DNA from: Anaerolineae bacterium
GTDB lineage: Bacteria; Chloroflexota; Anaerolineae; Aggregatilineales; Ch27
Assembly: GCA_013178165.1 (NCBI GenBank)
Contig: JABLXG010000005.1
Coordinates: 124,001-188,000 of the forward strand
DNA length: 64,000 bases
Reading direction: 5' to 3'
Part shown: piece by piece, positions 1 through 64,000 of the stretch
Layout of the letters: each line of letters starts with the position of its first letter
Position numbering within the stretch: position 1 is the first letter of the stretch
Made by a program: the position numbers and the translations under genes
The notes under the pieces: generated by a model
What the model saw: only the letters and a program-made list of their open reading frames with translations
The model's database searches: none
What the model was told of the DNA's origin: nothing

Positions 1-671
1 AGCGGCGTATCGAATACGTTGCGCGACGTGTTGACCAGAAAGCCCAGCCCGGCCCGCGCGCTGACGAATTCTCCCACCACCGCGCCGATCACCGAGAGCG
101 TAGCGCTAACCTTCAGCCCGCCCATCAGGACGGGCAGCGCGGCGGGCGCTTCCAGGTGGCGTAATGTCTGCCAGCGGGAGGCCTCCAGCACGCGCATCAG
201 GTCGCGCAGGTCAGCCGGGACGCTCCGCAGGCCGACGATCGTGTTGACTAGCATGGGGAAGAAGACAATCAGGGCGCAGATCAGGATTTTGCTGGTCAGC
301 CCGGAGCCAAACCAGATCACCAGCAACGGGGCGATGGCCACCGTCGGCACGGCCTGCAGGGCGACGATGTAAGGCGTCAGTGCGCGTTCCAGCAACAGGC
401 TGCGGGCGATCAGATAGCCCAGCACCAGGGCCGTGCCCGCCCCAAGGAACAGGCCCAGCAGCACAGCCTGCAGCGTCACCAGCGCGTGGCGGAGCAGCGT
501 GCCATCAGCGAGGGCACTCAGCAACCGCCCGCCAACCTCCGCCGGGGCCGGGACAAGAAACGGCGGGTACAGCCCGCTCCGGTAAATCGCTTCCCAGAGC
601 ACAATCAGCAGCAAACCGAAGATCAGCGGCGGCAACAACCGCCCACCGCGTGTATTGAGCAGGGCGCGCAT
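1..671 (-). CDS. ABC transporter inner-membrane permease, SsuC/TauC type (3' end outside window)
   Basis: Reading from ATG at 671 leftwards gives about 223 residues before the window edge, with no stop. The protein opens with a membrane segment near residues 13-31, and further hydrophobic segments follow. Near residue 170 there is a typical EAA loop (E-A-S-R-W-Q-T-L-R-H-L-E then a conserved glycine), which docks on the ATPase. The pattern fits nitrate/sulfonate/taurine-type permeases (BPD_transp_1). The ATPase and substrate-binding partners are not in view and may lie to the left. Substrate cannot be told. A truncated reading frame at a contig or window edge explains the missing C-terminus. 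Confidence 0.85.
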   Translation of the reverse strand, partial: MRALLNTRGGRLLPPLIFGLLLIVLWEAIYRSGLYPPFLVPAPAEVGGRLLSALADGTLLRHALVTLQAVLLGLFLGAGTALVLGYLIARSLLLERALTPYIVALQAVPTVAIAPLLVIWFGSGLTSKILICALIVFFPMLVNTIVGLRSVPADLRDLMRVLEASRWQTLRHLEAPAALPVLMGGLKVSATLSVIGAVVGEFVSARAGLGFLVNTSRNVFDTP

Positions 672-765
672 GGCTTCTCCAGCAGATTCACCGCGAGTAT
701 AGCAGGGCGGCGCGAGCGCCAGCAACGGCGAGCGCCGGGTTGTCAGCGACCGGAAGCCAGCCGCT

Positions 766-1953
766 TCATGAGTCCAGCCAGGCGCATAGGGCGTCATGGA
801 CGCGCGGGCGGAAGGCGGTGATCGCCGCCGGGTCGCGGCCATGGTAGACACGGTTGGTCAGCAGCGCGGCCACCAGCTCACGCTCCGGATCGATCCATAA
901 CGATGTACCGGTGAAGCCGGTGTGGCCGAAGCTGGCCGGGCTGAAACGCTCCCCGGCAGAACATTCGCCGCACGGCTGCGGGCGGATCGTCCAGCCCAGG
1001 CCGCGGTCCCCGGCCTGGCGGCGCGTCGCCTGCCGGGCGATGGCGGGCGGCAGCCAGTCCGGGGCGCGCCCACGGACGGCGTCCAGCCACTGCTGGCCAA
1101 AGCGGGCCAGCTCCGCCGCTGTACTGAACAGCCCGGCATGTCCGGCGATCCCGCCCAGGCTGGCGGCGTTCTCATCATGTACCTCGCCCTGGCAACGTCG
1201 CCCGCGCCAGCGGGCATCGAACTCCGTCGGTGCGCAGCGGGCAGTATCAAGGGGGTTAAAGGTAGTCTGGGTCAGGCCCAGCGGGCCGGTCACCCGCGCG
1301 GCGATGGTCTCCGCCAGCGTCTCCGCGCCGTCCAGCCGCCGGACGGCCTCCCCCAGCAGGATCAGGCCCAGGTCGCTGTAGTTGACCGTCCGGCCCGGCT
1401 CGTCCACAAAGGGATACCCGGCGATCAGATCAAGCGCTTTCTCCAGCCGCGCCCGATGGGGAAGCGGGTCAGGCTGGCCGGGCGGGGGCGGTGTTGGCCC
1501 GACGTTCAGGAACAGGTCGCGCCAGGGAGCCAGGCCGGAGGTGTGGGTCAGCAGGTGGAAGAACGTGATTGCGCCGGGATCGACGCGCCGATCGGTGGGG
1601 TGTTCAGCCGGCAAGCGTTCCAAGGTGTGGGGGTTCTGGCCGCCTTCAATCGGGCGTGGGCCATAGCGGGTCAACTCTGGGATCACGTCAGCAACCCGCC
1701 CCTCAAGCGCGACGCGACCCTCCGCCAGCAGCATCAGGAAGGCCGTGGTGGTGAACAGCTTGGTCACCGAGGCCAGGTCAAAGAGGGTATCAGATCGGGT
1801 CGGCTGGCGAGCAGTTTCCGGATCCAGGTAGCCGCAGGCACGCTCATAGACGAGCTGGCCGCGGTGATAGACAGCCAGGACGATAGCGGGTGCGGCAGCA
1901 TCCAGCCCGGCGGCCAGGGTGTCATTCAGGATCTGACGAGCGTCGGTGGTCAT
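766..1953 (-). CDS. Serine hydrolase of the class C beta-lactamase / penicillin-binding family
   Basis: The 395-residue product carries the three family signatures in order: S-V-T-K near residues 62-65 (nucleophile serine and lysine), Y-S-D as the second motif, and H-T-G near the C-terminus in place of KTG. Such proteins are peptidases or esterases more often than true beta-lactamases. I chose ATG 1953 because the 48-codon upstream extension (open to 2097) runs through a purine-rich repeat and matches nothing in the family. No signal peptide is evident, so it is probably cytoplasmic. It lies 94 bp upstream of the permease on the same strand. Confidence 0.88.
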   Translation of the reverse strand: MTTDARQILNDTLAAGLDAAAPAIVLAVYHRGQLVYERACGYLDPETARQPTRSDTLFDLASVTKLFTTTAFLMLLAEGRVALEGRVADVIPELTRYGPRPIEGGQNPHTLERLPAEHPTDRRVDPGAITFFHLLTHTSGLAPWRDLFLNVGPTPPPPGQPDPLPHRARLEKALDLIAGYPFVDEPGRTVNYSDLGLILLGEAVRRLDGAETLAETIAARVTGPLGLTQTTFNPLDTARCAPTEFDARWRGRRCQGEVHDENAASLGGIAGHAGLFSTAAELARFGQQWLDAVRGRAPDWLPPAIARQATRRQAGDRGLGWTIRPQPCGECSAGERFSPASFGHTGFTGTSLWIDPERELVAALLTNRVYHGRDPAAITAFRPRVHDALCAWLDS

Positions 1954-1980
1954 AGGCTGGATGATACCCCGAAGCCGGCA

Positions 1981-2055
1981 GCCGGGCCAGAGAAAGGAAG
2001 GCCAGGAGGCTAGGGGCAAGAGAAAGCAGGTCAGAGGGCTGCTCCTCCTGCCCAT
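1981..2055. repeat. Dispersed purine-rich palindromic intergenic repeat, copy A
   Basis: This stretch shares an exact 20-base word (2015-2034) with a second intergenic stretch at 57979-57998. It is also flanked by related AGGAGGC-type words and a partial inverted complement (CTCCTCCTGCC near 2042). It lies between the serine hydrolase start and the promoter of the next gene, and it is not coding. Confidence 0.6.
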
Positions 2056-2086
2056 CAATCGTGTTGGGGTTGCCCGCAGGTCTCGA

Positions 2087-2116
2087 TTGCAGGGCACGGC
2101 TGGCCCCGGCTATAAT
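2087..2116 (+). promoter_or_regulatory. Sigma-70 type promoter for the 2156 gene
   Basis: TTGCAG at 2087-2092, an 18-base spacer and a perfect TATAAT at 2111-2116, ending 39 bases before the ATG at 2156. Confidence 0.7.
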
Positions 2117-2155
2117 CGCAGTGGTGACCGGTTGGATTGAGGATAGCTGCTCCCC

Positions 2156-2578
2156 ATGGATTCATCATCATCCCCACGCCGGGAAATTCCCACCGACCAT
2201 CAGGGTGTGCTGGCCGCCGCCGTGATCATGATCCTGGTGGGGTGGATTGGCCTGTACCTGCTGGTGATGAACACGCTGCCGCTGGCCTTTCCACGCTGGC
2301 TGTTCTTCATCCTCCTTTTCACCGCCGTGACCGGTACGGCTATCCCCATTGCCCGCACGCTGAACATCCGCCTGACGCCGAAGCCGTACGCCATCCCGCC
2401 GGGCGGGGTGATCCTGCGGCAGGGGATATGGTGCGGGTTGTTTGCGGTGGTCTGCGCCTGGCTGCAAATCCCGCGCGTGCTCAACGGGGCAGTCGCCTTC
2501 TTCCTGGCGCTCAGCTTCATCGTGATCGAGATCTATCTGCGCCTGCGCGAGCGCGCTGAAGAAGTCGGGATCGACTGA
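2156..2578 (+). CDS. Small polytopic membrane protein of unknown function
   Basis: A 140-residue protein with about four hydrophobic segments (roughly residues 18-40, 45-65, 82-104 and 108-126) and a charged C-terminal tail rich in Arg and Glu. I do not recognise the family. A good promoter sits directly upstream and the coding bias matches the neighbours, so it is a real gene. No enzymatic motif is visible. Confidence 0.75.
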   Translation: MDSSSSPRREIPTDHQGVLAAAVIMILVGWIGLYLLVMNTLPLAFPRWLFFILLFTAVTGTAIPIARTLNIRLTPKPYAIPPGGVILRQGIWCGLFAVVCAWLQIPRVLNGAVAFFLALSFIVIEIYLRLRERAEEVGID

Positions 2579-2740
2579 GCCTGCCCCCCTATCTTCCTCC
2601 CATTTCCCCGCCACAAACAGGCAGCTCGCCCCTTCTCCTGAGTGCGTCGCGATCGGGCAATTTCCCCGCCAATGCGGTAAGATAGGCCTCTGTTTGAATA
2701 GCGGTATACCCGGTGAAACGCCATAAAAACGGAGCATGCA

Positions 2741-3451
2741 ATGAACCCCGTGGAACTTCCTGTCCTGACGACTCTGGCCGCTGTGGAAGCGGAATTGAAA
2801 GCGCCGGTGCCGGTGTTGCTGCTGGTCTGGCATGATCGCCCGCCCCGCCGCGACACTGAGATCGCCCTCAAAGACGCGGCGGATAAGTACGGGCGGCGGA
2901 TGCGCGCCTACATCGTTGACGCCCGCCACGACCCGGCGCTGGTGGAACGCTTTGGCCTGGGCCAGCACCCGATCCTGGTCGGCTGGTACGGGGGCGAGGA
3001 GCGCATCCGCCGCAACCGGCCCTGGAACACTGATGTGATCGGCATCGTCGAGCAGATGCTGGCGCTGGTGCCCGTCCCCGCCGGGGTGGAGGAACCGCCC
3101 GCGCCGCCCGCCGCGAATGACAAACCCGTTCATGTCACGGCGGAGACCTTTGTGGAGAAGGTGCTCAAAAGCCCGATCCCGGTGATCGTTGACTTCTGGG
3201 CGGACTGGTGCCAGCCCTGTAAGATGGTTGCGCCCATCCTGGACAAACTGGCCAAAGAATACGCCGGCAAGGTGCGCATCGCCAAAGTGGATGTCGACGC
3301 CAACCCTGAGCTGGCCGGACAATTCAACATCCGCAGCATCCCGACGCTGATGTTCGTCAAGAATGGCAAGATCCTCGGCCAATCCGCCGGGGCTGCTCCA
3401 GAAGCAGCCCTGCGTGACGTGATCCAGCAACTGATCGCGCTGCAGGTATAG
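2741..3451 (+). CDS. Tandem thioredoxin-fold protein with one redox-active domain
   Basis: The 236-residue product has two thioredoxin-like halves. The C-terminal half (about residues 130-236) is a classical thioredoxin with W-C-Q-P-C at 156-160 and the cis-proline loop I-P-T. The N-terminal half (about 1-110) has the same fold pattern (hydrophobic strand then P-R-R...), but W-H-D-R-P-P stands where W-C-G-P-C should be, so it has no redox cysteines. A linker rich in Pro and Ala joins them. GGAG seven bases upstream supports ATG 2741. It should act as a cytoplasmic disulfide reductase; the N-terminal half may bind a partner or substrate. It is followed after 22 bp by a methyltransferase. Confidence 0.88.
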   Translation: MNPVELPVLTTLAAVEAELKAPVPVLLLVWHDRPPRRDTEIALKDAADKYGRRMRAYIVDARHDPALVERFGLGQHPILVGWYGGEERIRRNRPWNTDVIGIVEQMLALVPVPAGVEEPPAPPAANDKPVHVTAETFVEKVLKSPIPVIVDFWADWCQPCKMVAPILDKLAKEYAGKVRIAKVDVDANPELAGQFNIRSIPTLMFVKNGKILGQSAGAAPEAALRDVIQQLIALQV

Positions 3452-3473
3452 AGCGCCCTGGCAGGAGTCGCGG

Positions 3474-4226
3474 GTGAGCTACTCTCCCATCATGCCATCC
3501 GGCTCCGCGCCGCTGGCCGCCGCCCGTGGCGAGCCGAGTTACGTCTGGCGAGCCGGTCAGGAACGGCGGCTGGCCCTGATCAACCGCCACGCCCCCCTGA
3601 CCGGTCGCCGGGTGCTGGAAGTAGGCTGCGGGCTGGGTATGTACACGGCCCAGTACCGTCGCCGCTTCAACGCTGAAGTCGAGGCTTTTGACGTGGAATT
3701 CGCCCGTGTGGCTCAGGCACGCGCCACCACGCCACACGCCCTGATCGCCGCCGGAGAGGCGATGCCTTACGCAGCGAACACCTTCGACGTCGTGATCGCC
3801 AACGAGGTGATCGAGCATGTGGCCGATGACCGGGCGACGGTGGCCGAGATGGTGCGCGTCTGCCGCCCCGGCGGGCGGATCGTGATCTTCTGCCCCAACC
3901 GCTGGTACCCGGTCGAGCAACACGGTCACTACTGGCGCGGCCAGTACCACTTCGGCAACACGCCGCTGATCAACTATCTGCCCGATCGGTGGCGCAATCG
4001 CCTGGCGCCCCACGTGCGGACCTACACCCGGCGTTCCCTGCTGTGCCTGCTGGCGGGCCAGCCGGTTCGGATCGTGCACTATACGCGCATCTTTGGCGGC
4101 TACGACAACATCATCGCCCGCGCCGGGGCGGCTGGCCGTCTGCTGCGCGGCATCCTCTACGCGCTGGAAAAGACGCCTCTGCGTGTGCTGGGGCTGAGTC
4201 ACCTGCTGGTGGTGGAAAAACTGTGA
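3474..4226 (+). CDS. Class I SAM-dependent methyltransferase
   Basis: A 250-residue protein with the SAM-binding motif V-L-E-V-G-C-G-L-G near residue 45, an acidic residue ending strand 2 (A-F-D-V-E), and a post-core F-D-V-V-I-A-N-E-V-I-E-H motif (Methyltransf_11/25 type). The start is GTG at 3474 with AGGAG upstream. Substrate is unknown; related proteins act on quinones, sugars or small metabolites. It probably shares a transcript with the thioredoxin gene 22 bp upstream. Confidence 0.85.
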   Translation: MSYSPIMPSGSAPLAAARGEPSYVWRAGQERRLALINRHAPLTGRRVLEVGCGLGMYTAQYRRRFNAEVEAFDVEFARVAQARATTPHALIAAGEAMPYAANTFDVVIANEVIEHVADDRATVAEMVRVCRPGGRIVIFCPNRWYPVEQHGHYWRGQYHFGNTPLINYLPDRWRNRLAPHVRTYTRRSLLCLLAGQPVRIVHYTRIFGGYDNIIARAGAAGRLLRGILYALEKTPLRVLGLSHLLVVEKL

Positions 4227-4344
4227 AAAAGCGGCAGGCTGTTGCTGCAGGTCAGTGCTACAAGCTGCCAGCTTTGCCTGATCGGTGTACACTTGGGGCG
4301 TGCCGGTTGAATAGAAGCACCCTGCTAGGAAGGCGCCAGTAGCG

Positions 4345-5679
4345 ATGTCCCAGGAGCAGTTACAGCGCGTTCAGGAGCTGATCGCCAGCGGGCGTTATGC
4401 TGAAGCGCGGGCCATCCTGCAGACCATCGATCATCCCGATGCCGCCCGCCTGCTGGAGACGCTCGCCGCTATGGAACAGGCTACCGGTCAGCAGGCCGCG
4501 GAAGATGACCGGCAACCCGGCCCGACTCCGGGCGGCGATCTGCTGACCCGCCTGCAGCAACGCCGCCGGGCGGTCGAACGGCGCGCCCCGCTCCGCACCG
4601 AAGCCGATGGCAGCCGTGTCTACGACGCTGGCACCTACCAGATGTTATGGGATTGCCAGTACTGCGGAACAACCGGCCTGCTCGGCCTGACCCACCGCTT
4701 TTGCCCCAATTGCGGCGCGGCCCAGAACCCGGACTCGCGCTACTACCCGGCGGAAGACGCGATGGTCGCTGTGGAAGACCACGAGTATGTTGGCGCGGAC
4801 CTGATCTGCCCCTCCTGCGACGCGCTCAACAGCGGCAAAGCCGAATTCTGTGGCAATTGCGGCGCGCCGCTGACCGCCGCCGCCCGCGCCAAAACACTGG
4901 AGGCGCAAACCCGCGCCGAGGGCGAGAAGTTTGCCTCCAGCGGCTCCCGCGATGTGGTCAAGGAGAAGTTCGAGGCGGAAATGACCCGCGTCGGAGTCCG
5001 TAAGCCGGATGCCGCCCGGCGGACGCCCGCCTGGTTGCCGATCGCCTTGATTGTACTGGCGGTGGTTATCTGCGGTGGGATCGCGGCCTCATTGCTGATC
5101 ACCAGAGATACGTCGGTGACGCTGATCGGCCATCGCTGGGCGCGCGAGATTCGCATCGAGGAGTACGCCGCGGTTAGTGACTCGGCCTGGTGCAATTCGC
5201 TGCCCGCCGGCGCATACAGCATCAGCCGCCGCCAGGAGGTACGCGATTACCGCCAGGTGCCGGACGGCGAAGAGTGTTCGACGGTGCGCGTGGACAACGG
5301 CGATGGCACCTTCCGCATGGAGCAGCGCTGCCAGACCCGCTACCGCAGCGAGCCAGTTTACGACGATAAGTGCTACTTTACGATCAACCGGTGGACTTAC
5401 CGGCGGGCGGCCACCGCTGGTGGGCAGCGGCTGGAGGAGCCATACTGGCCGCAGCTGACCCTGGCCTGCGCCAACCAGGTCAGCCTGGGCTGCGAACGCG
5501 AGGCCGGACGGAGCGAACAGTATATCTTGATCTTCCGCGTGGCGGAGAGTGACACCACCTACGAGTGTCCGGTGGCGTATGAGATCTGGCGCGGGGCGGC
5601 GCTGGATTCCCGCTGGAATCTGGAAGTTGGCGCGGTACTGGGCGATGCCCGTTGCGACTCGCTCCAGCGCGCCGAGTGA
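4345..5679 (+). CDS. Double zinc-ribbon membrane protein of unknown function
   Basis: The 444-residue protein begins with a helical TPR-like segment (about 1-45). It then has two zinc ribbons, C104-C107/C120-C123 and C155-C158/C169-C172, a basic linker, and one transmembrane helix near 228-250. A roughly 190-residue C-terminal domain follows, with several cysteines (including E-E-C, Q-R-C, D-K-C and L-G-C), so it is probably outside the cell. Cytoplasmic zinc ribbons joined by one helix to an extracytoplasmic domain suggest a sensor or assembly role, but I see no catalytic motif. It appears to be a single-gene transcript. Confidence 0.8.
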   Translation: MSQEQLQRVQELIASGRYAEARAILQTIDHPDAARLLETLAAMEQATGQQAAEDDRQPGPTPGGDLLTRLQQRRRAVERRAPLRTEADGSRVYDAGTYQMLWDCQYCGTTGLLGLTHRFCPNCGAAQNPDSRYYPAEDAMVAVEDHEYVGADLICPSCDALNSGKAEFCGNCGAPLTAAARAKTLEAQTRAEGEKFASSGSRDVVKEKFEAEMTRVGVRKPDAARRTPAWLPIALIVLAVVICGGIAASLLITRDTSVTLIGHRWAREIRIEEYAAVSDSAWCNSLPAGAYSISRRQEVRDYRQVPDGEECSTVRVDNGDGTFRMEQRCQTRYRSEPVYDDKCYFTINRWTYRRAATAGGQRLEEPYWPQLTLACANQVSLGCEREAGRSEQYILIFRVAESDTTYECPVAYEIWRGAALDSRWNLEVGAVLGDARCDSLQRAE

Positions 5680-5753
5680 ACCCTCAATAACGGCCCTGGC
5701 CTGTTCTGGCCACCCGGCCCTGTTTGCTGACCAGCTCAAGGAGACAGGCAAGT

Positions 5754-6848
5754 ATGACTACCCAACGCGATCACGAGCGCCTTTACAATCCTGGCCCTGT
5801 GGAAGTGCGGCGCGAGATTCTGGAAGCGCAGACTGCCTGGATGATCGGCCACCGGGGCAAGGCCTTCGCTGATCTCTATGCCCGGCTACAGGGGCCGCTG
5901 ATGCGTTCCTTTGGCGGGGGGCCTGCCCACCGTGTCTACATCTATACCTCGTCCGGCTCCGGCATCTGGGAGAGCGCCAGCCGTTGCGCCGTCCGCGATG
6001 ATCAGCCGATTCTGCACCTGGTCAACGGCGCCTTTAGCGAGCGCTGGGCCGAGGTCAGCAAGGCCAACGGTAAGCAGGTCGACGTGATTGAAGTCCCCTG
6101 GGGGCAGGCCGTCACCGCGGAGATGGTCGCTGAACGGCTCCGCGCCAGGCACTACGACGCCGTGGCCGTCACCTATAACGAGACGAGCACCGGCGTGCTC
6201 GGCCCGCTGCCGGAGATTGCCGAGGTCGTCCGCCATTACCCGGACACGCTGCTGCTGGTTGATGCGGTGTCCTGCTGGCTGGGGACGGAGATCGAAGCCG
6301 AGAAATGGGGCATCGACCTGGCCCTGGCTTCCTCGCAGAAAGCGTTTGCCCTGCCGCCGGGGATCGCCTTCGGCGCGGTCAGCGACCGCCTGCTGGTGCG
6401 GGCCAGCGAAATTCCCTTCCGCGGCTACTACTTTGACGTCCTGACGCTGGAACAGCATCACCTCAAGAACAACACCCCGGCCACACCGCCGATCAGCCTG
6501 ATGTTCGCTGCTGAGCGCCAGTTCAGGGACATCGAAGCGGAAGGCTACACCGCCCGCTACGATCGCCACCGCGCCCTGGCCGCCCGTACCCGCGAGTGGG
6601 CTGTCAGCCGCGGCTTTGAGCTGTTCAGCGCGGAAGGCTATCACAGCCCGACCGTCACCACCATCAAGAACACCCGCGGGATTGACTTCGCTGCAATGAA
6701 AGCCTTCCTCTCCGCCCGCAAGATGATGGTGGGCAGCGGCTACGGCAAGATCAAGAACGAGACGTTCCGCATCGCCCATATGGGCGACCTCCAGGCCGAA
6801 CACATGGAAGAACTGTTTGCCGCGCTGGACGAATTCCTGGGTATGTGA
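5754..6848 (+). CDS. Class V aminotransferase, alanine/serine-glyoxylate aminotransferase-like
   Basis: This 364-residue PLP enzyme opens with the family motif Y-N-P-G-P. It has D170 (which pairs with the pyridine nitrogen) and the PLP lysine K196 in S-S-Q-K-A. These features match the serine-pyruvate/alanine-glyoxylate (phosphoserine-like) branch. ATG 5754 is preferred because AAGGAG lies 10 bases upstream; a slightly longer frame opens at 5724 but lacks a ribosome site. The likely reaction is transamination between an amino donor and glyoxylate. It is followed after 7 bp by an amidohydrolase, so the two are probably co-transcribed. Confidence 0.9.
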   Translation: MTTQRDHERLYNPGPVEVRREILEAQTAWMIGHRGKAFADLYARLQGPLMRSFGGGPAHRVYIYTSSGSGIWESASRCAVRDDQPILHLVNGAFSERWAEVSKANGKQVDVIEVPWGQAVTAEMVAERLRARHYDAVAVTYNETSTGVLGPLPEIAEVVRHYPDTLLLVDAVSCWLGTEIEAEKWGIDLALASSQKAFALPPGIAFGAVSDRLLVRASEIPFRGYYFDVLTLEQHHLKNNTPATPPISLMFAAERQFRDIEAEGYTARYDRHRALAARTREWAVSRGFELFSAEGYHSPTVTTIKNTRGIDFAAMKAFLSARKMMVGSGYGKIKNETFRIAHMGDLQAEHMEELFAALDEFLGM

Positions 6849-6855
6849 GGCCCTC

Positions 6856-8463
6856 ATGATCGACCGCATCCTGCTTAACGGGCGCATCCGCACCCTCGAT
6901 CCCGCCCGTCCACTGGTCAGTGCGCTCGCCCTCATCGGCGAGCGCATCGTCGCCGTCGGGGACGACTCCCTGCGGAGCCTGGCCGGGCCGGGGACAACCG
7001 TCGATGACCTGGGTGGGCGGGATGTCCTGCCCGGCCTGACCGATGCCCACCTGCACTTTGAGTGGCTCTCCTGCTCACTGCAGGAGGTCAATCTGTTCGA
7101 AGTGCCGACGAAAGAAGAAGCCCTGCGCCGGGTGAAGGACAGGGCTGACCGTACCCCGCCCGGCGAATGGATCAGCGGGCGCGGCTGGGTGCAAGACGTG
7201 TGGCCGGATCGCACCTTCCCCACCGCTGCGGACCTGGATGCCGTCGCGCCGCGCAATCCCGTCTACCTCAAGGCCAAAAGCGGCCATGCCGCCTGGGTCA
7301 ACAGCGTGGCGCTACGCCTGGCCGGGATCACCGCCGGGACGCCCGACCCGGCTGGTGGTAGCTTCCTCCGCGATGCGGCGGGTAATCCGACCGGTATCCT
7401 GCTGGAGGACCCGGCGATGGATTGCGTCGCCCGGCTGATCCCGCGCCCACCGCTGGACACGCTGGCCGACTGGATGGCCCAGGCGCAGGCGTTGCTATGG
7501 CGCACCGGTCTGACCGGCATCCACGACTTCGATGGCCCGGCTTGCCTGGCCGCCCTGCAGCGTCTGCGGGAGCGCGGGGAACTGGGCCTGCGCGTGGTCA
7601 AGAACGTCAACGATACATGGATCGAGCACCTCTACGAGGCAGGCATCCGCTGGGGCTTCGGCGACGACTGGATTCGCATCGGCGGGCAAAAGATCTTCGC
7701 TGATGGTGCGCTCGGCCCGCGCACGGCAGCCATGATCGCGCCGTATGAGGGCGAGCCAGCCAACCGGGGCATCATTGTCACCGATAAGGAGACGATGGCC
7801 GAACGCGTGCTCAAAGCCAGCGCGCACGGCCTGCCCTCGACGATCCACGCCATCGGCGACCGCGCCGTGCACGACGTGCTGGACGTCTACGAGATGGCCC
7901 GCCGCCAGGAAGCTGAACAGGGCATCCCCCGCGCCGCCCGCCGCCACCGCATTGAGCACGTCCAGATCATCCACCCGGACGACCGGACGCGGCTGGCTGA
8001 ACTGGGTCTGATTGCCTCCATGCAGCCGATCCACGCCACCAGCGATTACCAGATGGTTGACCGTTACTGGGGCGCGCGGGGCGAGTGGGCCTATAACCTG
8101 CGCCTGCAGCAATCTCAGGGCGTGGTCATGGCCTTTGGCTCGGACGCGCCGGTTGAGCCGTTTAACCCACGGCTGGGCATCTACGCGGCAGTGGCGCGCC
8201 GCCGTCTGGATGGATCGCCGGGGCCGGGCGGCTGGCGCCCGGAGGGCGGCCTGACCCTGCCGGAAACATTGCTGGGCTTCACACAGGGGCCAGCTTACGC
8301 CGCGGGCCTGGAAGACCGGCTGGGCCGGCTGGCGCCCGGCTGCCTGGCCGATCTGATCGTGCTCGACCGCGACTGGTTCGCCGTGCCAGCGGAGGAAATC
8401 CCGGCCAGCGAGGTGCTGGGGACGATGGTCGGCGGCGTCTGGCGGCACCGGGCCTTCGGGTAA
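6856..8463 (+). CDS. YtcJ-like amidohydrolase (amidohydrolase family 3)
   Basis: The 535-residue protein has the metal-binding D-A-H-L-H at residues 63-67, the later K-I-F-A-D-G-A-L-G-P motif typical of YtcJ-type enzymes, further histidines (I-H-A-I-G-D and R-I-E-H) and the terminal metal aspartate in F-G-S-D-A-P. These mark a TIM-barrel metal-dependent hydrolase acting on an amide or C-N bond. The exact substrate of this family is usually unknown. ATG 6856 lies 7 bases after the aminotransferase stop, so the pair is likely translated from one mRNA. Confidence 0.9.
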   Translation: MIDRILLNGRIRTLDPARPLVSALALIGERIVAVGDDSLRSLAGPGTTVDDLGGRDVLPGLTDAHLHFEWLSCSLQEVNLFEVPTKEEALRRVKDRADRTPPGEWISGRGWVQDVWPDRTFPTAADLDAVAPRNPVYLKAKSGHAAWVNSVALRLAGITAGTPDPAGGSFLRDAAGNPTGILLEDPAMDCVARLIPRPPLDTLADWMAQAQALLWRTGLTGIHDFDGPACLAALQRLRERGELGLRVVKNVNDTWIEHLYEAGIRWGFGDDWIRIGGQKIFADGALGPRTAAMIAPYEGEPANRGIIVTDKETMAERVLKASAHGLPSTIHAIGDRAVHDVLDVYEMARRQEAEQGIPRAARRHRIEHVQIIHPDDRTRLAELGLIASMQPIHATSDYQMVDRYWGARGEWAYNLRLQQSQGVVMAFGSDAPVEPFNPRLGIYAAVARRRLDGSPGPGGWRPEGGLTLPETLLGFTQGPAYAAGLEDRLGRLAPGCLADLIVLDRDWFAVPAEEIPASEVLGTMVGGVWRHRAFG

Positions 8464-8550
8464 AGAGCATGCGGACAGGCACAACCACACGACCAGGGGG
8501 GCAGGCGCGGGTCTGTTTCCCCCCTGGTTTTCTGCCCTGTGACGCCGTTT

Positions 8551-8563
8551 TGTATGCTACACT
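8551..8563 (+). promoter_or_regulatory. Extended -10 promoter for the GAF protein gene
   Basis: TGC directly before TACACT (8558-8563) makes an extended -10 element. No good -35 is present. The ATG follows at 8596. Confidence 0.4.
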
Positions 8564-8595
8564 GAACAAAACGGTACACACAGAGAGGCCCGCCG

Positions 8596-9258
8596 ATGAC
8601 CAGCAACCCCACCCAGGTTCTGCAGGCGGAGATCGCCCGTCTGCGGGAGGAGAATGAACGCCTGCAGAACGAGCTTTACAACCTGCGCCAGTTCGTTCAG
8701 GCGCTGCAGGCGCTGAGCCAGGCTGAGGCCGCCTATCACTCCCACGCTGACCTGCTCCGCCTGCTGGATGAGATCGGACGGTTGACGCTGGACCTGCTTA
8801 GCGCCCCGGATGGTTCCCTGTTGCTGCTGGACCCGGAGACCGGCGAGCTGGAATTTGTCATTGTCTACGGGGTGGCGCGGGACCTGACTGGCACGCGCCT
8901 GCAGCCGGGCGAAGGCATCGCCGGCTGGGTCGCCGCCGAGGGCAAGCCATGTATCGTACCCGATGTCCGGGTGGACCCGCGCTTTTCCGCCCGCATTGAT
9001 CAGCTCACCCATTTCCAGACCAAGTCCATCGCCGCTGCCCCGCTGATCGGCAACGGGCATATCCTGGGCGTGGTAGAAGTGCTCAACCGCCCGGAAGACG
9101 ATCCGTTTGACGCACTGGATCAGGCCCTGCTGGCGCTGTTCTGCCGCTTCGCCGGGGAAGCGCTGGCAAACATCGAGCAGGCCACGCGGGAAGCGGAACT
9201 GCTGGAGCCGCCGGATTACGGTCTGGAGCCAGAAGGCGGTGCTCAGGGTTTGCGGTAG
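8596..9258 (+). CDS. GAF-domain protein with N-terminal coiled coil
   Basis: A 220-residue protein. Residues 5-45 form a heptad-rich coiled coil (leucines and Glu/Arg/Asn repeats). Residues about 50-195 form a GAF domain with the typical G-E-G-I-A-G-W-V core and the C-terminal V-L-N-R-P motif. There is no output domain, so it is a stand-alone ligand or redox sensor that probably dimerises and binds a partner kinase or regulator encoded elsewhere. Its last 16 bases overlap the end of the convergent pterin dehydratase gene. Confidence 0.85.
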   Translation: MTSNPTQVLQAEIARLREENERLQNELYNLRQFVQALQALSQAEAAYHSHADLLRLLDEIGRLTLDLLSAPDGSLLLLDPETGELEFVIVYGVARDLTGTRLQPGEGIAGWVAAEGKPCIVPDVRVDPRFSARIDQLTHFQTKSIAAAPLIGNGHILGVVEVLNRPEDDPFDALDQALLALFCRFAGEALANIEQATREAELLEPPDYGLEPEGGAQGLR

Positions 9259-9551
9259 GGCAGCGCCTCAATCGCCGTCGCGACGGCGAAGTCCAGGGCG
9301 GTCAGGCGGTTCCCGGCGCTATGGGTGGTGAAGCTGACCTCCACCCGTTTCCAGCCGATACACAGTTGTTCCGGATGGTGGTCGAAGCCTTCGCACAGGG
9401 TGGCGATGGCCGCGGCAAAGGCGGCCCCGGCAATGTAGCTGCTCATCTCAAACGTCTTGCGGATGATCCCCCCTTCCCGTTCCCAACCGGGCAGCGCTGC
9501 CAGACGCCCGGCGATCTCGGCTTCGCTCAGTGGTTCACGTTGGTGGCTCAT
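9243..9551 (-). CDS. Pterin-4a-carbinolamine dehydratase
   Basis: The 102-residue product shows the family signature: D-H-H-P-E, a tryptophan six residues on (G-W-K-R-V), then T-H-S and the conserved D in L-T-A-L-D-F. The enzyme dehydrates 4a-hydroxy-tetrahydropterin and is found in many bacteria without aromatic hydroxylases, where it may serve pterin or molybdopterin metabolism. No hydroxylase lies nearby. Folate/pterin genes sit about 33 kb away. It overlaps the GAF gene tail to tail by 16 bp. Confidence 0.93.
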   Translation of the reverse strand: MSHQREPLSEAEIAGRLAALPGWEREGGIIRKTFEMSSYIAGAAFAAAIATLCEGFDHHPEQLCIGWKRVEVSFTTHSAGNRLTALDFAVATAIEALPYRKP

Positions 9552-9690
9552 CGGGATGCTCCTGCGCTGGTGGCGGTCATCTGTTCCGCCGCTGGCATTG
9601 CACCGCTGGCGACGGTACTGGCTGGTGTCACCCCTATTCTACACTCTCCCCGCCTCCTGATGTCCTGGCCTTCCGGCCTCCTTTACCGGA

Positions 9691-9720
9691 TTGCCAGAAG
9701 CCCCCTCCCTGCGGTACAGT
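9691..9720 (+). promoter_or_regulatory. Promoter for the ECF sigma/anti-sigma operon
   Basis: TTGCCA at 9691-9696, an 18-base spacer and TACAGT at 9715-9720; the sigma factor ATG follows at 9762. It looks like a housekeeping rather than an autoregulated ECF promoter. Confidence 0.5.
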
Positions 9721-9761
9721 TCCGGTTAGCGCGTCTTTGAAGCGGCGGCAAAGCGGATGTT

Positions 9762-10352
9762 ATGGACAATCTTTCTGACATTGATCTGCTCAGGCGCCTC
9801 CAGACGGGCAGCGAAGCGGCGCTGCTGGCCCTGCATGAGCGTTACGTCGCAGCGGTATATGCCGTGGCTTACCGCGTCCTGCATGAGCAAATGCTGGCCG
9901 AGGAAGTCACCCAGGATACCTTCCTGCGGCTGTGGGAGCATGGCCATACCTACGACCCGGCCCGCGGGGCCTTCCTGCCCTGGCTGCTGACTATCACCCG
10001 CCGCCGGGCCATCGACATCCTGCGCCAGCGCCAGCGCCGTGAACCGGCCCAGCTTGAGACTTTTTCGCTGGATGAGCATCCTTATCTGTGGGAGCAATTC
10101 GGGCAATCCGATGAACAGGGCGAACTGCGCCATACGCTGTTCGATGCGCTGGCCGGGCTACCGGAAGAACAACGGGAAGCCATCGCCCTGGCTTACTTCT
10201 ACGGCCTCTCGCACGGCGAAATTGCCGAGCGCCTGGGCGTACCGCTGGGGACGATCAAGACGCGCATCCGGCTGGGCATGCGCAAGCTGCGTGCGGCCTG
10301 GTTTGGAGCGGAACCGCCCTCCGGCAATCCAGTTGACGACTTTGATGCGTAA
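9762..10352 (+). CDS. ECF-family RNA polymerase sigma factor (SigK-like)
   Basis: The 196-residue protein has sigma region 2 (about 20-90, with A-E-E-V-T-Q-D-T-F and the -10 recognition segment F-L-P-W-L-L-T-I-T-R-R-R) and region 4 (about 125-180, L-P-E-E-Q-R-E-A-I then a helix-turn-helix I-A-E-R-L-G-V-P-L-G-T-I-K-T-R). The next gene, 3 bp downstream, is an RskA-type anti-sigma factor, a standard pairing in which the membrane partner holds the sigma factor inactive until a signal arrives. Target promoters are unknown. Confidence 0.93.
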   Translation: MDNLSDIDLLRRLQTGSEAALLALHERYVAAVYAVAYRVLHEQMLAEEVTQDTFLRLWEHGHTYDPARGAFLPWLLTITRRRAIDILRQRQRREPAQLETFSLDEHPYLWEQFGQSDEQGELRHTLFDALAGLPEEQREAIALAYFYGLSHGEIAERLGVPLGTIKTRIRLGMRKLRAAWFGAEPPSGNPVDDFDA

Positions 10353-10355
10353 ACT

Positions 10356-11123
10356 ATGGTGATGATGAGCACACCGACCGAAGAACCACTTGAAGCCCTG
10401 CTGCCAGCCTACGCGCTGGGCGCTCTGGACCCCGCTGAACGCGCCGCGGTAGAAGCCCGCCTGGCTGCTGATCCGGAGGCGCGTCGCCTGCTGGCGGAAT
10501 ACGAGACTGTGGCTGCGGGACTGGTCTTCGCTGTCCCGGCGCGCCCTGCCCCGGCGGGCCTGCAGGATGATCTGCGCCGCCGCCTGGCCGCCCGCCGGGG
10601 CGAAGCCGCACCGCGTTCTGCAACCTCCCGCCGGACAACCACGCTGCTGCGCCTGATCTCCGCCGCGGCAGCCCTGCTGATCGTGACGCTTGGCCTGATC
10701 GTAGCCCTGCGCACCGGCGGGGCGCTCCCACCCGCGCAGGTATATGCCACGCTGGAAGCCGAGGGCGACTCGCTGCGCTTCCCGCTGGTGGCTGGAGAGG
10801 TGAGCGCCGCCGTCTATGGCGAACTGATCGCCGATCGCGATGGGCGGCGCGCTGTGATCGCCGTCAGCGCTCTGCCGTCGCTCAGCACCGATCAGATCTT
10901 CCAGCTGTGGGTGCGGCGGCGGGATGGTGAGGTGCGCAGCGGCGGCCTGTTTCAGCCCGCGCCGGAAGGGATGACCTATGTCAGCGTGCCCCTGCGTGAG
11001 GATGAATCGCTTGACGTGCTACTCAGCGTGGGTGCCTCGCTGGAGCCGGCGGGCGGCAGCCCCTATGCCGACCGGCCCACTGGCCCGCGTGTCTTCGCCG
11101 TGCCGATCAACCGCGACACCTAG
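10356..11123 (+). CDS. RskA-type membrane anti-sigma factor
   Basis: A 255-residue protein with a cytoplasmic helical N-terminal domain (about 1-75, with the motif Y-A-L-G-A-L-D-P-A-E) lacking the zinc H/C residues, one membrane helix near 90-112, and a C-terminal extracytoplasmic RskA domain containing F-Q-L-W-V and a G-G-L-F-type strand. It should bind the sigma factor encoded 3 bp upstream and release it on regulated proteolysis. ATG 10356 and ATG 10362 are both possible starts. Confidence 0.9.
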   Translation: MVMMSTPTEEPLEALLPAYALGALDPAERAAVEARLAADPEARRLLAEYETVAAGLVFAVPARPAPAGLQDDLRRRLAARRGEAAPRSATSRRTTTLLRLISAAAALLIVTLGLIVALRTGGALPPAQVYATLEAEGDSLRFPLVAGEVSAAVYGELIADRDGRRAVIAVSALPSLSTDQIFQLWVRRRDGEVRSGGLFQPAPEGMTYVSVPLREDESLDVLLSVGASLEPAGGSPYADRPTGPRVFAVPINRDT

Positions 11124-11129
11124 GAGGAT

Positions 11130-11222
11130 GGGAGACCGGCAGGCCTGTAGGAGGCCAGGCGGCCGGGAGATAAGAGAGCAGAGGCAAGCAACCTCAGCGC
11201 TTACTCCCTGGCCTCTTTTCCC
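11130..11222 (+). repeat. Dispersed palindromic repeat, copy C, probably acting as a terminator
   Basis: The stretch carries the same words as the copies at about 1981 and 57958 (GGAGGCC, GGGAG, GAGGCAAG). It folds as GAGGCCAGG plus GGGAG (11151-11169) against CTCCCTGGCCTC (11204-11215), followed by TTTT. Placed 27 bp past the anti-sigma stop, it could end that transcript. Confidence 0.5.
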
Positions 11223-11287
11223 CTCAGTCCGGCAGATCGATAGCGGGCACTTGGTGTACCTTCAGCGGGCAGCGCCCAAAATTGCTC

Positions 11288-11316
11288 TTGACCAGTTTTG
11301 CAGGCGGCGCTATACT
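11288..11316 (+). promoter_or_regulatory. Strong promoter of tRNA-Gly
   Basis: TTGACC (11288-11293), a 17-base spacer and TATACT (11311-11316). The tRNA begins 17 bases after the -10. Confidence 0.85.
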
Positions 11317-11332
11317 ATGGCCAGTTGAACAG

Positions 11333-11404
<72 letters not shown>

Positions 11405-11409
11405 CAGAA

Positions 11410-11434
11410 CCCCGGTCGAATGGCCGGGGTTTTT
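11410..11434 (+). terminator. Intrinsic terminator of tRNA-Gly
   Basis: CCCCGG and CCGGGG pair around a short loop and are followed by five T residues, starting six bases after the tRNA. Confidence 0.85.
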
Positions 11435-11471
11435 GCTATCAGCCGACTGCTCCAGCTGACCGGAGGCGTGT

Positions 11472-12089
11472 ATGGCCCGACCCTGGTTCGACCATTTTCG
11501 CTTTGCCGCCCCGTTCTATGACCGTCTCTTCGCTGGCGGGGAACCTGCCGTCACCATGCTGGATGCACTGGACCTGCCTGCCGACGGCTGGCTGCTGGAC
11601 GCTGGCGGGGGCACAGGTCGCATTTCCGCCAGCCTGCTGGACCGCGTCGGCGGCGTGGTGGTTACCGATGCCTCCGGGGCGATGTTGCGACAGGCGCGGG
11701 AGAAAGGCGGCCTGCATCCGACGCTAGGCCACGCTGAAGCCCTGCCCTTCCCGGCGGGGGCGTTCGCCCGCATCCTGGTCGTGGACGCCTTTCACCACTT
11801 CTATCGCCACGCGGAAGCTGCCAGCGAGTTGTGGCGTGTCCTGGCGCCGGGCGGGCGGCTGGTGATCCTGGAGCCCAATATCGCCCGCTGGCCGGTCAGG
11901 CTGGTAGCGCTGGGGGAAAAGCTGTTGCTGATGCGCAGCCGCTTCTTCAACGCGGCGGCGCTGGAAGCGCTGATCGGCCGTCAGGCAGGCGCGCAGATCC
12001 GGGTGGATACCACCAGCGCCCCGTATTACATCATGCTGGTGGCCAGCAAGGCGGCTCAGCCAGCTGGTTGCGAAGCCGGCAGGTCATAG
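11472..12089 (+). CDS. Class I SAM-dependent methyltransferase (UbiE/Methyltransf_11 type)
   Basis: A 205-residue protein with motif I L-L-D-A-G-G-G-T-G near residue 40, an acidic strand-2 end (V-V-T-D-A-S), and a motif near I-L-V-V-D-A-F-H-H-F. It resembles small-molecule or quinone C-methyltransferases, but no menaquinone gene is adjacent. GGAGG seven bases before the ATG supports the start. Its last 34 bases overlap the convergent signal peptidase gene. Confidence 0.83.
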   Translation: MARPWFDHFRFAAPFYDRLFAGGEPAVTMLDALDLPADGWLLDAGGGTGRISASLLDRVGGVVVTDASGAMLRQAREKGGLHPTLGHAEALPFPAGAFARILVVDAFHHFYRHAEAASELWRVLAPGGRLVILEPNIARWPVRLVALGEKLLLMRSRFFNAAALEALIGRQAGAQIRVDTTSAPYYIMLVASKAAQPAGCEAGRS

Positions 12090-12715
12090 CTCTGCTGGGG
12101 GACGATGCCCCACCGCTGCGGCGGCCAGTAAATCAGCCAGGCGCGACCCATGATGTGGTCGCGGGTGACCGCGCCGAAAGAGTGCGAGTCACGGCTGTTG
12201 TTGCGGTTGTCGCCCAGGACGTAGTATTCGTCCGGGCCAAGCACGATCGGCTCACCGGTATAGCGCGGCGCGGCGCTGATGTATGGCTCTTCAAGCGGCT
12301 GGCCGTTGATGTAGACCAGCCCATCGCGGATCTCGACCGTCTCGCCAGGCAACCCGATCACGCGCTTGATCAGGTCTTCCTGCGGCTCCGCAAAATCCAG
12401 GACGACGACATCGCCGCGCTGGGGCGCGCCCAGCAGGTACGGCAGGCGGATGACGATGATCCACTCGCCGGTTTCAAAGTTGGGCTGCATGCTGGAGCCT
12501 TCCACAATGTAGCGCGGGGCCAGCAGGTTCACCAGTGTGTAGATGATCACAACCATCGCTAGCGTGTCGCGCAGATCGCGCCAGAAGGACTGGCTGCGCA
12601 CACGCGGTCGGGGGAGGAGCGGCGTGGCGGCTTCCATGTCTCCGACTGTTTGCGGTCGGGGGAACATACCGGTGGTCATCTCTTCACTATCCGCACTAAC
12701 AGCACCTGTCACCAT
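12056..12715 (-). CDS. lepB: Signal peptidase I
   Basis: The 219-residue protein has one N-terminal membrane helix, then the S26 catalytic serine motif G-S-S-M-Q-P, the substrate-binding R-G-D-V-V-V, the lysine motif L-I-K-R-V-I-G-L-P-G-E, and the downstream G-D-N-R-N-N-S-R-D-S box. It cleaves signal peptides on the outer face of the membrane. The frame is open to 12790, but the promoter lies at 12762-12790, so the transcript starts near 12755 and ATG 12715 is the only start left before the membrane helix. It converges on, and overlaps by 34 bp, the methyltransferase gene. Confidence 0.93.
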   Translation of the reverse strand: MVTGAVSADSEEMTTGMFPRPQTVGDMEAATPLLPRPRVRSQSFWRDLRDTLAMVVIIYTLVNLLAPRYIVEGSSMQPNFETGEWIIVIRLPYLLGAPQRGDVVVLDFAEPQEDLIKRVIGLPGETVEIRDGLVYINGQPLEEPYISAAPRYTGEPIVLGPDEYYVLGDNRNNSRDSHSFGAVTRDHIMGRAWLIYWPPQRWGIVPQQSYDLPASQPAG

Positions 12716-12761
12716 TCGCCTCGTTTTTCGGCTACCTTTTCCAGTACCATAACAGCGGGCT

Positions 12762-12790
12762 ATTATAGTGTAACCGGGCGCGGTCGCCAA
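12762..12790 (-). promoter_or_regulatory. Promoter of lepB
   Basis: On the minus strand TTGGCG (12785-12790) is followed by 17 bases and a perfect TATAAT (12762-12767). An 11-base palindrome, ACCAA-A-TTGGT, touches the -35 at 12790-12800 and could be an operator. Confidence 0.75.
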
Positions 12791-12890
12791 CCAAATTGGT
12801 CGGAACGAGTGCGGACAGGCCCTGTCCCTGAGCCGGGTGACTGACGGAAAAAGAGTCAGGCAGCACGAGTCAGGTGCAGAAGATCCGGCC

Positions 12891-12919
12891 TGGCAGAATT
12901 AGAACTTTTGTGCTATTCT
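12891..12919 (+). promoter_or_regulatory. Promoter of the small basic protein gene
   Basis: TGGCAG (12891-12896), 17 bases and TATTCT (12914-12919), with TGC directly before the -10 as an extended element. Confidence 0.45.
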
Positions 12920-12951
12920 TGATCAAGACCTTGTGGAGCAGGAGAAGGGCC

Positions 12952-13242
12952 ATGACCGACCTGATGACCACTACCGTCAATATTGCACTGCTGGCCGGCG
13001 GGGTCGGCTTTGCCCTCTACCTGCGCCAGAAGCTGGAACGTGAGCGCGCCGAGGCGGAAAGTCGCCGCCGTCGTTCCCGGCGCAAAACCTCTACCGGCGG
13101 GAGCAAAGCCACCTCCGCCAGGAGTAGCGCCCGGCGCAAAACCGCCTCCGGGCGGGGCAACAGCGCTCGCAGCAATGGCCGCACAACCAGCCAGCGCCGG
13201 AGCGCCCGCAAGCCCGCCCGTCCCTCGACTGCCCGGCGCTGA
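12952..13242 (+). CDS. Small membrane-anchored, Arg/Ser-rich basic protein
   Basis: A 96-residue protein with one hydrophobic helix (about residues 7-24) followed by a short charged helix and a tail of roughly 60 residues made almost only of Arg, Ser, Lys, Thr, Ala and Gly, with S-A-R and R-R-K repeats. I do not recognise it. A basic, disordered tail next to a membrane anchor could bind nucleic acid, ribosomes or acidic lipids; this is inference. AGGAG before ATG 12952 and an upstream promoter favour a real gene. Two ABC-2-like permease genes follow. Confidence 0.6.
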   Translation: MTDLMTTTVNIALLAGGVGFALYLRQKLERERAEAESRRRRSRRKTSTGGSKATSARSSARRKTASGRGNSARSNGRTTSQRRSARKPARPSTARR

Positions 13243-13260
13243 TCACCTGAACGCCGCGCC

Positions 13261-14205
13261 ATGACTGATTTTTCCGGCACTTCTCCGGTTGAACGTTTTC
13301 CGCCGGGCCGATCGCAGCCTGATCAGCGGCAGACGCGCCTACGCCTGCCGGGCTGGACCGCGCCCGATCACCCGATCGTCGAGCGCGAACTGGATCGCCT
13401 GCCCCGCCTGATGCGGTGGCCAGGGCGCGATCTGCGCAGTGTACTGACCCTGCTGCTGATGCTGCTGTTCCCCTGCGCCCTGCTGACCGGCAGCCTGCCG
13501 TTGCATCTGGTGCTGCTGCCGTTGAGCTGGCTGCCGCTACTCTTCGCCGCGCCGGCGATCAGCCGGGAGCGAGCCGCCGGGACCTGGGATACCCTGCGCC
13601 TGACGCCTTTTTCGCCGGGTGAGCTGGCCCTGGCCAAGGCATGCGCGGTGGCCCGCCACCTGCGCCCGCTGCTTATGCTCCTGCTGGCCGGGCAGGTCGC
13701 CTCCTTTCTGACCGCCGGGCTGTTCCTGTGCAGCTTTCTGGGGGCTGGCGGGCATCGCACGCTGGCCGGGACATATACGCGCATGGCCGCCATCACGCCG
13801 GAGGGTCTGCCCGCTACGCTTGCCGCCGGGGTGATCGTGGTCGTTGTCGCCCTGGTCGCCGTTCCCCTGGATTACGCGCTCAGCATCCTGGCGGGGTTGC
13901 TGGCCTCGTTGCTGACGGCACGTCAGGAGAAGGCCCTGGCCGTCGGGTTGGCGCTGCGTGCCCTGGTCGCCGGGCTGATCCTGCTGGCCGGGATAGGGAT
14001 GTTCAGTGCCTGGGCCGGCGTGCCCATCGATCCGCTCTCTCTGCTCGGCGCGGGGATGGTCGGCGGGGTATTCGGCTGGCCGCTTGCCGGTCTGCTGGAC
14101 TGGCAAGGGGCGGCGGCGCTGGCGGCGCTGGTCATGCTCGGCCTGCAGGCGCTGCTCGTCCTGCTGATGGCTGGCGCAGTCATCCGGCAGGCAGGCCGCG
14201 CCTGA
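13261..14205 (+). CDS. ABC-2 type permease-like membrane protein, paralogue 1
   Basis: The 314-residue protein has a charged N-terminus (V-E-R-E-L), about six membrane segments and the cytoplasmic loop motif I-S-R-E-R-A-A-G-T-W-D, seen in ABC-2 transporter permeases. It aligns over its whole length with the next gene (for example A-G-T-W-D-T-L-R-L-T-P-F against A-G-T-W-E-L-L-R-T-T-P-Y). No ATPase gene is adjacent. It may need an ATPase encoded elsewhere, or the pair may work as a heterodimer. It starts 18 bp after the small basic protein gene. Confidence 0.75.
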   Translation: MTDFSGTSPVERFPPGRSQPDQRQTRLRLPGWTAPDHPIVERELDRLPRLMRWPGRDLRSVLTLLLMLLFPCALLTGSLPLHLVLLPLSWLPLLFAAPAISRERAAGTWDTLRLTPFSPGELALAKACAVARHLRPLLMLLLAGQVASFLTAGLFLCSFLGAGGHRTLAGTYTRMAAITPEGLPATLAAGVIVVVVALVAVPLDYALSILAGLLASLLTARQEKALAVGLALRALVAGLILLAGIGMFSAWAGVPIDPLSLLGAGMVGGVFGWPLAGLLDWQGAAALAALVMLGLQALLVLLMAGAVIRQAGRA

Positions 14206-14271
14206 AAAAGCCGATCTGTGGTACAACGGGGCTGCACGGCCCTGTTTGCTGCTTGCTGTCGGATGCCGCCC

Positions 14272-15171
14272 ATGATCCGCTCCCTGCTAGATCGCCTTGC
14301 GCTGCCCGCCTGGGCGCGGTTGGAAAACCCGCTCGTCCGCCGGGAATTACAGGCGTTGCCTTTGTTCCTGGGCCAGGATGGCAACCTGAATGTCAAGATG
14401 GCGCTGCTGGCCGCACTGGGGCTGGGATTGATGCCATGCTCCTGTTCGTGTGGCGGGTGGCCGTGGTCGCTGCTACAGGTCGCCCTGAGCCTGATCCCGT
14501 TGCTATGGGGCGCATTGCTGATCAACCGTGAACGGGTGGCGGGCACCTGGGAATTGCTGCGCACAACCCCCTACAGTGACACCGAGATCGTGCTGGCCAA
14601 GATCAGCGCGGTGCTGTACCGCCTGTCCCCGCTGCTGGCCCTGTTGTTGAGCGGTCAGGCGGCCTCCTTCCTGATGACGGGCCTGTTCGCCGCTACGGTC
14701 TTCCTCTCCACAACGGTGAGCGTCAACGGCGTGCCGGTCTGGCCAGCGATGCCGGTTCTGGCAGGCGGGAGTGAGGCGCTGCCGCTGGCTTACGGCCTGG
14801 CCTTTGCCATGCTGCTGCTGACCACGGTGCTGGACTTTGTGACCAACATCGTGATCGGCGTGCTGGCCTCCAGCCTGACAGCGAGCCGCGGGACGGCCTA
14901 CGCCGGGGCCATCGGCCTGCGCGTCGTATTGTCGCTGGGGTGGATCGTTCTGGGCGCGCTGGGGCTGGGGCTGATCGCGTCGCCGGAAGTCCCGGCGTCT
15001 GGTCTGCTAGCGCTCAGCGCCGCCGCGCAACCGGCCCTGTGGCTGATTCTGATCACCCCGGCTACCGCGCTGGCGCCGGTGGCGCTGCTCACCGGGCTGG
15101 CGCTGGCCGCGCAGGTCGTCCTGCTGATCGGGCTGTTCCGCCTGGTGGTCTGGCGGGTAAGCCGCAGCTGA
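14272..15171 (+). CDS. ABC-2 type permease-like membrane protein, paralogue 2
   Basis: A 299-residue homologue of the preceding gene, with N-P-L-V-R-R-E-L at the N-terminus, the I-N-R-E-R-V-A-G-T-W-E loop motif and about six membrane helices. The frame is open from 14218. I prefer ATG 14272 by alignment with the paralogue, which begins shortly before its own V-E-R-E-L; no clear ribosome site decides this. The pair probably forms a heteromeric membrane unit, and the substrate cannot be told. Confidence 0.75.
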   Translation: MIRSLLDRLALPAWARLENPLVRRELQALPLFLGQDGNLNVKMALLAALGLGLMPCSCSCGGWPWSLLQVALSLIPLLWGALLINRERVAGTWELLRTTPYSDTEIVLAKISAVLYRLSPLLALLLSGQAASFLMTGLFAATVFLSTTVSVNGVPVWPAMPVLAGGSEALPLAYGLAFAMLLLTTVLDFVTNIVIGVLASSLTASRGTAYAGAIGLRVVLSLGWIVLGALGLGLIASPEVPASGLLALSAAAQPALWLILITPATALAPVALLTGLALAAQVVLLIGLFRLVVWRVSRS

Positions 15172-15283
15172 TCTTCCCGCTGCCATCCTCAGGGCGGTCG
15201 CGGGTGGCGTTTGCAGGGCGCTGGCGCTTCTGCCACAATGATCAGCAATCATCAACCACCATCTGCGACCATGAGGCCCGGCC

Positions 15284-16330
15284 ATGACTACCGCATGCTT
15301 CATCGACCCGCGCACCGACACCCACACCTGGCCCGACCATGTTGAATATGCCGGCCGCCGCCAGGCCATCGCCCGCCTGCTGGAAGAATCCGGCGCACTG
15401 GCCCGTCTGGACATCCGCCAGCCCCTCCCCGCCACTGATGAGCAACTCCTGACCGTCCATACACCGGAGGTGCTGGACCTGCTGGCGCAGGTTGAGCGGG
15501 AACGACGGCCACTGTTCTACGACGCGGACACCTATATCGTCCCGGGGACCAACCTGGCGGCGCGGCTTTCCGCCGGGGCGGCGATCCAGGCGGTAGATGC
15601 TGTGCTCGGTGGCAGGGCGGATAACGCGTTGGTGGCCATGCGCCCGCCCGGTCACCACGCTCTACCCGGCCAGCCCATGGGCTTTTGCCTGCTGGCGAAT
15701 GTGGCGCTGGCAGCCCGTCACGCCCGCCAGACGTGGGGTCTGCAGCGTGTTCTGATCGTTGATTATGATGTTCATCACGGCAACGGCACCCAGGACATCT
15801 TCTATAGCGAGCCGGAAGTGTTGTTTGTGTCCCTGCATCGCTGGCCGTTTTACCCCGGCACTGGCAGCCTGGATGAGATCGGGTTCGCCGCCGGGGCCGG
15901 GGCGACGGTCAATGTGCCGTTGCCGCCCGGCCAGGGAGACGCCGCCTACGCCGCGATCTTCGAACAGGTGGTGTGGCCGCTGGCCCGCCGCTTCGCGCCG
16001 GAATTGATCCTGGTTTCTGTCGGCTTCGATGCCCACTGGGCCGATCCGCTGGGCGGGCAACTGCTCACCCTCAGCGGCTACGACCACCTGGCCCGCGAAT
16101 TGATCCGCATGGCTGACGCTTTTTGCAGCGGGCGGATCGTTTTCGTGCTGGAAGGCGGCTATCACCTGCCGGCGCTGGCACAGGGTGTGCTTGATCTGGC
16201 CCTAGCCCTGCTGGGCGATCCCGCCGGGAACGATCCATTGCCCCTGCCGGAAGATCTGCGCCGGCGGGCGGCACGTTTGCCGCCGCCGGACGGGGTGATC
16301 GCCCGCGTCCGGCGTCTGCACGGGCTGTGA
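15284..16330 (+). CDS. Histone deacetylase family protein, AcuC/HDAC-like
   Basis: The 348-residue protein has the class I/II deacetylase signatures: R-P-P-G-H-H-A (catalytic histidines), D-Y-D-V-H-H-G-N-G-T (zinc ligands D and H), and S-V-G-F-D-A-H with the third zinc aspartate in D-P-L-G-G. Bacterial members remove acetyl or other acyl groups from lysines or from acylpolyamines; AcuC works on acetyl-CoA synthetase. No acs gene is nearby, so the substrate is open. A transcript start near the AT-rich stretch at 15235 is possible but no clean promoter is seen. Confidence 0.92.
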   Translation: MTTACFIDPRTDTHTWPDHVEYAGRRQAIARLLEESGALARLDIRQPLPATDEQLLTVHTPEVLDLLAQVERERRPLFYDADTYIVPGTNLAARLSAGAAIQAVDAVLGGRADNALVAMRPPGHHALPGQPMGFCLLANVALAARHARQTWGLQRVLIVDYDVHHGNGTQDIFYSEPEVLFVSLHRWPFYPGTGSLDEIGFAAGAGATVNVPLPPGQGDAAYAAIFEQVVWPLARRFAPELILVSVGFDAHWADPLGGQLLTLSGYDHLARELIRMADAFCSGRIVFVLEGGYHLPALAQGVLDLALALLGDPAGNDPLPLPEDLRRRAARLPPPDGVIARVRRLHGL

Positions 16331-16425
16331 TCTGGCGCTGCCGCCTGCCGGCTGCTCGACCGGGAGCGGCAGGGCGGTTACACTGAAGGTAGCGCCGCTG
16401 CTCGCTGCCAGTTGAGGGCTGCCTG

Positions 16426-17043
16426 ATGGCTGATTTTGTCCGCATTTACCCCAATGTGACCCTGCCAGAGGATGCACAGATCGATGACTTTGTGATCCTG
16501 GGGCGCGCGCCGCGCGGTCGCCAACCCGGCGAGTTGCCGCTGGTCATCGGCCCCGGTTGCGTGATCCGCTCGCACACCGTGATCTACGCCGGTTGCACCA
16601 TCGGCGCGGGTTTTCAGACCGGCCATCATGTCATGATCCGGGAGGAAAACACGATCGGCGACCGGGTTAGCATCGGCACGCACAGCGTGATCGAGCACCA
16701 TGTGACCATCGGCGCCGGAGTGCGGATTCACACACGCGTGTTCGTGCCGGAATATACTGTGCTGGAGGAAGGCTGCTGGCTGGGGCCGGGCGTCGTGATC
16801 ACCAATGCCCGCTATCCGCTCAGCCGGGGCGTCAAGGAGCGTCTGCAGGGTGCTCATATAGAAGCCGGGGCGATCATTGGGGCCAATGCCACACTGCTGC
16901 CCGGCGTGCGCATCGGGGCGCAGGCGCTGGTCGGCGCGGGGGCGGTGGTCACGCGCGATGTGCCGCCCGGCGCGGTGGTTGTGGGCAACCCCGCCCGCGT
17001 GATCAACCAGATCGATCAGATCGACGCCTACGATCCGGAGTAA
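16426..17043 (+). CDS. Hexapeptide-repeat (left-handed beta-helix) acyltransferase
   Basis: A 205-residue protein made largely of I/V-G-x4 hexapeptide repeats, for example T-I-G-A-G, T-I-G-D-R-V-S-I-G, G-A-I-I-G-A-N-A-T and V-R-I-G-A-Q-A. It ends with the conserved G-N-P-A-R closing motif of WbbJ/NeuD-type acetyltransferases. It should transfer acetyl or acyl groups from CoA to a sugar or serine. It forms trimers in this family. The adjacent deacetylase gene is on the same strand with a 95-bp gap; a link is possible but unproven. Confidence 0.88.
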   Translation: MADFVRIYPNVTLPEDAQIDDFVILGRAPRGRQPGELPLVIGPGCVIRSHTVIYAGCTIGAGFQTGHHVMIREENTIGDRVSIGTHSVIEHHVTIGAGVRIHTRVFVPEYTVLEEGCWLGPGVVITNARYPLSRGVKERLQGAHIEAGAIIGANATLLPGVRIGAQALVGAGAVVTRDVPPGAVVVGNPARVINQIDQIDAYDPE

Positions 17044-17080
17044 CCCGGTCTCCTTGTGCTAATCTTAACTGCATTGCATC

Positions 17081-17110
17081 TTGCTTCTAACCCATCACCC
17101 CCTGTACACT
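17081..17110 (+). promoter_or_regulatory. Promoter of the chitosanase-like gene
   Basis: TTGCTT (17081-17086), 18 bases and TACACT (17105-17110), 32 bases before the ATG at 17142. Confidence 0.55.
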
Positions 17111-17141
17111 GAGATAGTCAACCGGGTAGAAGGGATGCACC

Positions 17142-17864
17142 ATGGCACGCACCGCCGAAGACATCCGCCGCGCCGCCTACGAGATCACGGCAGCATTTGA
17201 GGGCAGCGGCTACGCCAGCTACCAGAACATTGATGCCGGGATTGTCAGTTACGGGCGCTTCCAGTTCACCCTGGCCTCTGGCAGCCTGGCCGCCGTGCTG
17301 GAGCGTTACCTGGCAGCTGCCAGTAGCCCTGCTGCCGCCGCCCTGCGCGAAGGCTACCTGAGCCGTGTTCAGGCGCGGGATGAAACCCTGCGCGGCGACG
17401 AGTCCCTGCGTGCCCTGCTGACCGGCGCAGCAGAGGAACCGGCCATGCAGGCCGCCCAGGACGCTGTCGCCGCTGAACGTTACTGGGATGTTGTGCAGCG
17501 CCTGAGCATCCTGCCGCGCAACATCCAGACGGCGCTGGGGCAGGCCATGCTCTTTGACATGGCGATCAATCACGGCCCGCGCCACGACATGATCGGGCTG
17601 GCGGAAGCGGCGCTGGGAGTCCCGCCCAAATCACGGATGCCGGACAATGGCGTGGCCGAGCCGGAGCTGATCCGGCGCGTGGCGCAGATCCGGCAGGAGC
17701 GGCTGTACCGCCTGGCGGACAAACATGGCTGGGGTGGGCTGCGGCGGCGGGGCGACTTCTGGCTGAACCTGATCCTGGCTGAGGACTGGGACCTGCTGGG
17801 TGACACCGATGGGCTGCTGACCATCCTGCCTGGCCGGCGCGTCCGCGTACGCTGGCCGGCGTGA
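17142..17864 (+). CDS. GH46-like chitosanase
   Basis: A 240-residue protein whose start E-I-T-A-A-F-E-G-S-G-Y resembles the GH46 chitosanase motif with the catalytic acid glutamate. It is followed by the D-A-G-I-V-S-Y-G-R-F-Q-F segment, where the second catalytic acid and substrate-cleft residues lie. Later parts (A-M-L-F-D-M-A-I-N-H-G, then R-Q-E-R-L) fit the lysozyme-like helical fold. Unlike typical secreted chitosanases it has no signal peptide, so it may be cytoplasmic, leaderless or act on another glycan. Family placement is from motif memory, without an alignment. Confidence 0.7.
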   Translation: MARTAEDIRRAAYEITAAFEGSGYASYQNIDAGIVSYGRFQFTLASGSLAAVLERYLAAASSPAAAALREGYLSRVQARDETLRGDESLRALLTGAAEEPAMQAAQDAVAAERYWDVVQRLSILPRNIQTALGQAMLFDMAINHGPRHDMIGLAEAALGVPPKSRMPDNGVAEPELIRRVAQIRQERLYRLADKHGWGGLRRRGDFWLNLILAEDWDLLGDTDGLLTILPGRRVRVRWPA

Positions 17865-17952
17865 AGCGGCAACAACACAACGCGCCTGTCGCCCGCCGGG
17901 AATCCGCTGGCCGGATGAGCCAGCGGGCCTGTTGTACTAACGTCCGGGCGTC

Positions 17953-19332
17953 TCAGTAGCCCTTACGGTAGACCGGGTCGGTTGTGCTGGCCGTATCGGC
18001 GGGCATGGCGCTATCCTTGCCCAGCACCCGGCGCACAAAGGCCGGCCACCAGTTGACCTGTTCCCCCCGGTCAGCGTACTGCGCCAGCACCTGTTCCGAT
18101 TCGATGGCACATTTCTGCCCCAGAGCGATGAACTGCTCTCGGCTCATGCCGGCAGCGGCTACGCCCCACTTGCGCCCGGTGTGGACGTGCAGGACTTCAT
18201 CAGCCCAGTCGTAATCCTGAAAAAGCCGGGCCAGCGGATCGGCGGCTTCCCCGGTGATTTGCCATTCGTACTTCTTGCCATCGGTGGCCCGCATCAAGCT
18301 CTGCTCGATCGTGTAGAGCACGGCGTGCGCCTCCAGCGGGGAAAGGGCTGTGTTGAGGCGGATGGCAAAGCCGGGGTGCAGCGGAATCTCCCGCCGCCAG
18401 TCGATGCCCAGCCGCTCGAAGTAGACCTCACCCATCATGGCGTGGCGGGCTTCGTCCCAGAGCTGGCGGCACATATCGACGTAATATTGCCAGGGCTGCC
18501 GTTCTGCTTCGGCGATGATCCGGGCCATTGCCTCCGGCACGTCCATTTCCAGCGTACGCTTGCACATCAGGGCCAGCGTTTTCTCATCGGCGGGGATGCC
18601 TTCCGTGCGAGCCACCTCATGCGGCGGAAAGACGAAATTCCACTGCCCGGTGAAACGCTCATCGCGGCGCGGGAAAAAGTCCGGCTGGAAGGGTCGCCTG
18701 GCGCGGGAAGGCGGGAGGGTGACCTCCGGCAGTGGTTCCGCGCCGGAGACGCCCCCGGCCGCGGCCAGGTACGCCTGGACATGGGCGATCCAGGCCGCGG
18801 CGCGGGCCTGCGCCTCCGGCGTATCGGTCAGCGCAGCCAGCGCCGCTCCCCCCCAGGCGACGATGTCTTCCTGCTCCAGGATCAACAGGCGCAACACCCG
18901 CCGCGTCGGATGATCAACCAGGGGGTTAGCGGCGGCATAGTGCTGGCGCAGGGCGGCCAGCAAGGCCGGACGCAATGCGCCATAGACACCGGCGATCTTC
19001 TCCAGCGTGTCCTCCGCCGCCAGGACTTCATCCAGGCAGGCGTCCAGCGCGGTATCCGGGGGAACATCCAGGCGCGGCGGTGGGTTACGCATCTCGCTGA
19101 CCCGCGCCCGGATCAGGGCGGCGTGCTCAGCGTCCAGGTAGGCGTGCAGGCTGAGCGCCTCCTTGACTTCCCACTCCGGCGTGGGGTTCAGCCAGTAGAG
19201 CGCTGCTTCCATCAGGCGTTTGGCGATCCAGGCATAACGCACCAGACGCGCCACAGTGCTATCGACATCCAGGCCGATCCGGGCCGCTTCCTCATAGGTG
19301 CACAGCCCGGCCAGCGGGGGAATTTGCGGCAT
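17953..19332 (-). CDS. Ferritin-like di-metal protein of unknown substrate
   Basis: The 459-residue protein has carboxylate/histidine motifs of the ferritin-like superfamily. In the N-terminal half, L-D-A-E-H-A-A-L. In the C-terminal half, W-D-E-A-R-H-A-M-M-G-E, E-Q-S-L-M and D-W-A-D-E-V-L-H-V-H. The E-x-x-H spacing suggests a di-iron or di-manganese centre. The DEARH element resembles PaaA-like or rubrerythrin-like oxygenases, but I cannot name the subfamily. ATG 19332 is chosen because AAAGGG lies 8 bases upstream; the frame is open to 19383. It is divergent from the mannosidase gene. Confidence 0.7.
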   Translation of the reverse strand: MPQIPPLAGLCTYEEAARIGLDVDSTVARLVRYAWIAKRLMEAALYWLNPTPEWEVKEALSLHAYLDAEHAALIRARVSEMRNPPPRLDVPPDTALDACLDEVLAAEDTLEKIAGVYGALRPALLAALRQHYAAANPLVDHPTRRVLRLLILEQEDIVAWGGAALAALTDTPEAQARAAAWIAHVQAYLAAAGGVSGAEPLPEVTLPPSRARRPFQPDFFPRRDERFTGQWNFVFPPHEVARTEGIPADEKTLALMCKRTLEMDVPEAMARIIAEAERQPWQYYVDMCRQLWDEARHAMMGEVYFERLGIDWRREIPLHPGFAIRLNTALSPLEAHAVLYTIEQSLMRATDGKKYEWQITGEAADPLARLFQDYDWADEVLHVHTGRKWGVAAAGMSREQFIALGQKCAIESEQVLAQYADRGEQVNWWPAFVRRVLGKDSAMPADTASTTDPVYRKGY

Positions 19333-19604
19333 AGCACAGCCCTTTCCGGGACAACCCATCAACTCACGATCGCAGGCTGGCAATCACTCACTGCGCCCGC
19401 CAGAGCCGGGCTGCAGTAATTTACAGGTATTGTATCGGATTTTTGCCGTGCGGGGCCAGCGAAGATAGCGGGGAGGCAGGGAACAGATCGGGGACAGGGA
19501 GTGGACAGCACGGCTGCGCCGGGGCAGACGCCGGTCGCCCGAATCCTCCGAACCATCTACAATAAACCAGTAAAGTACTTCTTCATCTGGAGAGAGCAAA
19601 TCCG

Positions 19605-22103
19605 ATGTTCGACCTCTGGAAGCTGCATGATTTTGATCCCGGCGTGGGGTTGGCCGCTGGCGTTCATAGAATTGATTTCGACGAAACCGGCTGGGTGGAC
19701 GTGCCCGTCCCCGGTGACGTGCACCGCGCTCTTCTCGCCGCTGGCTGGATTCAGGACCCCTTCTACGACCGCAACGAGGATTCCGTCCGCTGGATGGAGG
19801 AGAAGGAATGGTGGTATCGCCTCCGCTTCAACGGCCCGGAGGCCCCGCCCGCCCCCGGTGAGCGCGACCGCCTGATCTTTCACGGGATGGACACCTTTGC
19901 CACCGTCTACCTCAACGGCGAACCGCTGGGCAGCCACCGCAACATGTTCCGCCCCGCCGCCTTTGACGTCAGCGGGGTGCTGCGCTACGGCGCGCCGAAC
20001 ACGCTGGCCGTGCGCTTTGACCCGCCCCTGGCCTGTGTACCGGACGTTTCCAGCGTGGAGCCGTGGGGACCCAACCAGGAGCGCATTTTCATGCGCAAGG
20101 CCCAGTTCGGCTTTGGTTGGGACTGGGGGCCGCGCCTGCCGACCATCGGCCTGTGGCGCCCGGTCGAACTGCGCCGGGAACGGGCGGCGACGCTGCGCGG
20201 CGTGCACTTCCACACCCTGCACCTGACTCCGGCGCGGGACAAAGCCATCGTCGCCGTGCGGGTGGAAGTTGACCGCTTCGCTGCGGAGGGGTCGCTGGGA
20301 GCCGCCATCCGCCTGACCACACCTGACGGCGGCGCAACGGCCCGCTACCCGCTGAATATCGCCGCTGATGAAGCCACCGCCCACCTGACCATCAAGGCCC
20401 CCACCCTGTGGTGGACGCACGACCTGGGCGATCCGGCGCTCTACACGCTGGAAGTCGATCTGCTGGCCGGGGACGCTGTTGTGGACACGTGGCGGGGCCG
20501 CGTTGGCGTCCGTACCGTGGCCCTTGATCAATCCGTCGATACGGCGGAGCCGGGCACGCGCTTCTTCCGCTTTGTGCTCAACGGTGTGCCGATCTTCGCC
20601 AAGGGCGCCAACTGGATCCCCGCCGATTCGTTTGTCGGGGCGATCCCCGCCGAACGGTACGAGATGCTGCTGACCGCCGCCCGCGAGGCGCATATGAACA
20701 TGCTGCGTGTGTGGGGGGGAGGCATCTACGAGCACGACGTTTTCTACGACCTGTGCGATGCGCTGGGCATCCTGATCTGGCAGGACTTCATGTTCTCCTG
20801 CGCCCCGTACCCGGAAGACCTGCCAGACTTCACCGCCGAGGTGGAGGCCGAGGCCGAATACCAGGTGCGGCGGCTGCGCAGCCATCCCTGCCTGGCGCTG
20901 TGGTGTGGCAACAATGAGAACCAGTGGTTGCACGATATGCGCAACTTCGCCACCCCCGGCGTCCCCGTGCCCGGTGCACTGTTCTACCACGATCTGCTGC
21001 CGCGTATCGTGGCCGCGCTGGATGGCGTCACCCCCTACTGGCCGGGCAGCCCCTACGGCGGCAATGACTTCAACAGCCAGGAAGATGGCGACCGCCACAA
21101 CTGGAATGCCTGGCATGGCAACTATGACCGCCGCTTTGGGGAATTGCCCCGCCAGGACACTTCCCCGGAGAGCGTCTCCTACCGCCGCTACGCTGAAGAC
21201 CGGGGCCGTTTCATCAGCGAGTTCGGGTTACACGCCGCGCCCGTCCTGGAGACGCTGCGCCGCGTCATCCCCGAAGATCAGCTTTACCACCACAGCCCGT
21301 CCATGGATCATCACAACAAGGATAACCCCAAGAATAAGGGCGATAACCTGATGGTCTCTGTAACCAGCCTGCCAGCGACGCTGGAGGAGTACATCGACTT
21401 CAGCATGATCGCTCAGGCGGAGGGCCTTAAGTTCGCTATTGAGCACTTCCGCCGTCGCAAGCCGCACTGCGCCGGGACGCTGGTCTGGCAGCTCAACGAC
21501 TGCTGGCCGGTGCTGAGCTGGTCAGTGCTGGACTACTATGGCTTCGGCAAGGCGGGCTACTATGCCGTTCGGCGGGCTTATGCGCCGGTGCTGGCCTCCT
21601 TCCGGGAAAGCGCTGATGGGCTGGAGCTGTGGATCACCAACGATACGCTGGCGGATGTTCAAGAGACGGCCATTGTCCGGCTGGCGACATTCAGCGGGGA
21701 GACCCTGTACGAGGAGACGGTGGGCTTCAGCGTGGCGGCCAACAGCAGCGCCTGTGTAGCCTGCTGGCGCACGGAGCAGCTGCCCGGCGGCCCGGATCGC
21801 TATGTCTCCGTCCGCAAGGATGTGCTCTTCCCGCCCAACCGTCATTTCTTCACGCCGGTCAAGGACCTGCAGCGCGCTACGGCGGAGTTGATGGTGGAGT
21901 TCGACCCGGTCAGCGATCATGAACTGGTGGTCAGCGTCAGCGCCTCGACCTACGCCAGCTTCGTGCACCTGACCGTGCCACACGAGGCCACCCGTTACAG
22001 CGACAACTACTTCGACCTGTTCCCCGGCGAAACGCGCGCAGTCACCATCCGCAATGACGCCGTTGTCCTGACGCCGGAGATGGTCACCGTGCGGGGGCGT
22101 TAG
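19605..22103 (+). CDS. Beta-mannosidase, glycoside hydrolase family 2
   Basis: The 832-residue protein has GH2 architecture: a sugar-binding jelly roll (about 1-170), an Ig-like domain (about 175-285), a TIM barrel (about 290-620) and C-terminal beta domains. The acid/base glutamate lies in C-G-N-N-E-N-Q-W and the nucleophile in I-S-E-F-G. The W-G-G-G-I-Y-E and L-I-W-Q-D-F-M-F motifs are typical of the mannosidase branch. It has no signal peptide, so it should release mannose from short beta-mannosides in the cytoplasm. GGAGAG upstream supports ATG 19605. Confidence 0.95.
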   Translation: MFDLWKLHDFDPGVGLAAGVHRIDFDETGWVDVPVPGDVHRALLAAGWIQDPFYDRNEDSVRWMEEKEWWYRLRFNGPEAPPAPGERDRLIFHGMDTFATVYLNGEPLGSHRNMFRPAAFDVSGVLRYGAPNTLAVRFDPPLACVPDVSSVEPWGPNQERIFMRKAQFGFGWDWGPRLPTIGLWRPVELRRERAATLRGVHFHTLHLTPARDKAIVAVRVEVDRFAAEGSLGAAIRLTTPDGGATARYPLNIAADEATAHLTIKAPTLWWTHDLGDPALYTLEVDLLAGDAVVDTWRGRVGVRTVALDQSVDTAEPGTRFFRFVLNGVPIFAKGANWIPADSFVGAIPAERYEMLLTAAREAHMNMLRVWGGGIYEHDVFYDLCDALGILIWQDFMFSCAPYPEDLPDFTAEVEAEAEYQVRRLRSHPCLALWCGNNENQWLHDMRNFATPGVPVPGALFYHDLLPRIVAALDGVTPYWPGSPYGGNDFNSQEDGDRHNWNAWHGNYDRRFGELPRQDTSPESVSYRRYAEDRGRFISEFGLHAAPVLETLRRVIPEDQLYHHSPSMDHHNKDNPKNKGDNLMVSVTSLPATLEEYIDFSMIAQAEGLKFAIEHFRRRKPHCAGTLVWQLNDCWPVLSWSVLDYYGFGKAGYYAVRRAYAPVLASFRESADGLELWITNDTLADVQETAIVRLATFSGETLYEETVGFSVAANSSACVACWRTEQLPGGPDRYVSVRKDVLFPPNRHFFTPVKDLQRATAELMVEFDPVSDHELVVSVSASTYASFVHLTVPHEATRYSDNYFDLFPGETRAVTIRNDAVVLTPEMVTVRGR

Positions 22104-22150
22104 CGAGCGCATTAAAGCGCCGCGCCGGAGGCAACCCCACTACGACTGCT

Positions 22151-22197
22151 GCCAGTCTCGCCCTGCCATAGCCCTGCCCTGGCGGGGTGAGGCTGGC
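22151..22197. terminator. Bidirectional hairpin between convergent genes
   Basis: A long imperfect stem (GCCAG-x-CTC-x-CCC-x-GCC against its complement) lies between the mannosidase stop and the cdsA stop. It has no clear T tract. Confidence 0.45.
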
Positions 22198-22202
22198 GGT
22201 TG

Positions 22203-23021
22203 CTAAAGAGCACCCGTCTGGAATACGAACCAGACGAGGTAATAGTAGCCGAGCACCGCCGCGACCAGCACGGTATCCAGCCGGTCAAGCATCCCGCCAT
22301 GGCCGGGGATGAGGTGGCTGGAATCTTTGACATGCGCCTGGCGCTTGAAGGCGGACATGCCAAAATCCCCCAGCGGCGTGACAAGGGCGATCAGCAATCC
22401 CAGTGCCAGGCCGTGTCCCGCTGTCAGGCCGGGCAGCGACGGCCCCGCCAGCGCGCCGACGGCCAGGCCGAAGATGGCCGCCGCCGCCACGCCGCCAGCA
22501 TACCCTTCCCAGCTTTTCTTGGGGCTAATCCGGGGGGCCATCTTGTGCTTCCCGAAGGCTGTGCCCACAAAATACGCGCCGGTATCGGCGACAAACGTGC
22601 AGAAAAGCACCAGTAGCGTCCACCACTGCCCATCCGGCAGCAGCCGCAGGAGCAGCAGCCGCGCCCCCGGCCAGCCCAGTAACAGGCCAGCAGCCAGCGT
22701 GATCGAAAAGCTGTTCAGCGGCGTGGCATCTCCCCGCTGGAAGCGGAGCAGCATCAGCGCCAGCGCCAGCAGGATCACCAGCGCCAGTCCAGGCCCCAGC
22801 AGGTCCGGCCAGCGCACCGCGCCCAGGATCACCAGCAGCGCCGCCGCTGCCAGCGCAAACGAGGGCGCGTAACCCTCAAGCCGGGCCAGATGGATCAATT
22901 CCCAGACTCCCCGCGCCAGGAGCAGCACCGCCGCGATCTGGTAGACGGCCCCGCCCGCCAGCACAACCAACACCAGGACGGGCAGGGCCACCACCGCCAC
23001 AAGGGTACGGGTCAGAAGCAT
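22203..23021 (-). CDS. cdsA: Phosphatidate cytidylyltransferase
   Basis: A 272-residue polytopic protein with about eight membrane helices. It has the family motifs V-A-D-T-G-A-Y, the S-P-K-K-S-W-E-G-Y-A-G-G box and the C-terminal P-L-G-D...K-R...K-D-S-S-H-L-I-P-G-H-G-G-M-L-D-R-L-D signature. It makes CDP-diacylglycerol from phosphatidate and CTP for phospholipid synthesis. It is last in frr-uppS-cdsA, 21 bp after uppS. Confidence 0.95.
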   Translation of the reverse strand: MLLTRTLVAVVALPVLVLVVLAGGAVYQIAAVLLLARGVWELIHLARLEGYAPSFALAAAALLVILGAVRWPDLLGPGLALVILLALALMLLRFQRGDATPLNSFSITLAAGLLLGWPGARLLLLRLLPDGQWWTLLVLFCTFVADTGAYFVGTAFGKHKMAPRISPKKSWEGYAGGVAAAAIFGLAVGALAGPSLPGLTAGHGLALGLLIALVTPLGDFGMSAFKRQAHVKDSSHLIPGHGGMLDRLDTVLVAAVLGYYYLVWFVFQTGAL

Positions 23022-23042
23022 AGGTCAGGTTCTATCCGGTCA

Positions 23043-23792
23043 TCAGGGGGCCGACTCTGGCGGGGCCAACGCGCCAAAACGACGCTCGCGCTGACAGTAG
23101 TCGATCAGCGCCTTGCGGAATTCCTCCCGGTCAAAGTCCGGCCATAGCGTGGGCGTGGCATAGTACTCTGCGTAAGCTCCCTGCCACAGCAGGAAGTTGC
23201 TGATGCGCAGTTCGCCGCTGGTACGGATGATCAGGTCAGGGTCGGGCAGGCCTGCGGTATACAGGTAACGGGAGATCACGTCCTCTGTGATCGCCTCAGG
23301 GGGGAGGCCGTCGGCGATGATGCGCCGTACCGCCCGCACAATCTCGTCGCGCCCGCCGTAGTTGAAAGCGATGTTGAGGATCAGGCGGTCATTGTTGCGG
23401 GTCAGTTCGATGGCATGCCGGACTTTCTGCTGCAGCTTAACCGGCAGCCGATCAGGCTCGCCCAGATGGCGCAACTGCACGCCTTCCGCGTTGAGTTCGT
23501 CAAGCTCCCGGTCGATCACGCTCTCCAGGATGTGCAGCAGGGCGCGCACTTCCCAGCGGGGCCGGTTCCAGTTTTCGGTGGAAAAGGCGTAGATCGTCAG
23601 GATCTTGACGCCAAACTCAACCGAGGCGCGGATCACCCGCCGCAGGTTCTCAGTGCCAGCCTCATGACCGGCCCGGCGCGGCAGGCCGCGCGCCGCCGCC
23701 CAGCGCCCGTTGCCATCCATGATGATGGCCACGTGGCGGGGAATATTGTGGGGCAATGGCTGCTCCGGGGTGGTACTGACCTCAGTAACCAC
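23043..23792 (-). CDS. uppS: Isoprenyl transferase (undecaprenyl diphosphate synthase)
   Basis: The 249-residue cis-prenyltransferase has [13 protein letters not shown] (pyrophosphate binding, catalytic Asp), the G-H-E-A-G helix, Y-A-F-S-T-E-N-W, and the C-terminal [12 protein letters not shown] motif. It builds the C55 lipid carrier for peptidoglycan and other wall polymers. It starts 6 bp after frr and shares its promoter. Confidence 0.96.
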
Positions 23793-23798
23793 GCAGGT

Positions 23799-24356
23799 CT
23801 AGACCTCCATCACTTCGTGCTGCTTGCGCTTGCCGATCTCTTCGACCTCGGCAATGTACTTATCGGTGAGTTCCTGAATCTTATCGATGGCCAGGTCGCG
23901 ATCGTTTTCCGAGATCATCTTCTCCCGTTCCATCTCGCGCAGGTCGTCAATGGCGGAACGCCGGACGTTGCGGATGGCGACTTTGGCTTCCTCCATGCGC
24001 TTGCCGACCAGGCGGACCAGTTCCTTACGGCGCTCCTCCGTCAGGGGCGGGAGGTTGAGGCGGATGTTGGTGCCATCGTTATTGGGGGTCAGGCCCAGGT
24101 CAGAGGCCAGGATCGCCTTTTCGATCAGCTTGAGCGTCTTGGGGTCATAAGGCCGGATGGCGATCTGCTGAGGTTCGGGGATGGAGATACCGGCCAGTTG
24201 GTAGAGGGGTGTGGGAATATCGTAGTAGTTGACCATGATCTTCTCGACCAGGGCGGCGCTGGCGCGCCCGGTCCGCAGCCCGGCCAGGTCCTCTTCCAGG
24301 ACGGCAAGCGCCGATTTCATGCGTTGCTCGGCATCATGTTGCACTTCCTTGATCAT
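23799..24356 (-). CDS. frr: Ribosome-recycling factor
   Basis: The start at 24356 gives 185 residues, the exact usual RRF length, and follows a good GGAG site; an 8-residue upstream extension is rejected. Motifs include [24 protein letters not shown] and the C-terminal helix [15 protein letters not shown]. It splits post-termination ribosomes with EF-G. In many bacteria frr follows pyrH; here pyrH is about 16 kb away on the other strand. Confidence 0.97.
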
Positions 24357-24447
24357 GGTACTCTCTCCTTCAACCGGCATGACGCATTACCGGCGGATGG
24401 CGGGCAGCCGCCGGCAATTAACAGGCACATGTTCCTCAGGCAAACCG

Positions 24448-24476
24448 ATTGTCACCGATCCAGTTTGCCTTGTCAA
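24448..24476 (-). promoter_or_regulatory. Promoter of frr-uppS-cdsA
   Basis: Minus-strand TTGACA (24471-24476), 17 bases and GACAAT (24448-24453), giving a leader of about 85 bases before frr. Confidence 0.75.
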
Positions 24477-24677
24477 CCGCGCTTATGCTGCCCGGTTCCG
24501 CGTGTCCTGCCCGGCCTCTGACTGCCGTTCACTATACAACCGTCCGCGGTGTTTTCCTCACTGCGGCGCTCCTGACGGCTTCCGGGCTGCTGCCACGCAC
24601 TGCCGGTCTGGCCTCCCAGGGGGGATTCCGGCTATACTATCGACAGTACAACTGACCCAGCGAAAGGATCTGCGCGC

Positions 24678-24974
24678 ATGACAATCAGCCGCGAGCAGGT
24701 GGAACACATCGCCGAACTGGCCCGGCTGGCCCTGACCGAGGAGGAGATCACGCTTTACGCCGAACAGCTTTCCAGCATCCTGGCCTATGTGGAACAGTTG
24801 CGGGAGCTGGATACGGCGGCCATCCCGCCGACGGCGTCTGTGTTGCCTCTCAGCAATGTCCTGCGCCCGGATGAGATCGCGCCATCACTGCCCACCGCTG
24901 AAGCGCTGGCCAACGCGCCCGATGCCGCCGACGGGCAATTCCGCGTAGCGGCGGTGCTGGACGAAAGCCCCTAG
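24678..24974 (+). CDS. gatC: Glutamyl-tRNA(Gln)/aspartyl-tRNA(Asn) amidotransferase subunit C
   Basis: A 98-residue protein with the family start [15 protein letters not shown], the [10 protein letters not shown] helix and the L-R-P-D-E segment. It stabilises the GatAB complex that converts misacylated Glu-tRNA(Gln). gatA and gatB are not adjacent, so the complex is encoded in separate places. A TATACT at 24633-24638 may be its -10, with a poor -35. Confidence 0.94.
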
Positions 24975-25055
24975 CCAGGGTATAGACCCGCCGCCAGATC
25001 GCGCCGGCGGCTTCCCGGCTTGCCGGGAGAAGTCGTGTGGGGGGAGAAGAAGACG

Positions 25056-25874
25056 ATGTCTGAACAGGCTCGCATCCTGATCGTGGATACCGCCGCCGAC
25101 GTGATCCAGCCGCTGACGGCATACTTCCGGGAACGCGGGGCGGAGGTGATCGTCGCCCATGACGCGGAAAGCGCCCTGCAGGAAGCCGCCCGCCACCCTG
25201 ATATCCTGTTACTGGCGGCCACCCTGGGCGATACTGACGGCCTGGAGATCTTCCGCCGTCTGCGCCAGAACCCGCGCCTGGCACACCTGCCGATCATGTT
25301 CATCGCCGACTACCGCGACACCCTGCGCCGCAACCAGCTCCTGGCGGAGGGCGCCGATGATGTGATCGCCCGGCCCTTCGATGTCGAACTGGTCGGTCTG
25401 CGGGTGCGCAACGCCATCCAGCGCGCCCGCCGCGAGGATGTGACCGACACGGTCACCGAGTTACCCACTGGCTTGTTGCTGGCGGAAAAGCTCAAGGAAC
25501 TGGATGACCGGCCAGACTGGTGCGTGCTGACCGTGCGCCTGCTCCACTTTGACGCCTTCCGCGATCGCTACGACTTCATCGCTGGCAACGAGGTGCTGCG
25601 CTATACGGCGGCCACGCTCAACGCCATTGCGGCACGCTTCGCCGGGGATGAAGCCTTTGTCGGCTATGCCAGCGAAGCGACCTACGTGTTGCTGGCTCCG
25701 CGCGCCCATTGCGCCGTGATCAGCGCCGCCATCCAGGCGGAGCTACCCGCCGGTCTGCAACAGTTTTACACATTCACCGAACGCGAGCAGGGCTATGTGA
25801 TGGTTGATGACCGGCGCGGTCATGCCGAACAACGCCCGCTGATGCAAATCCGGCTCCAGGAAGGCCGACCCTGA
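25056..25874 (+). CDS. Degenerate receiver plus degenerate GGDEF protein
   Basis: A 272-residue protein. Residues 6-120 follow a receiver fold (R-I-L-I-V-D-T..., P-I-M-F-I-A-D, the K-like loop then G-A-D-D-V-I-A-R-P-F). However, the phospho-acceptor position reads L-L-L-A-A-T-L instead of L-L-D-x-x-L, and the normal lysine is replaced by R in A-R-P-F. Residues about 140-255 look like a diguanylate-cyclase fold without a usable GGDEF loop (A-S-E-A-T where it should be). It is probably an unphosphorylated binding or scaffold protein. Start ATG 25056 is preferred over the upstream GTG because GGGGAG lies before it. Confidence 0.75.
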   Translation: MSEQARILIVDTAADVIQPLTAYFRERGAEVIVAHDAESALQEAARHPDILLLAATLGDTDGLEIFRRLRQNPRLAHLPIMFIADYRDTLRRNQLLAEGADDVIARPFDVELVGLRVRNAIQRARREDVTDTVTELPTGLLLAEKLKELDDRPDWCVLTVRLLHFDAFRDRYDFIAGNEVLRYTAATLNAIAARFAGDEAFVGYASEATYVLLAPRAHCAVISAAIQAELPAGLQQFYTFTEREQGYVMVDDRRGHAEQRPLMQIRLQEGRP

Positions 25875-25911
25875 TCCCTGGCCGCCAGCCGTGCCACGCT
25901 CACCGGCAGGT

Positions 25912-26148
25912 TCAGGACGGTTGCGGCTCCTCAACCGGGGCAAAATGGCGGAGATACTCCTCAACAGTCAGGCCATCGTCATCGTGGTACCACGCTTCGT
26001 GGTCGGACCAGACCTGACAGGCATGGCATTGCGTGACCTTCCAGACTTTGCCACAGGCAGGGCAAACACCGTGCGTGGTGAAGGTATGCCACTGATGCCC
26101 GCAGCTGCAGGCCCAGCGGGCATTGGGCGGCGGGCGCCAGTCACATTG
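25912..26148 (-). pseudogene. 5'-truncated zinc-ribbon protein gene
   Basis: On the minus strand, a frame ending at TGA 25912-25914 reads C-D-W-R-P-P-P-N-A-R-W-A-C-S-C-G-H-Q-W, then C-P-A-C-G-K, then C-H-A-C-Q-V-W-S-D-H-E-A-W-Y, and an acidic tail. Its three C-x(1-2)-C pairs are typical of a zinc ribbon. The frame has no start; upstream it hits a stop inside a transposase fragment in another frame at about 26145. The original 5' end was evidently replaced by the transposon end. Confidence 0.65.
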
Positions 26149-26277
26149 CCCAGGGCCTCAGCAAAGGTCAACATCTTCAGCCGGTTCTCGGCCAGCTTAC
26201 GCTCACTGGTGGCGGCCATGGTATACTCTCCTTCGCCTTTGATATCTCACTTTGTCCGCGAAGAAGATTTACTGTAC
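26145..26277 (-). mobile_element. IS481-like element remnant 1 (5' end only)
   Basis: From a terminal repeat TGTACAGT... at 26277 (reading left) there is a 59-base leader, GGAGAG, and an ATG at 26219. The ATG opens about 25 residues, A-A-T-S-E-R-K-L-A-E-N-R-L-K-M-L then F-A-E-A-L-G-N-V, matching the helix-turn-helix N-terminus of IS481/IS3-type transposases. The rest is missing, and the frame runs into the truncated zinc-ribbon gene. The leader aligns base by base with that of remnant 2. Confidence 0.65.
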
Positions 26278-26379
26278 ACATAATATTCACATCACGTCGT
26301 TCTTGACTTTCTCAATAATTTGGACTAGTATTGTCATATCTAGTTTTATTTCTAGTTTTATTACCAAAAAGGAAGGCCT

Positions 26380-26760
26380 ATGCCTATGTCTGCGCCGATT
26401 GTTTTCATCAGCCGTAACAAGATCAAAGAAGGCAAAGCCGATGTATTCAGGAAACACTATCCAAGACAGTATCCAACCGATATTTGATGGCAAACCCGGC
26501 ACGCTGGCTCAACTTGGTTGCGAAAACGAAAAAGGTACAAAGTTTACCGTCATTCGAGTCTTTTTTCCAATGCAGATGCGCTAGACCAACAAATCCAGGG
26601 CGCAGATGAACGGTCAAAGAAAGCGTATGAATATATCGAGCCAACTGCGATTGAGATTTTCGGAATGCCCAATCTCGCCACAGATAAAGAAGATAGCGGG
26701 ATCAGGGATTACTGTGAGCATCAGCCCAAATCATTCGGGCGGCTTTATTCGATAGACTAA
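26380..26760 (+). pseudogene. Frameshifted ABM-like (antibiotic biosynthesis monooxygenase-fold) gene
   Basis: GGAAGG precedes ATG 26380, which opens A-P-I-V-F-I-S-R-N-K-I-K-E-G-K and F-R-K-H-Y, then hits TGA at 26485. Homology continues in the next frame (P-I-F-D-G-K-P-G-T-L-A-Q-L, E-K-G-T-K-F-T-V-I-R-V-F) and returns to the first frame after a T6 run near 26560 (F-S-N-A-D-A-L-D, then Q-G-A-D-E-R-S-K-K-A-Y-E-Y-I-E-P), ending at TAA about 26760. Two compensating indels thus break a roughly 127-codon dimeric alpha/beta-barrel gene. Mutation is likely; an assembly error at the homopolymer is possible. Confidence 0.75.
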
Positions 26761-26773
26761 AAAGGAGATAGTG

Positions 26774-27205
26774 ATGGCTCTACAATTTGAATCTTCAGAA
26801 GTAATTGACCGACCAATCGACAAAGTATTTCGCTTTTACGCTGTAGAGCATGTTCGAAATCACCCCCGCTGGGATTCAGATATCGAACTCTGGCTGGATT
26901 CTGACATTCCCATTGGCATTGGAACGATCATCCACAGGCGTAACAAACGCAGTGGAACTCCTGTTGAAGGAACTATGAAGGTCGTTGAATTCGAACCCAA
27001 CCGCATGCTCGCAATGGAAATCCATGATGGTCCTGCTATCATGTATGGTAGGACAACATTTGAAGCGATTAATGAGAACCAAACCAGACTCACTACCATT
27101 ATTGATATACCGTGGATGGATGAAAAAACAGACAAGACTTTTATGAACAACCGATTGGCACAAGCCTCTCAAATCAGAAAACAACTGATGGAATCTGAGT
27201 TGTAA
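26774..27205 (+). CDS. SRPBCC (START-like) family protein
   Basis: The 143-residue protein begins F-E-S-S-E-V-I-D-R-P-I-D-K-V-F-R-F-Y, the usual N-terminal strand and helix of SRPBCC ligand-binding proteins. It continues with G-T-M-K-V-V-E-F-E-P and a C-terminal helix. AAGGAG 6 bases before ATG 26774 is excellent. It follows the ABM pseudogene by 13 bp, so the two were probably an operon. Its base composition is far more AT-rich than the flanking chromosome. It lies between two IS remnants, which suggests acquisition by transfer. The ligand is unknown. Confidence 0.82.
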   Translation: MALQFESSEVIDRPIDKVFRFYAVEHVRNHPRWDSDIELWLDSDIPIGIGTIIHRRNKRSGTPVEGTMKVVEFEPNRMLAMEIHDGPAIMYGRTTFEAINENQTRLTTIIDIPWMDEKTDKTFMNNRLAQASQIRKQLMESEL

Positions 27206-27207
27206 GG

Positions 27208-27425
27208 TGTACAGTTAACCTTCTAGGCGGACAGCTTGACTGAAACGTTCGACCGTCTGGATGGGACATGCCACGCTGGCGACAGGCTTCACGTACGTTG
27301 CCCAACTGCTCGGCCAGCTCCAGCACACTCAACCGGTGACGTGCCAGTTTGTCTTCTGCGTTCATGGTCTCTCCTCTCCTTCTACTGATCTATACTCCCT
27401 GTTCGGAGAGAAAGTTTAGAATACA
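27208..27425 (-). mobile_element. IS481-like element remnant 2 (internally deleted)
   Basis: Ends are TGTA-type imperfect inverted repeats at 27208-27224 and 27409-27425 (12 of 17 positions match). On the minus strand a leader with AAGGAGAGG precedes ATG 27365 and 30-odd residues, K-L-A-R-H-R-L-S-V-L-E-L-A-E-Q-L-G-N-V then R-E-A-C-R-Q-R-G-M-S, an HTH typical of IS481/IS3 transposases. The coding part stops there and is joined to about 60 bases of the 3' end. The element ends 2 bases from the stop codon of the next gene. Confidence 0.65.
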
Positions 27426-27427
27426 GC

Positions 27428-29320
27428 CTAGTTGTTGGCAACATCCTGGCAGTCCTGACGGTAAATCTCAATAGTTCGCCCCATTACATTCAGTATGTGG
27501 CAAAGCTCAAATGCATGGGAGTCCATGTACTGTTGGATAGCAGGGGTTATCTCCATCTCGTTTAGCACATAAACGACCACACTGGGCTGAATGACTTCCC
27601 AGACTGCTTCAGGAGTACTGACCTGAAAACGCTGTTGTGCAGCATGCTCCGCTCCAGAGGTTACCAACTGATGATGTGGAAATGCCCATACCATACTCAC
27701 CGGCCCAAGAATGATATCGTCTTGGCCGAGATAAGGTTCGAGCGGTTCGGCAAGTTCTTCATAGAAGTATGGTTCTCGTTCACCGCTAGCTATCCAGCGG
27801 ATAACATTATCCCATTCGATAAACGTCCCGGAACTCTGCGCGAGCAGTGCCACTACCAACACTGTACCAGCCAGTGCAGCACGCAGATTTTTGCCACGCG
27901 AGATACCTGGGCTGCTAAACCCATCGAGGATCAATGTGCCTGCCGGAACCATGAGCAATACAGCGTAGATACTCGGATAACCTTGGGTATCTAGCAGAAA
28001 TGCCCCAGCAAAAATACATGCCAGTATAGTCAGGTAACGGCAATCAGAGGCTCGCCTGCGCCACAACAGGTAGAGTAATCCCCCCCACACCATCGGACGC
28101 TCCAGAAAGGGCCATTCCAGAAACTGCCTGATGATTGGCCTGTCCCAGTTCCAGCGACTACTGACCAGATTGCTTAGGTACACCTCTAGTCCGCCAATCG
28201 ACCAGATGTTAAAAACAAGATAGATGGTCGTGCCCCCTAGCGCACCAGCGGCAAAAACAAAGATAGGCAACGGCGATTCCCGAGTCCAGGTATGAGTCTG
28301 GCGTGCGCGACGCCAGATTGCGATGACTTCCAGCAGGTAGAACAGACTCAGCCCTACTGCAAAGACAATGCCCGCTGCATGCAACTGCATGGAGAGTGTC
28401 GCCAGTAATCCGCATAATAGATGCAAGACCAGCCCAACATGCCGTTTTTCTGTATCTCGCGCTTTGAGCGCGATGAAAACAAGGATGATTCCGGCTGCGG
28501 TCAGTTGATGATCAGGTCTGTAGTCATAAGCAGGAATAATCCGTCCAAGAATCGCGACTGTCGTACTGATTGCGGCTGCATGACGTCCGTAAAGGTGATT
28601 GCTGACAAGCCATACGCCAGCGAAGGCAATCACGTACATACTGAAATTCCATAGCCGCCCAATATACAGCCTGTAGCCTAAGCGCTCGAGGAGCCAGCCG
28701 TAGGCTGGAACGCTCCATCCTAGACCGGGCGCAATCTTGTATGGTGTCATATACCAGGTACGAGCATAGACCCCTCCCTGAAGCCAATATGTGGTTGCCA
28801 TATCAGCCCAATGACCTTCATCCGGTGAAAACTTGAGTTTTGTTGCACCAGTGATCGCCAACGGTAATAATAACAGCAATCCAACTATCAAAAGTAGCCA
28901 CATCCAGCGGTCAAAACGGATCACCCGATCAGGCCGGGTGAAAGTTAAAACTGCCGTGAATGCCCACCAATTGTACGAAAGATACACCAGAAATTGTTCC
29001 GCAATTGACGTATGCCACAAGATGAATAATACGATTCCACTAATAGCAATGCTCGTGACTACAACACCAAGAGACAACCCGTTCAAAAAGGTAATCACAC
29101 GCTTCTGTGCGATTACCAGTGCTATCCAGCCCAATGTAATTATCAAACTGGCTAGTAGAACAAGTCCGTAACGTACACTATAACGCCCTAGAACTGCAGG
29201 GCTGTCGCTCTGCTGTTCCCACAGCAATGGGAGCACCAGCGCTTGTAAGGCCAGACCTATAATCAAATATCTGCCGGGGGATAGTCTGGTGAGAATAGCG
29301 TCCCGATATTCACCCAACAT
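27428..29320 (-). CDS. GT-C type membrane glycosyltransferase-like protein
   Basis: A 630-residue polytopic protein with about 12 membrane helices and a soluble C-terminal stretch. After the first helices there is an acidic loop F-S-P-D-E-G-H-W-A-D-M-A, the D-E motif of ArnT/dolichyl-phosphate-mannose-type (GT-C) glycosyltransferases. It should transfer a sugar from a polyprenyl carrier on the outer face of the membrane; acceptor unknown. Its composition is clearly lower in GC than its neighbours, consistent with transfer. The C-terminus abuts IS remnant 2, so some C-terminal residues may have been lost. Confidence 0.75.
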   Translation of the reverse strand: MLGEYRDAILTRLSPGRYLIIGLALQALVLPLLWEQQSDSPAVLGRYSVRYGLVLLASLIITLGWIALVIAQKRVITFLNGLSLGVVVTSIAISGIVLFILWHTSIAEQFLVYLSYNWWAFTAVLTFTRPDRVIRFDRWMWLLLIVGLLLLLPLAITGATKLKFSPDEGHWADMATTYWLQGGVYARTWYMTPYKIAPGLGWSVPAYGWLLERLGYRLYIGRLWNFSMYVIAFAGVWLVSNHLYGRHAAAISTTVAILGRIIPAYDYRPDHQLTAAGIILVFIALKARDTEKRHVGLVLHLLCGLLATLSMQLHAAGIVFAVGLSLFYLLEVIAIWRRARQTHTWTRESPLPIFVFAAGALGGTTIYLVFNIWSIGGLEVYLSNLVSSRWNWDRPIIRQFLEWPFLERPMVWGGLLYLLWRRRASDCRYLTILACIFAGAFLLDTQGYPSIYAVLLMVPAGTLILDGFSSPGISRGKNLRAALAGTVLVVALLAQSSGTFIEWDNVIRWIASGEREPYFYEELAEPLEPYLGQDDIILGPVSMVWAFPHHQLVTSGAEHAAQQRFQVSTPEAVWEVIQPSVVVYVLNEMEITPAIQQYMDSHAFELCHILNVMGRTIEIYRQDCQDVANN

Positions 29321-29612
29321 GAATATCCCTTACCTCACACAACGGGTTGCGCACTGCCCCTACAAAGTTGGACACAAAAACACAAGTTTTGTCAGGTCAA
29401 AGACGTACATAGACCCAAGTATTCATCCAGGTGGATGTGAATCTGTGGGTGAACCATCTGCCGTGGGGGGCATACGAAGTAGGTAGGTTCCGGCTGGCTA
29501 AAGCTTAGCTTATACAGCTTAACCCGGCAAAACGCAACCCTGCCGCGAACAGCAGCAGAATCACCATGAAGCCCAATGCCGCCCTATGTTCCTCTGCTGG
29601 CCCATCGCATCC

Positions 29613-30632
29613 TCACGGGGCAACCATCGGCACGGCACGCAGCATCAGGAACATGTACAGGGCGAACAGCAGCGCCAGCGCCGTCATCGACACGCCAAAG
29701 ACGCCGGGCAGGTCGGCGGCGGAGAGGATCGGCTCTGCGCCGGGGCGCTCCTCCCCGGCCAGTTCCAGTGCGATCTGCTCCTGCCGCCCGCGCAGGTCGT
29801 GGTACAGGATGGTGAAATAGATCACCCCCAGCGGCAACACCAGCATCTCAACAACCATCGTCATGATCTGGGCCAGAACCAGCGACTCCGGGGCCAGCAG
29901 GATCGCCAGGAAGTCCAGCGGCACGCTCAACAGGAAGCGCAGGGCGTACAGGGCCAGAGTCATGGCGAAGATCAGCCAGATGCGCTGTTTGCCAAAGCTC
30001 CAGGCGCGGCGCAGCCGCCTGCTCAGTGACCCCTCCTCCAGCGCCAGGGCTGGCGCCAGCAGCGGCACCCAGGCCAGATACGTGTAGATGGTCAATCCCA
30101 GCCCCAGCACGCCTACACAGAACATCGCGCCCAGGATACTGCCCACCAGCAGCGCGATCAGCACCAGCCCGGCCAGCAGATGGCCCGCGCCCAGAGCGCG
30201 CAACCGTGGGCCAATCCTCCCCAGCGCAGCGGCCAGTGATACTGCCCCGCCCTGGTAGGCCGCCGAAGCCATCAACGCGCCGATGCCGCCGCCGATCACC
30301 CCCAGCACCACGATCTGGATGAACAGCTGCACCACCACCTGCTGCAACATCAGCAAGCTGTTCTGCAGCAGGTTGTCCATGGCCGATTGCAGCAGCGCCG
30401 GATTGCCGGGCATCTGCCCGCTTTCCAGCGATCCCATGATCTGTTCCAGCGCCGCCGGATCAAATGACGGCTGGGGCAGGATGGCTGCCAGCGCCAGATT
30501 GATCAGCACCAGCGGCGCTACCGCCAGCAGACCCAGCACCAGCCACTGCGGGAAATACTGGAAGTACAGGCGTACCGTCCAGCGGATCATCTCCCGTGGG
30601 GTGAGGGGGCGGAAAAGCGACATCAGGGACAT
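29613..30632 (-). CDS. Polytopic membrane protein of unknown function
   Basis: The 339-residue protein has about six membrane segments, many of them glycine- and leucine-rich. A polar N-terminus reads M-S-L-F-R-P-L-T-P-R-E-M-I-R-W, and a large loop near residues 60-85 holds the P-A-A-L-E-Q-I-M-G stretch. It resembles the general layout of DUF975/GlpQ-membrane-domain proteins, but I cannot assign it. GGAG before ATG 30632 sets the start. An extended -10 (TGC-TATACT, minus strand, 30692-30697) lies upstream. Confidence 0.7.
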   Translation of the reverse strand: MSLMSLFRPLTPREMIRWTVRLYFQYFPQWLVLGLLAVAPLVLINLALAAILPQPSFDPAALEQIMGSLESGQMPGNPALLQSAMDNLLQNSLLMLQQVVVQLFIQIVVLGVIGGGIGALMASAAYQGGAVSLAAALGRIGPRLRALGAGHLLAGLVLIALLVGSILGAMFCVGVLGLGLTIYTYLAWVPLLAPALALEEGSLSRRLRRAWSFGKQRIWLIFAMTLALYALRFLLSVPLDFLAILLAPESLVLAQIMTMVVEMLVLPLGVIYFTILYHDLRGRQEQIALELAGEERPGAEPILSAADLPGVFGVSMTALALLFALYMFLMLRAVPMVAP

Positions 30633-30691
30633 ACCACGCTCCTGCTTGGATGTGCGGCAGGGCACATCGGAAAACCGACACTATCCCGGCC

Positions 30692-30700
30692 AGTATAGCA
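30692..30700 (-). promoter_or_regulatory. Extended -10 promoter for the 29613-30632 gene
   Basis: Minus-strand TGC followed directly by TATACT (30692-30697). The -35 is weak. Confidence 0.45.
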
Positions 30701-30901
30701 CAGCCGGCAGCTTTCAGCGGTTAGCTGGTCAGGTCAACCCTGGCAACGAAGCGGATCGCACCCGGCCCATCCCTCCTGGCTGTCTCCTGCTGTCGCTGGC
30801 GGCGCGGCTGCCAATCCCTCTGCTCGCTGTCGCCAGGACTCGTCCGTCTTGATCCCAGCCCAACTTGCCGCCAGCCGGAGCCGCGGCTACAATCCCCGCC
30901 C

Positions 30902-32851
30902 ATGGCATTCCACGGATTGATCACCATCTTCATCTTCGGGGCGGTGGCGCTGGGCGCGGGGGCGATGCTGGCCCCGGCGCTCCCGCCATCCGCCGCGCCG
31001 ATCCGCCAGCGAACGGCTCCCCGCGTCGGCCTGGCGGCGGCGCTGGCCCTGGCTGTGGTGATCGCGGGGGCACTGTTCCTGGCAGCACTCTTTGGCTGGG
31101 ATACCCTGACGATCGACTACCTGTGGTTCGCCCTGCTGATCGGGATTTTTCTGGCCGGTACGCTGGCGCGGGGGACTTCCCGCGGGGAGGCCGCCGGGCT
31201 GCGGGATGCTGATCTGGGCTGGCCGGGCGCGCGGGAACTGGCTTTCTTCGCCCTGGCGCTGGCGCTCTTCGCCGCGCCGCTGCTGGTGTTGCCCGTCCCA
31301 CTGGATACCGATGCGCAGGGGTTTGGCTACCTGGCGCTGATGCTGCGCGAAAGCGGTTCGCTGACCACGCTGGCCCCCTTCCACCCGGAGATCGAATACC
31401 TGTACTCGCCCGGCTTCCCAGCGTTAGCGGCATACCTCAGCCAGCGGCTGGGCATCGGCCTGCACACGATCCAGTTCGCGGCGGCGGCGGTGCTGGCCCT
31501 GCTACTGATCTGGCTGCTGTGGGACTTTGGCAACGAGATCGAGGATGTGCTGGACCCGGACGCTGCCGCGCAGGAGCGCCCGGCACGGCACACAGGCGGG
31601 ATGATGGCGCTGATGGGCCTGCTGGGGACAGGTCTGCTGACCGCCTACATGGATTCGCACTACACCACGATCATGGCCCTGGTCTTCGCCCTGGCCTTTC
31701 TGCTATTCGTAACACGCTATTTACGCGGCGGGCGGTGGGCGGACGCGCTGGCGGCGGCGGCGACACTGGCCGCCGTGCCGCTGACCCACCCCGACACGAC
31801 GATCATCCTGATGCTGGGTTATGTCCCCTGGCTGGGCACGATCTGGCTGGCCCGGCCCCGACCAGCGTTACACCGCTGGCTGGTCATGGCGGCGGGAATC
31901 CCTCTGCTGGCCCTGATCGGTATTCTGCCCTGGCTGGCACGGATCGCGCCGTTGCTGGGCAGCGGCATCGCCTCCCCGTTTGAAATCGACCCCGGCCACT
32001 GGCGCGTGCTGGTCTTCATGCACGGCGGGCTGATCCTCCCGCTGGCGCTGGGCGGGGCGGTCATCGCGGCCCGGCGGCGTGCCCCGCTGGACCTGTTGAT
32101 GCTCGGCTGGCTGCTGTTAGTCATCGACTTCAGCACGGTCGGGCTGCTGGAGCGCGTTACATTTGGCCTGCTGGACCCGCTGCTCAGGTACGATTACCCG
32201 TTCAGCATCGCCTGGCACGGGCCGATCATCCCCTATGCTTACCTGAGCGCGTCGGCTGTCCTGTGGCTGCTGCGGCGGATCGGCTGGGGGCGTGTGCGGC
32301 GCGCCCTGGGCCGGCTGGCCTGGCCGGCGCTGGCCCTGACAGCGGCGGGCATCGCGCTGGGGATCGCCTTTGCCGAGCCGCTGCGCGACTTCAGCAAGGG
32401 CAGGATCGGCTTCTTTGGCGCGTTCGCCTCCCACGCCGATGTGCAGGCAATGACCTGGCTACGGGAGAACACCCCGCCGGAGACACGCATCCTGAACTTC
32501 CCCGGCCCGCAGGAAGGCGACTGGGCGCCGATCATCAGCGAGCGGGACACAATCTACTTCCGGATGCAGCCGTTCTTCCGCCAGAGCGAGCAGGCGGAGG
32601 CCGAGCAGGCGGCGCTATACGGTTTCTGGCAAGACCCGGCGGATCCGGCCTGGGCGGCGCAGCTGCGCGAGGCCGGCGTGACCTATGTGCTGGTGCCGCA
32701 GGTGGTGGGGAACCCGGCAGCGTTTGAGCGGATGTGGCGCTGGCGGCAGCCGTTCGCCTGGGAACTACAGACGCGTTCGACGGTTGCGGAGGCGCCTTAC
32801 CTGACGCTGGCAGCAGATTTCGACGGCGCGCAGGTGTGGCAGCTGAAGTAG
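30902..32851 (+). CDS. Large polytopic membrane protein, GT-C-like
   Basis: A 649-residue protein with about 13 membrane helices. An early extracytoplasmic loop carries P-L-D-T-D-A-Q-G-F-G-Y and later E-I-E-Y-L-Y-S-P-G-F-P, an acidic pattern reminiscent of GT-C glycosyltransferases. Its roughly 120-residue C-terminus is soluble (T-W-L-R-E-N-T-P-P-E-T-R-I-L-N-F). The C-terminal domain resembles that of other membrane glycosyltransferases. I see no confirmed family name. It converges on elp3 with a 16-bp gap. Confidence 0.7.
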   Translation: MAFHGLITIFIFGAVALGAGAMLAPALPPSAAPIRQRTAPRVGLAAALALAVVIAGALFLAALFGWDTLTIDYLWFALLIGIFLAGTLARGTSRGEAAGLRDADLGWPGARELAFFALALALFAAPLLVLPVPLDTDAQGFGYLALMLRESGSLTTLAPFHPEIEYLYSPGFPALAAYLSQRLGIGLHTIQFAAAAVLALLLIWLLWDFGNEIEDVLDPDAAAQERPARHTGGMMALMGLLGTGLLTAYMDSHYTTIMALVFALAFLLFVTRYLRGGRWADALAAAATLAAVPLTHPDTTIILMLGYVPWLGTIWLARPRPALHRWLVMAAGIPLLALIGILPWLARIAPLLGSGIASPFEIDPGHWRVLVFMHGGLILPLALGGAVIAARRRAPLDLLMLGWLLLVIDFSTVGLLERVTFGLLDPLLRYDYPFSIAWHGPIIPYAYLSASAVLWLLRRIGWGRVRRALGRLAWPALALTAAGIALGIAFAEPLRDFSKGRIGFFGAFASHADVQAMTWLRENTPPETRILNFPGPQEGDWAPIISERDTIYFRMQPFFRQSEQAEAEQAALYGFWQDPADPAWAAQLREAGVTYVLVPQVVGNPAAFERMWRWRQPFAWELQTRSTVAEAPYLTLAADFDGAQVWQLK

Positions 32852-32867
32852 AGGCTGCGCCGCCCGA

Positions 32868-34736
32868 TCACGGCACGAATTCGCCCGGCTCCACTAGCGC
32901 CCGCACCTGATAGAGATCGCCATCCACAAAGCCGCGCGCGCGGTAGTATTCCCGCGTGCCCACTGCCGAGATCACGGCCAGGCGGCGGTAGCCCCGCGCC
33001 CGCGCGATCGCCGCAGCTCGCTCGATCAGCGCCGTGCCCAGGCCAATGTGCTGAGCTTTGCCCGGCGCATTCTGCCCGATTGCCACTGACTGGCCGTAAA
33101 CGTGCACCTCGCGGATCATGGCCGCGTCGCGCAATTCGGCGGTGAGCGGCGGCTGCTCCGGCAGGCTCAGGCGTAGAAAGGCGGCGATGTCCCGCCCGGC
33201 GGTGATGTACTGCAGGAAGACCTCCTGGCTGCCCCCGGCGGCATACCACAGCTCATCCAGATGCAATTCCTCCGGCGCAACCTGCCGCCCCCGGATCTCC
33301 CGCCCGCGAATGTCCGGGCTGCGTTCGCCGCTGGCGGCCAGCGCCTGTTCCACCAGCTGGCGGAAGTTGGTCAGCCGGTTGCCGACAACGATCTCGGTCG
33401 AGGGGATATCGCGGACGACACGGGTCAGGCGGCAGTACTCCGGCGTGCGGCGGAAGCAGGCCGTCAGCACATCCAGCAGTTCCTCGTGGGTGTAAGGCTG
33501 CCATTCCCCCGCCTCGTAATAGCGCATCAATTCCGCGCTCTCCAGCAGCGAACACGGGTAGATCTTCAGTTCGTCCGGGCGGATGGCCGGGTCGTCAAAC
33601 AGGCGGGTGTAATCGGCTTTGTCCGCCTCCGGATCGGAGCCATAGAGGTTAGGCATCCAGTGACCGTGAATCTTGAACCCGGCCTGGCGCAGCAGTGTGA
33701 TCGCTCGCCGGGTAGCCGCTACATCGTGCCCGCGCCGGTTGAGGCGCAACACCTCGTCATTCAGGCTCTGGATGCCGATCTGTACCTTGGTGCCGCCCAG
33801 TCGCCGAATGCGCAGGGCTTCCTCGACGGTGAGGTAATCGGGCCGCGTTTCCACCACCAGCCCCACACAGCGGCAGGCGGCGGTCTCATTACGGCGCTGG
33901 ACAGCGGCCAACTCATCCCAGGTAGCGTATTCATCCAGGACCGTGCGCTCCCTTGCGCCGCTGACGATGGCCGCTGCCGCCGAACGGGAACGGGCCAGTT
34001 CCGCGCGGTAAATATCCTGCACGATCTGGTTGTAGGTGCGGGAGAGTTCCCGCCCGTCCACGCTAACGCCGACGGCCTGGTTGGCCGGGTGAAGCTGCGA
34101 CGCGGCACGCAGGGCGGCTTCCACCGCGTCAAACTCGCGATCAGCGTATTCCGGGCCGCGGCTGAAGTCGTTGAGCGCGTCGAAAATACGCTTGACGAAC
34201 CAGATCTGGTAGTTCTCCGGGTAGAACGACCACGTCCCGCCCAGGATGATCAGCTCGATCTTGGCGGTGGGATGGCCGATGCTGGTATAGGCCCGCAGAC
34301 GGCTGATCGTCTGCAGGTAGGGGTCAAAGCTGTTCTGCGCAGCCCGCAGCGCACCCGGTTCCCCGGTGACGTAGCTCTTGGGCATCCGCACGTCGTTCGG
34401 GCAGAAGATGCACTCTCCGGGGCAGGGGAACGGCTTGGTCAGGACGGTCACCGGCGTCACGCCGGAATGGGTGCGCACCGGCTTGAGCCGGATGCGCTCC
34501 AGCACGGCGGGATCGAAGGGCGGCAGGCCATCTGTCCCGGCGAAGGCGCGATAGGCGCGGACGATGTCTTCCCGGCGGAACAGGTCGCGGCCATCGCGGG
34601 GATAGCGGTGCAGGACGCGGCTGATCGTCTGCGGCGTGATCTGCGGAGCGGCGATTAACTCGCGCAGGATGGCAAGCAGCGGCTCGCGGTAAGCGTCCAG
34701 ATCGAGGTCGGGGCGGTAGTGGCGCTTGGGTGACAT
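32868..34736 (-). CDS. Bacterial Elp3, tRNA U34 carboxymethyl-modification radical SAM/acetyltransferase
   Basis: The 622-residue protein has a radical SAM core with the cluster motif C105-P-G-E-C109-I-F-C112 and the Elp3-specific S-Y-V-T-G-E-P-G-A segment. At the C-terminus is a GNAT domain (Q-H-I-G-L-G-T-A-L-I-E-R, then R-G-F). Elp3 puts a carboxymethyl group on wobble uridine of tRNA from acetyl-CoA. Bacterial homologues such as the one from Dehalococcoides are structurally known. Here it acts without other Elongator subunits, as expected in bacteria. It is convergent with the 30902 membrane gene. Confidence 0.95.
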   Translation of the reverse strand: MSPKRHYRPDLDLDAYREPLLAILRELIAAPQITPQTISRVLHRYPRDGRDLFRREDIVRAYRAFAGTDGLPPFDPAVLERIRLKPVRTHSGVTPVTVLTKPFPCPGECIFCPNDVRMPKSYVTGEPGALRAAQNSFDPYLQTISRLRAYTSIGHPTAKIELIILGGTWSFYPENYQIWFVKRIFDALNDFSRGPEYADREFDAVEAALRAASQLHPANQAVGVSVDGRELSRTYNQIVQDIYRAELARSRSAAAAIVSGARERTVLDEYATWDELAAVQRRNETAACRCVGLVVETRPDYLTVEEALRIRRLGGTKVQIGIQSLNDEVLRLNRRGHDVAATRRAITLLRQAGFKIHGHWMPNLYGSDPEADKADYTRLFDDPAIRPDELKIYPCSLLESAELMRYYEAGEWQPYTHEELLDVLTACFRRTPEYCRLTRVVRDIPSTEIVVGNRLTNFRQLVEQALAASGERSPDIRGREIRGRQVAPEELHLDELWYAAGGSQEVFLQYITAGRDIAAFLRLSLPEQPPLTAELRDAAMIREVHVYGQSVAIGQNAPGKAQHIGLGTALIERAAAIARARGYRRLAVISAVGTREYYRARGFVDGDLYQVRALVEPGEFVP

Positions 34737-34845
34737 GGCGGCAATGACTCCTCCCGTGCCGGGCTGAAGGAGTATTGTACCATGTCAGGGGCTTCTGAAT
34801 CAGCCCGATTGTCTTTGCCCCAGGCCCCCACGTGGGCGAAAGAAA

Positions 34846-34877
34846 CACGCTCCGGCGGGGCGATCCGCCAGAGCGTG
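34846..34877 (-). terminator. Intrinsic terminator of the OsmC gene
   Basis: A 12-13 base stem (CACGCTC-x-GGCGG against CCGCC-x-GAGCGTG) is followed on the minus strand by TTTCTTT, starting 24 bases after the stop. Confidence 0.75.
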
Positions 34878-34900
34878 GGCGCTACAAGAACAACCACCTT

Positions 34901-35341
34901 CTAGACTTGCTCAGCCTCCAGGATTTCATAGCGGCTGGTGATCCGCGCTTTCTCCCGCAGCATAGCCGAAGCGCCGCAGTATTTCGTCTCAGAAAGCTCA
35001 ATAGCGCGGGCAACCGCCTTTTCATCTACATTGTAGCCGGTCACGCGGTAGACCACATTGATCGTGCCGAAGTAGCGCGGGTGTTCTTCCACCTGAATAC
35101 CTTCCACCTCTACCTCAAAAGCGGTAACGGCCTGCTGTTTCTTACGCAGGATGCTGATCACGTCCATCGCCGTGCAACCGGCCAGGGCGACCAGCAACAG
35201 CTCCAGCGGGCGGAAACCGCGGTCATGCCCGCCGACTGCCTCTTCAGCGTCGAGGGGGATGATCCCACCGGGCCAGGTACTGCCCAGGCCCTCAAATGTC
35301 ATATCGCCTTTCCAGACGACCTTCGCCACTTTGTTCGCCAT
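34901..35341 (-). CDS. OsmC/Ohr family peroxiredoxin-like protein
   Basis: The 146-residue protein has the two conserved OsmC cysteines in A-G-C-T-A-M-D and T-K-Y-C-G-A-S, and a usual OsmC beginning K-V-V-W-K-G. It reduces organic hydroperoxides in the best-known cases. The first ATG of the frame (35353) sits directly on the ribosome site, so ATG 35341, with GGAGA 5 bases upstream, is the better start. It has its own terminator. Confidence 0.92.
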   Translation of the reverse strand: MANKVAKVVWKGDMTFEGLGSTWPGGIIPLDAEEAVGGHDRGFRPLELLLVALAGCTAMDVISILRKKQQAVTAFEVEVEGIQVEEHPRYFGTINVVYRVTGYNVDEKAVARAIELSETKYCGASAMLREKARITSRYEILEAEQV

Positions 35342-35463
35342 GATTCTCTCCATCTCCTTGCCGGAGGGCGCCGCGCGGCCAGCCCTCCGGAATAGCTCTT
35401 ACCCGCAAAATGCAGATCATAATGGCGCCTGTGCGCCTGCCATCATACCGCCTCGGAGTGCGT

Positions 35464-36054
35464 TCAGCTCTGCCCGCCCAGGTGCGGCGTGACGGCGCGC
35501 TCCAGCGTAGCGCGGGAGATCATGCCCGTCCACATCTGAACGATCTGCCCGGCTGGATTGATCAGAAAGGAGGAAGGCAGGCCGGTTACGCCATAGTCTG
35601 CCATGACGGCGCCTTCTGTGTCCAGCGCCACCGGGAAGTTCAGCCGCTGCGCCGCCAAATACTGGCTGACTGTCGCCGGTGACTCCTGTTCGTTGACGCC
35701 GATCAGCACGAATCCCTCCCCGGCATGGTCGGCATAATAGGCCGCCAGATCGGGCAGTTCCGCCCGGCAGGGCGGGCACCAGGTCGCCCAGAAGTTGACC
35801 AGCACGTAGCGACCGCGGTAATCGCTCAGCCGCAGCGTGGCGCTGCCGTCCGGTGCTGGCAGGGCGAAATCGGGCGCTGCCGCCTGCAAGCCGTCCCGCG
35901 TAACCGGTTCCGTCGCGCTTCCCGTCGATGGGCTGGCGGCAGCGATCACCCCGACTACAATGAGCAGCAGGCCGATCGCCAGCAGGGCAGGCGGGGAAGC
36001 CAGGGTGGTCAGCAGCGTACGTCTGGGATGGCGGCGTGCGGATCGTGTGGTCAT
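35464..36054 (-). CDS. Membrane-anchored TlpA/ResA-type thiol-disulfide protein
   Basis: A 196-residue protein with a basic N-terminus, one hydrophobic helix (about 15-38) acting as signal anchor, and an AhpC/TSA-thioredoxin fold with F-W-A-T-W-C-P-P-C near residues 90-98 and L-P-S-S-F-L-I as the cis-proline region. It should reduce or form disulfides outside the membrane, for instance in cytochrome maturation. No ccm/ccs genes are near. It is divergent from the ECF sigma gene with a 198-bp gap. Confidence 0.9.
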   Translation of the reverse strand: MTTRSARRHPRRTLLTTLASPPALLAIGLLLIVVGVIAAASPSTGSATEPVTRDGLQAAAPDFALPAPDGSATLRLSDYRGRYVLVNFWATWCPPCRAELPDLAAYYADHAGEGFVLIGVNEQESPATVSQYLAAQRLNFPVALDTEGAVMADYGVTGLPSSFLINPAGQIVQMWTGMISRATLERAVTPHLGGQS

Positions 36055-36142
36055 GGTTGAGCGTCCCCCCGGCAGGAATCCAGTTGCGCACTTGAGGCGT
36101 TGCGGCGGGCGGGCCGGGGCCGCCGTTGCCCCGCGTGATGAC

Positions 36143-36155
36143 CCAATCTGATTGG
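36143..36155. promoter_or_regulatory. Candidate operator palindrome between divergent genes
   Basis: CCAATC-T-GATTGG is a perfect 13-base palindrome lying between the TlpA-like gene and the ECF sigma gene. No regulator is known to bind it. Confidence 0.3.
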
Positions 36156-36252
36156 TTTAGATGCTCCGCCCGGCGCAGCGTTGCATAAGAAACTGCCTAG
36201 AATCCTTGCCGTAACCTTTCCCGCCCGGCCTGAACGTGGTATGGTCTAAAGT

Positions 36253-36888
36253 ATGAGTGCGACCGCGATCACCAATGACGAGCAGGACCTGATCCGGCGG
36301 CTGCAGGCAGGCGAGCAGGCGGCTTACGCGGAGATGGTCGAGCGTTACGCCGGGCGGATCTATAACCTGGCCCTGCGCTTGATGGGCGACGAAGCCGCTG
36401 CGGAAGACGTGCTGCAGGAAACTTTCCTCAGCGCCTTCCGCGCCATCGACCGCTTTGAGGGCCGCTCCCAGCTGGGCACATGGCTGTACCGTATCGCCAA
36501 CAACACCGCCCTGATGCAGCTGCGCAAAAAGGAACCGGCTACCTTCTCCCTGGATTCTCCCCTGGAGACCGACGAAGGCGATCAGATTCCGCGCCAGTTC
36601 TTTGACTTCTGCTGCCTGCCGGAACGCGATCTGCTCAGCGATGAGGCCCGCGCGGAGATGCGCGCCGCCATCGACGCCCTGCCGGAAAGCCTGCGCGTCG
36701 TATTTGTGCTGCGCGACATCGAGGGTCTGAGCACCCGCGAGACCGCCGATACGCTTGGCCTGAGCGTCCCGGCGGTCAAGACACGGCTGATGCGGGCCAG
36801 GCTGGCCCTGCGCGAGCGGCTCGCCACCTACTTTGCCCGCAGCGCGATCTCCAATGAAACCGGCGAACCCATCACCCCCACCACCTGA
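36253..36888 (+). CDS. ECF-family sigma factor (RpoE/SigW-like)
   Basis: The 211-residue protein has region 2 (A-A-E-D-V-L-Q-E-T-F-L-S-A-F and L-G-T-W-L-Y-R-I-A-N-N) and region 4 (L-P-E-S-L-R-V-V-F-V-L-R-D-I-E-G-L-S-T-R-E-T-A-D, then L-S-V-P-A-V-K-T-R). A zinc-finger anti-sigma gene lies 1.4 kb downstream, separated by a secreted hydrolase, so the three probably form one unit. A housekeeping promoter is not obvious. Target promoters are unknown. Confidence 0.93.
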   Translation: MSATAITNDEQDLIRRLQAGEQAAYAEMVERYAGRIYNLALRLMGDEAAAEDVLQETFLSAFRAIDRFEGRSQLGTWLYRIANNTALMQLRKKEPATFSLDSPLETDEGDQIPRQFFDFCCLPERDLLSDEARAEMRAAIDALPESLRVVFVLRDIEGLSTRETADTLGLSVPAVKTRLMRARLALRERLATYFARSAISNETGEPITPTT

Positions 36889-36934
36889 CGCCGGCTGGCA
36901 AGTCTCCTGTCTGGTGCGGAAAGGATGCACTTCC

Positions 36935-38194
36935 ATGCGTACACGGTGGTTATCCCTGGCGATCCTGGCGATCTTCCTTGCGCCACTGGCTGTTCAGGCC
37001 CAGCGACCGGACGCCCCGCCCTATGCCCGGCGCGGGCCATATCCGGTCGGCACGCAGGAGATCACGATCCCGGCAGGTGAGACAGCGGGTGTGGAAATCG
37101 GGCCGCTGGAGGCGACGATCTGGTATCCTGCCCTCAACCCGGAGGAAGCGGAGGAAGCAACCCGCTATCAGGTTGGGCTGTTCTTTCTGCCAGGCCGCGC
37201 CCTGCGGGATGCCCCGCCGGATACCGAACATGGCCCCTACCCGCTGGTGATCTTCTCCCACGGCAGTGGTGGGCTGCGCTACCAGAGCCTGTACCTGACC
37301 GAGCACCTGGCCTCATACGGCTTCGTCGTGCTGGCCGCCGATCACCCCGGCAACACCCTGCTGGATGCTCTGCGCACCCCGGCGGATACCCTCACCGGGA
37401 TGATCCGCAACTTTGCCACCCGCCCCCTGGACATCCTGCGCCAGATCGCCTACCTGGACGAGGTCAGCGCCGCCGATGGGCCACTGGCCGGGCTGGTGGA
37501 TATGGAGCGCATTGCCGTCGCCGGGCACTCTTTCGGCGGCTATACGGCCCTGGCCGCCGGGGGTGCACGGCTGGACTTCGCCGCCCTGGATGCCTGGTGC
37601 CGCGATCCACAAATCACGCCGCTGGCCGCCGATCTTCCCGCGCCGGAGCGCGACCGTCTCCAGTTGCGGCGGGAAGTCTGCTTCGTCCAGGAAGCAGAAG
37701 CACAGATCGCCGCGCTGCGCGGTTTCGATGCGCCGCCTGACGGCCTGTGGCCGTCCACTACCGACCCGCGCATCGACGCGGTGGTGCTGATGGCACCCTA
37801 TAATGCGCCGATCTTCGGCCCGGCAGGTCTGGCCGCGCTGGAGGTCCCGGCGTTCGTGCTGGTTGGCTCAGCGGATACCACAACCTACCCGCAGCGGGAT
37901 GCTTACGCCATCTACCACGACATTGCCAGCGGCGAGCGGACCCTGGCCGTATTTGAGAACGCCTCCCACTACCTGTTCGTGGATGCCTGCAGCGAGGCTG
38001 CCATCCGGCTGGGGCAGTACAGCCGCTGCTCCGATGCCGTGTGGGACATGACCCGCGCCCATGACCTGATCAACCACCTGACTACTGCCTTCCTGCTGGC
38101 GCACCTGAACGATGATCCGGACGCCGCGGCGGCGCTCCAGCCAGCAGCGGTTGACTTCACAGGGGTGATCTATCGGCGCGAAAGTGAACAATGA
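36935..38194 (+). CDS. Secreted alpha/beta hydrolase, PAF-acetylhydrolase/dienelactone-hydrolase-like
   Basis: The 419-residue product starts with a signal peptide (M-R-T-R-W then hydrophobic core, cleavage after V-Q-A). The nucleophile is in V-A-G-H-S-F-G-G-Y (G-x-S-x-G). The acid is probably the D in V-G-S-A-D-T-T, and the histidine in N-A-S-H-Y. The oxyanion region is F-S-H-G-S-G-G-L. It resembles lipases and PAF-AH enzymes that act on ester bonds of small lipids. It sits between an ECF sigma gene and its likely zinc-finger anti-sigma gene, possibly as part of the response. Confidence 0.85.
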   Translation: MRTRWLSLAILAIFLAPLAVQAQRPDAPPYARRGPYPVGTQEITIPAGETAGVEIGPLEATIWYPALNPEEAEEATRYQVGLFFLPGRALRDAPPDTEHGPYPLVIFSHGSGGLRYQSLYLTEHLASYGFVVLAADHPGNTLLDALRTPADTLTGMIRNFATRPLDILRQIAYLDEVSAADGPLAGLVDMERIAVAGHSFGGYTALAAGGARLDFAALDAWCRDPQITPLAADLPAPERDRLQLRREVCFVQEAEAQIAALRGFDAPPDGLWPSTTDPRIDAVVLMAPYNAPIFGPAGLAALEVPAFVLVGSADTTTYPQRDAYAIYHDIASGERTLAVFENASHYLFVDACSEAAIRLGQYSRCSDAVWDMTRAHDLINHLTTAFLLAHLNDDPDAAAALQPAAVDFTGVIYRRESEQ

Positions 38195-38283
38195 GCAGTC
38201 TGCAACCAAATGCGCCCTGTTGCACCTAACAGAGTAAATCAGCGCCGCACTGCTGCGGCGTGAGAGAAAGCAGAAATCAGGGA

Positions 38284-38577
38284 ATGACCGAGCGTGCCCA
38301 TCATGACCACGACCGGAGCGAGTGCCGCCGCCTGCTTTCCAGCCTGTCGGACTACGTGGACGGCGAGCTGGACGACGCCCTGTGCCAGGCGATTGAGGCG
38401 CACATGGCCGAATGCGAGGATTGCCGGATCGTGGTCAATACACTGACCAGGACAGTTGAGCTGTACCACACCGCGCCTGCGCCCGACTTGCCACAGGATG
38501 TCCGCCTGCGGCTGTACAAGACGCTCAAGCTGGAGGATTTCATTGCCAGCAAACCGCCCGACGCGGCGGAAGAGTAA
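38284..38577 (+). CDS. Zinc-finger anti-sigma factor (ZAS type)
   Basis: The 97-residue protein has the zinc-associated anti-sigma motif: an early C (S-E-C-R-R-L), then the H-M-A-E-C-E-D-C box (H-x3-C-x2-C). Helices around it should wrap sigma region 4. There is no membrane helix, so it is soluble, unlike the RskA-type partner at 10356. It probably controls the ECF sigma factor at 36253. ATG 38284 is preferred to an upstream GTG/ATG at 38260. Confidence 0.85.
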   Translation: MTERAHHDHDRSECRRLLSSLSDYVDGELDDALCQAIEAHMAECEDCRIVVNTLTRTVELYHTAPAPDLPQDVRLRLYKTLKLEDFIASKPPDAAEE

Positions 38578-38662
38578 AACCACTGCTCTGCAGCCAGCGA
38601 AAAACGTCACCCCGGCGCCGCTATGCCGGGTCGCCGGCCTCCCGGCAAGGCTGGATTTGCCC

Positions 38663-38691
38663 TTGAATCCACCCCAGCGATCGGCTAGAAT
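38663..38691 (+). promoter_or_regulatory. Promoter of rpsB
   Basis: TTGAAT (38663-38668), 17 bases and TAGAAT (38686-38691). Confidence 0.75.
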
Positions 38692-38751
38692 ACCCCTCCG
38701 GGCTGCGCTGATGCAGCCCTAATCTCACACGCCCCGACTGCGTCTGTGTTG

Positions 38752-38772
38752 CCCGCGTAAGACGCGGGTTTT
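38752..38772 (+). terminator. Attenuator-like hairpin in the rpsB leader
   Basis: CCCGCG-TAAGA-CGCGGG followed by TTTT lies inside the roughly 130-base rpsB leader. It could attenuate transcription or act in S2 feedback. Confidence 0.4.
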
Positions 38773-38829
38773 CCGCGCGGGGTGACGGGCGTGAACGCCT
38801 AAACACAAGTGTAGCTGGAGGACTCACCC

Positions 38830-39666
38830 ATGCCTGTTGTTTCGATGAGAAACCTGCTGGAAACGGGCGTCCACTTCGGGCATCGCGCCCGGCGCTGGAA
38901 CCCCAAGATGAAGCCGTACATCTTCACCGAGCGTAACGGCATCCACATCATCGACCTGCAGCAGACCGTCCCGCAGATTGACAAAGCCTACGAGGTGGTG
39001 CGCGATACCGTCGCCCGTGGCGGCACCGTCCTTTTCGTCGGGACCAAGCGCCAGGCGCAGGAAACAATTGCCCAGGAAGCGACCCGCTGCCAGATGCCCT
39101 ATGTCAACCAGCGCTGGCTGGGTGGCACGCTCACCAACTGGCGTACCATCCATGAGCGCATCGACGCCCTCAAGCGCCTGGAAGCCGAGCGTGACTCCGG
39201 CGCGTGGGACCGCCTGACCAAGAAGGAAGCGCTCCTGCTCAGCCGCGAGGTGGCCAACCTGCAGGAACGCCTGGGCGGTATCCGCGAGATGAAGACCCTG
39301 CCCGACCTGCTCTTCGTGATCGATGTCAACCGGGAAGCGACCGCAATCAAAGAAGCCAACACGCTCAACATCCCGGTCATCGCTGTGGTCGATACCAACT
39401 GCGATCCAGATGTGGTGGACTACATCATCGCCGGTAACGATGATGCCATCCGCGCCATCCGCCTGATCACCAAGACAATCGCCGACGCTGTCCTGGAAGG
39501 CCTGGATATGCGCAAGGTGTACGAGGAAGACGAAGCCGCCGTGCCAACCCAGGATTACCGGGTGCGTGACGAAGATTATGAAGATGAGGAAGATTACCTG
39601 GGTGCTTCTACCCTGGCTAATCTCCGCGGCATTGAGAACCTTTTCGAAGACGAGGATGAACGCTAG
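38830..39666 (+). CDS. rpsB: 30S ribosomal protein S2
   Basis: The 278-residue protein starts [17 protein letters not shown] and has R-W-N-P-K-M, G-G-T-L-T-N-W and the P-D-L-L-F-V-I-D box, all typical S2. A very acidic C-terminal extension ([15 protein letters not shown] and the end E-D-E-D-E-R) goes beyond the usual length by about 40 residues. It is first in rpsB-tsf, with a promoter and structured leader upstream. Confidence 0.97.
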
Positions 39667-39824
39667 GATCAGCTGTCCGTAAGTCGGCGGGGGCCAACAG
39701 GGGGCAACTTCCCGGCCCTGAACGCCACCACTGTTACGGATGGCTTCCAGGCGCTATGCATTGTGTTCAATCACCTGCGGTGGCCTGAATGGCGCTGCAG
39801 CGGGGAAGCAGAGGATCATACCCT

Positions 39825-40442
39825 ATGGAAATCACTGCCAGCATGGTCAAGGAACTACGCGAACTGACTGGCGCGGGACCGCTGGATTGCAAGAAAGCCC
39901 TGACGGAATTTGGCGGCGATATGGAGCGTGCTGCCCAGTTCCTGCGGGAAAAGGGTCTGGCCAAGGCCGCCAAGAAGGCTGGCCGTGCCACTAATGAGGG
40001 CCTGATCGAAACCTACCTGCACCACAACCGTCGCGTTGGCGTGATGGTGCAACTGAACTGCGAAACGGACTTCGTGGCCAAGACGCCGCGGTTCCAGGAA
40101 CTGGCTCACAACCTGGCCCTGCACATCGCTAACCTGGCACCCCGGTACATCCGGCGCGAGGACGTGCCCGCCGCCCTGATCGAAGAGGAAAAAGCCGGCC
40201 AGCGGGCGCGCGCCCTGGAGGAAGGCAAGCCGGCCAATGTGGTTGACAAGATCATCGAGGGCCGCATGACCAAGTTCTACCAGGACCTCGTCCTGCTGGA
40301 ACAGGAATTCCTCCTGGACGATAGCAAGACGGTTGCCGACCTGATTCAGGAAGCCATCGCCGACCTGGGCGAGAACATCCAGGTCACCCGCTTTGCCCGC
40401 TTCGCCCTGGGCGAAGATCAGGCGGAAGGCGAAGAGGCCTAG
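39825..40442 (+). CDS. tsf: Elongation factor Ts
   Basis: The 205-residue protein has the signature V-K-E-L-R-E-L-T-G-A-G-P-L-D-C-K-K-A-L and the N-C-E-T-D-F-V-A core. The short form, about 200 residues, lacks one half of the E. coli core, as in Thermus and many Chloroflexota. Start ATG 39825 has GAGG 9 bases upstream; the earlier frame start at 39789 gives no homology. It exchanges GDP for GTP on EF-Tu. It ends just before an intrinsic terminator. Confidence 0.96.
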   Translation: MEITASMVKELRELTGAGPLDCKKALTEFGGDMERAAQFLREKGLAKAAKKAGRATNEGLIETYLHHNRRVGVMVQLNCETDFVAKTPRFQELAHNLALHIANLAPRYIRREDVPAALIEEEKAGQRARALEEGKPANVVDKIIEGRMTKFYQDLVLLEQEFLLDDSKTVADLIQEAIADLGENIQVTRFARFALGEDQAEGEEA

Positions 40443-40464
40443 AGGCTGCTACGATGAGGACCGA

Positions 40465-40500
40465 ACGGGGGATTGGGGCTAACCTGATCCCCCGTTTTTT
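40465..40500 (+). terminator. Intrinsic terminator after tsf
   Basis: ACGGGGGAT pairs perfectly with ATCCCCCGT across a 13-base loop and is followed by T6 (40495-40500). Confidence 0.9.
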
Positions 40501-40547
40501 GCGCCGCACCATTACGCCGCACTTGAGTACCGCATCAACCACAATAA

Positions 40548-41300
<753 letters not shown>

Positions 41301-41372
41301 CGCCGCCTCATCCGCCCTGGCCGGGCGCAGGGTCAACGATCCGGACGATACCCTCAGAGCGCCGGAGGTCAC

Positions 41373-41951
41373 GTGAGCATCCCCCCTCTGTACACTGCCC
41401 GGCTGGTCATCCGCCAGTACCGGCCTGCAGATCTGGAAGCCCGCCATGCCCTGATGGCGGAAGCCTTCGGCAGCGATGACACGCTGGAAGACACCCGCCG
41501 CTGGCTGGACTGGACACTCGCTGGCTACCGCGAACTGGCCCGTCTGTACCAGCCGCCTTATGGCGATTATGCCGTCGCCCTGCGCGGGGATGATGTCGCG
41601 ATCGGCTCAGTCGGGCTGGTCCCTGCCTGCGTGCCGTGGGGAGCGCTGCGCGGCGAAGCGGGGCCGCACCTGATCACGCCGGAGTTCGGGTTGTTCTGGG
41701 CGATCCGGACGGCGCATCAACGGCGGGGTTACGCCACCGAAGCAGCCCGCGCTCTGGTCGAGTTTGCCTTCGCCGGGCTGAACGTCCGGCGGCTGGTCGC
41801 CACCACCGAATATGACAACAGCGCTTCCCAGGCGGTGATGCGCCGCCTGGGTATGACGCTCCACCACAACCCCGGCCCGGAGCCGCCCTGGTTCCAGGTC
41901 GTCGGCGTGCTGGAGCATCCTGCCGGGTCAGGAGGAGAATCACCGGCATGA
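41373..41951 (+). CDS. GNAT acetyltransferase, RimJ/RimL type
   Basis: A 192-residue protein beginning T-A-R-L-V-I-R-Q-Y-R (typical RimJ/RimL start), with the acetyl-CoA loop R-R-G-Y-A-T-E-A-A and the end V-A-T-T-E-Y-D-N-S-A-S-Q-A-V-M-R-R-L-G-M. GTG 41373 is the start, preceded by GGAGG. The acceptor may be a protein N-terminus or a small molecule. Confidence 0.85.
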   Translation: MSIPPLYTARLVIRQYRPADLEARHALMAEAFGSDDTLEDTRRWLDWTLAGYRELARLYQPPYGDYAVALRGDDVAIGSVGLVPACVPWGALRGEAGPHLITPEFGLFWAIRTAHQRRGYATEAARALVEFAFAGLNVRRLVATTEYDNSASQAVMRRLGMTLHHNPGPEPPWFQVVGVLEHPAGSGGESPA

Positions 41952-42007
41952 TCGGCGCAGTCCTGCCGCGCTCGCCGCTTGGCGCGGAGGTTGCCCGCCT
42001 TTTTCCC

Positions 42008-42544
42008 TCACCTTCCGGAGGCCTCACCCGGAATTCCCCACCCGTCGTTCCCCGGTCTCCACTTCAAGATCAGTCCCTCTGCGGGCAGGCTGGCTGCGAT
42101 CTGGGCCAGCGTGCGCCCATCTTCGGGATGCACATAATCTGGGGCGAGGTCGGCCAGCGGACGGGCTACATGGCTGAAGCGGACGATATCCCGATCCGGC
42201 ACGTGCCAGGGTTTCTCTCCGAAGTCAAAGACGGCGTCATCCCACAGGCTGATGTCCAGATCGATTGTGCGCGGGGCGTTCTTGTTGGCCGGATCGCGCA
42301 CGCGCCCCAGCGCCTGCTCAATCGGCACGATCACCGCCGCGCGGAAGGCCTCCGGCGTCAGGTCGGTTTCCACCAGCACCGCCGTGTTGAGGAAGTTCGC
42401 CTGCTCGGTGAAGCCGACCGGGGCCGTCTCATAGACAGGTGAGACAGCGATCAGCCGCGTCCTGGCCCGTAGCAGATCCAGGCACGCCCGCAGGTTGGCC
42501 GCCGGGTTGATGTTAGAGCCAAGCGACAGGTAGACGCGGTGCAT
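42008..42544 (-). CDS. folK: 2-amino-4-hydroxy-6-hydroxymethyldihydropteridine pyrophosphokinase
   Basis: The 178-residue protein begins H-R-V-Y-L-S-L-G-S-N-I, has the pterin-binding Y-E-T-A-P-V-G region and R-T-I-D-L-D-I-S-L-W, the HPPK signature. It transfers pyrophosphate to the pterin in folate synthesis. ATG 42544 is chosen from homology; the frame runs on to 42571, into the end of folB. It lies 10 bp after the folB stop, so the two are likely coupled. Confidence 0.95.
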   Translation of the reverse strand: MHRVYLSLGSNINPAANLRACLDLLRARTRLIAVSPVYETAPVGFTEQANFLNTAVLVETDLTPEAFRAAVIVPIEQALGRVRDPANKNAPRTIDLDISLWDDAVFDFGEKPWHVPDRDIVRFSHVARPLADLAPDYVHPEDGRTLAQIAASLPAEGLILKWRPGNDGWGIPGEASGR

Positions 42545-42554
42545 CCGGGGCAGC

Positions 42555-42989
42555 TCAGCCTTCATCCACACGCTCCGGTGGTGCTTCCGGCGCGGGTTTG
42601 GCGGCCTTCCGGTGGGCTTTTTTCGGCAGGAAGTCGCGGCGCCGCCGGGTGATGATCACCCCCACGCTATCAGTGAAGCGCAGCGCGCCCGGCTTGTACA
42701 CGGCCACCCTGATCTTCTCAACACCGCACTCTGTAATGGCAACGCGCGCGATGGCCGTCGCCAACGCCTCGACGGTGTTGAAGCGTGCGCCATCCACCGC
42801 CCGGATCACGGCCTTGTTGACCGTGCGGTAGTTGAGCAGGTCGGCGGGATTGTCGCTGGCCCCCGCCGGGCGCAGATCGGTGGACAGCCACATGCTGATC
42901 ACGACATCCTGCATCTCGCGCAGCTCGTGCTCGGCAAAGCCGATGTAGCAGCGCAGGCGCAGGTTCTGGATGTGGATGAGGTCTTTCAT
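42555..42989 (-). CDS. folB: Dihydroneopterin aldolase
   Basis: The 144-residue protein begins I-H-I-Q-N-L-R-L-R-C-Y-I-G-F, with the V-N-K-A-V and F-N-T-V-E-A-L-A core of FolB. It ends with a basic Lys/Arg/Pro tail of about 30 residues that is not part of the usual enzyme. GGAGGAG before ATG 42989 gives the start. It cleaves dihydroneopterin to 6-hydroxymethyldihydropterin, the substrate of the next gene product, FolK. It is divergent from folE. Confidence 0.92.
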   Translation of the reverse strand: MKDLIHIQNLRLRCYIGFAEHELREMQDVVISMWLSTDLRPAGASDNPADLLNYRTVNKAVIRAVDGARFNTVEALATAIARVAITECGVEKIRVAVYKPGALRFTDSVGVIITRRRRDFLPKKAHRKAAKPAPEAPPERVDEG

Positions 42990-43083
42990 GCCGTTTCTCC
43001 TCCGCTCAGTAGTTTCGATCATACAGCAGGACGCCCGGCATTCCCATGTGCAGCAAAGCGCATGAGAATTCGATAATAAAACC

Positions 43084-43210
43084 GGGCGGGGGCTTCCTAA
43101 TTCACCCTGTCTATGCTATCGTAAGGATACGAAGTGTACAGGATTTGTACATATATTGACCGATGAATCTATGACGGATGTGCAGATCGGCGTTGGATGT
43201 TACGATCTGC
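43084..43210 (+). promoter_or_regulatory. Structured intergenic region before folE
   Basis: Two TGTACA words, spaced TGTACA-N5-TGTACA (about 43136-43152), follow a small TCGTA-AGGA-TACGA hairpin. Downstream, GCAGATCG (43182-43189) and CGATCTGC (43203-43210) form an 8-bp stem in the leader. These could be operator and leader elements, but I cannot match a known riboswitch. Confidence 0.4.
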
Positions 43211-43242
43211 TCACCGCCGAAACAGGAGGGAGAACATTCATC

Positions 43243-43899
43243 ATGAGCGACATTCAGGTATTTAACGGCAACAAGACTCAGTTCCTGGAAGAATACGACA
43301 TTGACCTCAACCTGAGCCTGGATTGTACGACGGTCGAGGAATCAGTGCGCATGCTCCTCAAAGCGGTAGGCGAGAATCCAGATCGCGATGGCCTGCTCAA
43401 TACGCCCAAGCGCGTGGCCCGCATGTACGAGGAGCTGCTAGCTGGTTATTACACCGACCCGGAGAAGGTGATCAATGACGCCCTGTTTGATGTCGAGTAC
43501 CAGGAGATGGTGCTGGTCACCGATATCGAATTCTACTCGCTGTGCGAGCATCACATGCTGCCATTCGTCGGGCGGGCGCACGTCGGCTACATCCCGCGCG
43601 ACAAAGTGGTAGGGCTATCCAAGATTCCGCGCATTGTCGATCTCTTCGCCCGCCGTCTGCAGGTGCAGGAACGGATGACCGCCCAGATCGCCAACTTCCT
43701 GATGGACACGCTCAACCCGCTAGGCGTGGGTGTGGTGGTGGAAGGCGCGCACATGTGCGCCATGATGCGCGGCGTCAAGAAGCACAACGCCCGCATGATC
43801 ACCAGCCACCTGCTCGGCGCTTTTGAGACCAACGAGAAGACCCGCAACGAGTTTCTCAGCCATGTCCAGCGTTCGCTGGGCACGGAGAGCCTGATCTAG
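43243..43899 (+). CDS. folE: GTP cyclohydrolase I
   Basis: The 218-residue protein carries the zinc cysteine and histidines in L-C-E-H-H-M-L-P-F and the second cysteine in H-M-C-A-M-M-R-G-V, with Q-E-R-M-T in the active site. It converts GTP to dihydroneopterin triphosphate, the first step of folate synthesis, supplying folB and folK on the other strand. ATG 43243 has GGAGG about 13 bases upstream. An earlier in-frame ATG at 43156 would extend into a leader with stems, so is rejected. Confidence 0.96.
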   Translation: MSDIQVFNGNKTQFLEEYDIDLNLSLDCTTVEESVRMLLKAVGENPDRDGLLNTPKRVARMYEELLAGYYTDPEKVINDALFDVEYQEMVLVTDIEFYSLCEHHMLPFVGRAHVGYIPRDKVVGLSKIPRIVDLFARRLQVQERMTAQIANFLMDTLNPLGVGVVVEGAHMCAMMRGVKKHNARMITSHLLGAFETNEKTRNEFLSHVQRSLGTESLI

Positions 43900-43935
43900 G
43901 CAGGACGCTGCCCCCGGCAAACAGGCCGGCCAGGC

Positions 43936-43987
43936 CGAAAACCGCCTCTACCGGCGCCACCGATGGCCCGGGGCGAGGCGGTTTTCG
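43936..43987 (+). terminator. Intrinsic terminator 1 after folE
   Basis: A perfect 13-bp stem, CGAAAACCGCCTC (43936-43948) with GAGGCGGTTTTCG (43975-43987), where the second arm contains TTTT. Confidence 0.75.
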
Positions 43988-44003
43988 TTGGCGGGGATCA
44001 AAA

Positions 44004-44031
44004 AAGCCCCGGGCAGGAGGGGCTTTTTTTT
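44004..44031 (+). terminator. Intrinsic terminator 2 after folE
   Basis: AAGCCCC and GGGGCTT with a short loop, followed by a run of T. Two terminators in tandem isolate folE from downstream. Confidence 0.9.
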
Positions 44032-44039
44032 GCATTTGT

Positions 44040-44218
44040 GGTTCAGTGTTTGTCACCCCACAGCGTTTCGAATCCTCGCTGTACAATTGGGGACTTGACC
44101 GTTTGCACCCGAATTTCATCCTGTTATGTCAAAACCCCAACCGTTCTCACGCTTCAAATGCTAAACACCATGCATGCCTCTTCCAGTGATACTTGTCCTC
44201 CGTCATCCACCGTCAACC
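44040..44218. other. Gene-free AT-richer stretch before the nuclease gene 3' end
   Basis: No reading frame, RNA or clear promoter is visible here. The composition falls to that of the adjacent low-GC gene, so the acquired segment may begin near the terminators. Confidence 0.5.
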
Positions 44219-45418
44219 CTAATCAAATTCGATCCGCATCAGGTGTTCGTTAAGCTGTGGCAAGATCTCGCACCTAAAATGATCCCACTTAGGCTCGATG
44301 ATCTGCACCAAATCTTCGAGCGAGGCGCCCTCATAATCATTCGGTCGCAAAAACTGCATTTTGTAGAGCGTTGACCACTTCTGAGTTAAGTTGCGTCGGC
44401 AACCTCTGAACACATCTCGATTTTTATCGGCATGTGCGAAGATGGCCTCACGAATATACTGGTGCTGCGACTCCGCTGGGCCGAGCAAAAGGTGTAGGCT
44501 GAGACTATTGCGGTCGTTACGGAATTCGACAGTCATTAGCGCGGAGCTAGAGGGCCAAGCCACACCCGTGTTGAATTCGGCCCTCTCTTTCCAATCCCTT
44601 AGAATGAAATTAATATAGACCTTTGAATGACGTTCTAACCTGAGTGACGGTGTATTGTCTACGAGATTGCGAAGATACTCAGATAATTCCTGCTGTAAAT
44701 TGGGCATGTGCTCGATGATCAGGTCAATGGCTGCTTTGTGAGTGCGGTAAATCTTTCGGCACAGTTCCGCAATATCGGATTCGCTCACGATATATCTCCT
44801 TAACATGGTCGCATAATGGCGCATTATGGTGTTGACATCAGCTTCCAGCAGCGATTCTCGCGCGTTACGGACGTGTTCCACAATCTCCAACACCTGTCCA
44901 TAACTGAGTGGAATGTAGGGACTATCGTCGTCAGCCGGTGGGATGCCATCCGGCGTCAAATACACGGGGATGATCGCCTTGGTATCTGGGAAACGCTGTT
45001 TGGCACTTTGCAAGTAACGCCCAAGCTGGTTGTCGTGCTCTCCACTGAAGATCTTGTTCTCGATGATGCATACCAACCCACTGGCCGCGTCGTAAATAAG
45101 AATGTCAATATTCTGTACCTCGCGCTCAACGACGGCATCGGAAAGGTCGGCAACATTGATAGCTATGGGCGTAACCGGCGGCTCATCAGCAGCCGATAGG
45201 ACACACACCAGAAAGCGCTTGAGAAAGGTGTCACCTAGGCCATGCTTTTCAGCGGGATTGAGCAAAAATGCCAGAAAATTTGAATGGCGTAGTTCCTGGC
45301 GTACTGCTCCTATTGCCTCAAAGATGTTGAACTCGGCAATCAGCGATTCCAGCCGATCAAGGCTTGAATTGTCGACGACGAAGGCTTCAAGCTGACTAAT
45401 CTGCTGCTTTGTATCCAT
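44219..45418 (-). CDS. PD-(D/E)XK nuclease superfamily protein (PDDEXK_4-like)
   Basis: The 399-residue protein has the restriction-endonuclease core near residues 85-130: N-I-D-I-L-I-Y (metal aspartate), then I-I-E-N-K-I-F (the E-x-K pair), followed by Q-L-G-R-Y. This layout fits PDDEXK_4 (PF14281) proteins, which are scattered by horizontal transfer and of uncertain role. Its composition is much lower in GC than its neighbours and no methylase or partner is beside it, so this is probably a mobile or defence-related singleton. GGGAG before ATG 45418 gives the start. Confidence 0.8.
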   Translation of the reverse strand: MDTKQQISQLEAFVVDNSSLDRLESLIAEFNIFEAIGAVRQELRHSNFLAFLLNPAEKHGLGDTFLKRFLVCVLSAADEPPVTPIAINVADLSDAVVEREVQNIDILIYDAASGLVCIIENKIFSGEHDNQLGRYLQSAKQRFPDTKAIIPVYLTPDGIPPADDDSPYIPLSYGQVLEIVEHVRNARESLLEADVNTIMRHYATMLRRYIVSESDIAELCRKIYRTHKAAIDLIIEHMPNLQQELSEYLRNLVDNTPSLRLERHSKVYINFILRDWKERAEFNTGVAWPSSSALMTVEFRNDRNSLSLHLLLGPAESQHQYIREAIFAHADKNRDVFRGCRRNLTQKWSTLYKMQFLRPNDYEGASLEDLVQIIEPKWDHFRCEILPQLNEHLMRIEFD

Positions 45419-45450
45419 GATCACTCCCGCCCCCATTATATCTATATCCC

Positions 45451-45903
45451 CTACCTGCTCGCGGCAGCCTCGCCCTCGTCCGGCACGTCATCCAGTGCCG
45501 CCGGGATGCGCTCTGCACCGAGCAAAGCCCGCGCCTCCGCCAGCGTGTCCACCAGGTGCACTCCCCGCGCATGAAGGCGCTGGATACGACTGAGGACAGC
45601 CAGAGTATGGCGGAGTAAGACAGGTCGGTAGGCTCCGACCACCACCACCAGGCCGGTCTGCGGCGGTAACTCCTGGTTGAGCTGGCGCAGGCTACGCAGC
45701 CAGTTGCCACCCGCCGCGACACGACCGCGGCGCAGGTCGACCAGCAAATCAACCGGATGCTCGACCGTCTGGGCCAGCCGAGCTGCCTCCAGCAGCGGCG
45801 CGATCCGCTCCTCGATGCTGATGCCGGTCCGTCCTGGCTCCAGGCTCAGATCCACCACCAGCAGCGTCCGCTCTTCGTCCAGCCAGCGTACGCGCTCGTC
45901 CAT
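45451..45903 (-). CDS. Small STAS/SpoIIAA-like protein of unknown function
   Basis: A 150-residue protein with alternating strands and helices. The pattern L-L-V-V-D-L-S-L, V-D-L-L-V-D-L-R-R-G and G-L-V-V-V-V-G-A resembles SpoIIAA/STAS-like domains, but no phosphorylated serine site is clear. GGAGG five bases before ATG 45903 supports the start. It is the last gene of a minus-strand operon. Function is not known. Confidence 0.65.
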   Translation of the reverse strand: MDERVRWLDEERTLLVVDLSLEPGRTGISIEERIAPLLEAARLAQTVEHPVDLLVDLRRGRVAAGGNWLRSLRQLNQELPPQTGLVVVVGAYRPVLLRHTLAVLSRIQRLHARGVHLVDTLAEARALLGAERIPAALDDVPDEGEAAASR

Positions 45904-45940
45904 CCATCCTGCCTCCCGGCCCGTGCTGCCAGCAGCATGT

Positions 45941-46528
45941 TTAGGCGCCTCCATCAGTGATTACGTACCGCATGATACACCGAAGCCGCGATCGGCGCGC
46001 TACCTCCACAAACCCGACCCGCTCAAAGGCAGAACACACGCCGCTGAACACCAGCGAGCGCGGATCAGAGCTTTCTTCCGGCAGAATGGGGTACGCCTCC
46101 ACGATCCGCGCGCCCTGGCTTGCCGCGTAGGCGACGGCGGCGCGGATGAGCGCGGTCATCAGGCCCTGGCGGCGGTACGCCCTGGCCACCACAAAGCACA
46201 CGATCGACCAGACTGGCTGCTCATCCACCCGCTTGAGGACGGGCGAACGATCCAGCACGGGGAACGCCTCCCGCGGGGCCACGCTGCACCAGCCAACCGG
46301 CCGTCCATCGCGGTAGGCCAGGATACCCGGTACCTGGCCGGAGTCAATGATAGCCTTGAGCGCCTGACGATTACCTTCCCTGTACTGGCGCTGGAAGTCC
46401 GCCCGCCTGATCCGCCACCACATGCACCAGCAGCCCTGCAGCGATCCCAGTTCCGCGAAGAGCGTTTGCAGGTCGTCCCACTCGGCGGCGGTCACCGGTC
46501 TGAATTCGAGCTGGCTTTCCTCAGGCAT
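45941..46528 (-). CDS. GNAT family N-acetyltransferase
   Basis: A 195-residue protein with the acetyl-CoA loop R-R-Q-G-L-M-T-A-L, an early C-W-C-M-W-W motif, and the end F-E-R-V-G-F-V-E-V. This subgroup is widespread and functionally obscure. It lies in an operon with the PPOX flavoprotein gene upstream (18 bp gap). Confidence 0.82.
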   Translation of the reverse strand: MPEESQLEFRPVTAAEWDDLQTLFAELGSLQGCWCMWWRIRRADFQRQYREGNRQALKAIIDSGQVPGILAYRDGRPVGWCSVAPREAFPVLDRSPVLKRVDEQPVWSIVCFVVARAYRRQGLMTALIRAAVAYAASQGARIVEAYPILPEESSDPRSLVFSGVCSAFERVGFVEVARRSRLRCIMRYVITDGGA

Positions 46529-46546
46529 GGCAGGGCCTTTCTCATC

Positions 46547-46945
46547 TCAGTCGCTGCCCTCCCCTGGCGGCGTGATCTCCAGGAAGGTGCGTTGCGCGGC
46601 ACGCCTGCGCAGACGATCGGGCAGGGTTAAGAGCGTCCACTGCAGGCCGTACTTGGCCTTGAGCGCCGCTTCCGCCGCGCCGTATTCCGCCGGCGTCAGC
46701 AGGCGCGCCCATCCCTCCAGCGCCGGGCCGAGTGTCTGGCCGCTGAAGGTACAGGGGGCCACCGTCACCCGCGCGGTGTGGCGGATGCGCTTAACCTTGC
46801 CCGCGTCAGGGTCGGTAGTCACGTACAGGCGGCCGCCAACCTCGGCGAACCAGACCGGCGTCGCAACGGCCACCCCTGTGCGGCGGAAGGTCGTCAGGCT
46901 GATGAACTGGTGGCCCTGCAGGCTGCTGAAATAGTCGACCATCAT
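46547..46945 (-). CDS. PPOX-class F420-dependent flavoprotein
   Basis: A 132-residue split-barrel protein beginning Y-F-S-S-L-Q-G-H-Q-F-I-S-L-T-T-F-R-R-T-G, with P-V-W-F and the D-P-D-A-G-K-V-K-R-I loop characteristic of F420-dependent PPOX proteins (TIGR03666 type). F420 synthesis genes are not in view. ATG 46945 is preferred to an upstream GTG because the site GGTGG is well spaced. Confidence 0.78.
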   Translation of the reverse strand: MMVDYFSSLQGHQFISLTTFRRTGVAVATPVWFAEVGGRLYVTTDPDAGKVKRIRHTARVTVAPCTFSGQTLGPALEGWARLLTPAEYGAAEAALKAKYGLQWTLLTLPDRLRRRAAQRTFLEITPPGEGSD

Positions 46946-46962
46946 CGTCTGTACCACCTTGC

Positions 46963-47970
46963 TCAGGAAGCAGGATCGACGCCCGTCGCAGCCTGATAAG
47001 CCGCGATCAGGCGATCCATCTGCGCATTAACCCGCTCGTCCACGCGCAGGCGGGCAGGATCAGCCTGGAACCAGGCCAGCGTCTCCCGCACCCCCAGATG
47101 AAACGGGATCGTGGCGGTGTACTCCGGAACCAGGCGCTTGATTCTGCTGTTGTCAAAGATCACGCTATGGGCCTTATCCCCCAGCAGGCCCGCGCCGATT
47201 TCCGGCTCCAGCCGGGCGATGAAATCCGACGGCATATGGACGATCTTCGGCTCGACCCCCAGCGCTTGCGCCAGGGTGGTGTAAATCTGGTTCCAGGTCA
47301 GCACCTGATCGGAGGTGATGTGGAAAGCCTGGCCGATGGCCTGCGGATGGCCCAGCAGCGGCACAAAGGCTTTGGCGAAATCCCGCGAGTGAGTGACCAC
47401 CCACAGCGACGTGCCATCGCCGTGGACAATAATCGGCGCGCCGCGCAGCAGACGGTCGGGCAGGGTGTAGGTATCCCAGCCGCCGATGGCGATCGGGAAG
47501 TTGGAGTCATAGGTGTGGGAGGGGCGCACAATGGTGATGGGGAAGCCCTCCTCCCGGTAGGCGCGCATCAGGCGCTCCTCACAGGCGATCTTGTTACGGG
47601 AGTATTGCCAGAACGGGTTGTAGAGCGGGGTGGCCTCGGTGATGATCGGGCTGGCGGGCGGCTTCTGGTAGGCTGAGGCCGAACTGATGAACACGTACTG
47701 CCCGACTTTGCCGCGGAACAGGCCCAGGTCGCGTTCGATATCCGCCTCGGTGAAAGCGATCCAGTCCACCACTGCGTCGAAGCGGTGGCCTTCCAGCGCA
47801 CGGGCGGCCTCCGTCGGGCGGGTAATGTCAGCAGTGAGCGTGGTCACGCCGGGCAGGCTGACGCCGCGCTGGCCGCGATTGAGGTGGTAGAGGTCGATGC
47901 CGCGCTCCACCGCCAGACGGCTGACCGCGGTGCTGATCTTGCCTGTGCCGCCGATGAACAAGACTTTCAT
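46963..47970 (-). CDS. NAD-dependent epimerase/dehydratase-like protein (atypical SDR)
   Basis: The 335-residue protein begins V-L-F-I-G-G-T-G-K-I-S, the Rossmann dinucleotide site G-x-x-G-x-x-G. In place of the usual YxxxK there is Y-S-R-N-K-I-A-C, which preserves the Y-x-x-x-K spacing. It resembles atypical SDRs (CSP41/sugar epimerase branch). GGAGGAG before ATG 47970 gives the start; the frame is open further upstream. It sits between PGI/PMI and PPOX genes and may act on sugars. Confidence 0.85.
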   Translation of the reverse strand: MKVLFIGGTGKISTAVSRLAVERGIDLYHLNRGQRGVSLPGVTTLTADITRPTEAARALEGHRFDAVVDWIAFTEADIERDLGLFRGKVGQYVFISSASAYQKPPASPIITEATPLYNPFWQYSRNKIACEERLMRAYREEGFPITIVRPSHTYDSNFPIAIGGWDTYTLPDRLLRGAPIIVHGDGTSLWVVTHSRDFAKAFVPLLGHPQAIGQAFHITSDQVLTWNQIYTTLAQALGVEPKIVHMPSDFIARLEPEIGAGLLGDKAHSVIFDNSRIKRLVPEYTATIPFHLGVRETLAWFQADPARLRVDERVNAQMDRLIAAYQAATGVDPAS

Positions 47971-48046
47971 ACGCTTCTCTCCTCCGGAAAAAGCCGGCGA
48001 TTCGTCGCGGCGCGGGGCGCAGCATGTTGCACCCCTGCCTGCCCCG

Positions 48047-49126
48047 CTACCCCGCCCGCGCCAGACCAGCTTTGAGATTCTCGATCTGTGGCACCGGCGT
48101 CGGATCGACCTCGTTGAGCATGGCCAGGTAGAAGCTCGTGTAGTCGCCGAACTGGGTGGCGCTGAGCATCTGGGCCAGGCGGCTTTGCCCGCGAGCAACA
48201 AACGTATCCGTGTTGATGCCCTGTTGCAGGAACAGGCGGTAAGTCAGGTCATGGCGCAGGGCAACGCGGGGATGATCGTAGCTGGAGCGGAGCAACATGC
48301 AGAAAATCTGCTCCAGGCCACGCTCCGGCAGTTCTGTGCCAGCCACGCCGTTGTGATTCTGCTCCGGCAACTCGTCGAATTCGGCCCAGTTCTTGGCGTT
48401 CTCGTTGATCTGGCCCTTCCAGCGGCGGGCGACTGGGGCCATGATCCCGCTGCCTATGATCAGGCCGATCCGCCCGCAGAACTGCCCGGCGTAACGCTTT
48501 GGCCCGTTGCGCTCGGCAGGTACCTCCGGGCCGAAGGCCCCCCGTTCCTGGCGCAGCAGAGCGACAGCCTCGGCCACGTCATTAGCCAGATCGGCGGCCA
48601 GCCCCAGCCGGTCCGCCAGCCCAACCAGCAGCCCGAAGCTCCAGCCCAGGGCAGCGCGCGGCTGGCTACTGTAGGTGAACTGCCACAGCGGCACGCCATC
48701 CGCCGCCGCGCGGGCGGCCAGTTCCCCGCCGGTGGTGATGGCCAGCCGCCGGACTCCACGTCGCCCGGCATCGGCGTAGGCGGCCAGTGTTTCTTCCGTG
48801 TTGCCGCTGTTGCTGCTGGCGATCACCAGCACCTCGCTGCCGGAGACATAAGCCGGCAGGTCGTAGCCGCGGATGACGAGGATCGGCACCGGGCTGGCGT
48901 GGGCTACCAGCGCGGCCAGGTAATCACCGCCGATGGCGCTGCCGCCCATGCCGCTGAGGACGATCAGGCGCGGGTGGCGGTAGTCTTCCGGCAGCGGCAG
49001 ATCATGGGCCGCCGCCCAGGCATGTTCCACCTGGTCGGGCAGGGCGTGAATGTGGCTTAGCATGGCCTGCGGATCGAGCGCGGCGAAGCGCTCAGGGGCA
49101 TCCAGAAGCATCGGGCTTTCTCCCAT
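48047..49126 (-). CDS. Bifunctional phosphoglucose/phosphomannose isomerase
   Basis: The 359-residue protein has a SIS-fold N-terminus with S-G-M-G-G-S-A-I-G-G and the sugar-phosphate motif S-S-N-S-G-N-T-E-E-T. It matches the archaeal/Chloroflexota bifunctional PGI/PMI, which interconverts fructose-6-P with both glucose-6-P and mannose-6-P. A beta-mannosidase gene lies 27 kb away. It heads the minus-strand operon with the epimerase. Confidence 0.9.
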   Translation of the reverse strand: MGESPMLLDAPERFAALDPQAMLSHIHALPDQVEHAWAAAHDLPLPEDYRHPRLIVLSGMGGSAIGGDYLAALVAHASPVPILVIRGYDLPAYVSGSEVLVIASSNSGNTEETLAAYADAGRRGVRRLAITTGGELAARAAADGVPLWQFTYSSQPRAALGWSFGLLVGLADRLGLAADLANDVAEAVALLRQERGAFGPEVPAERNGPKRYAGQFCGRIGLIIGSGIMAPVARRWKGQINENAKNWAEFDELPEQNHNGVAGTELPERGLEQIFCMLLRSSYDHPRVALRHDLTYRLFLQQGINTDTFVARGQSRLAQMLSATQFGDYTSFYLAMLNEVDPTPVPQIENLKAGLARAG

Positions 49127-49217
49127 CGCTCATGAGACATTGCGCTGAAAGCATTGTAGCGCGAAGCGTCCCGCGCTGCCCGCATAAGCGGATGGCAATG
49201 GGCGGGCAAAAGGGGAA

Positions 49218-49244
49218 GGGCCAGGCCTGGGGATGGCCTGGCCC
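49218..49244 (-). terminator. Terminator downstream of the MMPL gene
   Basis: GGGCCAGGCC (49218-49227) and GGCCTGGCCC (49235-49244) make a perfect 10-bp stem, followed on the minus strand by TTCCCCTTTT. Confidence 0.65.
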
Positions 49245-49315
49245 CCGCGCTCAGGGCAAGCCCAGCGGGGGCGACGGCAACGCCGCCGCTTGCCCTGCCC
49301 CCTATTCCCGGCTCT

Positions 49316-51922
49316 TCACCGATCCCCGCTGGCCGGCGCGTGGCTGGCCCCGGCCTTCCTCCCTGCCGGGACACGCGGCGCTTTGCCCGGCCACCAGTTC
49401 CAGCGGTCCAGCAGTACAGCGATCGCCGGTACCAGCGCTGTGCGGATCACAAACGTGTCCAGCAGCACGCCCACCGCGACGGCAAAGCCCAGTTGCTTGA
49501 GGCCGGTCACTGACCCGGCCAGCATCGCCGCGAACGTCCCGGCCATGATCAGCCCGGCGGAGGTGATGATCGGGCCGGTGGCGGCGACAGCGCGGTGTAC
49601 GCCCTCGCGCATCCCGTGTTGCGCCGCTTCTTCCTTGACCCGCCCCATCAGGAAGATGTTGTAGTCCATCCCCAGCGCGATCAACATGCTGAACATGAAG
49701 AAGGGCACCCACCAGGTCAGAGCATCCACGCCGAAGACCAGGCTGGAGAACAGGCGGGTGATGCCCATGGTAGCCCCGTAACTGAGCAGGATGGTCAGGA
49801 TCAGGTAGAGCGGGCTGATCAGCGCCCGCAGCAAGACCACCAGCACAATCAGGATGCCCAGTAGCACCAGCGAGAACGAGCGCAGCATATCGCGTTCCAT
49901 GGTGTCACGCAGATCGGTGGTCACCACCGGCACGCCCGAAACGGCGGCTTCCCCGCCGGGCAGCATGTCGCGCAGGGTATGCACCAGGGTGGTCACTTCG
50001 TCGCCATACGGGTTATCCCGCGGGATGACTTCAAAGCGGGCCGCCGTGCGATCGGCGGATAGGTAGCGACCCAGGAAGCTATCGAGCAGACCCTCGGTAT
50101 CCAGCCCGGCGCTCGCGCCGGCGATCGCGGCGCTTAGCTCCGCCGGTAGTTCATCCGGCAGGTAGTAGACACCCTCCAGGTCCGGTGAAGCGGCCAGCGC
50201 GGCCAGATGGGCCTGTAACGTCTCCAGCGCCGGGCTGATCCGGCCGGTAAGCGCCGCCACCGGCAGCCCGGCAAGCGTCTGGCGCAGGCCCTGCATGTCC
50301 GCGTTCTCGGCCAGCGCGGGGGCGCGTTCCTGCACAGCGTCCAGATAGGCAGCAACGGTCGGCAGCAGGCTCAAGGCCAGTTGCAGGTTCTGCGGCGTCA
50401 GGGCGTCGGCGGGCAGCCCGCCTTCCCCTGCCTCCGCCAGCAGTGATGCTGCCGCGCCAAACTGGGCGCGGACTGACGCGATATTCGTCAGCAGCCCGCT
50501 GTCACGGCCCAGCGGCGCGGACAGGCTGCGCACATCGGCAACGCCATCCAGTGCTAGCAGGGTTTGCGTCCAACGATCGATCTCGGCCAGCGCGGAATCG
50601 GGATCAAGTCCAGCGACAACCACCGTGAGCGGCTGGATGGTTCCGCCGCCCATATGCCGCTCCAGCGCCTCAAAGCCCCGGCGTGCTTCATTCGTGGCGA
50701 CGAGATCGGAGAGCATGTTATAGGTGGTGCGCTGGCCGGTAGCGTAGAGTGCCAGCGGGCCGAGCACAGCGACCAGCAGCAAAATCGCCTGTACCGGATG
50801 CTCCGAGACGCGCAGGGAGACCCATTCGTACAGGCGGCTATCCCCGCGATGATGGGCTTTGCCCGGCCAGAAGGCGCGTGCGCCGAGCGTCGCCAGCAGG
50901 GCCGGTGTGAGCGTCAGGCCGGTCAACAGCATGACCACCACGCTGATCGCCAGCGCCGGGCCGGTGGTATTGAACAGCCCCATTTCCGCGAAGATCATAG
51001 CCACAAAGCCCACGATCACCGTCCCGGCGCTGCTGGTGATGGTCTCGCCCACGCGGTGCACCGTGCGGATGGTGGCTTCGGCGGCCTGGTCGTCGTCGGC
51101 CATCTCCTCGCGGAAGCGGCTGATCAGGAACAGGCAATAATCCGTCCCTGCGCCAAACAGGACGACGATCATCATCACATTGGCGTAGATGGTGATGGTG
51201 AGGACGTTAGCCCCCAGCCAGCCGACGATCCCGCGGCTGATCAGGTAGGCGATGGTCACCGTCAGCAGCGGCAACAGCGGGCTGACCGGCGAGCGGTAGA
51301 CCAGCAACAGGAGCAACACCACCAGGACAATCGTCACGCCCAGCGTGCGGTCGACGCTTTCCAGTGCACCGGTGGCGTAGCCGGAGAAAATCGGCGAATT
51401 GCCGGTCAGGTAAACCTGGAAGCCGTCTGTTTCCAGCGTGGCCATATGCGCTTTGATGCGCTCCAGCAATTCCCTGGTCTCATCTTCCAGCACGCCAGTC
51501 TGAAAGTCCACCATCATAATTGCCAGGCGGTCATCCGGCGCGATCAGGCTGTCGGCCAGCAGGGGGACGCCCTGCGCCGGGGAAGTCACACCCGTGATTC
51601 CTGCCGGGCCATCCAGCTGCATCAACCAGGCGGTCAGTTCCACGATGTAGTTCCAGGCCGCTCCCTCGCGGACACTGCTGCCTTCCGGCGTCTCAACCGC
51701 GATCACGGCGCTGCCGCCCATGTCCTGGTCAGGGAAGTGCTCGTGAGCCAGGGCATAGGCGCGCACAAAGGGGGCGCTGGCCGGCAGAAAGTCAGTCGTG
51801 GTGCTACTGGCGACCTGCTCCAGGGGCGGGGCGATCAGTGTGACCAGCGCGGCCAGGGCGATCCAGCCGATGATGATCGGCCAGCGGTAATGGGCAGCAA
51901 AACGTCCGATGAATTCAAACAT
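49316..51922 (-). CDS. MMPL/RND-type membrane transporter
   Basis: The 868-residue protein has two copies of a 5-6 helix membrane block (about 175-360 and 665-840), each preceded by a large extracytoplasmic domain. Family features include G-A-G-T-D-Y-C-L-F-L and, in the second half, G-M-D-Y-N-I-F-L. It should export lipids, drugs or hydrophobic compounds using proton motive force. A TetR gene lies 33 bp upstream on the same strand and probably controls it. Confidence 0.93.
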   Translation of the reverse strand: MFEFIGRFAAHYRWPIIIGWIALAALVTLIAPPLEQVASSTTTDFLPASAPFVRAYALAHEHFPDQDMGGSAVIAVETPEGSSVREGAAWNYIVELTAWLMQLDGPAGITGVTSPAQGVPLLADSLIAPDDRLAIMMVDFQTGVLEDETRELLERIKAHMATLETDGFQVYLTGNSPIFSGYATGALESVDRTLGVTIVLVVLLLLLVYRSPVSPLLPLLTVTIAYLISRGIVGWLGANVLTITIYANVMMIVVLFGAGTDYCLFLISRFREEMADDDQAAEATIRTVHRVGETITSSAGTVIVGFVAMIFAEMGLFNTTGPALAISVVVMLLTGLTLTPALLATLGARAFWPGKAHHRGDSRLYEWVSLRVSEHPVQAILLLVAVLGPLALYATGQRTTYNMLSDLVATNEARRGFEALERHMGGGTIQPLTVVVAGLDPDSALAEIDRWTQTLLALDGVADVRSLSAPLGRDSGLLTNIASVRAQFGAAASLLAEAGEGGLPADALTPQNLQLALSLLPTVAAYLDAVQERAPALAENADMQGLRQTLAGLPVAALTGRISPALETLQAHLAALAASPDLEGVYYLPDELPAELSAAIAGASAGLDTEGLLDSFLGRYLSADRTAARFEVIPRDNPYGDEVTTLVHTLRDMLPGGEAAVSGVPVVTTDLRDTMERDMLRSFSLVLLGILIVLVVLLRALISPLYLILTILLSYGATMGITRLFSSLVFGVDALTWWVPFFMFSMLIALGMDYNIFLMGRVKEEAAQHGMREGVHRAVAATGPIITSAGLIMAGTFAAMLAGSVTGLKQLGFAVAVGVLLDTFVIRTALVPAIAVLLDRWNWWPGKAPRVPAGRKAGASHAPASGDR

Positions 51923-51955
51923 GCCTGGGCTTCTCCTGATGAATAGGGTGAGGGA

Positions 51956-52567
51956 TCAGGCGGACGAGGTCGGCAGGGAATCGGGCAGGACACCCCGCGT
52001 CAGCAGGCGATACAGGATGGCAGCCATGGCCTCCGGCGAAAGGCCGTGATCGTCCTCGATCCACCACAGCCCAACCTGCACGCCGGCCCCGGTGATAAAA
52101 CGGGCCAGCAGGTCTGGCGGAAGGGACAGGGGACGGTCAGGGGCGATCTGGCCGCGGATGATCTCCTCCACCGCATTGGAGAAATATTCCAGCGCCGTCA
52201 TCTGCAGTTCGGCGGAAGCCTGGCGGCCAAGCATGATCCGGAACAGATCGCGGTTCTCCGCTGCATGGCGAAACACGACGCGCAGCGCCTCTTCCATGCT
52301 GTCCACCGGGCGAGGACTGGCGCCAAGCGCCTCGGTCAGGCGGGCGCGCAGGGCCGCAAACCCTTCCAGGATCAGAGTGCGCGTCAGGTCTTCTTTGTCG
52401 CGGAAGTGCAGGTAAAAGGTGCCCTTGCTGACATCAGCGGCCTCGGTGATATCCAGCACGCCGGTGGCCTCGTAGCCGCGCCGGGCGATTTCCTGGCGGG
52501 CGGCGTCGAGCAACTTGCGGCGGGTATGCAGCTTGCGGCGCTCATGCCGGGTGAGCCGTGTCTTCAT
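51956..52567 (-). CDS. TetR family transcriptional regulator
   Basis: The 203-residue protein has an N-terminal helix-turn-helix (I-A-R-R-G-Y-E-A-T-G-V-L-D-I, then A-D-V-S-K-G-T-F-Y-L-H-F) in residues about 22-65, followed by a helical ligand domain. It is likely a repressor of itself and the MMPL gene 33 bp downstream, induced by the exported compound. Confidence 0.93.
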   Translation of the reverse strand: MKTRLTRHERRKLHTRRKLLDAARQEIARRGYEATGVLDITEAADVSKGTFYLHFRDKEDLTRTLILEGFAALRARLTEALGASPRPVDSMEEALRVVFRHAAENRDLFRIMLGRQASAELQMTALEYFSNAVEEIIRGQIAPDRPLSLPPDLLARFITGAGVQVGLWWIEDDHGLSPEAMAAILYRLLTRGVLPDSLPTSSA

Positions 52568-52617
52568 GCGGCTGTGCCTTCCCCGCGCCGGATAGCGCGC
52601 TGATCGCCCTGCTGATG

Positions 52618-52660
52618 ATTATACATGCCGTTCAATTATGGGAATATCGTATATCAATTG
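52618..52660 (-). promoter_or_regulatory. TetR promoter with candidate operator
   Basis: A perfect minus-strand TATAAT (52618-52623) lies upstream of the TetR gene. The AT-rich segment next to it holds an inverted repeat CAATT-N18-AATTG around a near-palindrome ATAT-C-GTATAT, overlapping the -35 region. Confidence 0.45.
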
Positions 52661-52829
52661 GAGATGCCTGGCAAGTGCCAGGATGGTGTAAACATGCCGT
52701 GCGCTGGAGATGGCAGCGCCGGGGCTGGCTATGCTCAGGGGGAGCTTATCAGCCACCTGCTGCTGGCGGGCAGACGGTGTGCTATTCCGGCGAGCGGAGC
52801 ACCTGCTGCCAGTATTGCCGGGAAGTCAG

Positions 52830-53249
52830 CTACTTCTGACCCAGCAGGCGCAGGTGGTCGGTTTTGATGCAGCGATCCATGACCAGCGGCATACCCACGG
52901 TTTCCGCAACAGCAGCGGCTTCGGCGCTGATTACGCCAAGCTGGCCCCACACCGCCCCCGCGCCAACCGCTGCCGCCGCCGCCACCACATCGGCCAGGTG
53001 TTCGGCGCGGCGAAAGACGTTGACGATGTCAATCTTCTCCGGCACAGCGGACAGCGAGGGGTAGCTGGTCTCGCCGTCAATCTCGCTCACCGTTGGATTG
53101 ACCGGGATGACGCGGTAACCGGCTCGTCGCAGGTAAGCCGCGATCTGGTAGCTGGTGCGTTCCGGGTCATCGGAATGGCCGACGACCGCGATCACGCGGG
53201 CGTTCTGGAGCAGATCGCGCAGATCAGGGTCACTGGTGAGCACAGACAT
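52830..53249 (-). CDS. CoA-binding (YccU-like) protein
   Basis: The 139-residue protein has a Rossmann fold with V-I-A-V-V-G-H-S and the Y-R-V-I-P-V-N-P core, typical of CoA_binding_2 proteins, ending in V-M-D-R-C-I-K-T-D-H. AAGGAG eight bases before ATG 53249 sets the start. Its metabolic role in bacteria is poorly known. A long structured leader and an extended -10 precede it. Confidence 0.88.
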   Translation of the reverse strand: MSVLTSDPDLRDLLQNARVIAVVGHSDDPERTSYQIAAYLRRAGYRVIPVNPTVSEIDGETSYPSLSAVPEKIDIVNVFRRAEHLADVVAAAAAVGAGAVWGQLGVISAEAAAVAETVGMPLVMDRCIKTDHLRLLGQK

Positions 53250-53279
53250 GAAGTATCTCCTTACCACAACAAGCAACTG

Positions 53280-53470
53280 CCGCCAGCAGGCATGGACAGG
53301 AACCACGACAGGGCGATACAGGCAGGCGACAGCCCCTGACTTCCGGCGCTGGCCGCGAGGGCGGTGATGGCACTTTGTTGAACGTAGCGTAGAGTCAGGG
53401 GGCGAAAACCCGCCACCTCAGTGATGACCCGGCGGCTCCCGTGTTCTATATGAGATGGAGTATAGCAGAT
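53280..53470 (-). promoter_or_regulatory. Promoter and structured leader of the CoA-binding gene
   Basis: TGC-TATACT (minus strand, -10 at 53459-53464) starts a leader of about 200 bases. GCCGCC can pair with GGTGGC, and the same GGTGGC region can instead form a GGCG-GGTTTT-CGCC hairpin. The two are mutually exclusive, which would suit attenuation or ligand control. The GGTGG-then-GGGTTTTCGCCC order recalls a T-box, but other T-box elements are not seen. No gene lies in 53250-53667 apart from this. Confidence 0.4.
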
Positions 53471-53667
53471 GTCCGGCCTACTGGCGCGAGAATGACCTGG
53501 CCGCCAGTGCTGTAGAAACTGGCATCCTCAGCCCTGGCGAGAAAGGACGACAGAGCAGCACGGTTATCCCCGGCAATGGGAACCTGCCGCAACGCGCCGG
53601 TGCTTTTTGCGTATAGCTCTTAAGAGTGGTGCGTGTAACGGCGTACATACCAGAGGAGTAGAGGAAT

Positions 53668-53829
53668 ATGGGTTGTGGGCGCGCTATTCTGTGCATCATC
53701 CTGCCGCCGTTGGCGGTGTTGGATCGCGGTTGTGGGACGGTATTGATCGTTTTTGCGCTGACGCTGGCCGGGTGGGTGCCGGGGGCTATCGCGGCGCTAC
53801 TGCTCAACTACCTGGCTGAAAACAGCTAA
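53668..53829 (+). CDS. Pmp3/YqaE-family small membrane protein
   Basis: A 53-residue protein with AGAGGAG upstream of ATG 53668. It has two hydrophobic helices, the first with the family motif I-I-L-P-P-L-A-V, then a G-W-V-P-G-A-I turn leading into the second. Pmp3 (YqaE) proteins are induced by stress and influence membrane potential in other organisms. A palindrome CTCTTAAGAG lies at 53617-53626, and a clear terminator follows the gene. Confidence 0.85.
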   Translation: MGCGRAILCIILPPLAVLDRGCGTVLIVFALTLAGWVPGAIAALLLNYLAENS

Positions 53830-53884
53830 TGGTCGGGGGCAGGCGCTGGCGCCTGTGACTCCCACCAAACCAGTCTTTGAGCAG

Positions 53885-53914
53885 CCCTGTTCCTGGCCTG
53901 GAGCAGGGTTTTTT
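53885..53914 (+). terminator. Intrinsic terminator of the Pmp3-like gene
   Basis: CCCTGTTCC and GGAGCAGGG (one mismatch) flank a 6-base loop and are followed by T6. Confidence 0.85.
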
Positions 53915-53976
53915 GTTGCCCGGCGCTGGCGATCCGCGCCGCTCGGGATCGGTGCCGGTTTCTCAGCGAAAGCTCA

Positions 53977-54004
53977 TTGACTTTCCCGACAAACAGTGTA
54001 GAAT
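53977..54004 (+). promoter_or_regulatory. Promoter of the TspO-like gene
   Basis: TTGACT (53977-53982), 16 bases and TAGAAT (53999-54004). The leader to ATG 54118 is AT-rich. Confidence 0.75.
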
Positions 54005-54117
54005 ATTTCCAGTCAAAACCTGTTCAATAAATAGACATTAAAGGTAGATATTTTCGCTTATCTTACGGCTGGCAAGCCGTTACGCAGCACCCTGCTGCAA
54101 CCAATGGAGAAACTGAC

Positions 54118-54900
54118 ATGAGCGATCTGGCAAGGCAAATTATCGTGCTGGTCACTTTCGCGATCACCCTGGTGATCAACAGTATGGCCTCCAGCGGCGC
54201 GCTGGGCGGCACACCGACCGCTGAGATCAGCAACGCCTACCCGATCTACTTCGTCCCGGCCAACCTGACCTTTGCCATCTGGGGGGTGATCTACCTGGGC
54301 CTGACGGCCTTTGCCATCTACCAGGCGCTGCCCGCTCAGCGGGAAAATCCCCTGCTCAAGCGCATCGCCTGGCCCTTTGTGTTCAGCAACCTGGCCAATA
54401 CCCTGTGGCTGATCCTCTTCCAGAGCGAGCAGTTCCTGCTGAGCGTGCCGGTGATGCTGGTCATCCTGGGCCTGTTGATCACGATCTACCGACAACTGGG
54501 GATCGGTCAGCGGGTTTCCCGCGCCACGTACTGGCTGCTCCAGGTGCCCTTCAGCATCTATCTGGGCTGGATCACCATCGCCACCATCGCCAACATCTCC
54601 CAAACCCTGTACGCCAACGGCTACACAGAGCTGGGGCTGGGCGGCCCGACCTGGGCGGCGATCATGATCGCCATCGGTACGGTGATCATCAGCGCGGTGG
54701 TTTACACGGGGCGGGGCAATATTGCCTACGCGCTGACGACCATCTGGGCAGTGGCAGGGATCATCATCGCCCAGTGGGAGCGTTCGACGCTGGTTGGCGG
54801 CGCAGCGCTGGCGGCCATCATCGTCATCGTGGCCGTGCTGGCCTACAGCCTGTGGCAGAACCGCGGCCAGTCCCCGGTCCGCGGGGCGCGCGCCGGGTAG
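54118..54900 (+). CDS. TspO/MBR-related tryptophan-rich membrane protein
   Basis: A 260-residue protein with about seven membrane segments, aromatic-rich, with I-Y-F-V-P-A-N-L-T-F-A-I-W-G-V-I-Y near residue 50 and W-P-F-V-F-S-N-L-A-N near residue 92. It resembles TspO/MBR-related bacterial proteins but is longer than classic TspO (about 160). A role in tetrapyrrole or stress sensing is possible; the ligand is unknown. Confidence 0.78.
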   Translation: MSDLARQIIVLVTFAITLVINSMASSGALGGTPTAEISNAYPIYFVPANLTFAIWGVIYLGLTAFAIYQALPAQRENPLLKRIAWPFVFSNLANTLWLILFQSEQFLLSVPVMLVILGLLITIYRQLGIGQRVSRATYWLLQVPFSIYLGWITIATIANISQTLYANGYTELGLGGPTWAAIMIAIGTVIISAVVYTGRGNIAYALTTIWAVAGIIIAQWERSTLVGGAALAAIIVIVAVLAYSLWQNRGQSPVRGARAG

Positions 54901-55182
54901 CGCTGCCTTCTTCACGCAAGCTATCTCCCTTCCCCCTGGGGGCGCCAGCGGTTCCCCTCCCTGCTGGCGCCCTCGTTTTGTGTTCAGCAGTTGGCGGCGG
55001 CGTGGCTCACCAGCCAGGAAACGCCTCCGGGATTCCCCCTGCTGCCCGCAGGGGTTCCGGGGACTCTGACCACCGGCCTGTCCTGGCATCCTGCCCGCTG
55101 GTTGTTCTGCCCCGGCAGGGAAATCGTGTTACAGTAGAGCCACAAGCCCAGCACTGCCACGTACCCGCTCAGGATGATAGCC

Positions 55183-56100
55183 ATGCCCTTCTGGCAGTAC
55201 TACCATACCCCGCAAACTGTGGAAGAAGCGCTGGCGATTCTGGCCCGCTATGATGGCGCAGCCCAGGTGATCGCCGGCGGTACCGACCTACTGATCGATC
55301 TCCAGTATGGCGGGGAAGCCCCCCGCATGGCGCTCGTCGATGTCACCCGCATCCCGGAGATGACCGCCATCCATGAGGCGGATGGCATCGTCCTCCTGGG
55401 CGCGGCGGTGACGCACACCGCCATCACCCGTTCCACCCTGCTGGAGGCCCGCGCCACCTGCCTGGTGGAAAGTTGCGGTGTGATCGGCGGGCCGCAGGTG
55501 CGCAACGTGGGCACGCTCGGCGGCAATGTCGCCCACGCCCTGCCCGCTGGCGACGGCGCCACCTCGCTGATGGCGCTGGCCGCCGAGGCGGAGGTTGCCT
55601 GGGGCGATGGGCGGCGGGAATGGCTGCCGCTGGCGGCGCTCTACCGGGGCGCGGGGCAATCCGCGCTGGATTCGCGGCGCGATGTGCTGGTGCGCTTCCG
55701 CTTTCGGTTGGCCGGGGCGAGGGAAGGCAGCGCCTTCAAGCGGGTGATGCGCCCGCAGGGGGTGGCTCTGCCGGTGCTGGGCTGTGCTGTATGGGTGAAA
55801 CTGGACGAAAGCAAGACGCGCTACGTCGATGCGCGGGTGTGCATCGGCCCGGTCGCGCCGACGCCGATCCTGGCGACCGCCGTCCAGGACGCATTGCGCG
55901 GACAGCCATGCAATGACGCTGCGCTGAACGCGGCCATCCGGGCCGCCCATGCCTCGCTGCGCCCCCGCGCCAGCAAGTACCGGGCCACCGCCGAATACCG
56001 GCAACTGATGATCGAAACCCTGTTGCGCGGGGCGCTGCCGCTGGCCGTCCGCCGGGCGCAGACAGGCCAGGCGCGGGCGGAAGGACTGGGCCTGGGCTGA
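55183..56100 (+). CDS. FAD-binding subunit of a CO/xanthine dehydrogenase-type hydroxylase
   Basis: The 305-residue protein has the FAD-site motifs V-I-A-G-G-T-D-L-L and R-N-V-G-T-L-G-G-N, as in CoxM/XdhB/HcrB subunits, and the CO_deh_flav_C domain near the end. These enzymes also need a molybdopterin and an iron-sulfur subunit. Neither is adjacent in this window, so it is an orphan or its partners are elsewhere. ATG 55183 is preferred to ATG 55174, which overlaps AGGATGAT. Confidence 0.9.
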   Translation: MPFWQYYHTPQTVEEALAILARYDGAAQVIAGGTDLLIDLQYGGEAPRMALVDVTRIPEMTAIHEADGIVLLGAAVTHTAITRSTLLEARATCLVESCGVIGGPQVRNVGTLGGNVAHALPAGDGATSLMALAAEAEVAWGDGRREWLPLAALYRGAGQSALDSRRDVLVRFRFRLAGAREGSAFKRVMRPQGVALPVLGCAVWVKLDESKTRYVDARVCIGPVAPTPILATAVQDALRGQPCNDAALNAAIRAAHASLRPRASKYRATAEYRQLMIETLLRGALPLAVRRAQTGQARAEGLGLG

Positions 56101-56208
56101 GGACGGCCTGGCTTTTGTCAGTCCGGAAGAACACACCGGATGCCTGGACAGGCCTCTTGCAGCCCTGTCGGGAGCGATGCCCCGATTACTCCCGGCCCTG
56201 TGGCCCTC

Positions 56209-57855
56209 CTACTTCAACATCGGCATCTTGATCCCGTGCCGTTTGGCCGCAGCAATAGCCTGCGGATAACCGGCGTCGGCGTGGCGCACTACACCCAGGC
56301 CGGGATCGGTGGTCAGGACGCGCTCCAGCCGGCGGGCTGCTTCCGGCGTGCCGTCGGCCACGATCACCTGCCCGGCGTGCTGGCTATAGCCGATGCCCAC
56401 TCCACCGCCATGGTGGAAGCTGACCCAGGTTGCCCCGCCCACCGCGTTGATCAGGGCGTTGAGGATCGCCCAGTCGCTGACGGCGTCCGTGCCGTCCAGC
56501 ATCCCCTCCGTCTCGCGGTTGGGGCTGGCGACCGACCCGGCGTCCAGATGATCGCGCCCGATCACGATCGGAGCCTTGACCGCCCCGCTGGCGACCAGTT
56601 CGTTAAAGGCCAGCCCCGCCCTGGCCCGTTCGCCATAGCCCAGCCAGCAAATGCGTGCCGGCAGGCCCTGGAATTCGAAGCTCTTCTGGGCCATGGTGAT
56701 CCAGCGGCGAAGGTGATCGTCCTCCGGGAATAGCTCCAGGATTTTGGCGTCGGTGGTGTAAATGTCCTGCGGGTCGCCGGAAAGGGCTACCCAGCGGAAC
56801 GGCCCCTTGCCCTCACAGAACAGCGGGCGGATATAAGCCGGGACAAAGCCGGGGTAGTTGAAGGCATCAGTGACGCCCGCGTCATAGGCCCGCTGGCGGA
56901 GGTTGTTGCCGTAATCGAAAACGACAGCCCCCGCCGCCTGCATATCCAGCATAGCCCGGCAGTGGGCGGCCATGCTCGCCATACTGCGCTGTTCGTAATC
57001 GACCCGGTCGCGCTCGCGCAGCGCGACGGCTTCCGCCAGGCTCATGCCGTGGGGGACATAGGAGAACGGATCGTGAGCCGGGGTCTGGTCAGTGACGACA
57101 TCGGGCGTGATGCCCATGCGCACCAGGCGCGGCAGGACATCAGCGGCGTTGCCCAGCAGCCCGATCGATTTCGGCGTGCCGGTGCGCAACGCGTCTTCCA
57201 CCCGCTGCAGGGCGTCCTCCAGGTCATCGGTCGATTCGTCCAGGTAGCGGGTGCGCAGCCGCCGCGCAATCATGGCCGGGTCGATCTCCACGATCAGGGC
57301 TACGCCTTCGTTCATGGTCACCGCGCGCGGCTGCGCCCCGCCCATCTCGCCCAGCCCGGCAGTCAGGACGAACTTGCCGCGCAGCGATCCCCAGCCCTGC
57401 TGGCGGGCCAGGCTGCCAAAGGTCTCGTAGGTGCCCTGCAGGATACCCTGCGTGCCGATGTAAATCCACGATCCGGCGGTCATCTGGCCGTACATGATCA
57501 GGCCGCGACGCTCCAGCTCATCGAAATGCTCCTGCGTGGCCCAGTGAGGGACCAGGTTGCTGTTGGCGATCAGGACGCGCGGCGCGTCAGGATGGGTTTT
57601 GAAGACGGCCACCGGCTTGCCGCTCTGGACAAGCAGTGTCTCGTCGTTTTCCAGCTCCTTGAGCGTGGCAATGATCGCGTCGAAGGCTTCCCAGTTGCGG
57701 GCCGCCCGTCCGCGCCCACCGTAGACGATCAGGTTGTCAGGGTCGCGGGCCACGTCGGGGTCGAGGTTGTTCATCAGCATGCGCATGGCGGCTTCCTGCA
57801 GCCAACTTTTGCAGGTGATCTGTGTCCCGCGCGGCGCCCGAATCACACGGCTCAT
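56209..57855 (-). CDS. hutU: Urocanate hydratase
   Basis: The 548-residue protein has the urocanase features: [31 protein letters not shown] and the NAD-binding D-Q-T-P-A-H-D-P. It hydrates urocanate in histidine breakdown. hutH, hutI and hutG are not in this window, so the histidine pathway is dispersed or partial. AAAGGA before ATG 57855 fits. Confidence 0.96.
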
Positions 57856-57957
57856 GAGGATTCGTCCTTTCGTGGCACAAGCCTACCCGATGGATCGATC
57901 CCGATTGTAGCACAGGAGCCTGCAGAGATTCTCCCGGCGGGGGGACAAGCAGCAAAA

Positions 57958-58043
57958 GAAGGAGGCCGGGAGGCAGGAGGCAAGAGAAAGCAGGTCAGGG
58001 CGCGGAGCCTTGCCTGTACGTTCGACTCCCTAGCCTGCTGCCC
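57958..58043. repeat. Dispersed purine-rich palindromic intergenic repeat, copy B
   Basis: This stretch contains the exact 20-base word shared with copy A (57979-57998). It has purine-rich 5' and pyrimidine-rich 3' ends that pair imperfectly (GGCAGGAGGC against GCCTGCTGCC). It is gene-free. Confidence 0.6.
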
Positions 58044-58060
58044 GCCCCCCCGAAAAGCAG

Positions 58061-58092
58061 CGCGCCTGAGGCAACCGGCAGCCTCAGGCGCG
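58061..58092 (-). terminator. Terminator of the rpmH-jag cluster
   Basis: CGCGCCTGAGGC (58061-58072) pairs perfectly with GCCTCAGGCGCG (58081-58092), with CTGCTTTTC after it on the minus strand. It lies 28 bases past the jag stop. Confidence 0.8.
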
Positions 58093-58119
58093 TGAACAGA
58101 CACCTTGGAAGATGAAAGG

Positions 58120-59022
58120 TTAACGATTCTTGACCGGCACGATGGTGACTTTGCGATTTTCGCCTTCGCCCACGCTTTCGGTATAAACATCCGTGCGGTC
58201 GCGCAGGGAAAGGTGGATGATCCGCCGCTCATAAGCCGGCATCGGTTCCAGGTTGATGGTGCGGCCCCGCAGGGTAGCCTGCTTGGCCATGCGCAGGGCC
58301 AGGCTTTGCAGGCGCTGCTCGCGGCGGGCTTTATAGTGCTCCACATCCACCACTAGATCGGTGCGGCGCTGCAATTCGCGGCTGACGATCAGGCGGGTGA
58401 TGTACTGGAGCGCGGCCAGCGTCTCGCCGCGCCGCCCAATCAGGACGCCCAGGTCCTTGCCGGTGATCTGCAGGACCAGCGGGCCGCTCTCGTTTTCGTC
58501 GGCAGGCTCGGCGTAGCTGGCTTCCACGCTGGCGCTGATGCCCATCTTGCCCAGCAATTCCTGCAGGGTTTCCACCGCGGTGTGCGCTTCCTCGTCATCG
58601 GGCGCAGCGGCGATGCGGGCGGGTAACGGCAGGTCGCTGCCAGGCTCATCGTCTTCGGCCAGGTCCCCCTGAGCCGGGAGATCGGCTGCCTCGAGAGCGG
58701 CGGACTTTTCCGCCCCACCAGTGGCAGTCCGGCTCTTCGACCGGCGACGGTGGCGCCGCGATCGGGGCGCTGGCTGGCCTTCGGCGGTAGTTTGCTGCTG
58801 GCGGGAGGCTCTTTCGGCGCGGGCAGGGGTGGGTGCGCTTGGCGCCAGGAGGGTCAGGCGAACTTTGGCCGGGCGTCCGCCGATGCCGAACAACCCCCGG
58901 CTGGATTCTTCAAGGACTTCGACGATCACGTTTTTGCTGTCGGCGCCCAGTTTGGCCAGACCGTTCTTGATCGCCGTCTCAACGTCTGGCCCGGTCGCCT
59001 CGACGAACCGTGGTTCGTTCAT
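58120..59022 (-). CDS. jag: Jag/KhpB-type RNA-binding protein
   Basis: A 300-residue protein with an N-terminal Jag_N domain (F-V-E-A-T-G-P-D-V-E-T-A-I-K, ending V-E-V-L-E-E-S-S-R-G-L-F-G-I-G-G), a low-complexity basic and acidic linker (about 70-135), a KH domain (D-L-G-V-L-I-G-R-R-G-E-T-L-A-A-L-Q-Y) and an R3H domain (M-P-A-Y-E-R-R-I-I-H). It binds RNA and usually follows yidC. ATG 59022 is preferred to TTG 59028. Confidence 0.94.
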   Translation of the reverse strand: MNEPRFVEATGPDVETAIKNGLAKLGADSKNVIVEVLEESSRGLFGIGGRPAKVRLTLLAPSAPTPARAERASRQQQTTAEGQPAPRSRRHRRRSKSRTATGGAEKSAALEAADLPAQGDLAEDDEPGSDLPLPARIAAAPDDEEAHTAVETLQELLGKMGISASVEASYAEPADENESGPLVLQITGKDLGVLIGRRGETLAALQYITRLIVSRELQRRTDLVVDVEHYKARREQRLQSLALRMAKQATLRGRTINLEPMPAYERRIIHLSLRDRTDVYTESVGEGENRKVTIVPVKNR

Positions 59023-59042
59023 GGTCAAGCCCCTCTATCATT

Positions 59043-59825
59043 TCACTTTGCTGGTGTCGACTTGCGCGGCGATGGCTCACCAGCCGGCGGGTTAGCATTC
59101 TGGCCGCGCTTGAAGGGGAGCAGGTTGCTCAGGTTGGCTTTCCCCATCATGGCGTACTGGACGATCCCGATCAGGTTCGACACGACGAAGTACACCGACA
59201 GGCCGGAGGCAAAAGACAGCGAGAAGAAGAAGAACATGATCGGCATGACGGTGTTCATTGAGCGTGTCATCGCGGCAGCCTGGCCGCCGTCATCGGTGGC
59301 CGGCGGGGTGAGCAGGCGCTGCTGGGCCCAGGTGGTGATCAGCACGAGCACCGGCAGCACGTAGAACGGATCCGGCTCAGCCAGATTCATCCACAGGAAC
59401 TGGTTGCTGAGCGGGATGAGCTGGTTCAGTTGTGGCACCAGGATGCGCCCGGAGAGATCGAGGAGCTGAAGCGGGGTGGCCCCCAGTACCTGGATGATCG
59501 CCTGGTAGAGGCCGATCAGGATGGGAAACTGGATCAGCAGCGGCAGGCAGCCGCCAGCCGGGTTGATCCCCGCCTCGCGGTACAGTTCCATCTGCGCCTG
59601 AGCCAGTTTTTCGCGGTCGCCCTTGTACTTTTCCTGGAGCTTCTTGAGCTTGGGCTGCAGTTCCTGCTGGACCTTCAGCGAGCGCTGCTGCTGAACGGTC
59701 AGCGGGTGGGTGAGCAGGCGAATCAGGATGGTGAAGGCCACGATCGCCAGGACGGTGTTTTGCCCCAGGAGCTGGTACAGAAAGACCAGCACGGTGATGA
59801 ACGGGTTGAGGATGAGATCCCACAT
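59043..59825 (-). CDS. yidC: Membrane protein insertase YidC/OxaA
   Basis: A 260-residue protein with about five membrane helices and the family region L-T-H-P-L-T-V-Q-Q-Q-R-S, Y-R-E-A-G-I-N-P-A-G-G-C-L-P-L-L-I-Q-F-P-I. It inserts membrane proteins with or without SecYEG. There is no N-terminal large P1 domain, as in most non-proteobacterial YidC, although the lipidation signal of Gram-positive forms is also absent. It lies 20 bp before jag and 15 bp after the beta-propeller gene. Confidence 0.95.
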   Translation of the reverse strand: MWDLILNPFITVLVFLYQLLGQNTVLAIVAFTILIRLLTHPLTVQQQRSLKVQQELQPKLKKLQEKYKGDREKLAQAQMELYREAGINPAGGCLPLLIQFPILIGLYQAIIQVLGATPLQLLDLSGRILVPQLNQLIPLSNQFLWMNLAEPDPFYVLPVLVLITTWAQQRLLTPPATDDGGQAAAMTRSMNTVMPIMFFFFSLSFASGLSVYFVVSNLIGIVQYAMMGKANLSNLLPFKRGQNANPPAGEPSPRKSTPAK

Positions 59826-59840
59826 GGTGTTTTTCCCTGG

Positions 59841-60980
59841 TTATTGGCTTTGTTGGCTGGCGGCGACCGGCGGGTAAGTCCAGACGACCTTACCTTCCAG
59901 ATCGAAGGCCACGAGCTGACGATCCTGGGACATGGTGCTGACGACCAGCAGGTCGTCATTCAGCAGGATCAGGTTACTGAGGATGTCCCCGCCGACCGGC
60001 TGCTGCCAGACGGGCGTCCCGCTGGTGCGGTTGACCGCGTACAGGGTGTCATCCCGGGAGCCAATGATCAGCAGGTCGCCGGCAACCAGCGGGCTGGTGC
60101 GGATGCCTTCGCGGGCGACTTTGCGCTGCCAGACCGGGGTGAAGGTTCCGGTTTCCAGCGCGTAGACATTGCCGCTCATGTCCCCGGCATAAAGCACGCC
60201 GTCAGCCACCGTCGGGGTGTCCCAGACCCAGTTTTCCGCCTGGAAGGTATTGATGATGGTTCCATCAGCGGCGTTGACGGCGACGATCGTGCGCGTGAAC
60301 GTGCCGACATACAGCACGCCATCATCGTAAACCGGGGCGCCGGCGATGGCCCCGCCCAGGTTCTGCCGCCATAATTCCTGGCCACTGGCCAGGGTCAGCG
60401 CATACAGGTGCTTGTCCAGCGAGGCAACATAAACCACGTCATCTACCACCAGCGGGGCCGCCCAGACGCCCTGGCCTGTCTCAAAGAACCATTCCTTCTG
60501 GCCGGTGCGCTGGTTGAGGGCCATCACGCCATGATTGCCGATGCCCACCAGCACTTTGCCAGAGGCGACCGTCAGCCCGGCGATAATCCGGGAGGTGGCG
60601 TCCTCATTCACCCACAGCAACTGGCCGTTGTCCCGGTTGATGGCGTAGACCTTGTGGTCATAACCGCCTGCGTAGACCACATCCTCGGTGACGGCGGGTG
60701 TGGCGTAAAACTGGGTATGGCCCCGCAATTCGTCGCCCGGCGCGGGGAATTCCCAGCGGGCAACCCCGCTGCTGTTAAAGCGTGTCACGCGGTCCAGGTA
60801 GGCCATGATCAGGCCATCGTCGCCGGCGGTCACGCCGGCCCAGCTTCCAGCTACTGAGACAGGCCCGCAGCCCGCCACCAGCAGCACCAGCGCCAGAATC
60901 AACCACAGGCCGCGCCGCAGGAATACGACCGGCTGGTGAGCGTTCTGCCGCTCCACGAACGGAGAGATCATCGTCTTCAA
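59841..60980 (-). CDS. PQQ-like beta-propeller lipoprotein (BamB-like)
   Basis: A 379-residue protein with a lipobox L-V-A-G-C near residue 38 after a hydrophobic helix, and seven or so repeats of the beta-propeller W-motif (for example V-Y-A-L-N/T-x-x-x-G and similar strands). BamB acts in outer-membrane assembly in diderms, but this organism shows no such machinery here. It may assist membrane insertion or scaffold. TTG 60980 is preferred over ATG 60971 because AAGGAG lies 5 bases before it. It sits between yidD and yidC. Confidence 0.82.
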   Translation of the reverse strand: MKTMISPFVERQNAHQPVVFLRRGLWLILALVLLVAGCGPVSVAGSWAGVTAGDDGLIMAYLDRVTRFNSSGVARWEFPAPGDELRGHTQFYATPAVTEDVVYAGGYDHKVYAINRDNGQLLWVNEDATSRIIAGLTVASGKVLVGIGNHGVMALNQRTGQKEWFFETGQGVWAAPLVVDDVVYVASLDKHLYALTLASGQELWRQNLGGAIAGAPVYDDGVLYVGTFTRTIVAVNAADGTIINTFQAENWVWDTPTVADGVLYAGDMSGNVYALETGTFTPVWQRKVAREGIRTSPLVAGDLLIIGSRDDTLYAVNRTSGTPVWQQPVGGDILSNLILLNDDLLVVSTMSQDRQLVAFDLEGKVVWTYPPVAASQQSQ

Positions 60981-60989
60981 TGTTGCTCC

Positions 60990-61202
60990 TTAAGGAACGG
61001 GATCATACCCACCGGGATTGAGCGGATGACAGCGGGCAATGCGCTTGATCCCCAGCCAGCCTCCTTTAAAGAGGCCGTACTTGTCAATCGCCTGGTAGGT
61101 GTAGACCGAACAACTGGGTGTAAAACGACAGCTGGGCGGCAGCACGCGGGATAACGTCAACTGGTACAGCCGGATCAACAGCAGGACAGGCCGCTTTAAC
61201 AT
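60990..61202 (-). CDS. yidD: Membrane protein insertion efficiency factor YidD
   Basis: The 70-residue protein shows the family pattern [11 protein letters not shown], then [13 protein letters not shown] and [16 protein letters not shown]. It helps YidC. It stands 9 bp before the TTG of the beta-propeller gene. Confidence 0.96.
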
Positions 61203-61307
61203 CTGCTTCTCTCAAGGCGCCAATACATCTTATTATGGTTGTGCGGTTGTGCAGGCGGCGAAAGCACCATAGCCGGGCCAGCCGGACTGCTGCGCCGATG
61301 CTATCAG

Positions 61308-61640
61308 TTATAGCAGATTAGCCCGGCGTAGCCCAACCGCCATCGCTTCCAGCAGTTCCGGGTATGGGCAGGTCAGCGCCGGTGGGCGCGGGATGACGAT
61401 CACGTCGTACCCCTGCGCGATCCGGGAATGCCAGTGCCGGGTAGCCTCGCGGATGCGGCGCTTGACCCGGTTTCGGGCCACCGCGCTGCCCAGCCGGCGC
61501 GTCGTAATGATGCCGTAGCGGTTGTGAGGCAGGTGATTGGGAACCAGGGCCAGGACCAGCAGCGGGTGGGCATAGGTACGCCCTTCCCTGCGTACACGCA
61601 GGAAATCCTCATCACGCCGGAGCCGCAGACGTCGCCGCAT
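61308..61640 (-). CDS. rnpA: Ribonuclease P protein component
   Basis: The 110-residue protein has R-L-R-L-R-R-D-E-D-F at the start and the signature A-R-N-R-V-K-R-R-I-R-E. It binds pre-tRNA leader and the RNase P RNA. It starts 4 bases past the rpmH stop. The RNA subunit is not in the window. Confidence 0.95.
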   Translation of the reverse strand: MRRRLRLRRDEDFLRVRREGRTYAHPLLVLALVPNHLPHNRYGIITTRRLGSAVARNRVKRRIREATRHWHSRIAQGYDVIVIPRPPALTCPYPELLEAMAVGLRRANLL

Positions 61641-61644
61641 CTCC

Positions 61645-61821
61645 TCAGGAGGCGTTCCAGTTCGTCTTCTTGACGTGCGCCACCTGCACGGTCAGGCGAT
61701 GACGCCCCTTGGCCCGGCGCGCCTTGAGCACGGCGCGACCGGTGCGGGTGCGCATCCGCATACGGAAACCATGAACGCGCAGACGGCGACGCTTCTTGGG
61801 TTGCCAGGTACGCTTGGGCAT
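61645..61821 (-). CDS. rpmH: 50S ribosomal protein L34
   Basis: ATG 61821 opens 58 residues: [22 protein letters not shown] then [20 protein letters not shown] and an extra 13-residue tail ending K-T-N-W-N-A-S. Usual L34 ends soon after R-L-T/S-x, so this copy has an extended C-terminus. It heads the rpmH-rnpA-yidD cluster, and its strong promoter lies 83 bp upstream. Confidence 0.95.
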
Positions 61822-61903
61822 AGTCGTTGTGAACCCTTCTCAAGCCTAGTGATACCGAAAAACCGCCCAGATCGGACGGATTGCGAGCCAAGCACGGCGC
61901 TTC

Positions 61904-61932
61904 AGTATAACCGATCGGGATCGCGCGGTCAA
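61904..61932 (-). promoter_or_regulatory. Promoter of rpmH-rnpA-yidD cluster
   Basis: Minus-strand TTGACC (61927-61932), 17 bases and TATACT (61904-61909). Confidence 0.85.
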
Positions 61933-62020
61933 CCGTATTTTTTGCGCCGTGCGCTGGCCAGCCTGGCTGGCGACTCTGGCCAACGCCAGCACGATGCCAG
62001 CCGGCTGTGATACACTACCC

Positions 62021-62030
62021 TTCTGTATCC
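62021..62030. repeat. Target-site duplication, left copy
   Basis: TTCTGTATCC, identical to 63242-63251 on the other side of the insertion sequence. Confidence 0.9.
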
Positions 62031-63241
62031 CAGGGCGATTGCATCAAATTTGTTCCAGTAACCGTTCAAGGAAGGTGATATCAAGGCCGGCCTTGAAGCG
62101 TTTGGTGCGGATACTCCCCTTGGAAGAGTCCTTTTTGATAATGTTGAGCGCCAGTTGTCGCAAGATCGCCATGTTGTGGGCGGCGTGCCCGAGGCGGACC
62201 CGGGCATTGTCCTCTCTGAAGATGACGTCCAGGACCCAGTGAAGACTATTTTCAACCGCCCAGTGGAAGCGCGTGGCATCCAGGAGGGGTTCAGCCTCAG
62301 CGGGCAAGCTGCTGATGTAGTAGGCCGTGTTGAGCTCGGTCTTGTCTGGAAGTCGTCGCTCACGTTGCACCCGTATAATGGTCTGCAAATCAGTCCAACC
62401 CTCATAATTGCGGAGGTATTCGAAGGCCAGGGGGTCACTGATGGCCCAGCACCGCCGAATTTCGATGCGTCCATGGCCTTTATTGATGGTTTCGGCATAG
62501 CTGTGTGGCATCTGAGCGAATTGCACGTTGTCCGCATGCGCGAACCAGTCTTGAATGTCCTGGTGCAAGTGCCCCTGATTGTCTTTGACCCGCAGCACGT
62601 AGTCGGCCTTTTCATCGCGAATCGCCTGGGCGATCTTGGTTTGAGCACCCATCGCATCGACCGTGACAATACAGCCCGCCACTTTCAACTGGCGTAGCAG
62701 CGGCGGAATCGCCGTGATTTCATTCGATTTCGCGTCTGTCTTCCACTGCCCCAAGGCAATGCCGTTGTGCGTGGCCCACGCATTGACCATATGGATGGCG
62801 TCTTTGCCGAGGCTTCGGTTATGGCTGCGCCGTGCTGTCTTGCCGTCAATCGCAATGACTTGACCTCTACTCACCCGAAAGACCCCTTCCACCCAGCGCA
62901 TGAACGCCGTCTGAAATGCCTCAGCATCCAACGCCGCGAAAAAGCGCCCGAACGTGTCGTGCGACGGTATCCCATGCGGCAGGTCGAGAAAAGGTGCAAC
63001 CATTCTTGCTTCGCTTTACCGAAGCTCTCCACATCCACCCAGCTCTCCGCTCCCGCAATAACGGCGCACACCGTTATCACGATGATATCGATGAGCTTGT
63101 GATCGCAACGCCCCTCCACTCGGGGATCGGGCAGGTCCCGAAAACTGATGAGTAAGCTGATCGGGTTTTCGTCTGACATAGTGCCTCCTGGTTAGAGGCA
63201 TCCTATTATTCCCTATCAGCACTTTTGATGCGATTGCCCTG
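62031..63241. mobile_element. ISAs1-family insertion sequence, 1211 bp
   Basis: Imperfect 18-base inverted repeats (CAGGGC-R-AT-Y-GCATCAAA, two differences) lie at 62031-62048 and 63224-63241. A perfect 10-bp target duplication flanks them. One transposase gene on the minus strand fills the element; its stop lies inside the left repeat. It is inserted between the rpmH promoter and the rho promoter, without breaking a gene. Confidence 0.9.
62044..63179 (-). pseudogene. ISAs1-family DDE transposase, frameshifted
   Basis: AGGAGG precedes ATG 63179, which opens D-E-N-P-I-S-L-L-I-S-F-R-D-L-P-D-P-R-V-E-G, and homology runs to W-L-H-L-F. There, at the T4 run on the minus strand (62989-62992), the frame is lost; one more T restores F-L-D-L-P-H-G-I-P-S-H-D-T-F. 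From there the frame runs to TGA 62044-62046 with the catalytic A-I-D-G-K-T-A-R-R-S and D-A-M-G-A-Q regions. A single deletion therefore separates about 60 N-terminal residues. A sequencing error is possible. Confidence 0.9.
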
Positions 63242-63251
63242 TTCTGTATCC
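63242..63251. repeat. Target-site duplication, right copy
   Basis: TTCTGTATCC, identical to 62021-62030. Confidence 0.9.
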
Positions 63252-63259
63252 AGTCTGTC

Positions 63260-63288
63260 TTGATTCCGTCTCGAAGGTGTGCTATAGT
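63260..63288 (+). promoter_or_regulatory. Promoter of rho
   Basis: TTGATT (63260-63265), 17 bases and TATAGT (63283-63288), 9 bases beyond the IS target duplication. Confidence 0.75.
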
Positions 63289-63407
63289 GATGGCGACGCG
63301 GTTCCCCGGTACGTCACGGTAATTGCGTTATTCCACGACCCACGCCCATTTTTGTGCTGACTGTTAACTGACCAGCGGACGGTGACCACCTGTGGGCTTG
63401 AAACCGC

Positions 63408-63432
63408 GTTTACCTGGCTGTAACAGGTAAAC
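63408..63432 (+). promoter_or_regulatory. Hairpin in the long rho leader
   Basis: GTTTACCTG and CAGGTAAAC make a 9-bp perfect stem with a 7-base loop, within a leader of about 230 bases between promoter and ATG 63522. Such leaders often serve Rho autoregulation. Confidence 0.45.
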
Positions 63433-63521
63433 TCCCCTGGCATATTCGTACTGACCGGCCTCCCTGCCGTTGTTCACCCCCTGGTGTGGGCGAAAGCCCC
63501 CCTCCACTGTGGAGCTTCTCA

Positions 63522-64000
63522 ATGGACGTTGCTGAGCTTGAAAAGAAAACCCTGACTGAACTACGCCGTCTGGCCCAGGAAGCCAATATCGCCGGCTACA
63601 GCCGCCTGAAAAAGTGGGACCTGATCCTGCGGCTGTTGCGCGATAAGGCCGAAAAGAAGGGGTATGAGCTGCGCGGCGGCGTGCTGGAAATCATCGATGA
63701 TGGGATTGGCTTCCTGCGCTCCAACAACTACCTGCCCGGCCCGGAAGACATCTATGTCTCCCAGACCCAGATCAAGCGCTTCGGGCTGCGCACGGGCGAC
63801 TTCGTCATTGGCCAGGTCCGCCCGCCCAAGGATTCCGAAAAGTATTACGGGTTGTTGCGGGTAGAAGCCATCAGCGGCAAAAGCCCGGAACTGGCCAAGC
63901 GCCGCCCCAACTTTGAAAACCTGACCGCCATTTTCCCCGATAAACGCTTTGACCTGGAAACTTCGCCGCGCATCCTGAGCACCCGGCTGCTGAACCTGAT
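63522..64000 (+). CDS. rho: Transcription termination factor Rho (5' part, cut by window end)
   Basis: From ATG 63522 about 159 residues are visible: the Rho_N helical domain (M-D-V-A-E-L-E-K-K-T-L-T-E-L), then the cold-shock-like RNA-binding domain (G-V-L-E-I-I-D-D-G-I-G-F-L-R, then Y-V-S-Q-T-Q-I-K-R-F-G-L-R-T-G-D). The ATPase domain lies beyond the window. Rho ends transcription at unstructured C-rich RNA. The gene has its own promoter and a long leader. Confidence 0.96.
   Translation, partial: MDVAELEKKTLTELRRLAQEANIAGYSRLKKWDLILRLLRDKAEKKGYELRGGVLEIIDDGIGFLRSNNYLPGPEDIYVSQTQIKRFGLRTGDFVIGQVRPPKDSEKYYGLLRVEAISGKSPELAKRRPNFENLTAIFPDKRFDLETSPRILSTRLLNL

Follow-up and report, generated by a model that had tools for sequence, protein, structure and literature searches.

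In the window, that is, the whole 64,000-nucleotide stretch of DNA that was analysed, which belongs to a 4.19-Mb draft genome of 52 contigs, a 3.27-kb AT-rich segment (26146–29418) took the place of the start of a zinc-ribbon gene and most of a PMT-type gene. The locus is very probably the scar of a decayed mobile element in a Chloroflexota chromosome, in which a foreign ABM-SRPBCC gene pair is bracketed by IS481 ends of one subtype, A, and the outer parts of the IS copies are lost. The reference for the site is L046, the locus collinear with the window in the sister genome G001, which is of the same genus. The features of the region are listed below.

25912–26145, minus strand: remnant of a zinc-ribbon gene with its 5' end lost; the sister alignment stops at 26145
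26141–26145, no strand: left junction, TCACA (TGTGA on the minus strand), common to the IS end and the zinc-ribbon gene in a three-way comparison of the window, L046 and L091
26146–26278, minus strand: 5' end of an IS481 of subtype A, with IRL TGTACAGTAAATCTTCTTCGCGGACA, leader and first transposase codons; its tip, 26278, faces the cargo
26279–27207, plus strand: foreign AT-rich cargo, 929 bp, GC 0.425
26380–26760, plus strand: ABM-like gene with several frameshifts, recognised by aligning its DNA to the intact ABM-SRPBCC operon of L081
26774–27205, plus strand: intact SRPBCC gene, 143 aa, weak Polyketide_cyc2 match
27208–27271, minus strand: 3' end of an IS481 of subtype A, with IRR TGTACAGTTAACCTTCTAGGCGGACAG, encoding ACPIQTVERFSQAVRLEG*; its tip, 27208, faces the cargo
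27265–27425, minus strand: 5' end of an IS481 of subtype B, with IRL TGTATTCTAAACTTTCTCTCCGAACAG, leader and transposase N-terminus
27428–29320, minus strand: 630-aa multi-pass membrane gene, glycosyltransferase-like, GC 0.50, GC3 0.51
29321–29418, no strand: AT-rich DNA (98 bp) that separates the 630-aa gene from host sequence and reaches the right junction
29419–29560, minus strand: residual 5' end of the host PMT-type gene, aligning with L046:7738-7600; the gene is intact in the sister

Host DNA replaced at the site

Positions 16421–26145 are collinear with L046 at 91% DNA identity in the locus alignment, and 29419–36058 are collinear with it at 87–91% identity where alignable. The match runs up to 26145, stops there exactly and picks up again at 29419, leaving 26146–29418 without a counterpart in L046, so that collinear flanks enclose differing content in the two genomes. 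The related genome with an intact zinc-ribbon gene that the original prediction had named as confirmation of an insertion was found in this sister, where the open reading frame (L046:9320-9583) encodes 87 aa with the N-terminus MHPVYIACPRCDW. The reading frame in the window has no in-frame start codon and has lost the first Cys, the missing part being MHPVYIACPR in the sister; the 5' end of the gene has indeed been replaced by the left IS remnant, as had been proposed. On the other side the sister carries a PMT-type glycosyltransferase gene of about 570 aa (L046:7547-9259; PMT_2 match, 1.6e-10). Because the zinc-ribbon and PMT-type genes are both intact in the sister and the flanks are collinear, 26146–29418 replaced host DNA, and the event is a replacement of about 1.6 kb rather than a clean insertion. 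The pentamer at 26141–26145 is likely to be a short-homology joining point, judging from the three aligned loci.

The island had been drawn to end at the right IS remnant, which is too short. The replaced segment goes on for 2 kb past that point, to 29418, and holds a third gene, the 630-aa gene at 27428–29320. This gene is foreign to the locus; it is absent from genomes G001–G004, its homologues within the order are only 36–40% identical, and no close donor (E <= 1e-150) was present among the 396 class-level genomes searched. A search of the window's own genome for a further copy of 29300–29570 returned only the region itself.

IS481 ends of two subtypes

The two IS481-like remnants, 26146–26278 and 27208–27425, are both read on the minus strand, as originally predicted. 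Of the transposase only N- and C-terminal scraps are present in the window, and the remnants are assigned to IS481 because an intact relative in the same genome (L027) passes the family model NF033577 with 261.5 bits against a cut-off of 224; an intact IS481 relative in this genome also has Pfam rve and rve_3 matches. The tips at 26278, 27208 and 27425 match the ends of complete or multi-copy elements and carry the TGT...ACA inverted repeats. A subtype A element would combine the IRL TGTACAGTAAATCTTC with the C-terminus ACPIQTV..FSQA, and TGTATTCTAAAC is the contrasting B-type IRL. In L027 and L103, two complete B-like elements, the ending is NAYLETVRQEA; the right remnant has the A-type ending QTVxxFSQAxxxEG, and the ACPIQTVERFSQAVRLEG ending occurs in G035 and G001 as well. 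No A element was read from end to end, nor was any element that carries the exact B-type IRL, and no complete B element was found among the 396 class-level genomes searched. Both kinds of A-type end in G035 lie at contig breaks, the 5' ends running out where contigs finish and the 3' end standing where one begins, as would be seen if they belonged to a single multi-copy IS.

Copies in G035 match the left remnant, which has lost its outer end, at 93% identity, and a fragment in G001 matches it at 88%. The last 64 bases of the right remnant agree with A-type 3' ends of G035 and G001 at 86–88% identity, and its B-type 5' part (about 155 bases) is 81% identical to a B fragment in G001 and 77% identical to an intact IS481 of the window's own genome. 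The switch from B to A falls at GCATGTC (27265–27271), a heptamer present in both types. The right remnant, whose leader and transposase N-terminus the original prediction had taken as homologous to those of the left one, thus appears to be a chimera of a subtype B 5' end and a subtype A 3' end, a reading that rests on the two ends separately. A simple internally deleted copy of one IS was rejected, as the 3' end differs in subtype from the intact elements that match the 5' end, and membership in a repeated short-element family was rejected because the own genome holds no other copy. No target site duplication flanks 27208–27425 (TAAGG and GCCTA are unlike), which is expected if the remnant is a chimera. 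Neither remnant recurs whole elsewhere in the assembly, though 58 bp of the left one are present again.

The likeness that had been proposed between the two remnants survives at their tips. The sequence TGTACAGTNAANCTTCT occurs exactly twice in the window, at 26262–26278 (minus) and 27208–27224 (plus), against a chance expectation of 0.28 with up to 3 mismatches allowed. Both occurrences are cargo-facing tips of subtype A in direct orientation, the pattern expected of an A-cargo-A unit after decay, and each is just one end of an IS copy. The piece of the right remnant that matches is its 3' end, and the proposed homology of leaders and transposase N-termini does not hold, these being of one IS481 subtype on the left and another on the right. 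Aligned locally as DNA, the two remnants score 23 (shuffle mean 16, maximum 29); the likeness of their 5' ends is not clearly above that of shuffled sequence, and the protein resemblance is at family level only.

Other IS481 fragments were observed in the two genomes. On contig C28 of the sister (L091), A- and B-type fragments are fused in opposite orientation, another A/B recombination. G001 has a 5.5-kb stretch that likewise lies between A-type ends in direct orientation and carries other genes (among them one for a TPR/CHAT-like protein); the ABM-SRPBCC cargo is not in it. On contig C15 of the window's own genome, a short IS481-derived element of ~256 bp with both ends is present as near-identical copies 5 kb apart (L026:2919-3172 and L026:7888-8143), suggesting fairly recent movement of a MITE-like derivative, and one copy abuts a 58-bp A-type IS end.

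The ABM-SRPBCC cargo and its relatives

The cargo agrees with its earlier description as AT-rich DNA with a broken ABM-like gene and an intact SRPBCC gene. The compositional check suggested for it gave a divided answer: GC is low (0.425 vs 0.637 across the window), but the tetranucleotide usage of the island, corrected for base composition, is ordinary and lies within the range of the window, so tetranucleotide bias does not discriminate as proof of foreign origin. A second AT-rich stretch of the window (43900–45500, GC down to 0.49) contains a 405-aa gene, nuclease-like by eye, and adjoins a GTP-cyclohydrolase-like gene.

An ABM-like gene followed by an SRPBCC gene is found in Chloroflexota loci L077, L080, L081 and L083, and the intact ABM-like protein from L077 is similar to PF03992, with a score below the curated cut-off. 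In most loci read (L076, L078, L080, L081 and L083) a second ABM-like gene comes after SRPBCC. Homology of the window to L076 and L081 ends at 27207, one base before the IS tip, which lies in the short gap after SRPBCC where the second ABM follows in other genomes; from these alignments, 27207/27208 looks like a genuine IS insertion point. Across L076–L083 the ABM-SRPBCC-ABM cluster recurs in Chloroflexota, and L076 has an IS4-like transposase gene in the first-ABM position.

The SRPBCC gene is 94% identical in DNA to that of L076, from a groundwater Chloroflexi genome, vs 78% to the sister's copy. The nearest relative found for the cargo is thus in another Chloroflexota lineage, which points to non-vertical acquisition. 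The cargo is present once in its own genome. The SRPBCC copy of the sister has other flanks and a different position (L047:8390-9870), next to remnants of IS982 and IS481; it lies there in an insert of ~1.3 kb with 81-bp direct repeats on each side (90% identical) and scraps of IS982 and IS481. A single copy of the 81-bp repeat on contig C26 of the window's genome (L070) represents the site without the sister's insert. In the same genome a 904-bp IS982-family element is present in copies that are 99.9% identical (L071 and L072), and this element has therefore probably been active recently. The simplest reading is that the SRPBCC gene was acquired separately in the two sisters, with only moderate tree support and no fork at the strict threshold. 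That the ABM-SRPBCC pair is a recurrently mobilised Chloroflexota passenger, picked up independently by two sister species at distinct loci, in each case set among IS remnants, and here on a true IS481 composite transposon, is a speculative and rather unlikely extension.

Proposed history and comparison with known systems

In the history that we favor, an A-type IS481 would have inserted after SRPBCC and another before ABM, giving A-cargo-A. The bracketed pair would have arrived as a composite transposon or inside a larger foreign segment. The left outer IS part would then have been lost by short-homology joining to the zinc-ribbon gene at TGTGA, and the right one by short-homology joining to an IS481 of subtype B at GCATGTC. 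Replacement of the left outer part by the zinc-ribbon gene and of the right by the B-type 5' end means that no outer ends with a target duplication are present, and the remains therefore fit the composite and the separate-landing routes alike. With neither a complete transposase nor any outer end left, the unit can no longer move on its own. Against this history, an A-cargo-A unit accounts for neither the 630-aa gene nor the final 98 bp. The original picture of a decayed transposon that had brought in two genes is borne out as to the insertion, the foreign cargo and the A tips in direct orientation; no outer ends or target duplications survive, and the picture was mistaken as to the N-termini, the extent and the completeness.

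Movement of A-cargo-A as one composite transposon is plausible. Its strict form, a sub-case of the favored history in which the unit entered this site whole through its outer ends and then decayed, would explain the ends of the same subtype in direct orientation facing the cargo, the foreign nature of that cargo, and the missing second ABM gene, expected past the right IS tip and absent as if left behind. With outer ends and target duplications gone, no second copy of the unit in its own genome, and host DNA replaced together with 2 kb more foreign DNA, unlike clean transposition, we hold this form only tentatively. The other sub-case has roughly even chances: the ABM-SRPBCC DNA came otherwise, for example when a larger foreign piece recombined into the chromosome, and was then hit separately by two A copies and one B copy, with deletions following. 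The further foreign gene in the island is consistent with this route, as are the fused A and B fragments in G001 and the sister's SRPBCC gene, which lies among IS982/IS481 remnants at its other site and indicates a tendency of such DNA to accumulate IS copies; it would then, however, be a coincidence that two insertions of one subtype, oriented alike, ended up on either side of a two-gene cluster.

Two readings outside the favored history are both highly improbable. If the AT-rich genes were old residents of the locus that the sister lost, the presence of an SRPBCC gene in the sister would be natural, but that gene is elsewhere and has 78% DNA identity, against 87–91% for the flanks, the residual 5' end of the sister's PMT gene persists at 29419–29560, and the locus comparison already contradicts vertical inheritance. 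Unrelated DNA wrongly joined at IS sequences is conceivable in a draft of 52 contigs; against such an artefact, the host DNA to the left and right is collinear with that of the sister, and neither remnant offers a whole second copy in the assembly.

The decayed A-bracketed scar shares with the IS481 family (NCBIfam NF033577) the TGT...ACA inverted repeats and the N-terminal helix-turn-helix of the transposase, and differs in consisting of end fragments only, one of them apparently chimeric. An IS481-family transposon with cargo, TnRErm46, is known from Rhodococcus equi (PMC6794481). IS481-type ends are associated with cargo genes in both, but TnRErm46 is active, has one intact transposase and is marked by NCTAGN direct repeats, whereas the island has neither an intact transposase nor a direct repeat. 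Like composite transposons with two IS copies, it has IS ends of the same subtype that bracket cargo in direct orientation; unlike them, it has no outer ends or target duplications left, and its movement as a unit is putative. The Chloroflexota ABM-SRPBCC(-ABM) clusters (L077, L080, L081 and L083) agree with it in gene order, spacing and sequence, whereas in the window ABM1 is broken and ABM2 is absent, with an IS end in its place. The locus is an ordinary, well-resolved case of common genome decay, not a new kind of element, and it leaves the general view of transposons unchanged. Its value lies in a nearly complete history at one locus, with a donor-like operon, a base-exact IS end, the host site before replacement and two putative short-homology joins, and it illustrates the fixation of foreign genes and the decay of IS elements in an uncultured Chloroflexota lineage.
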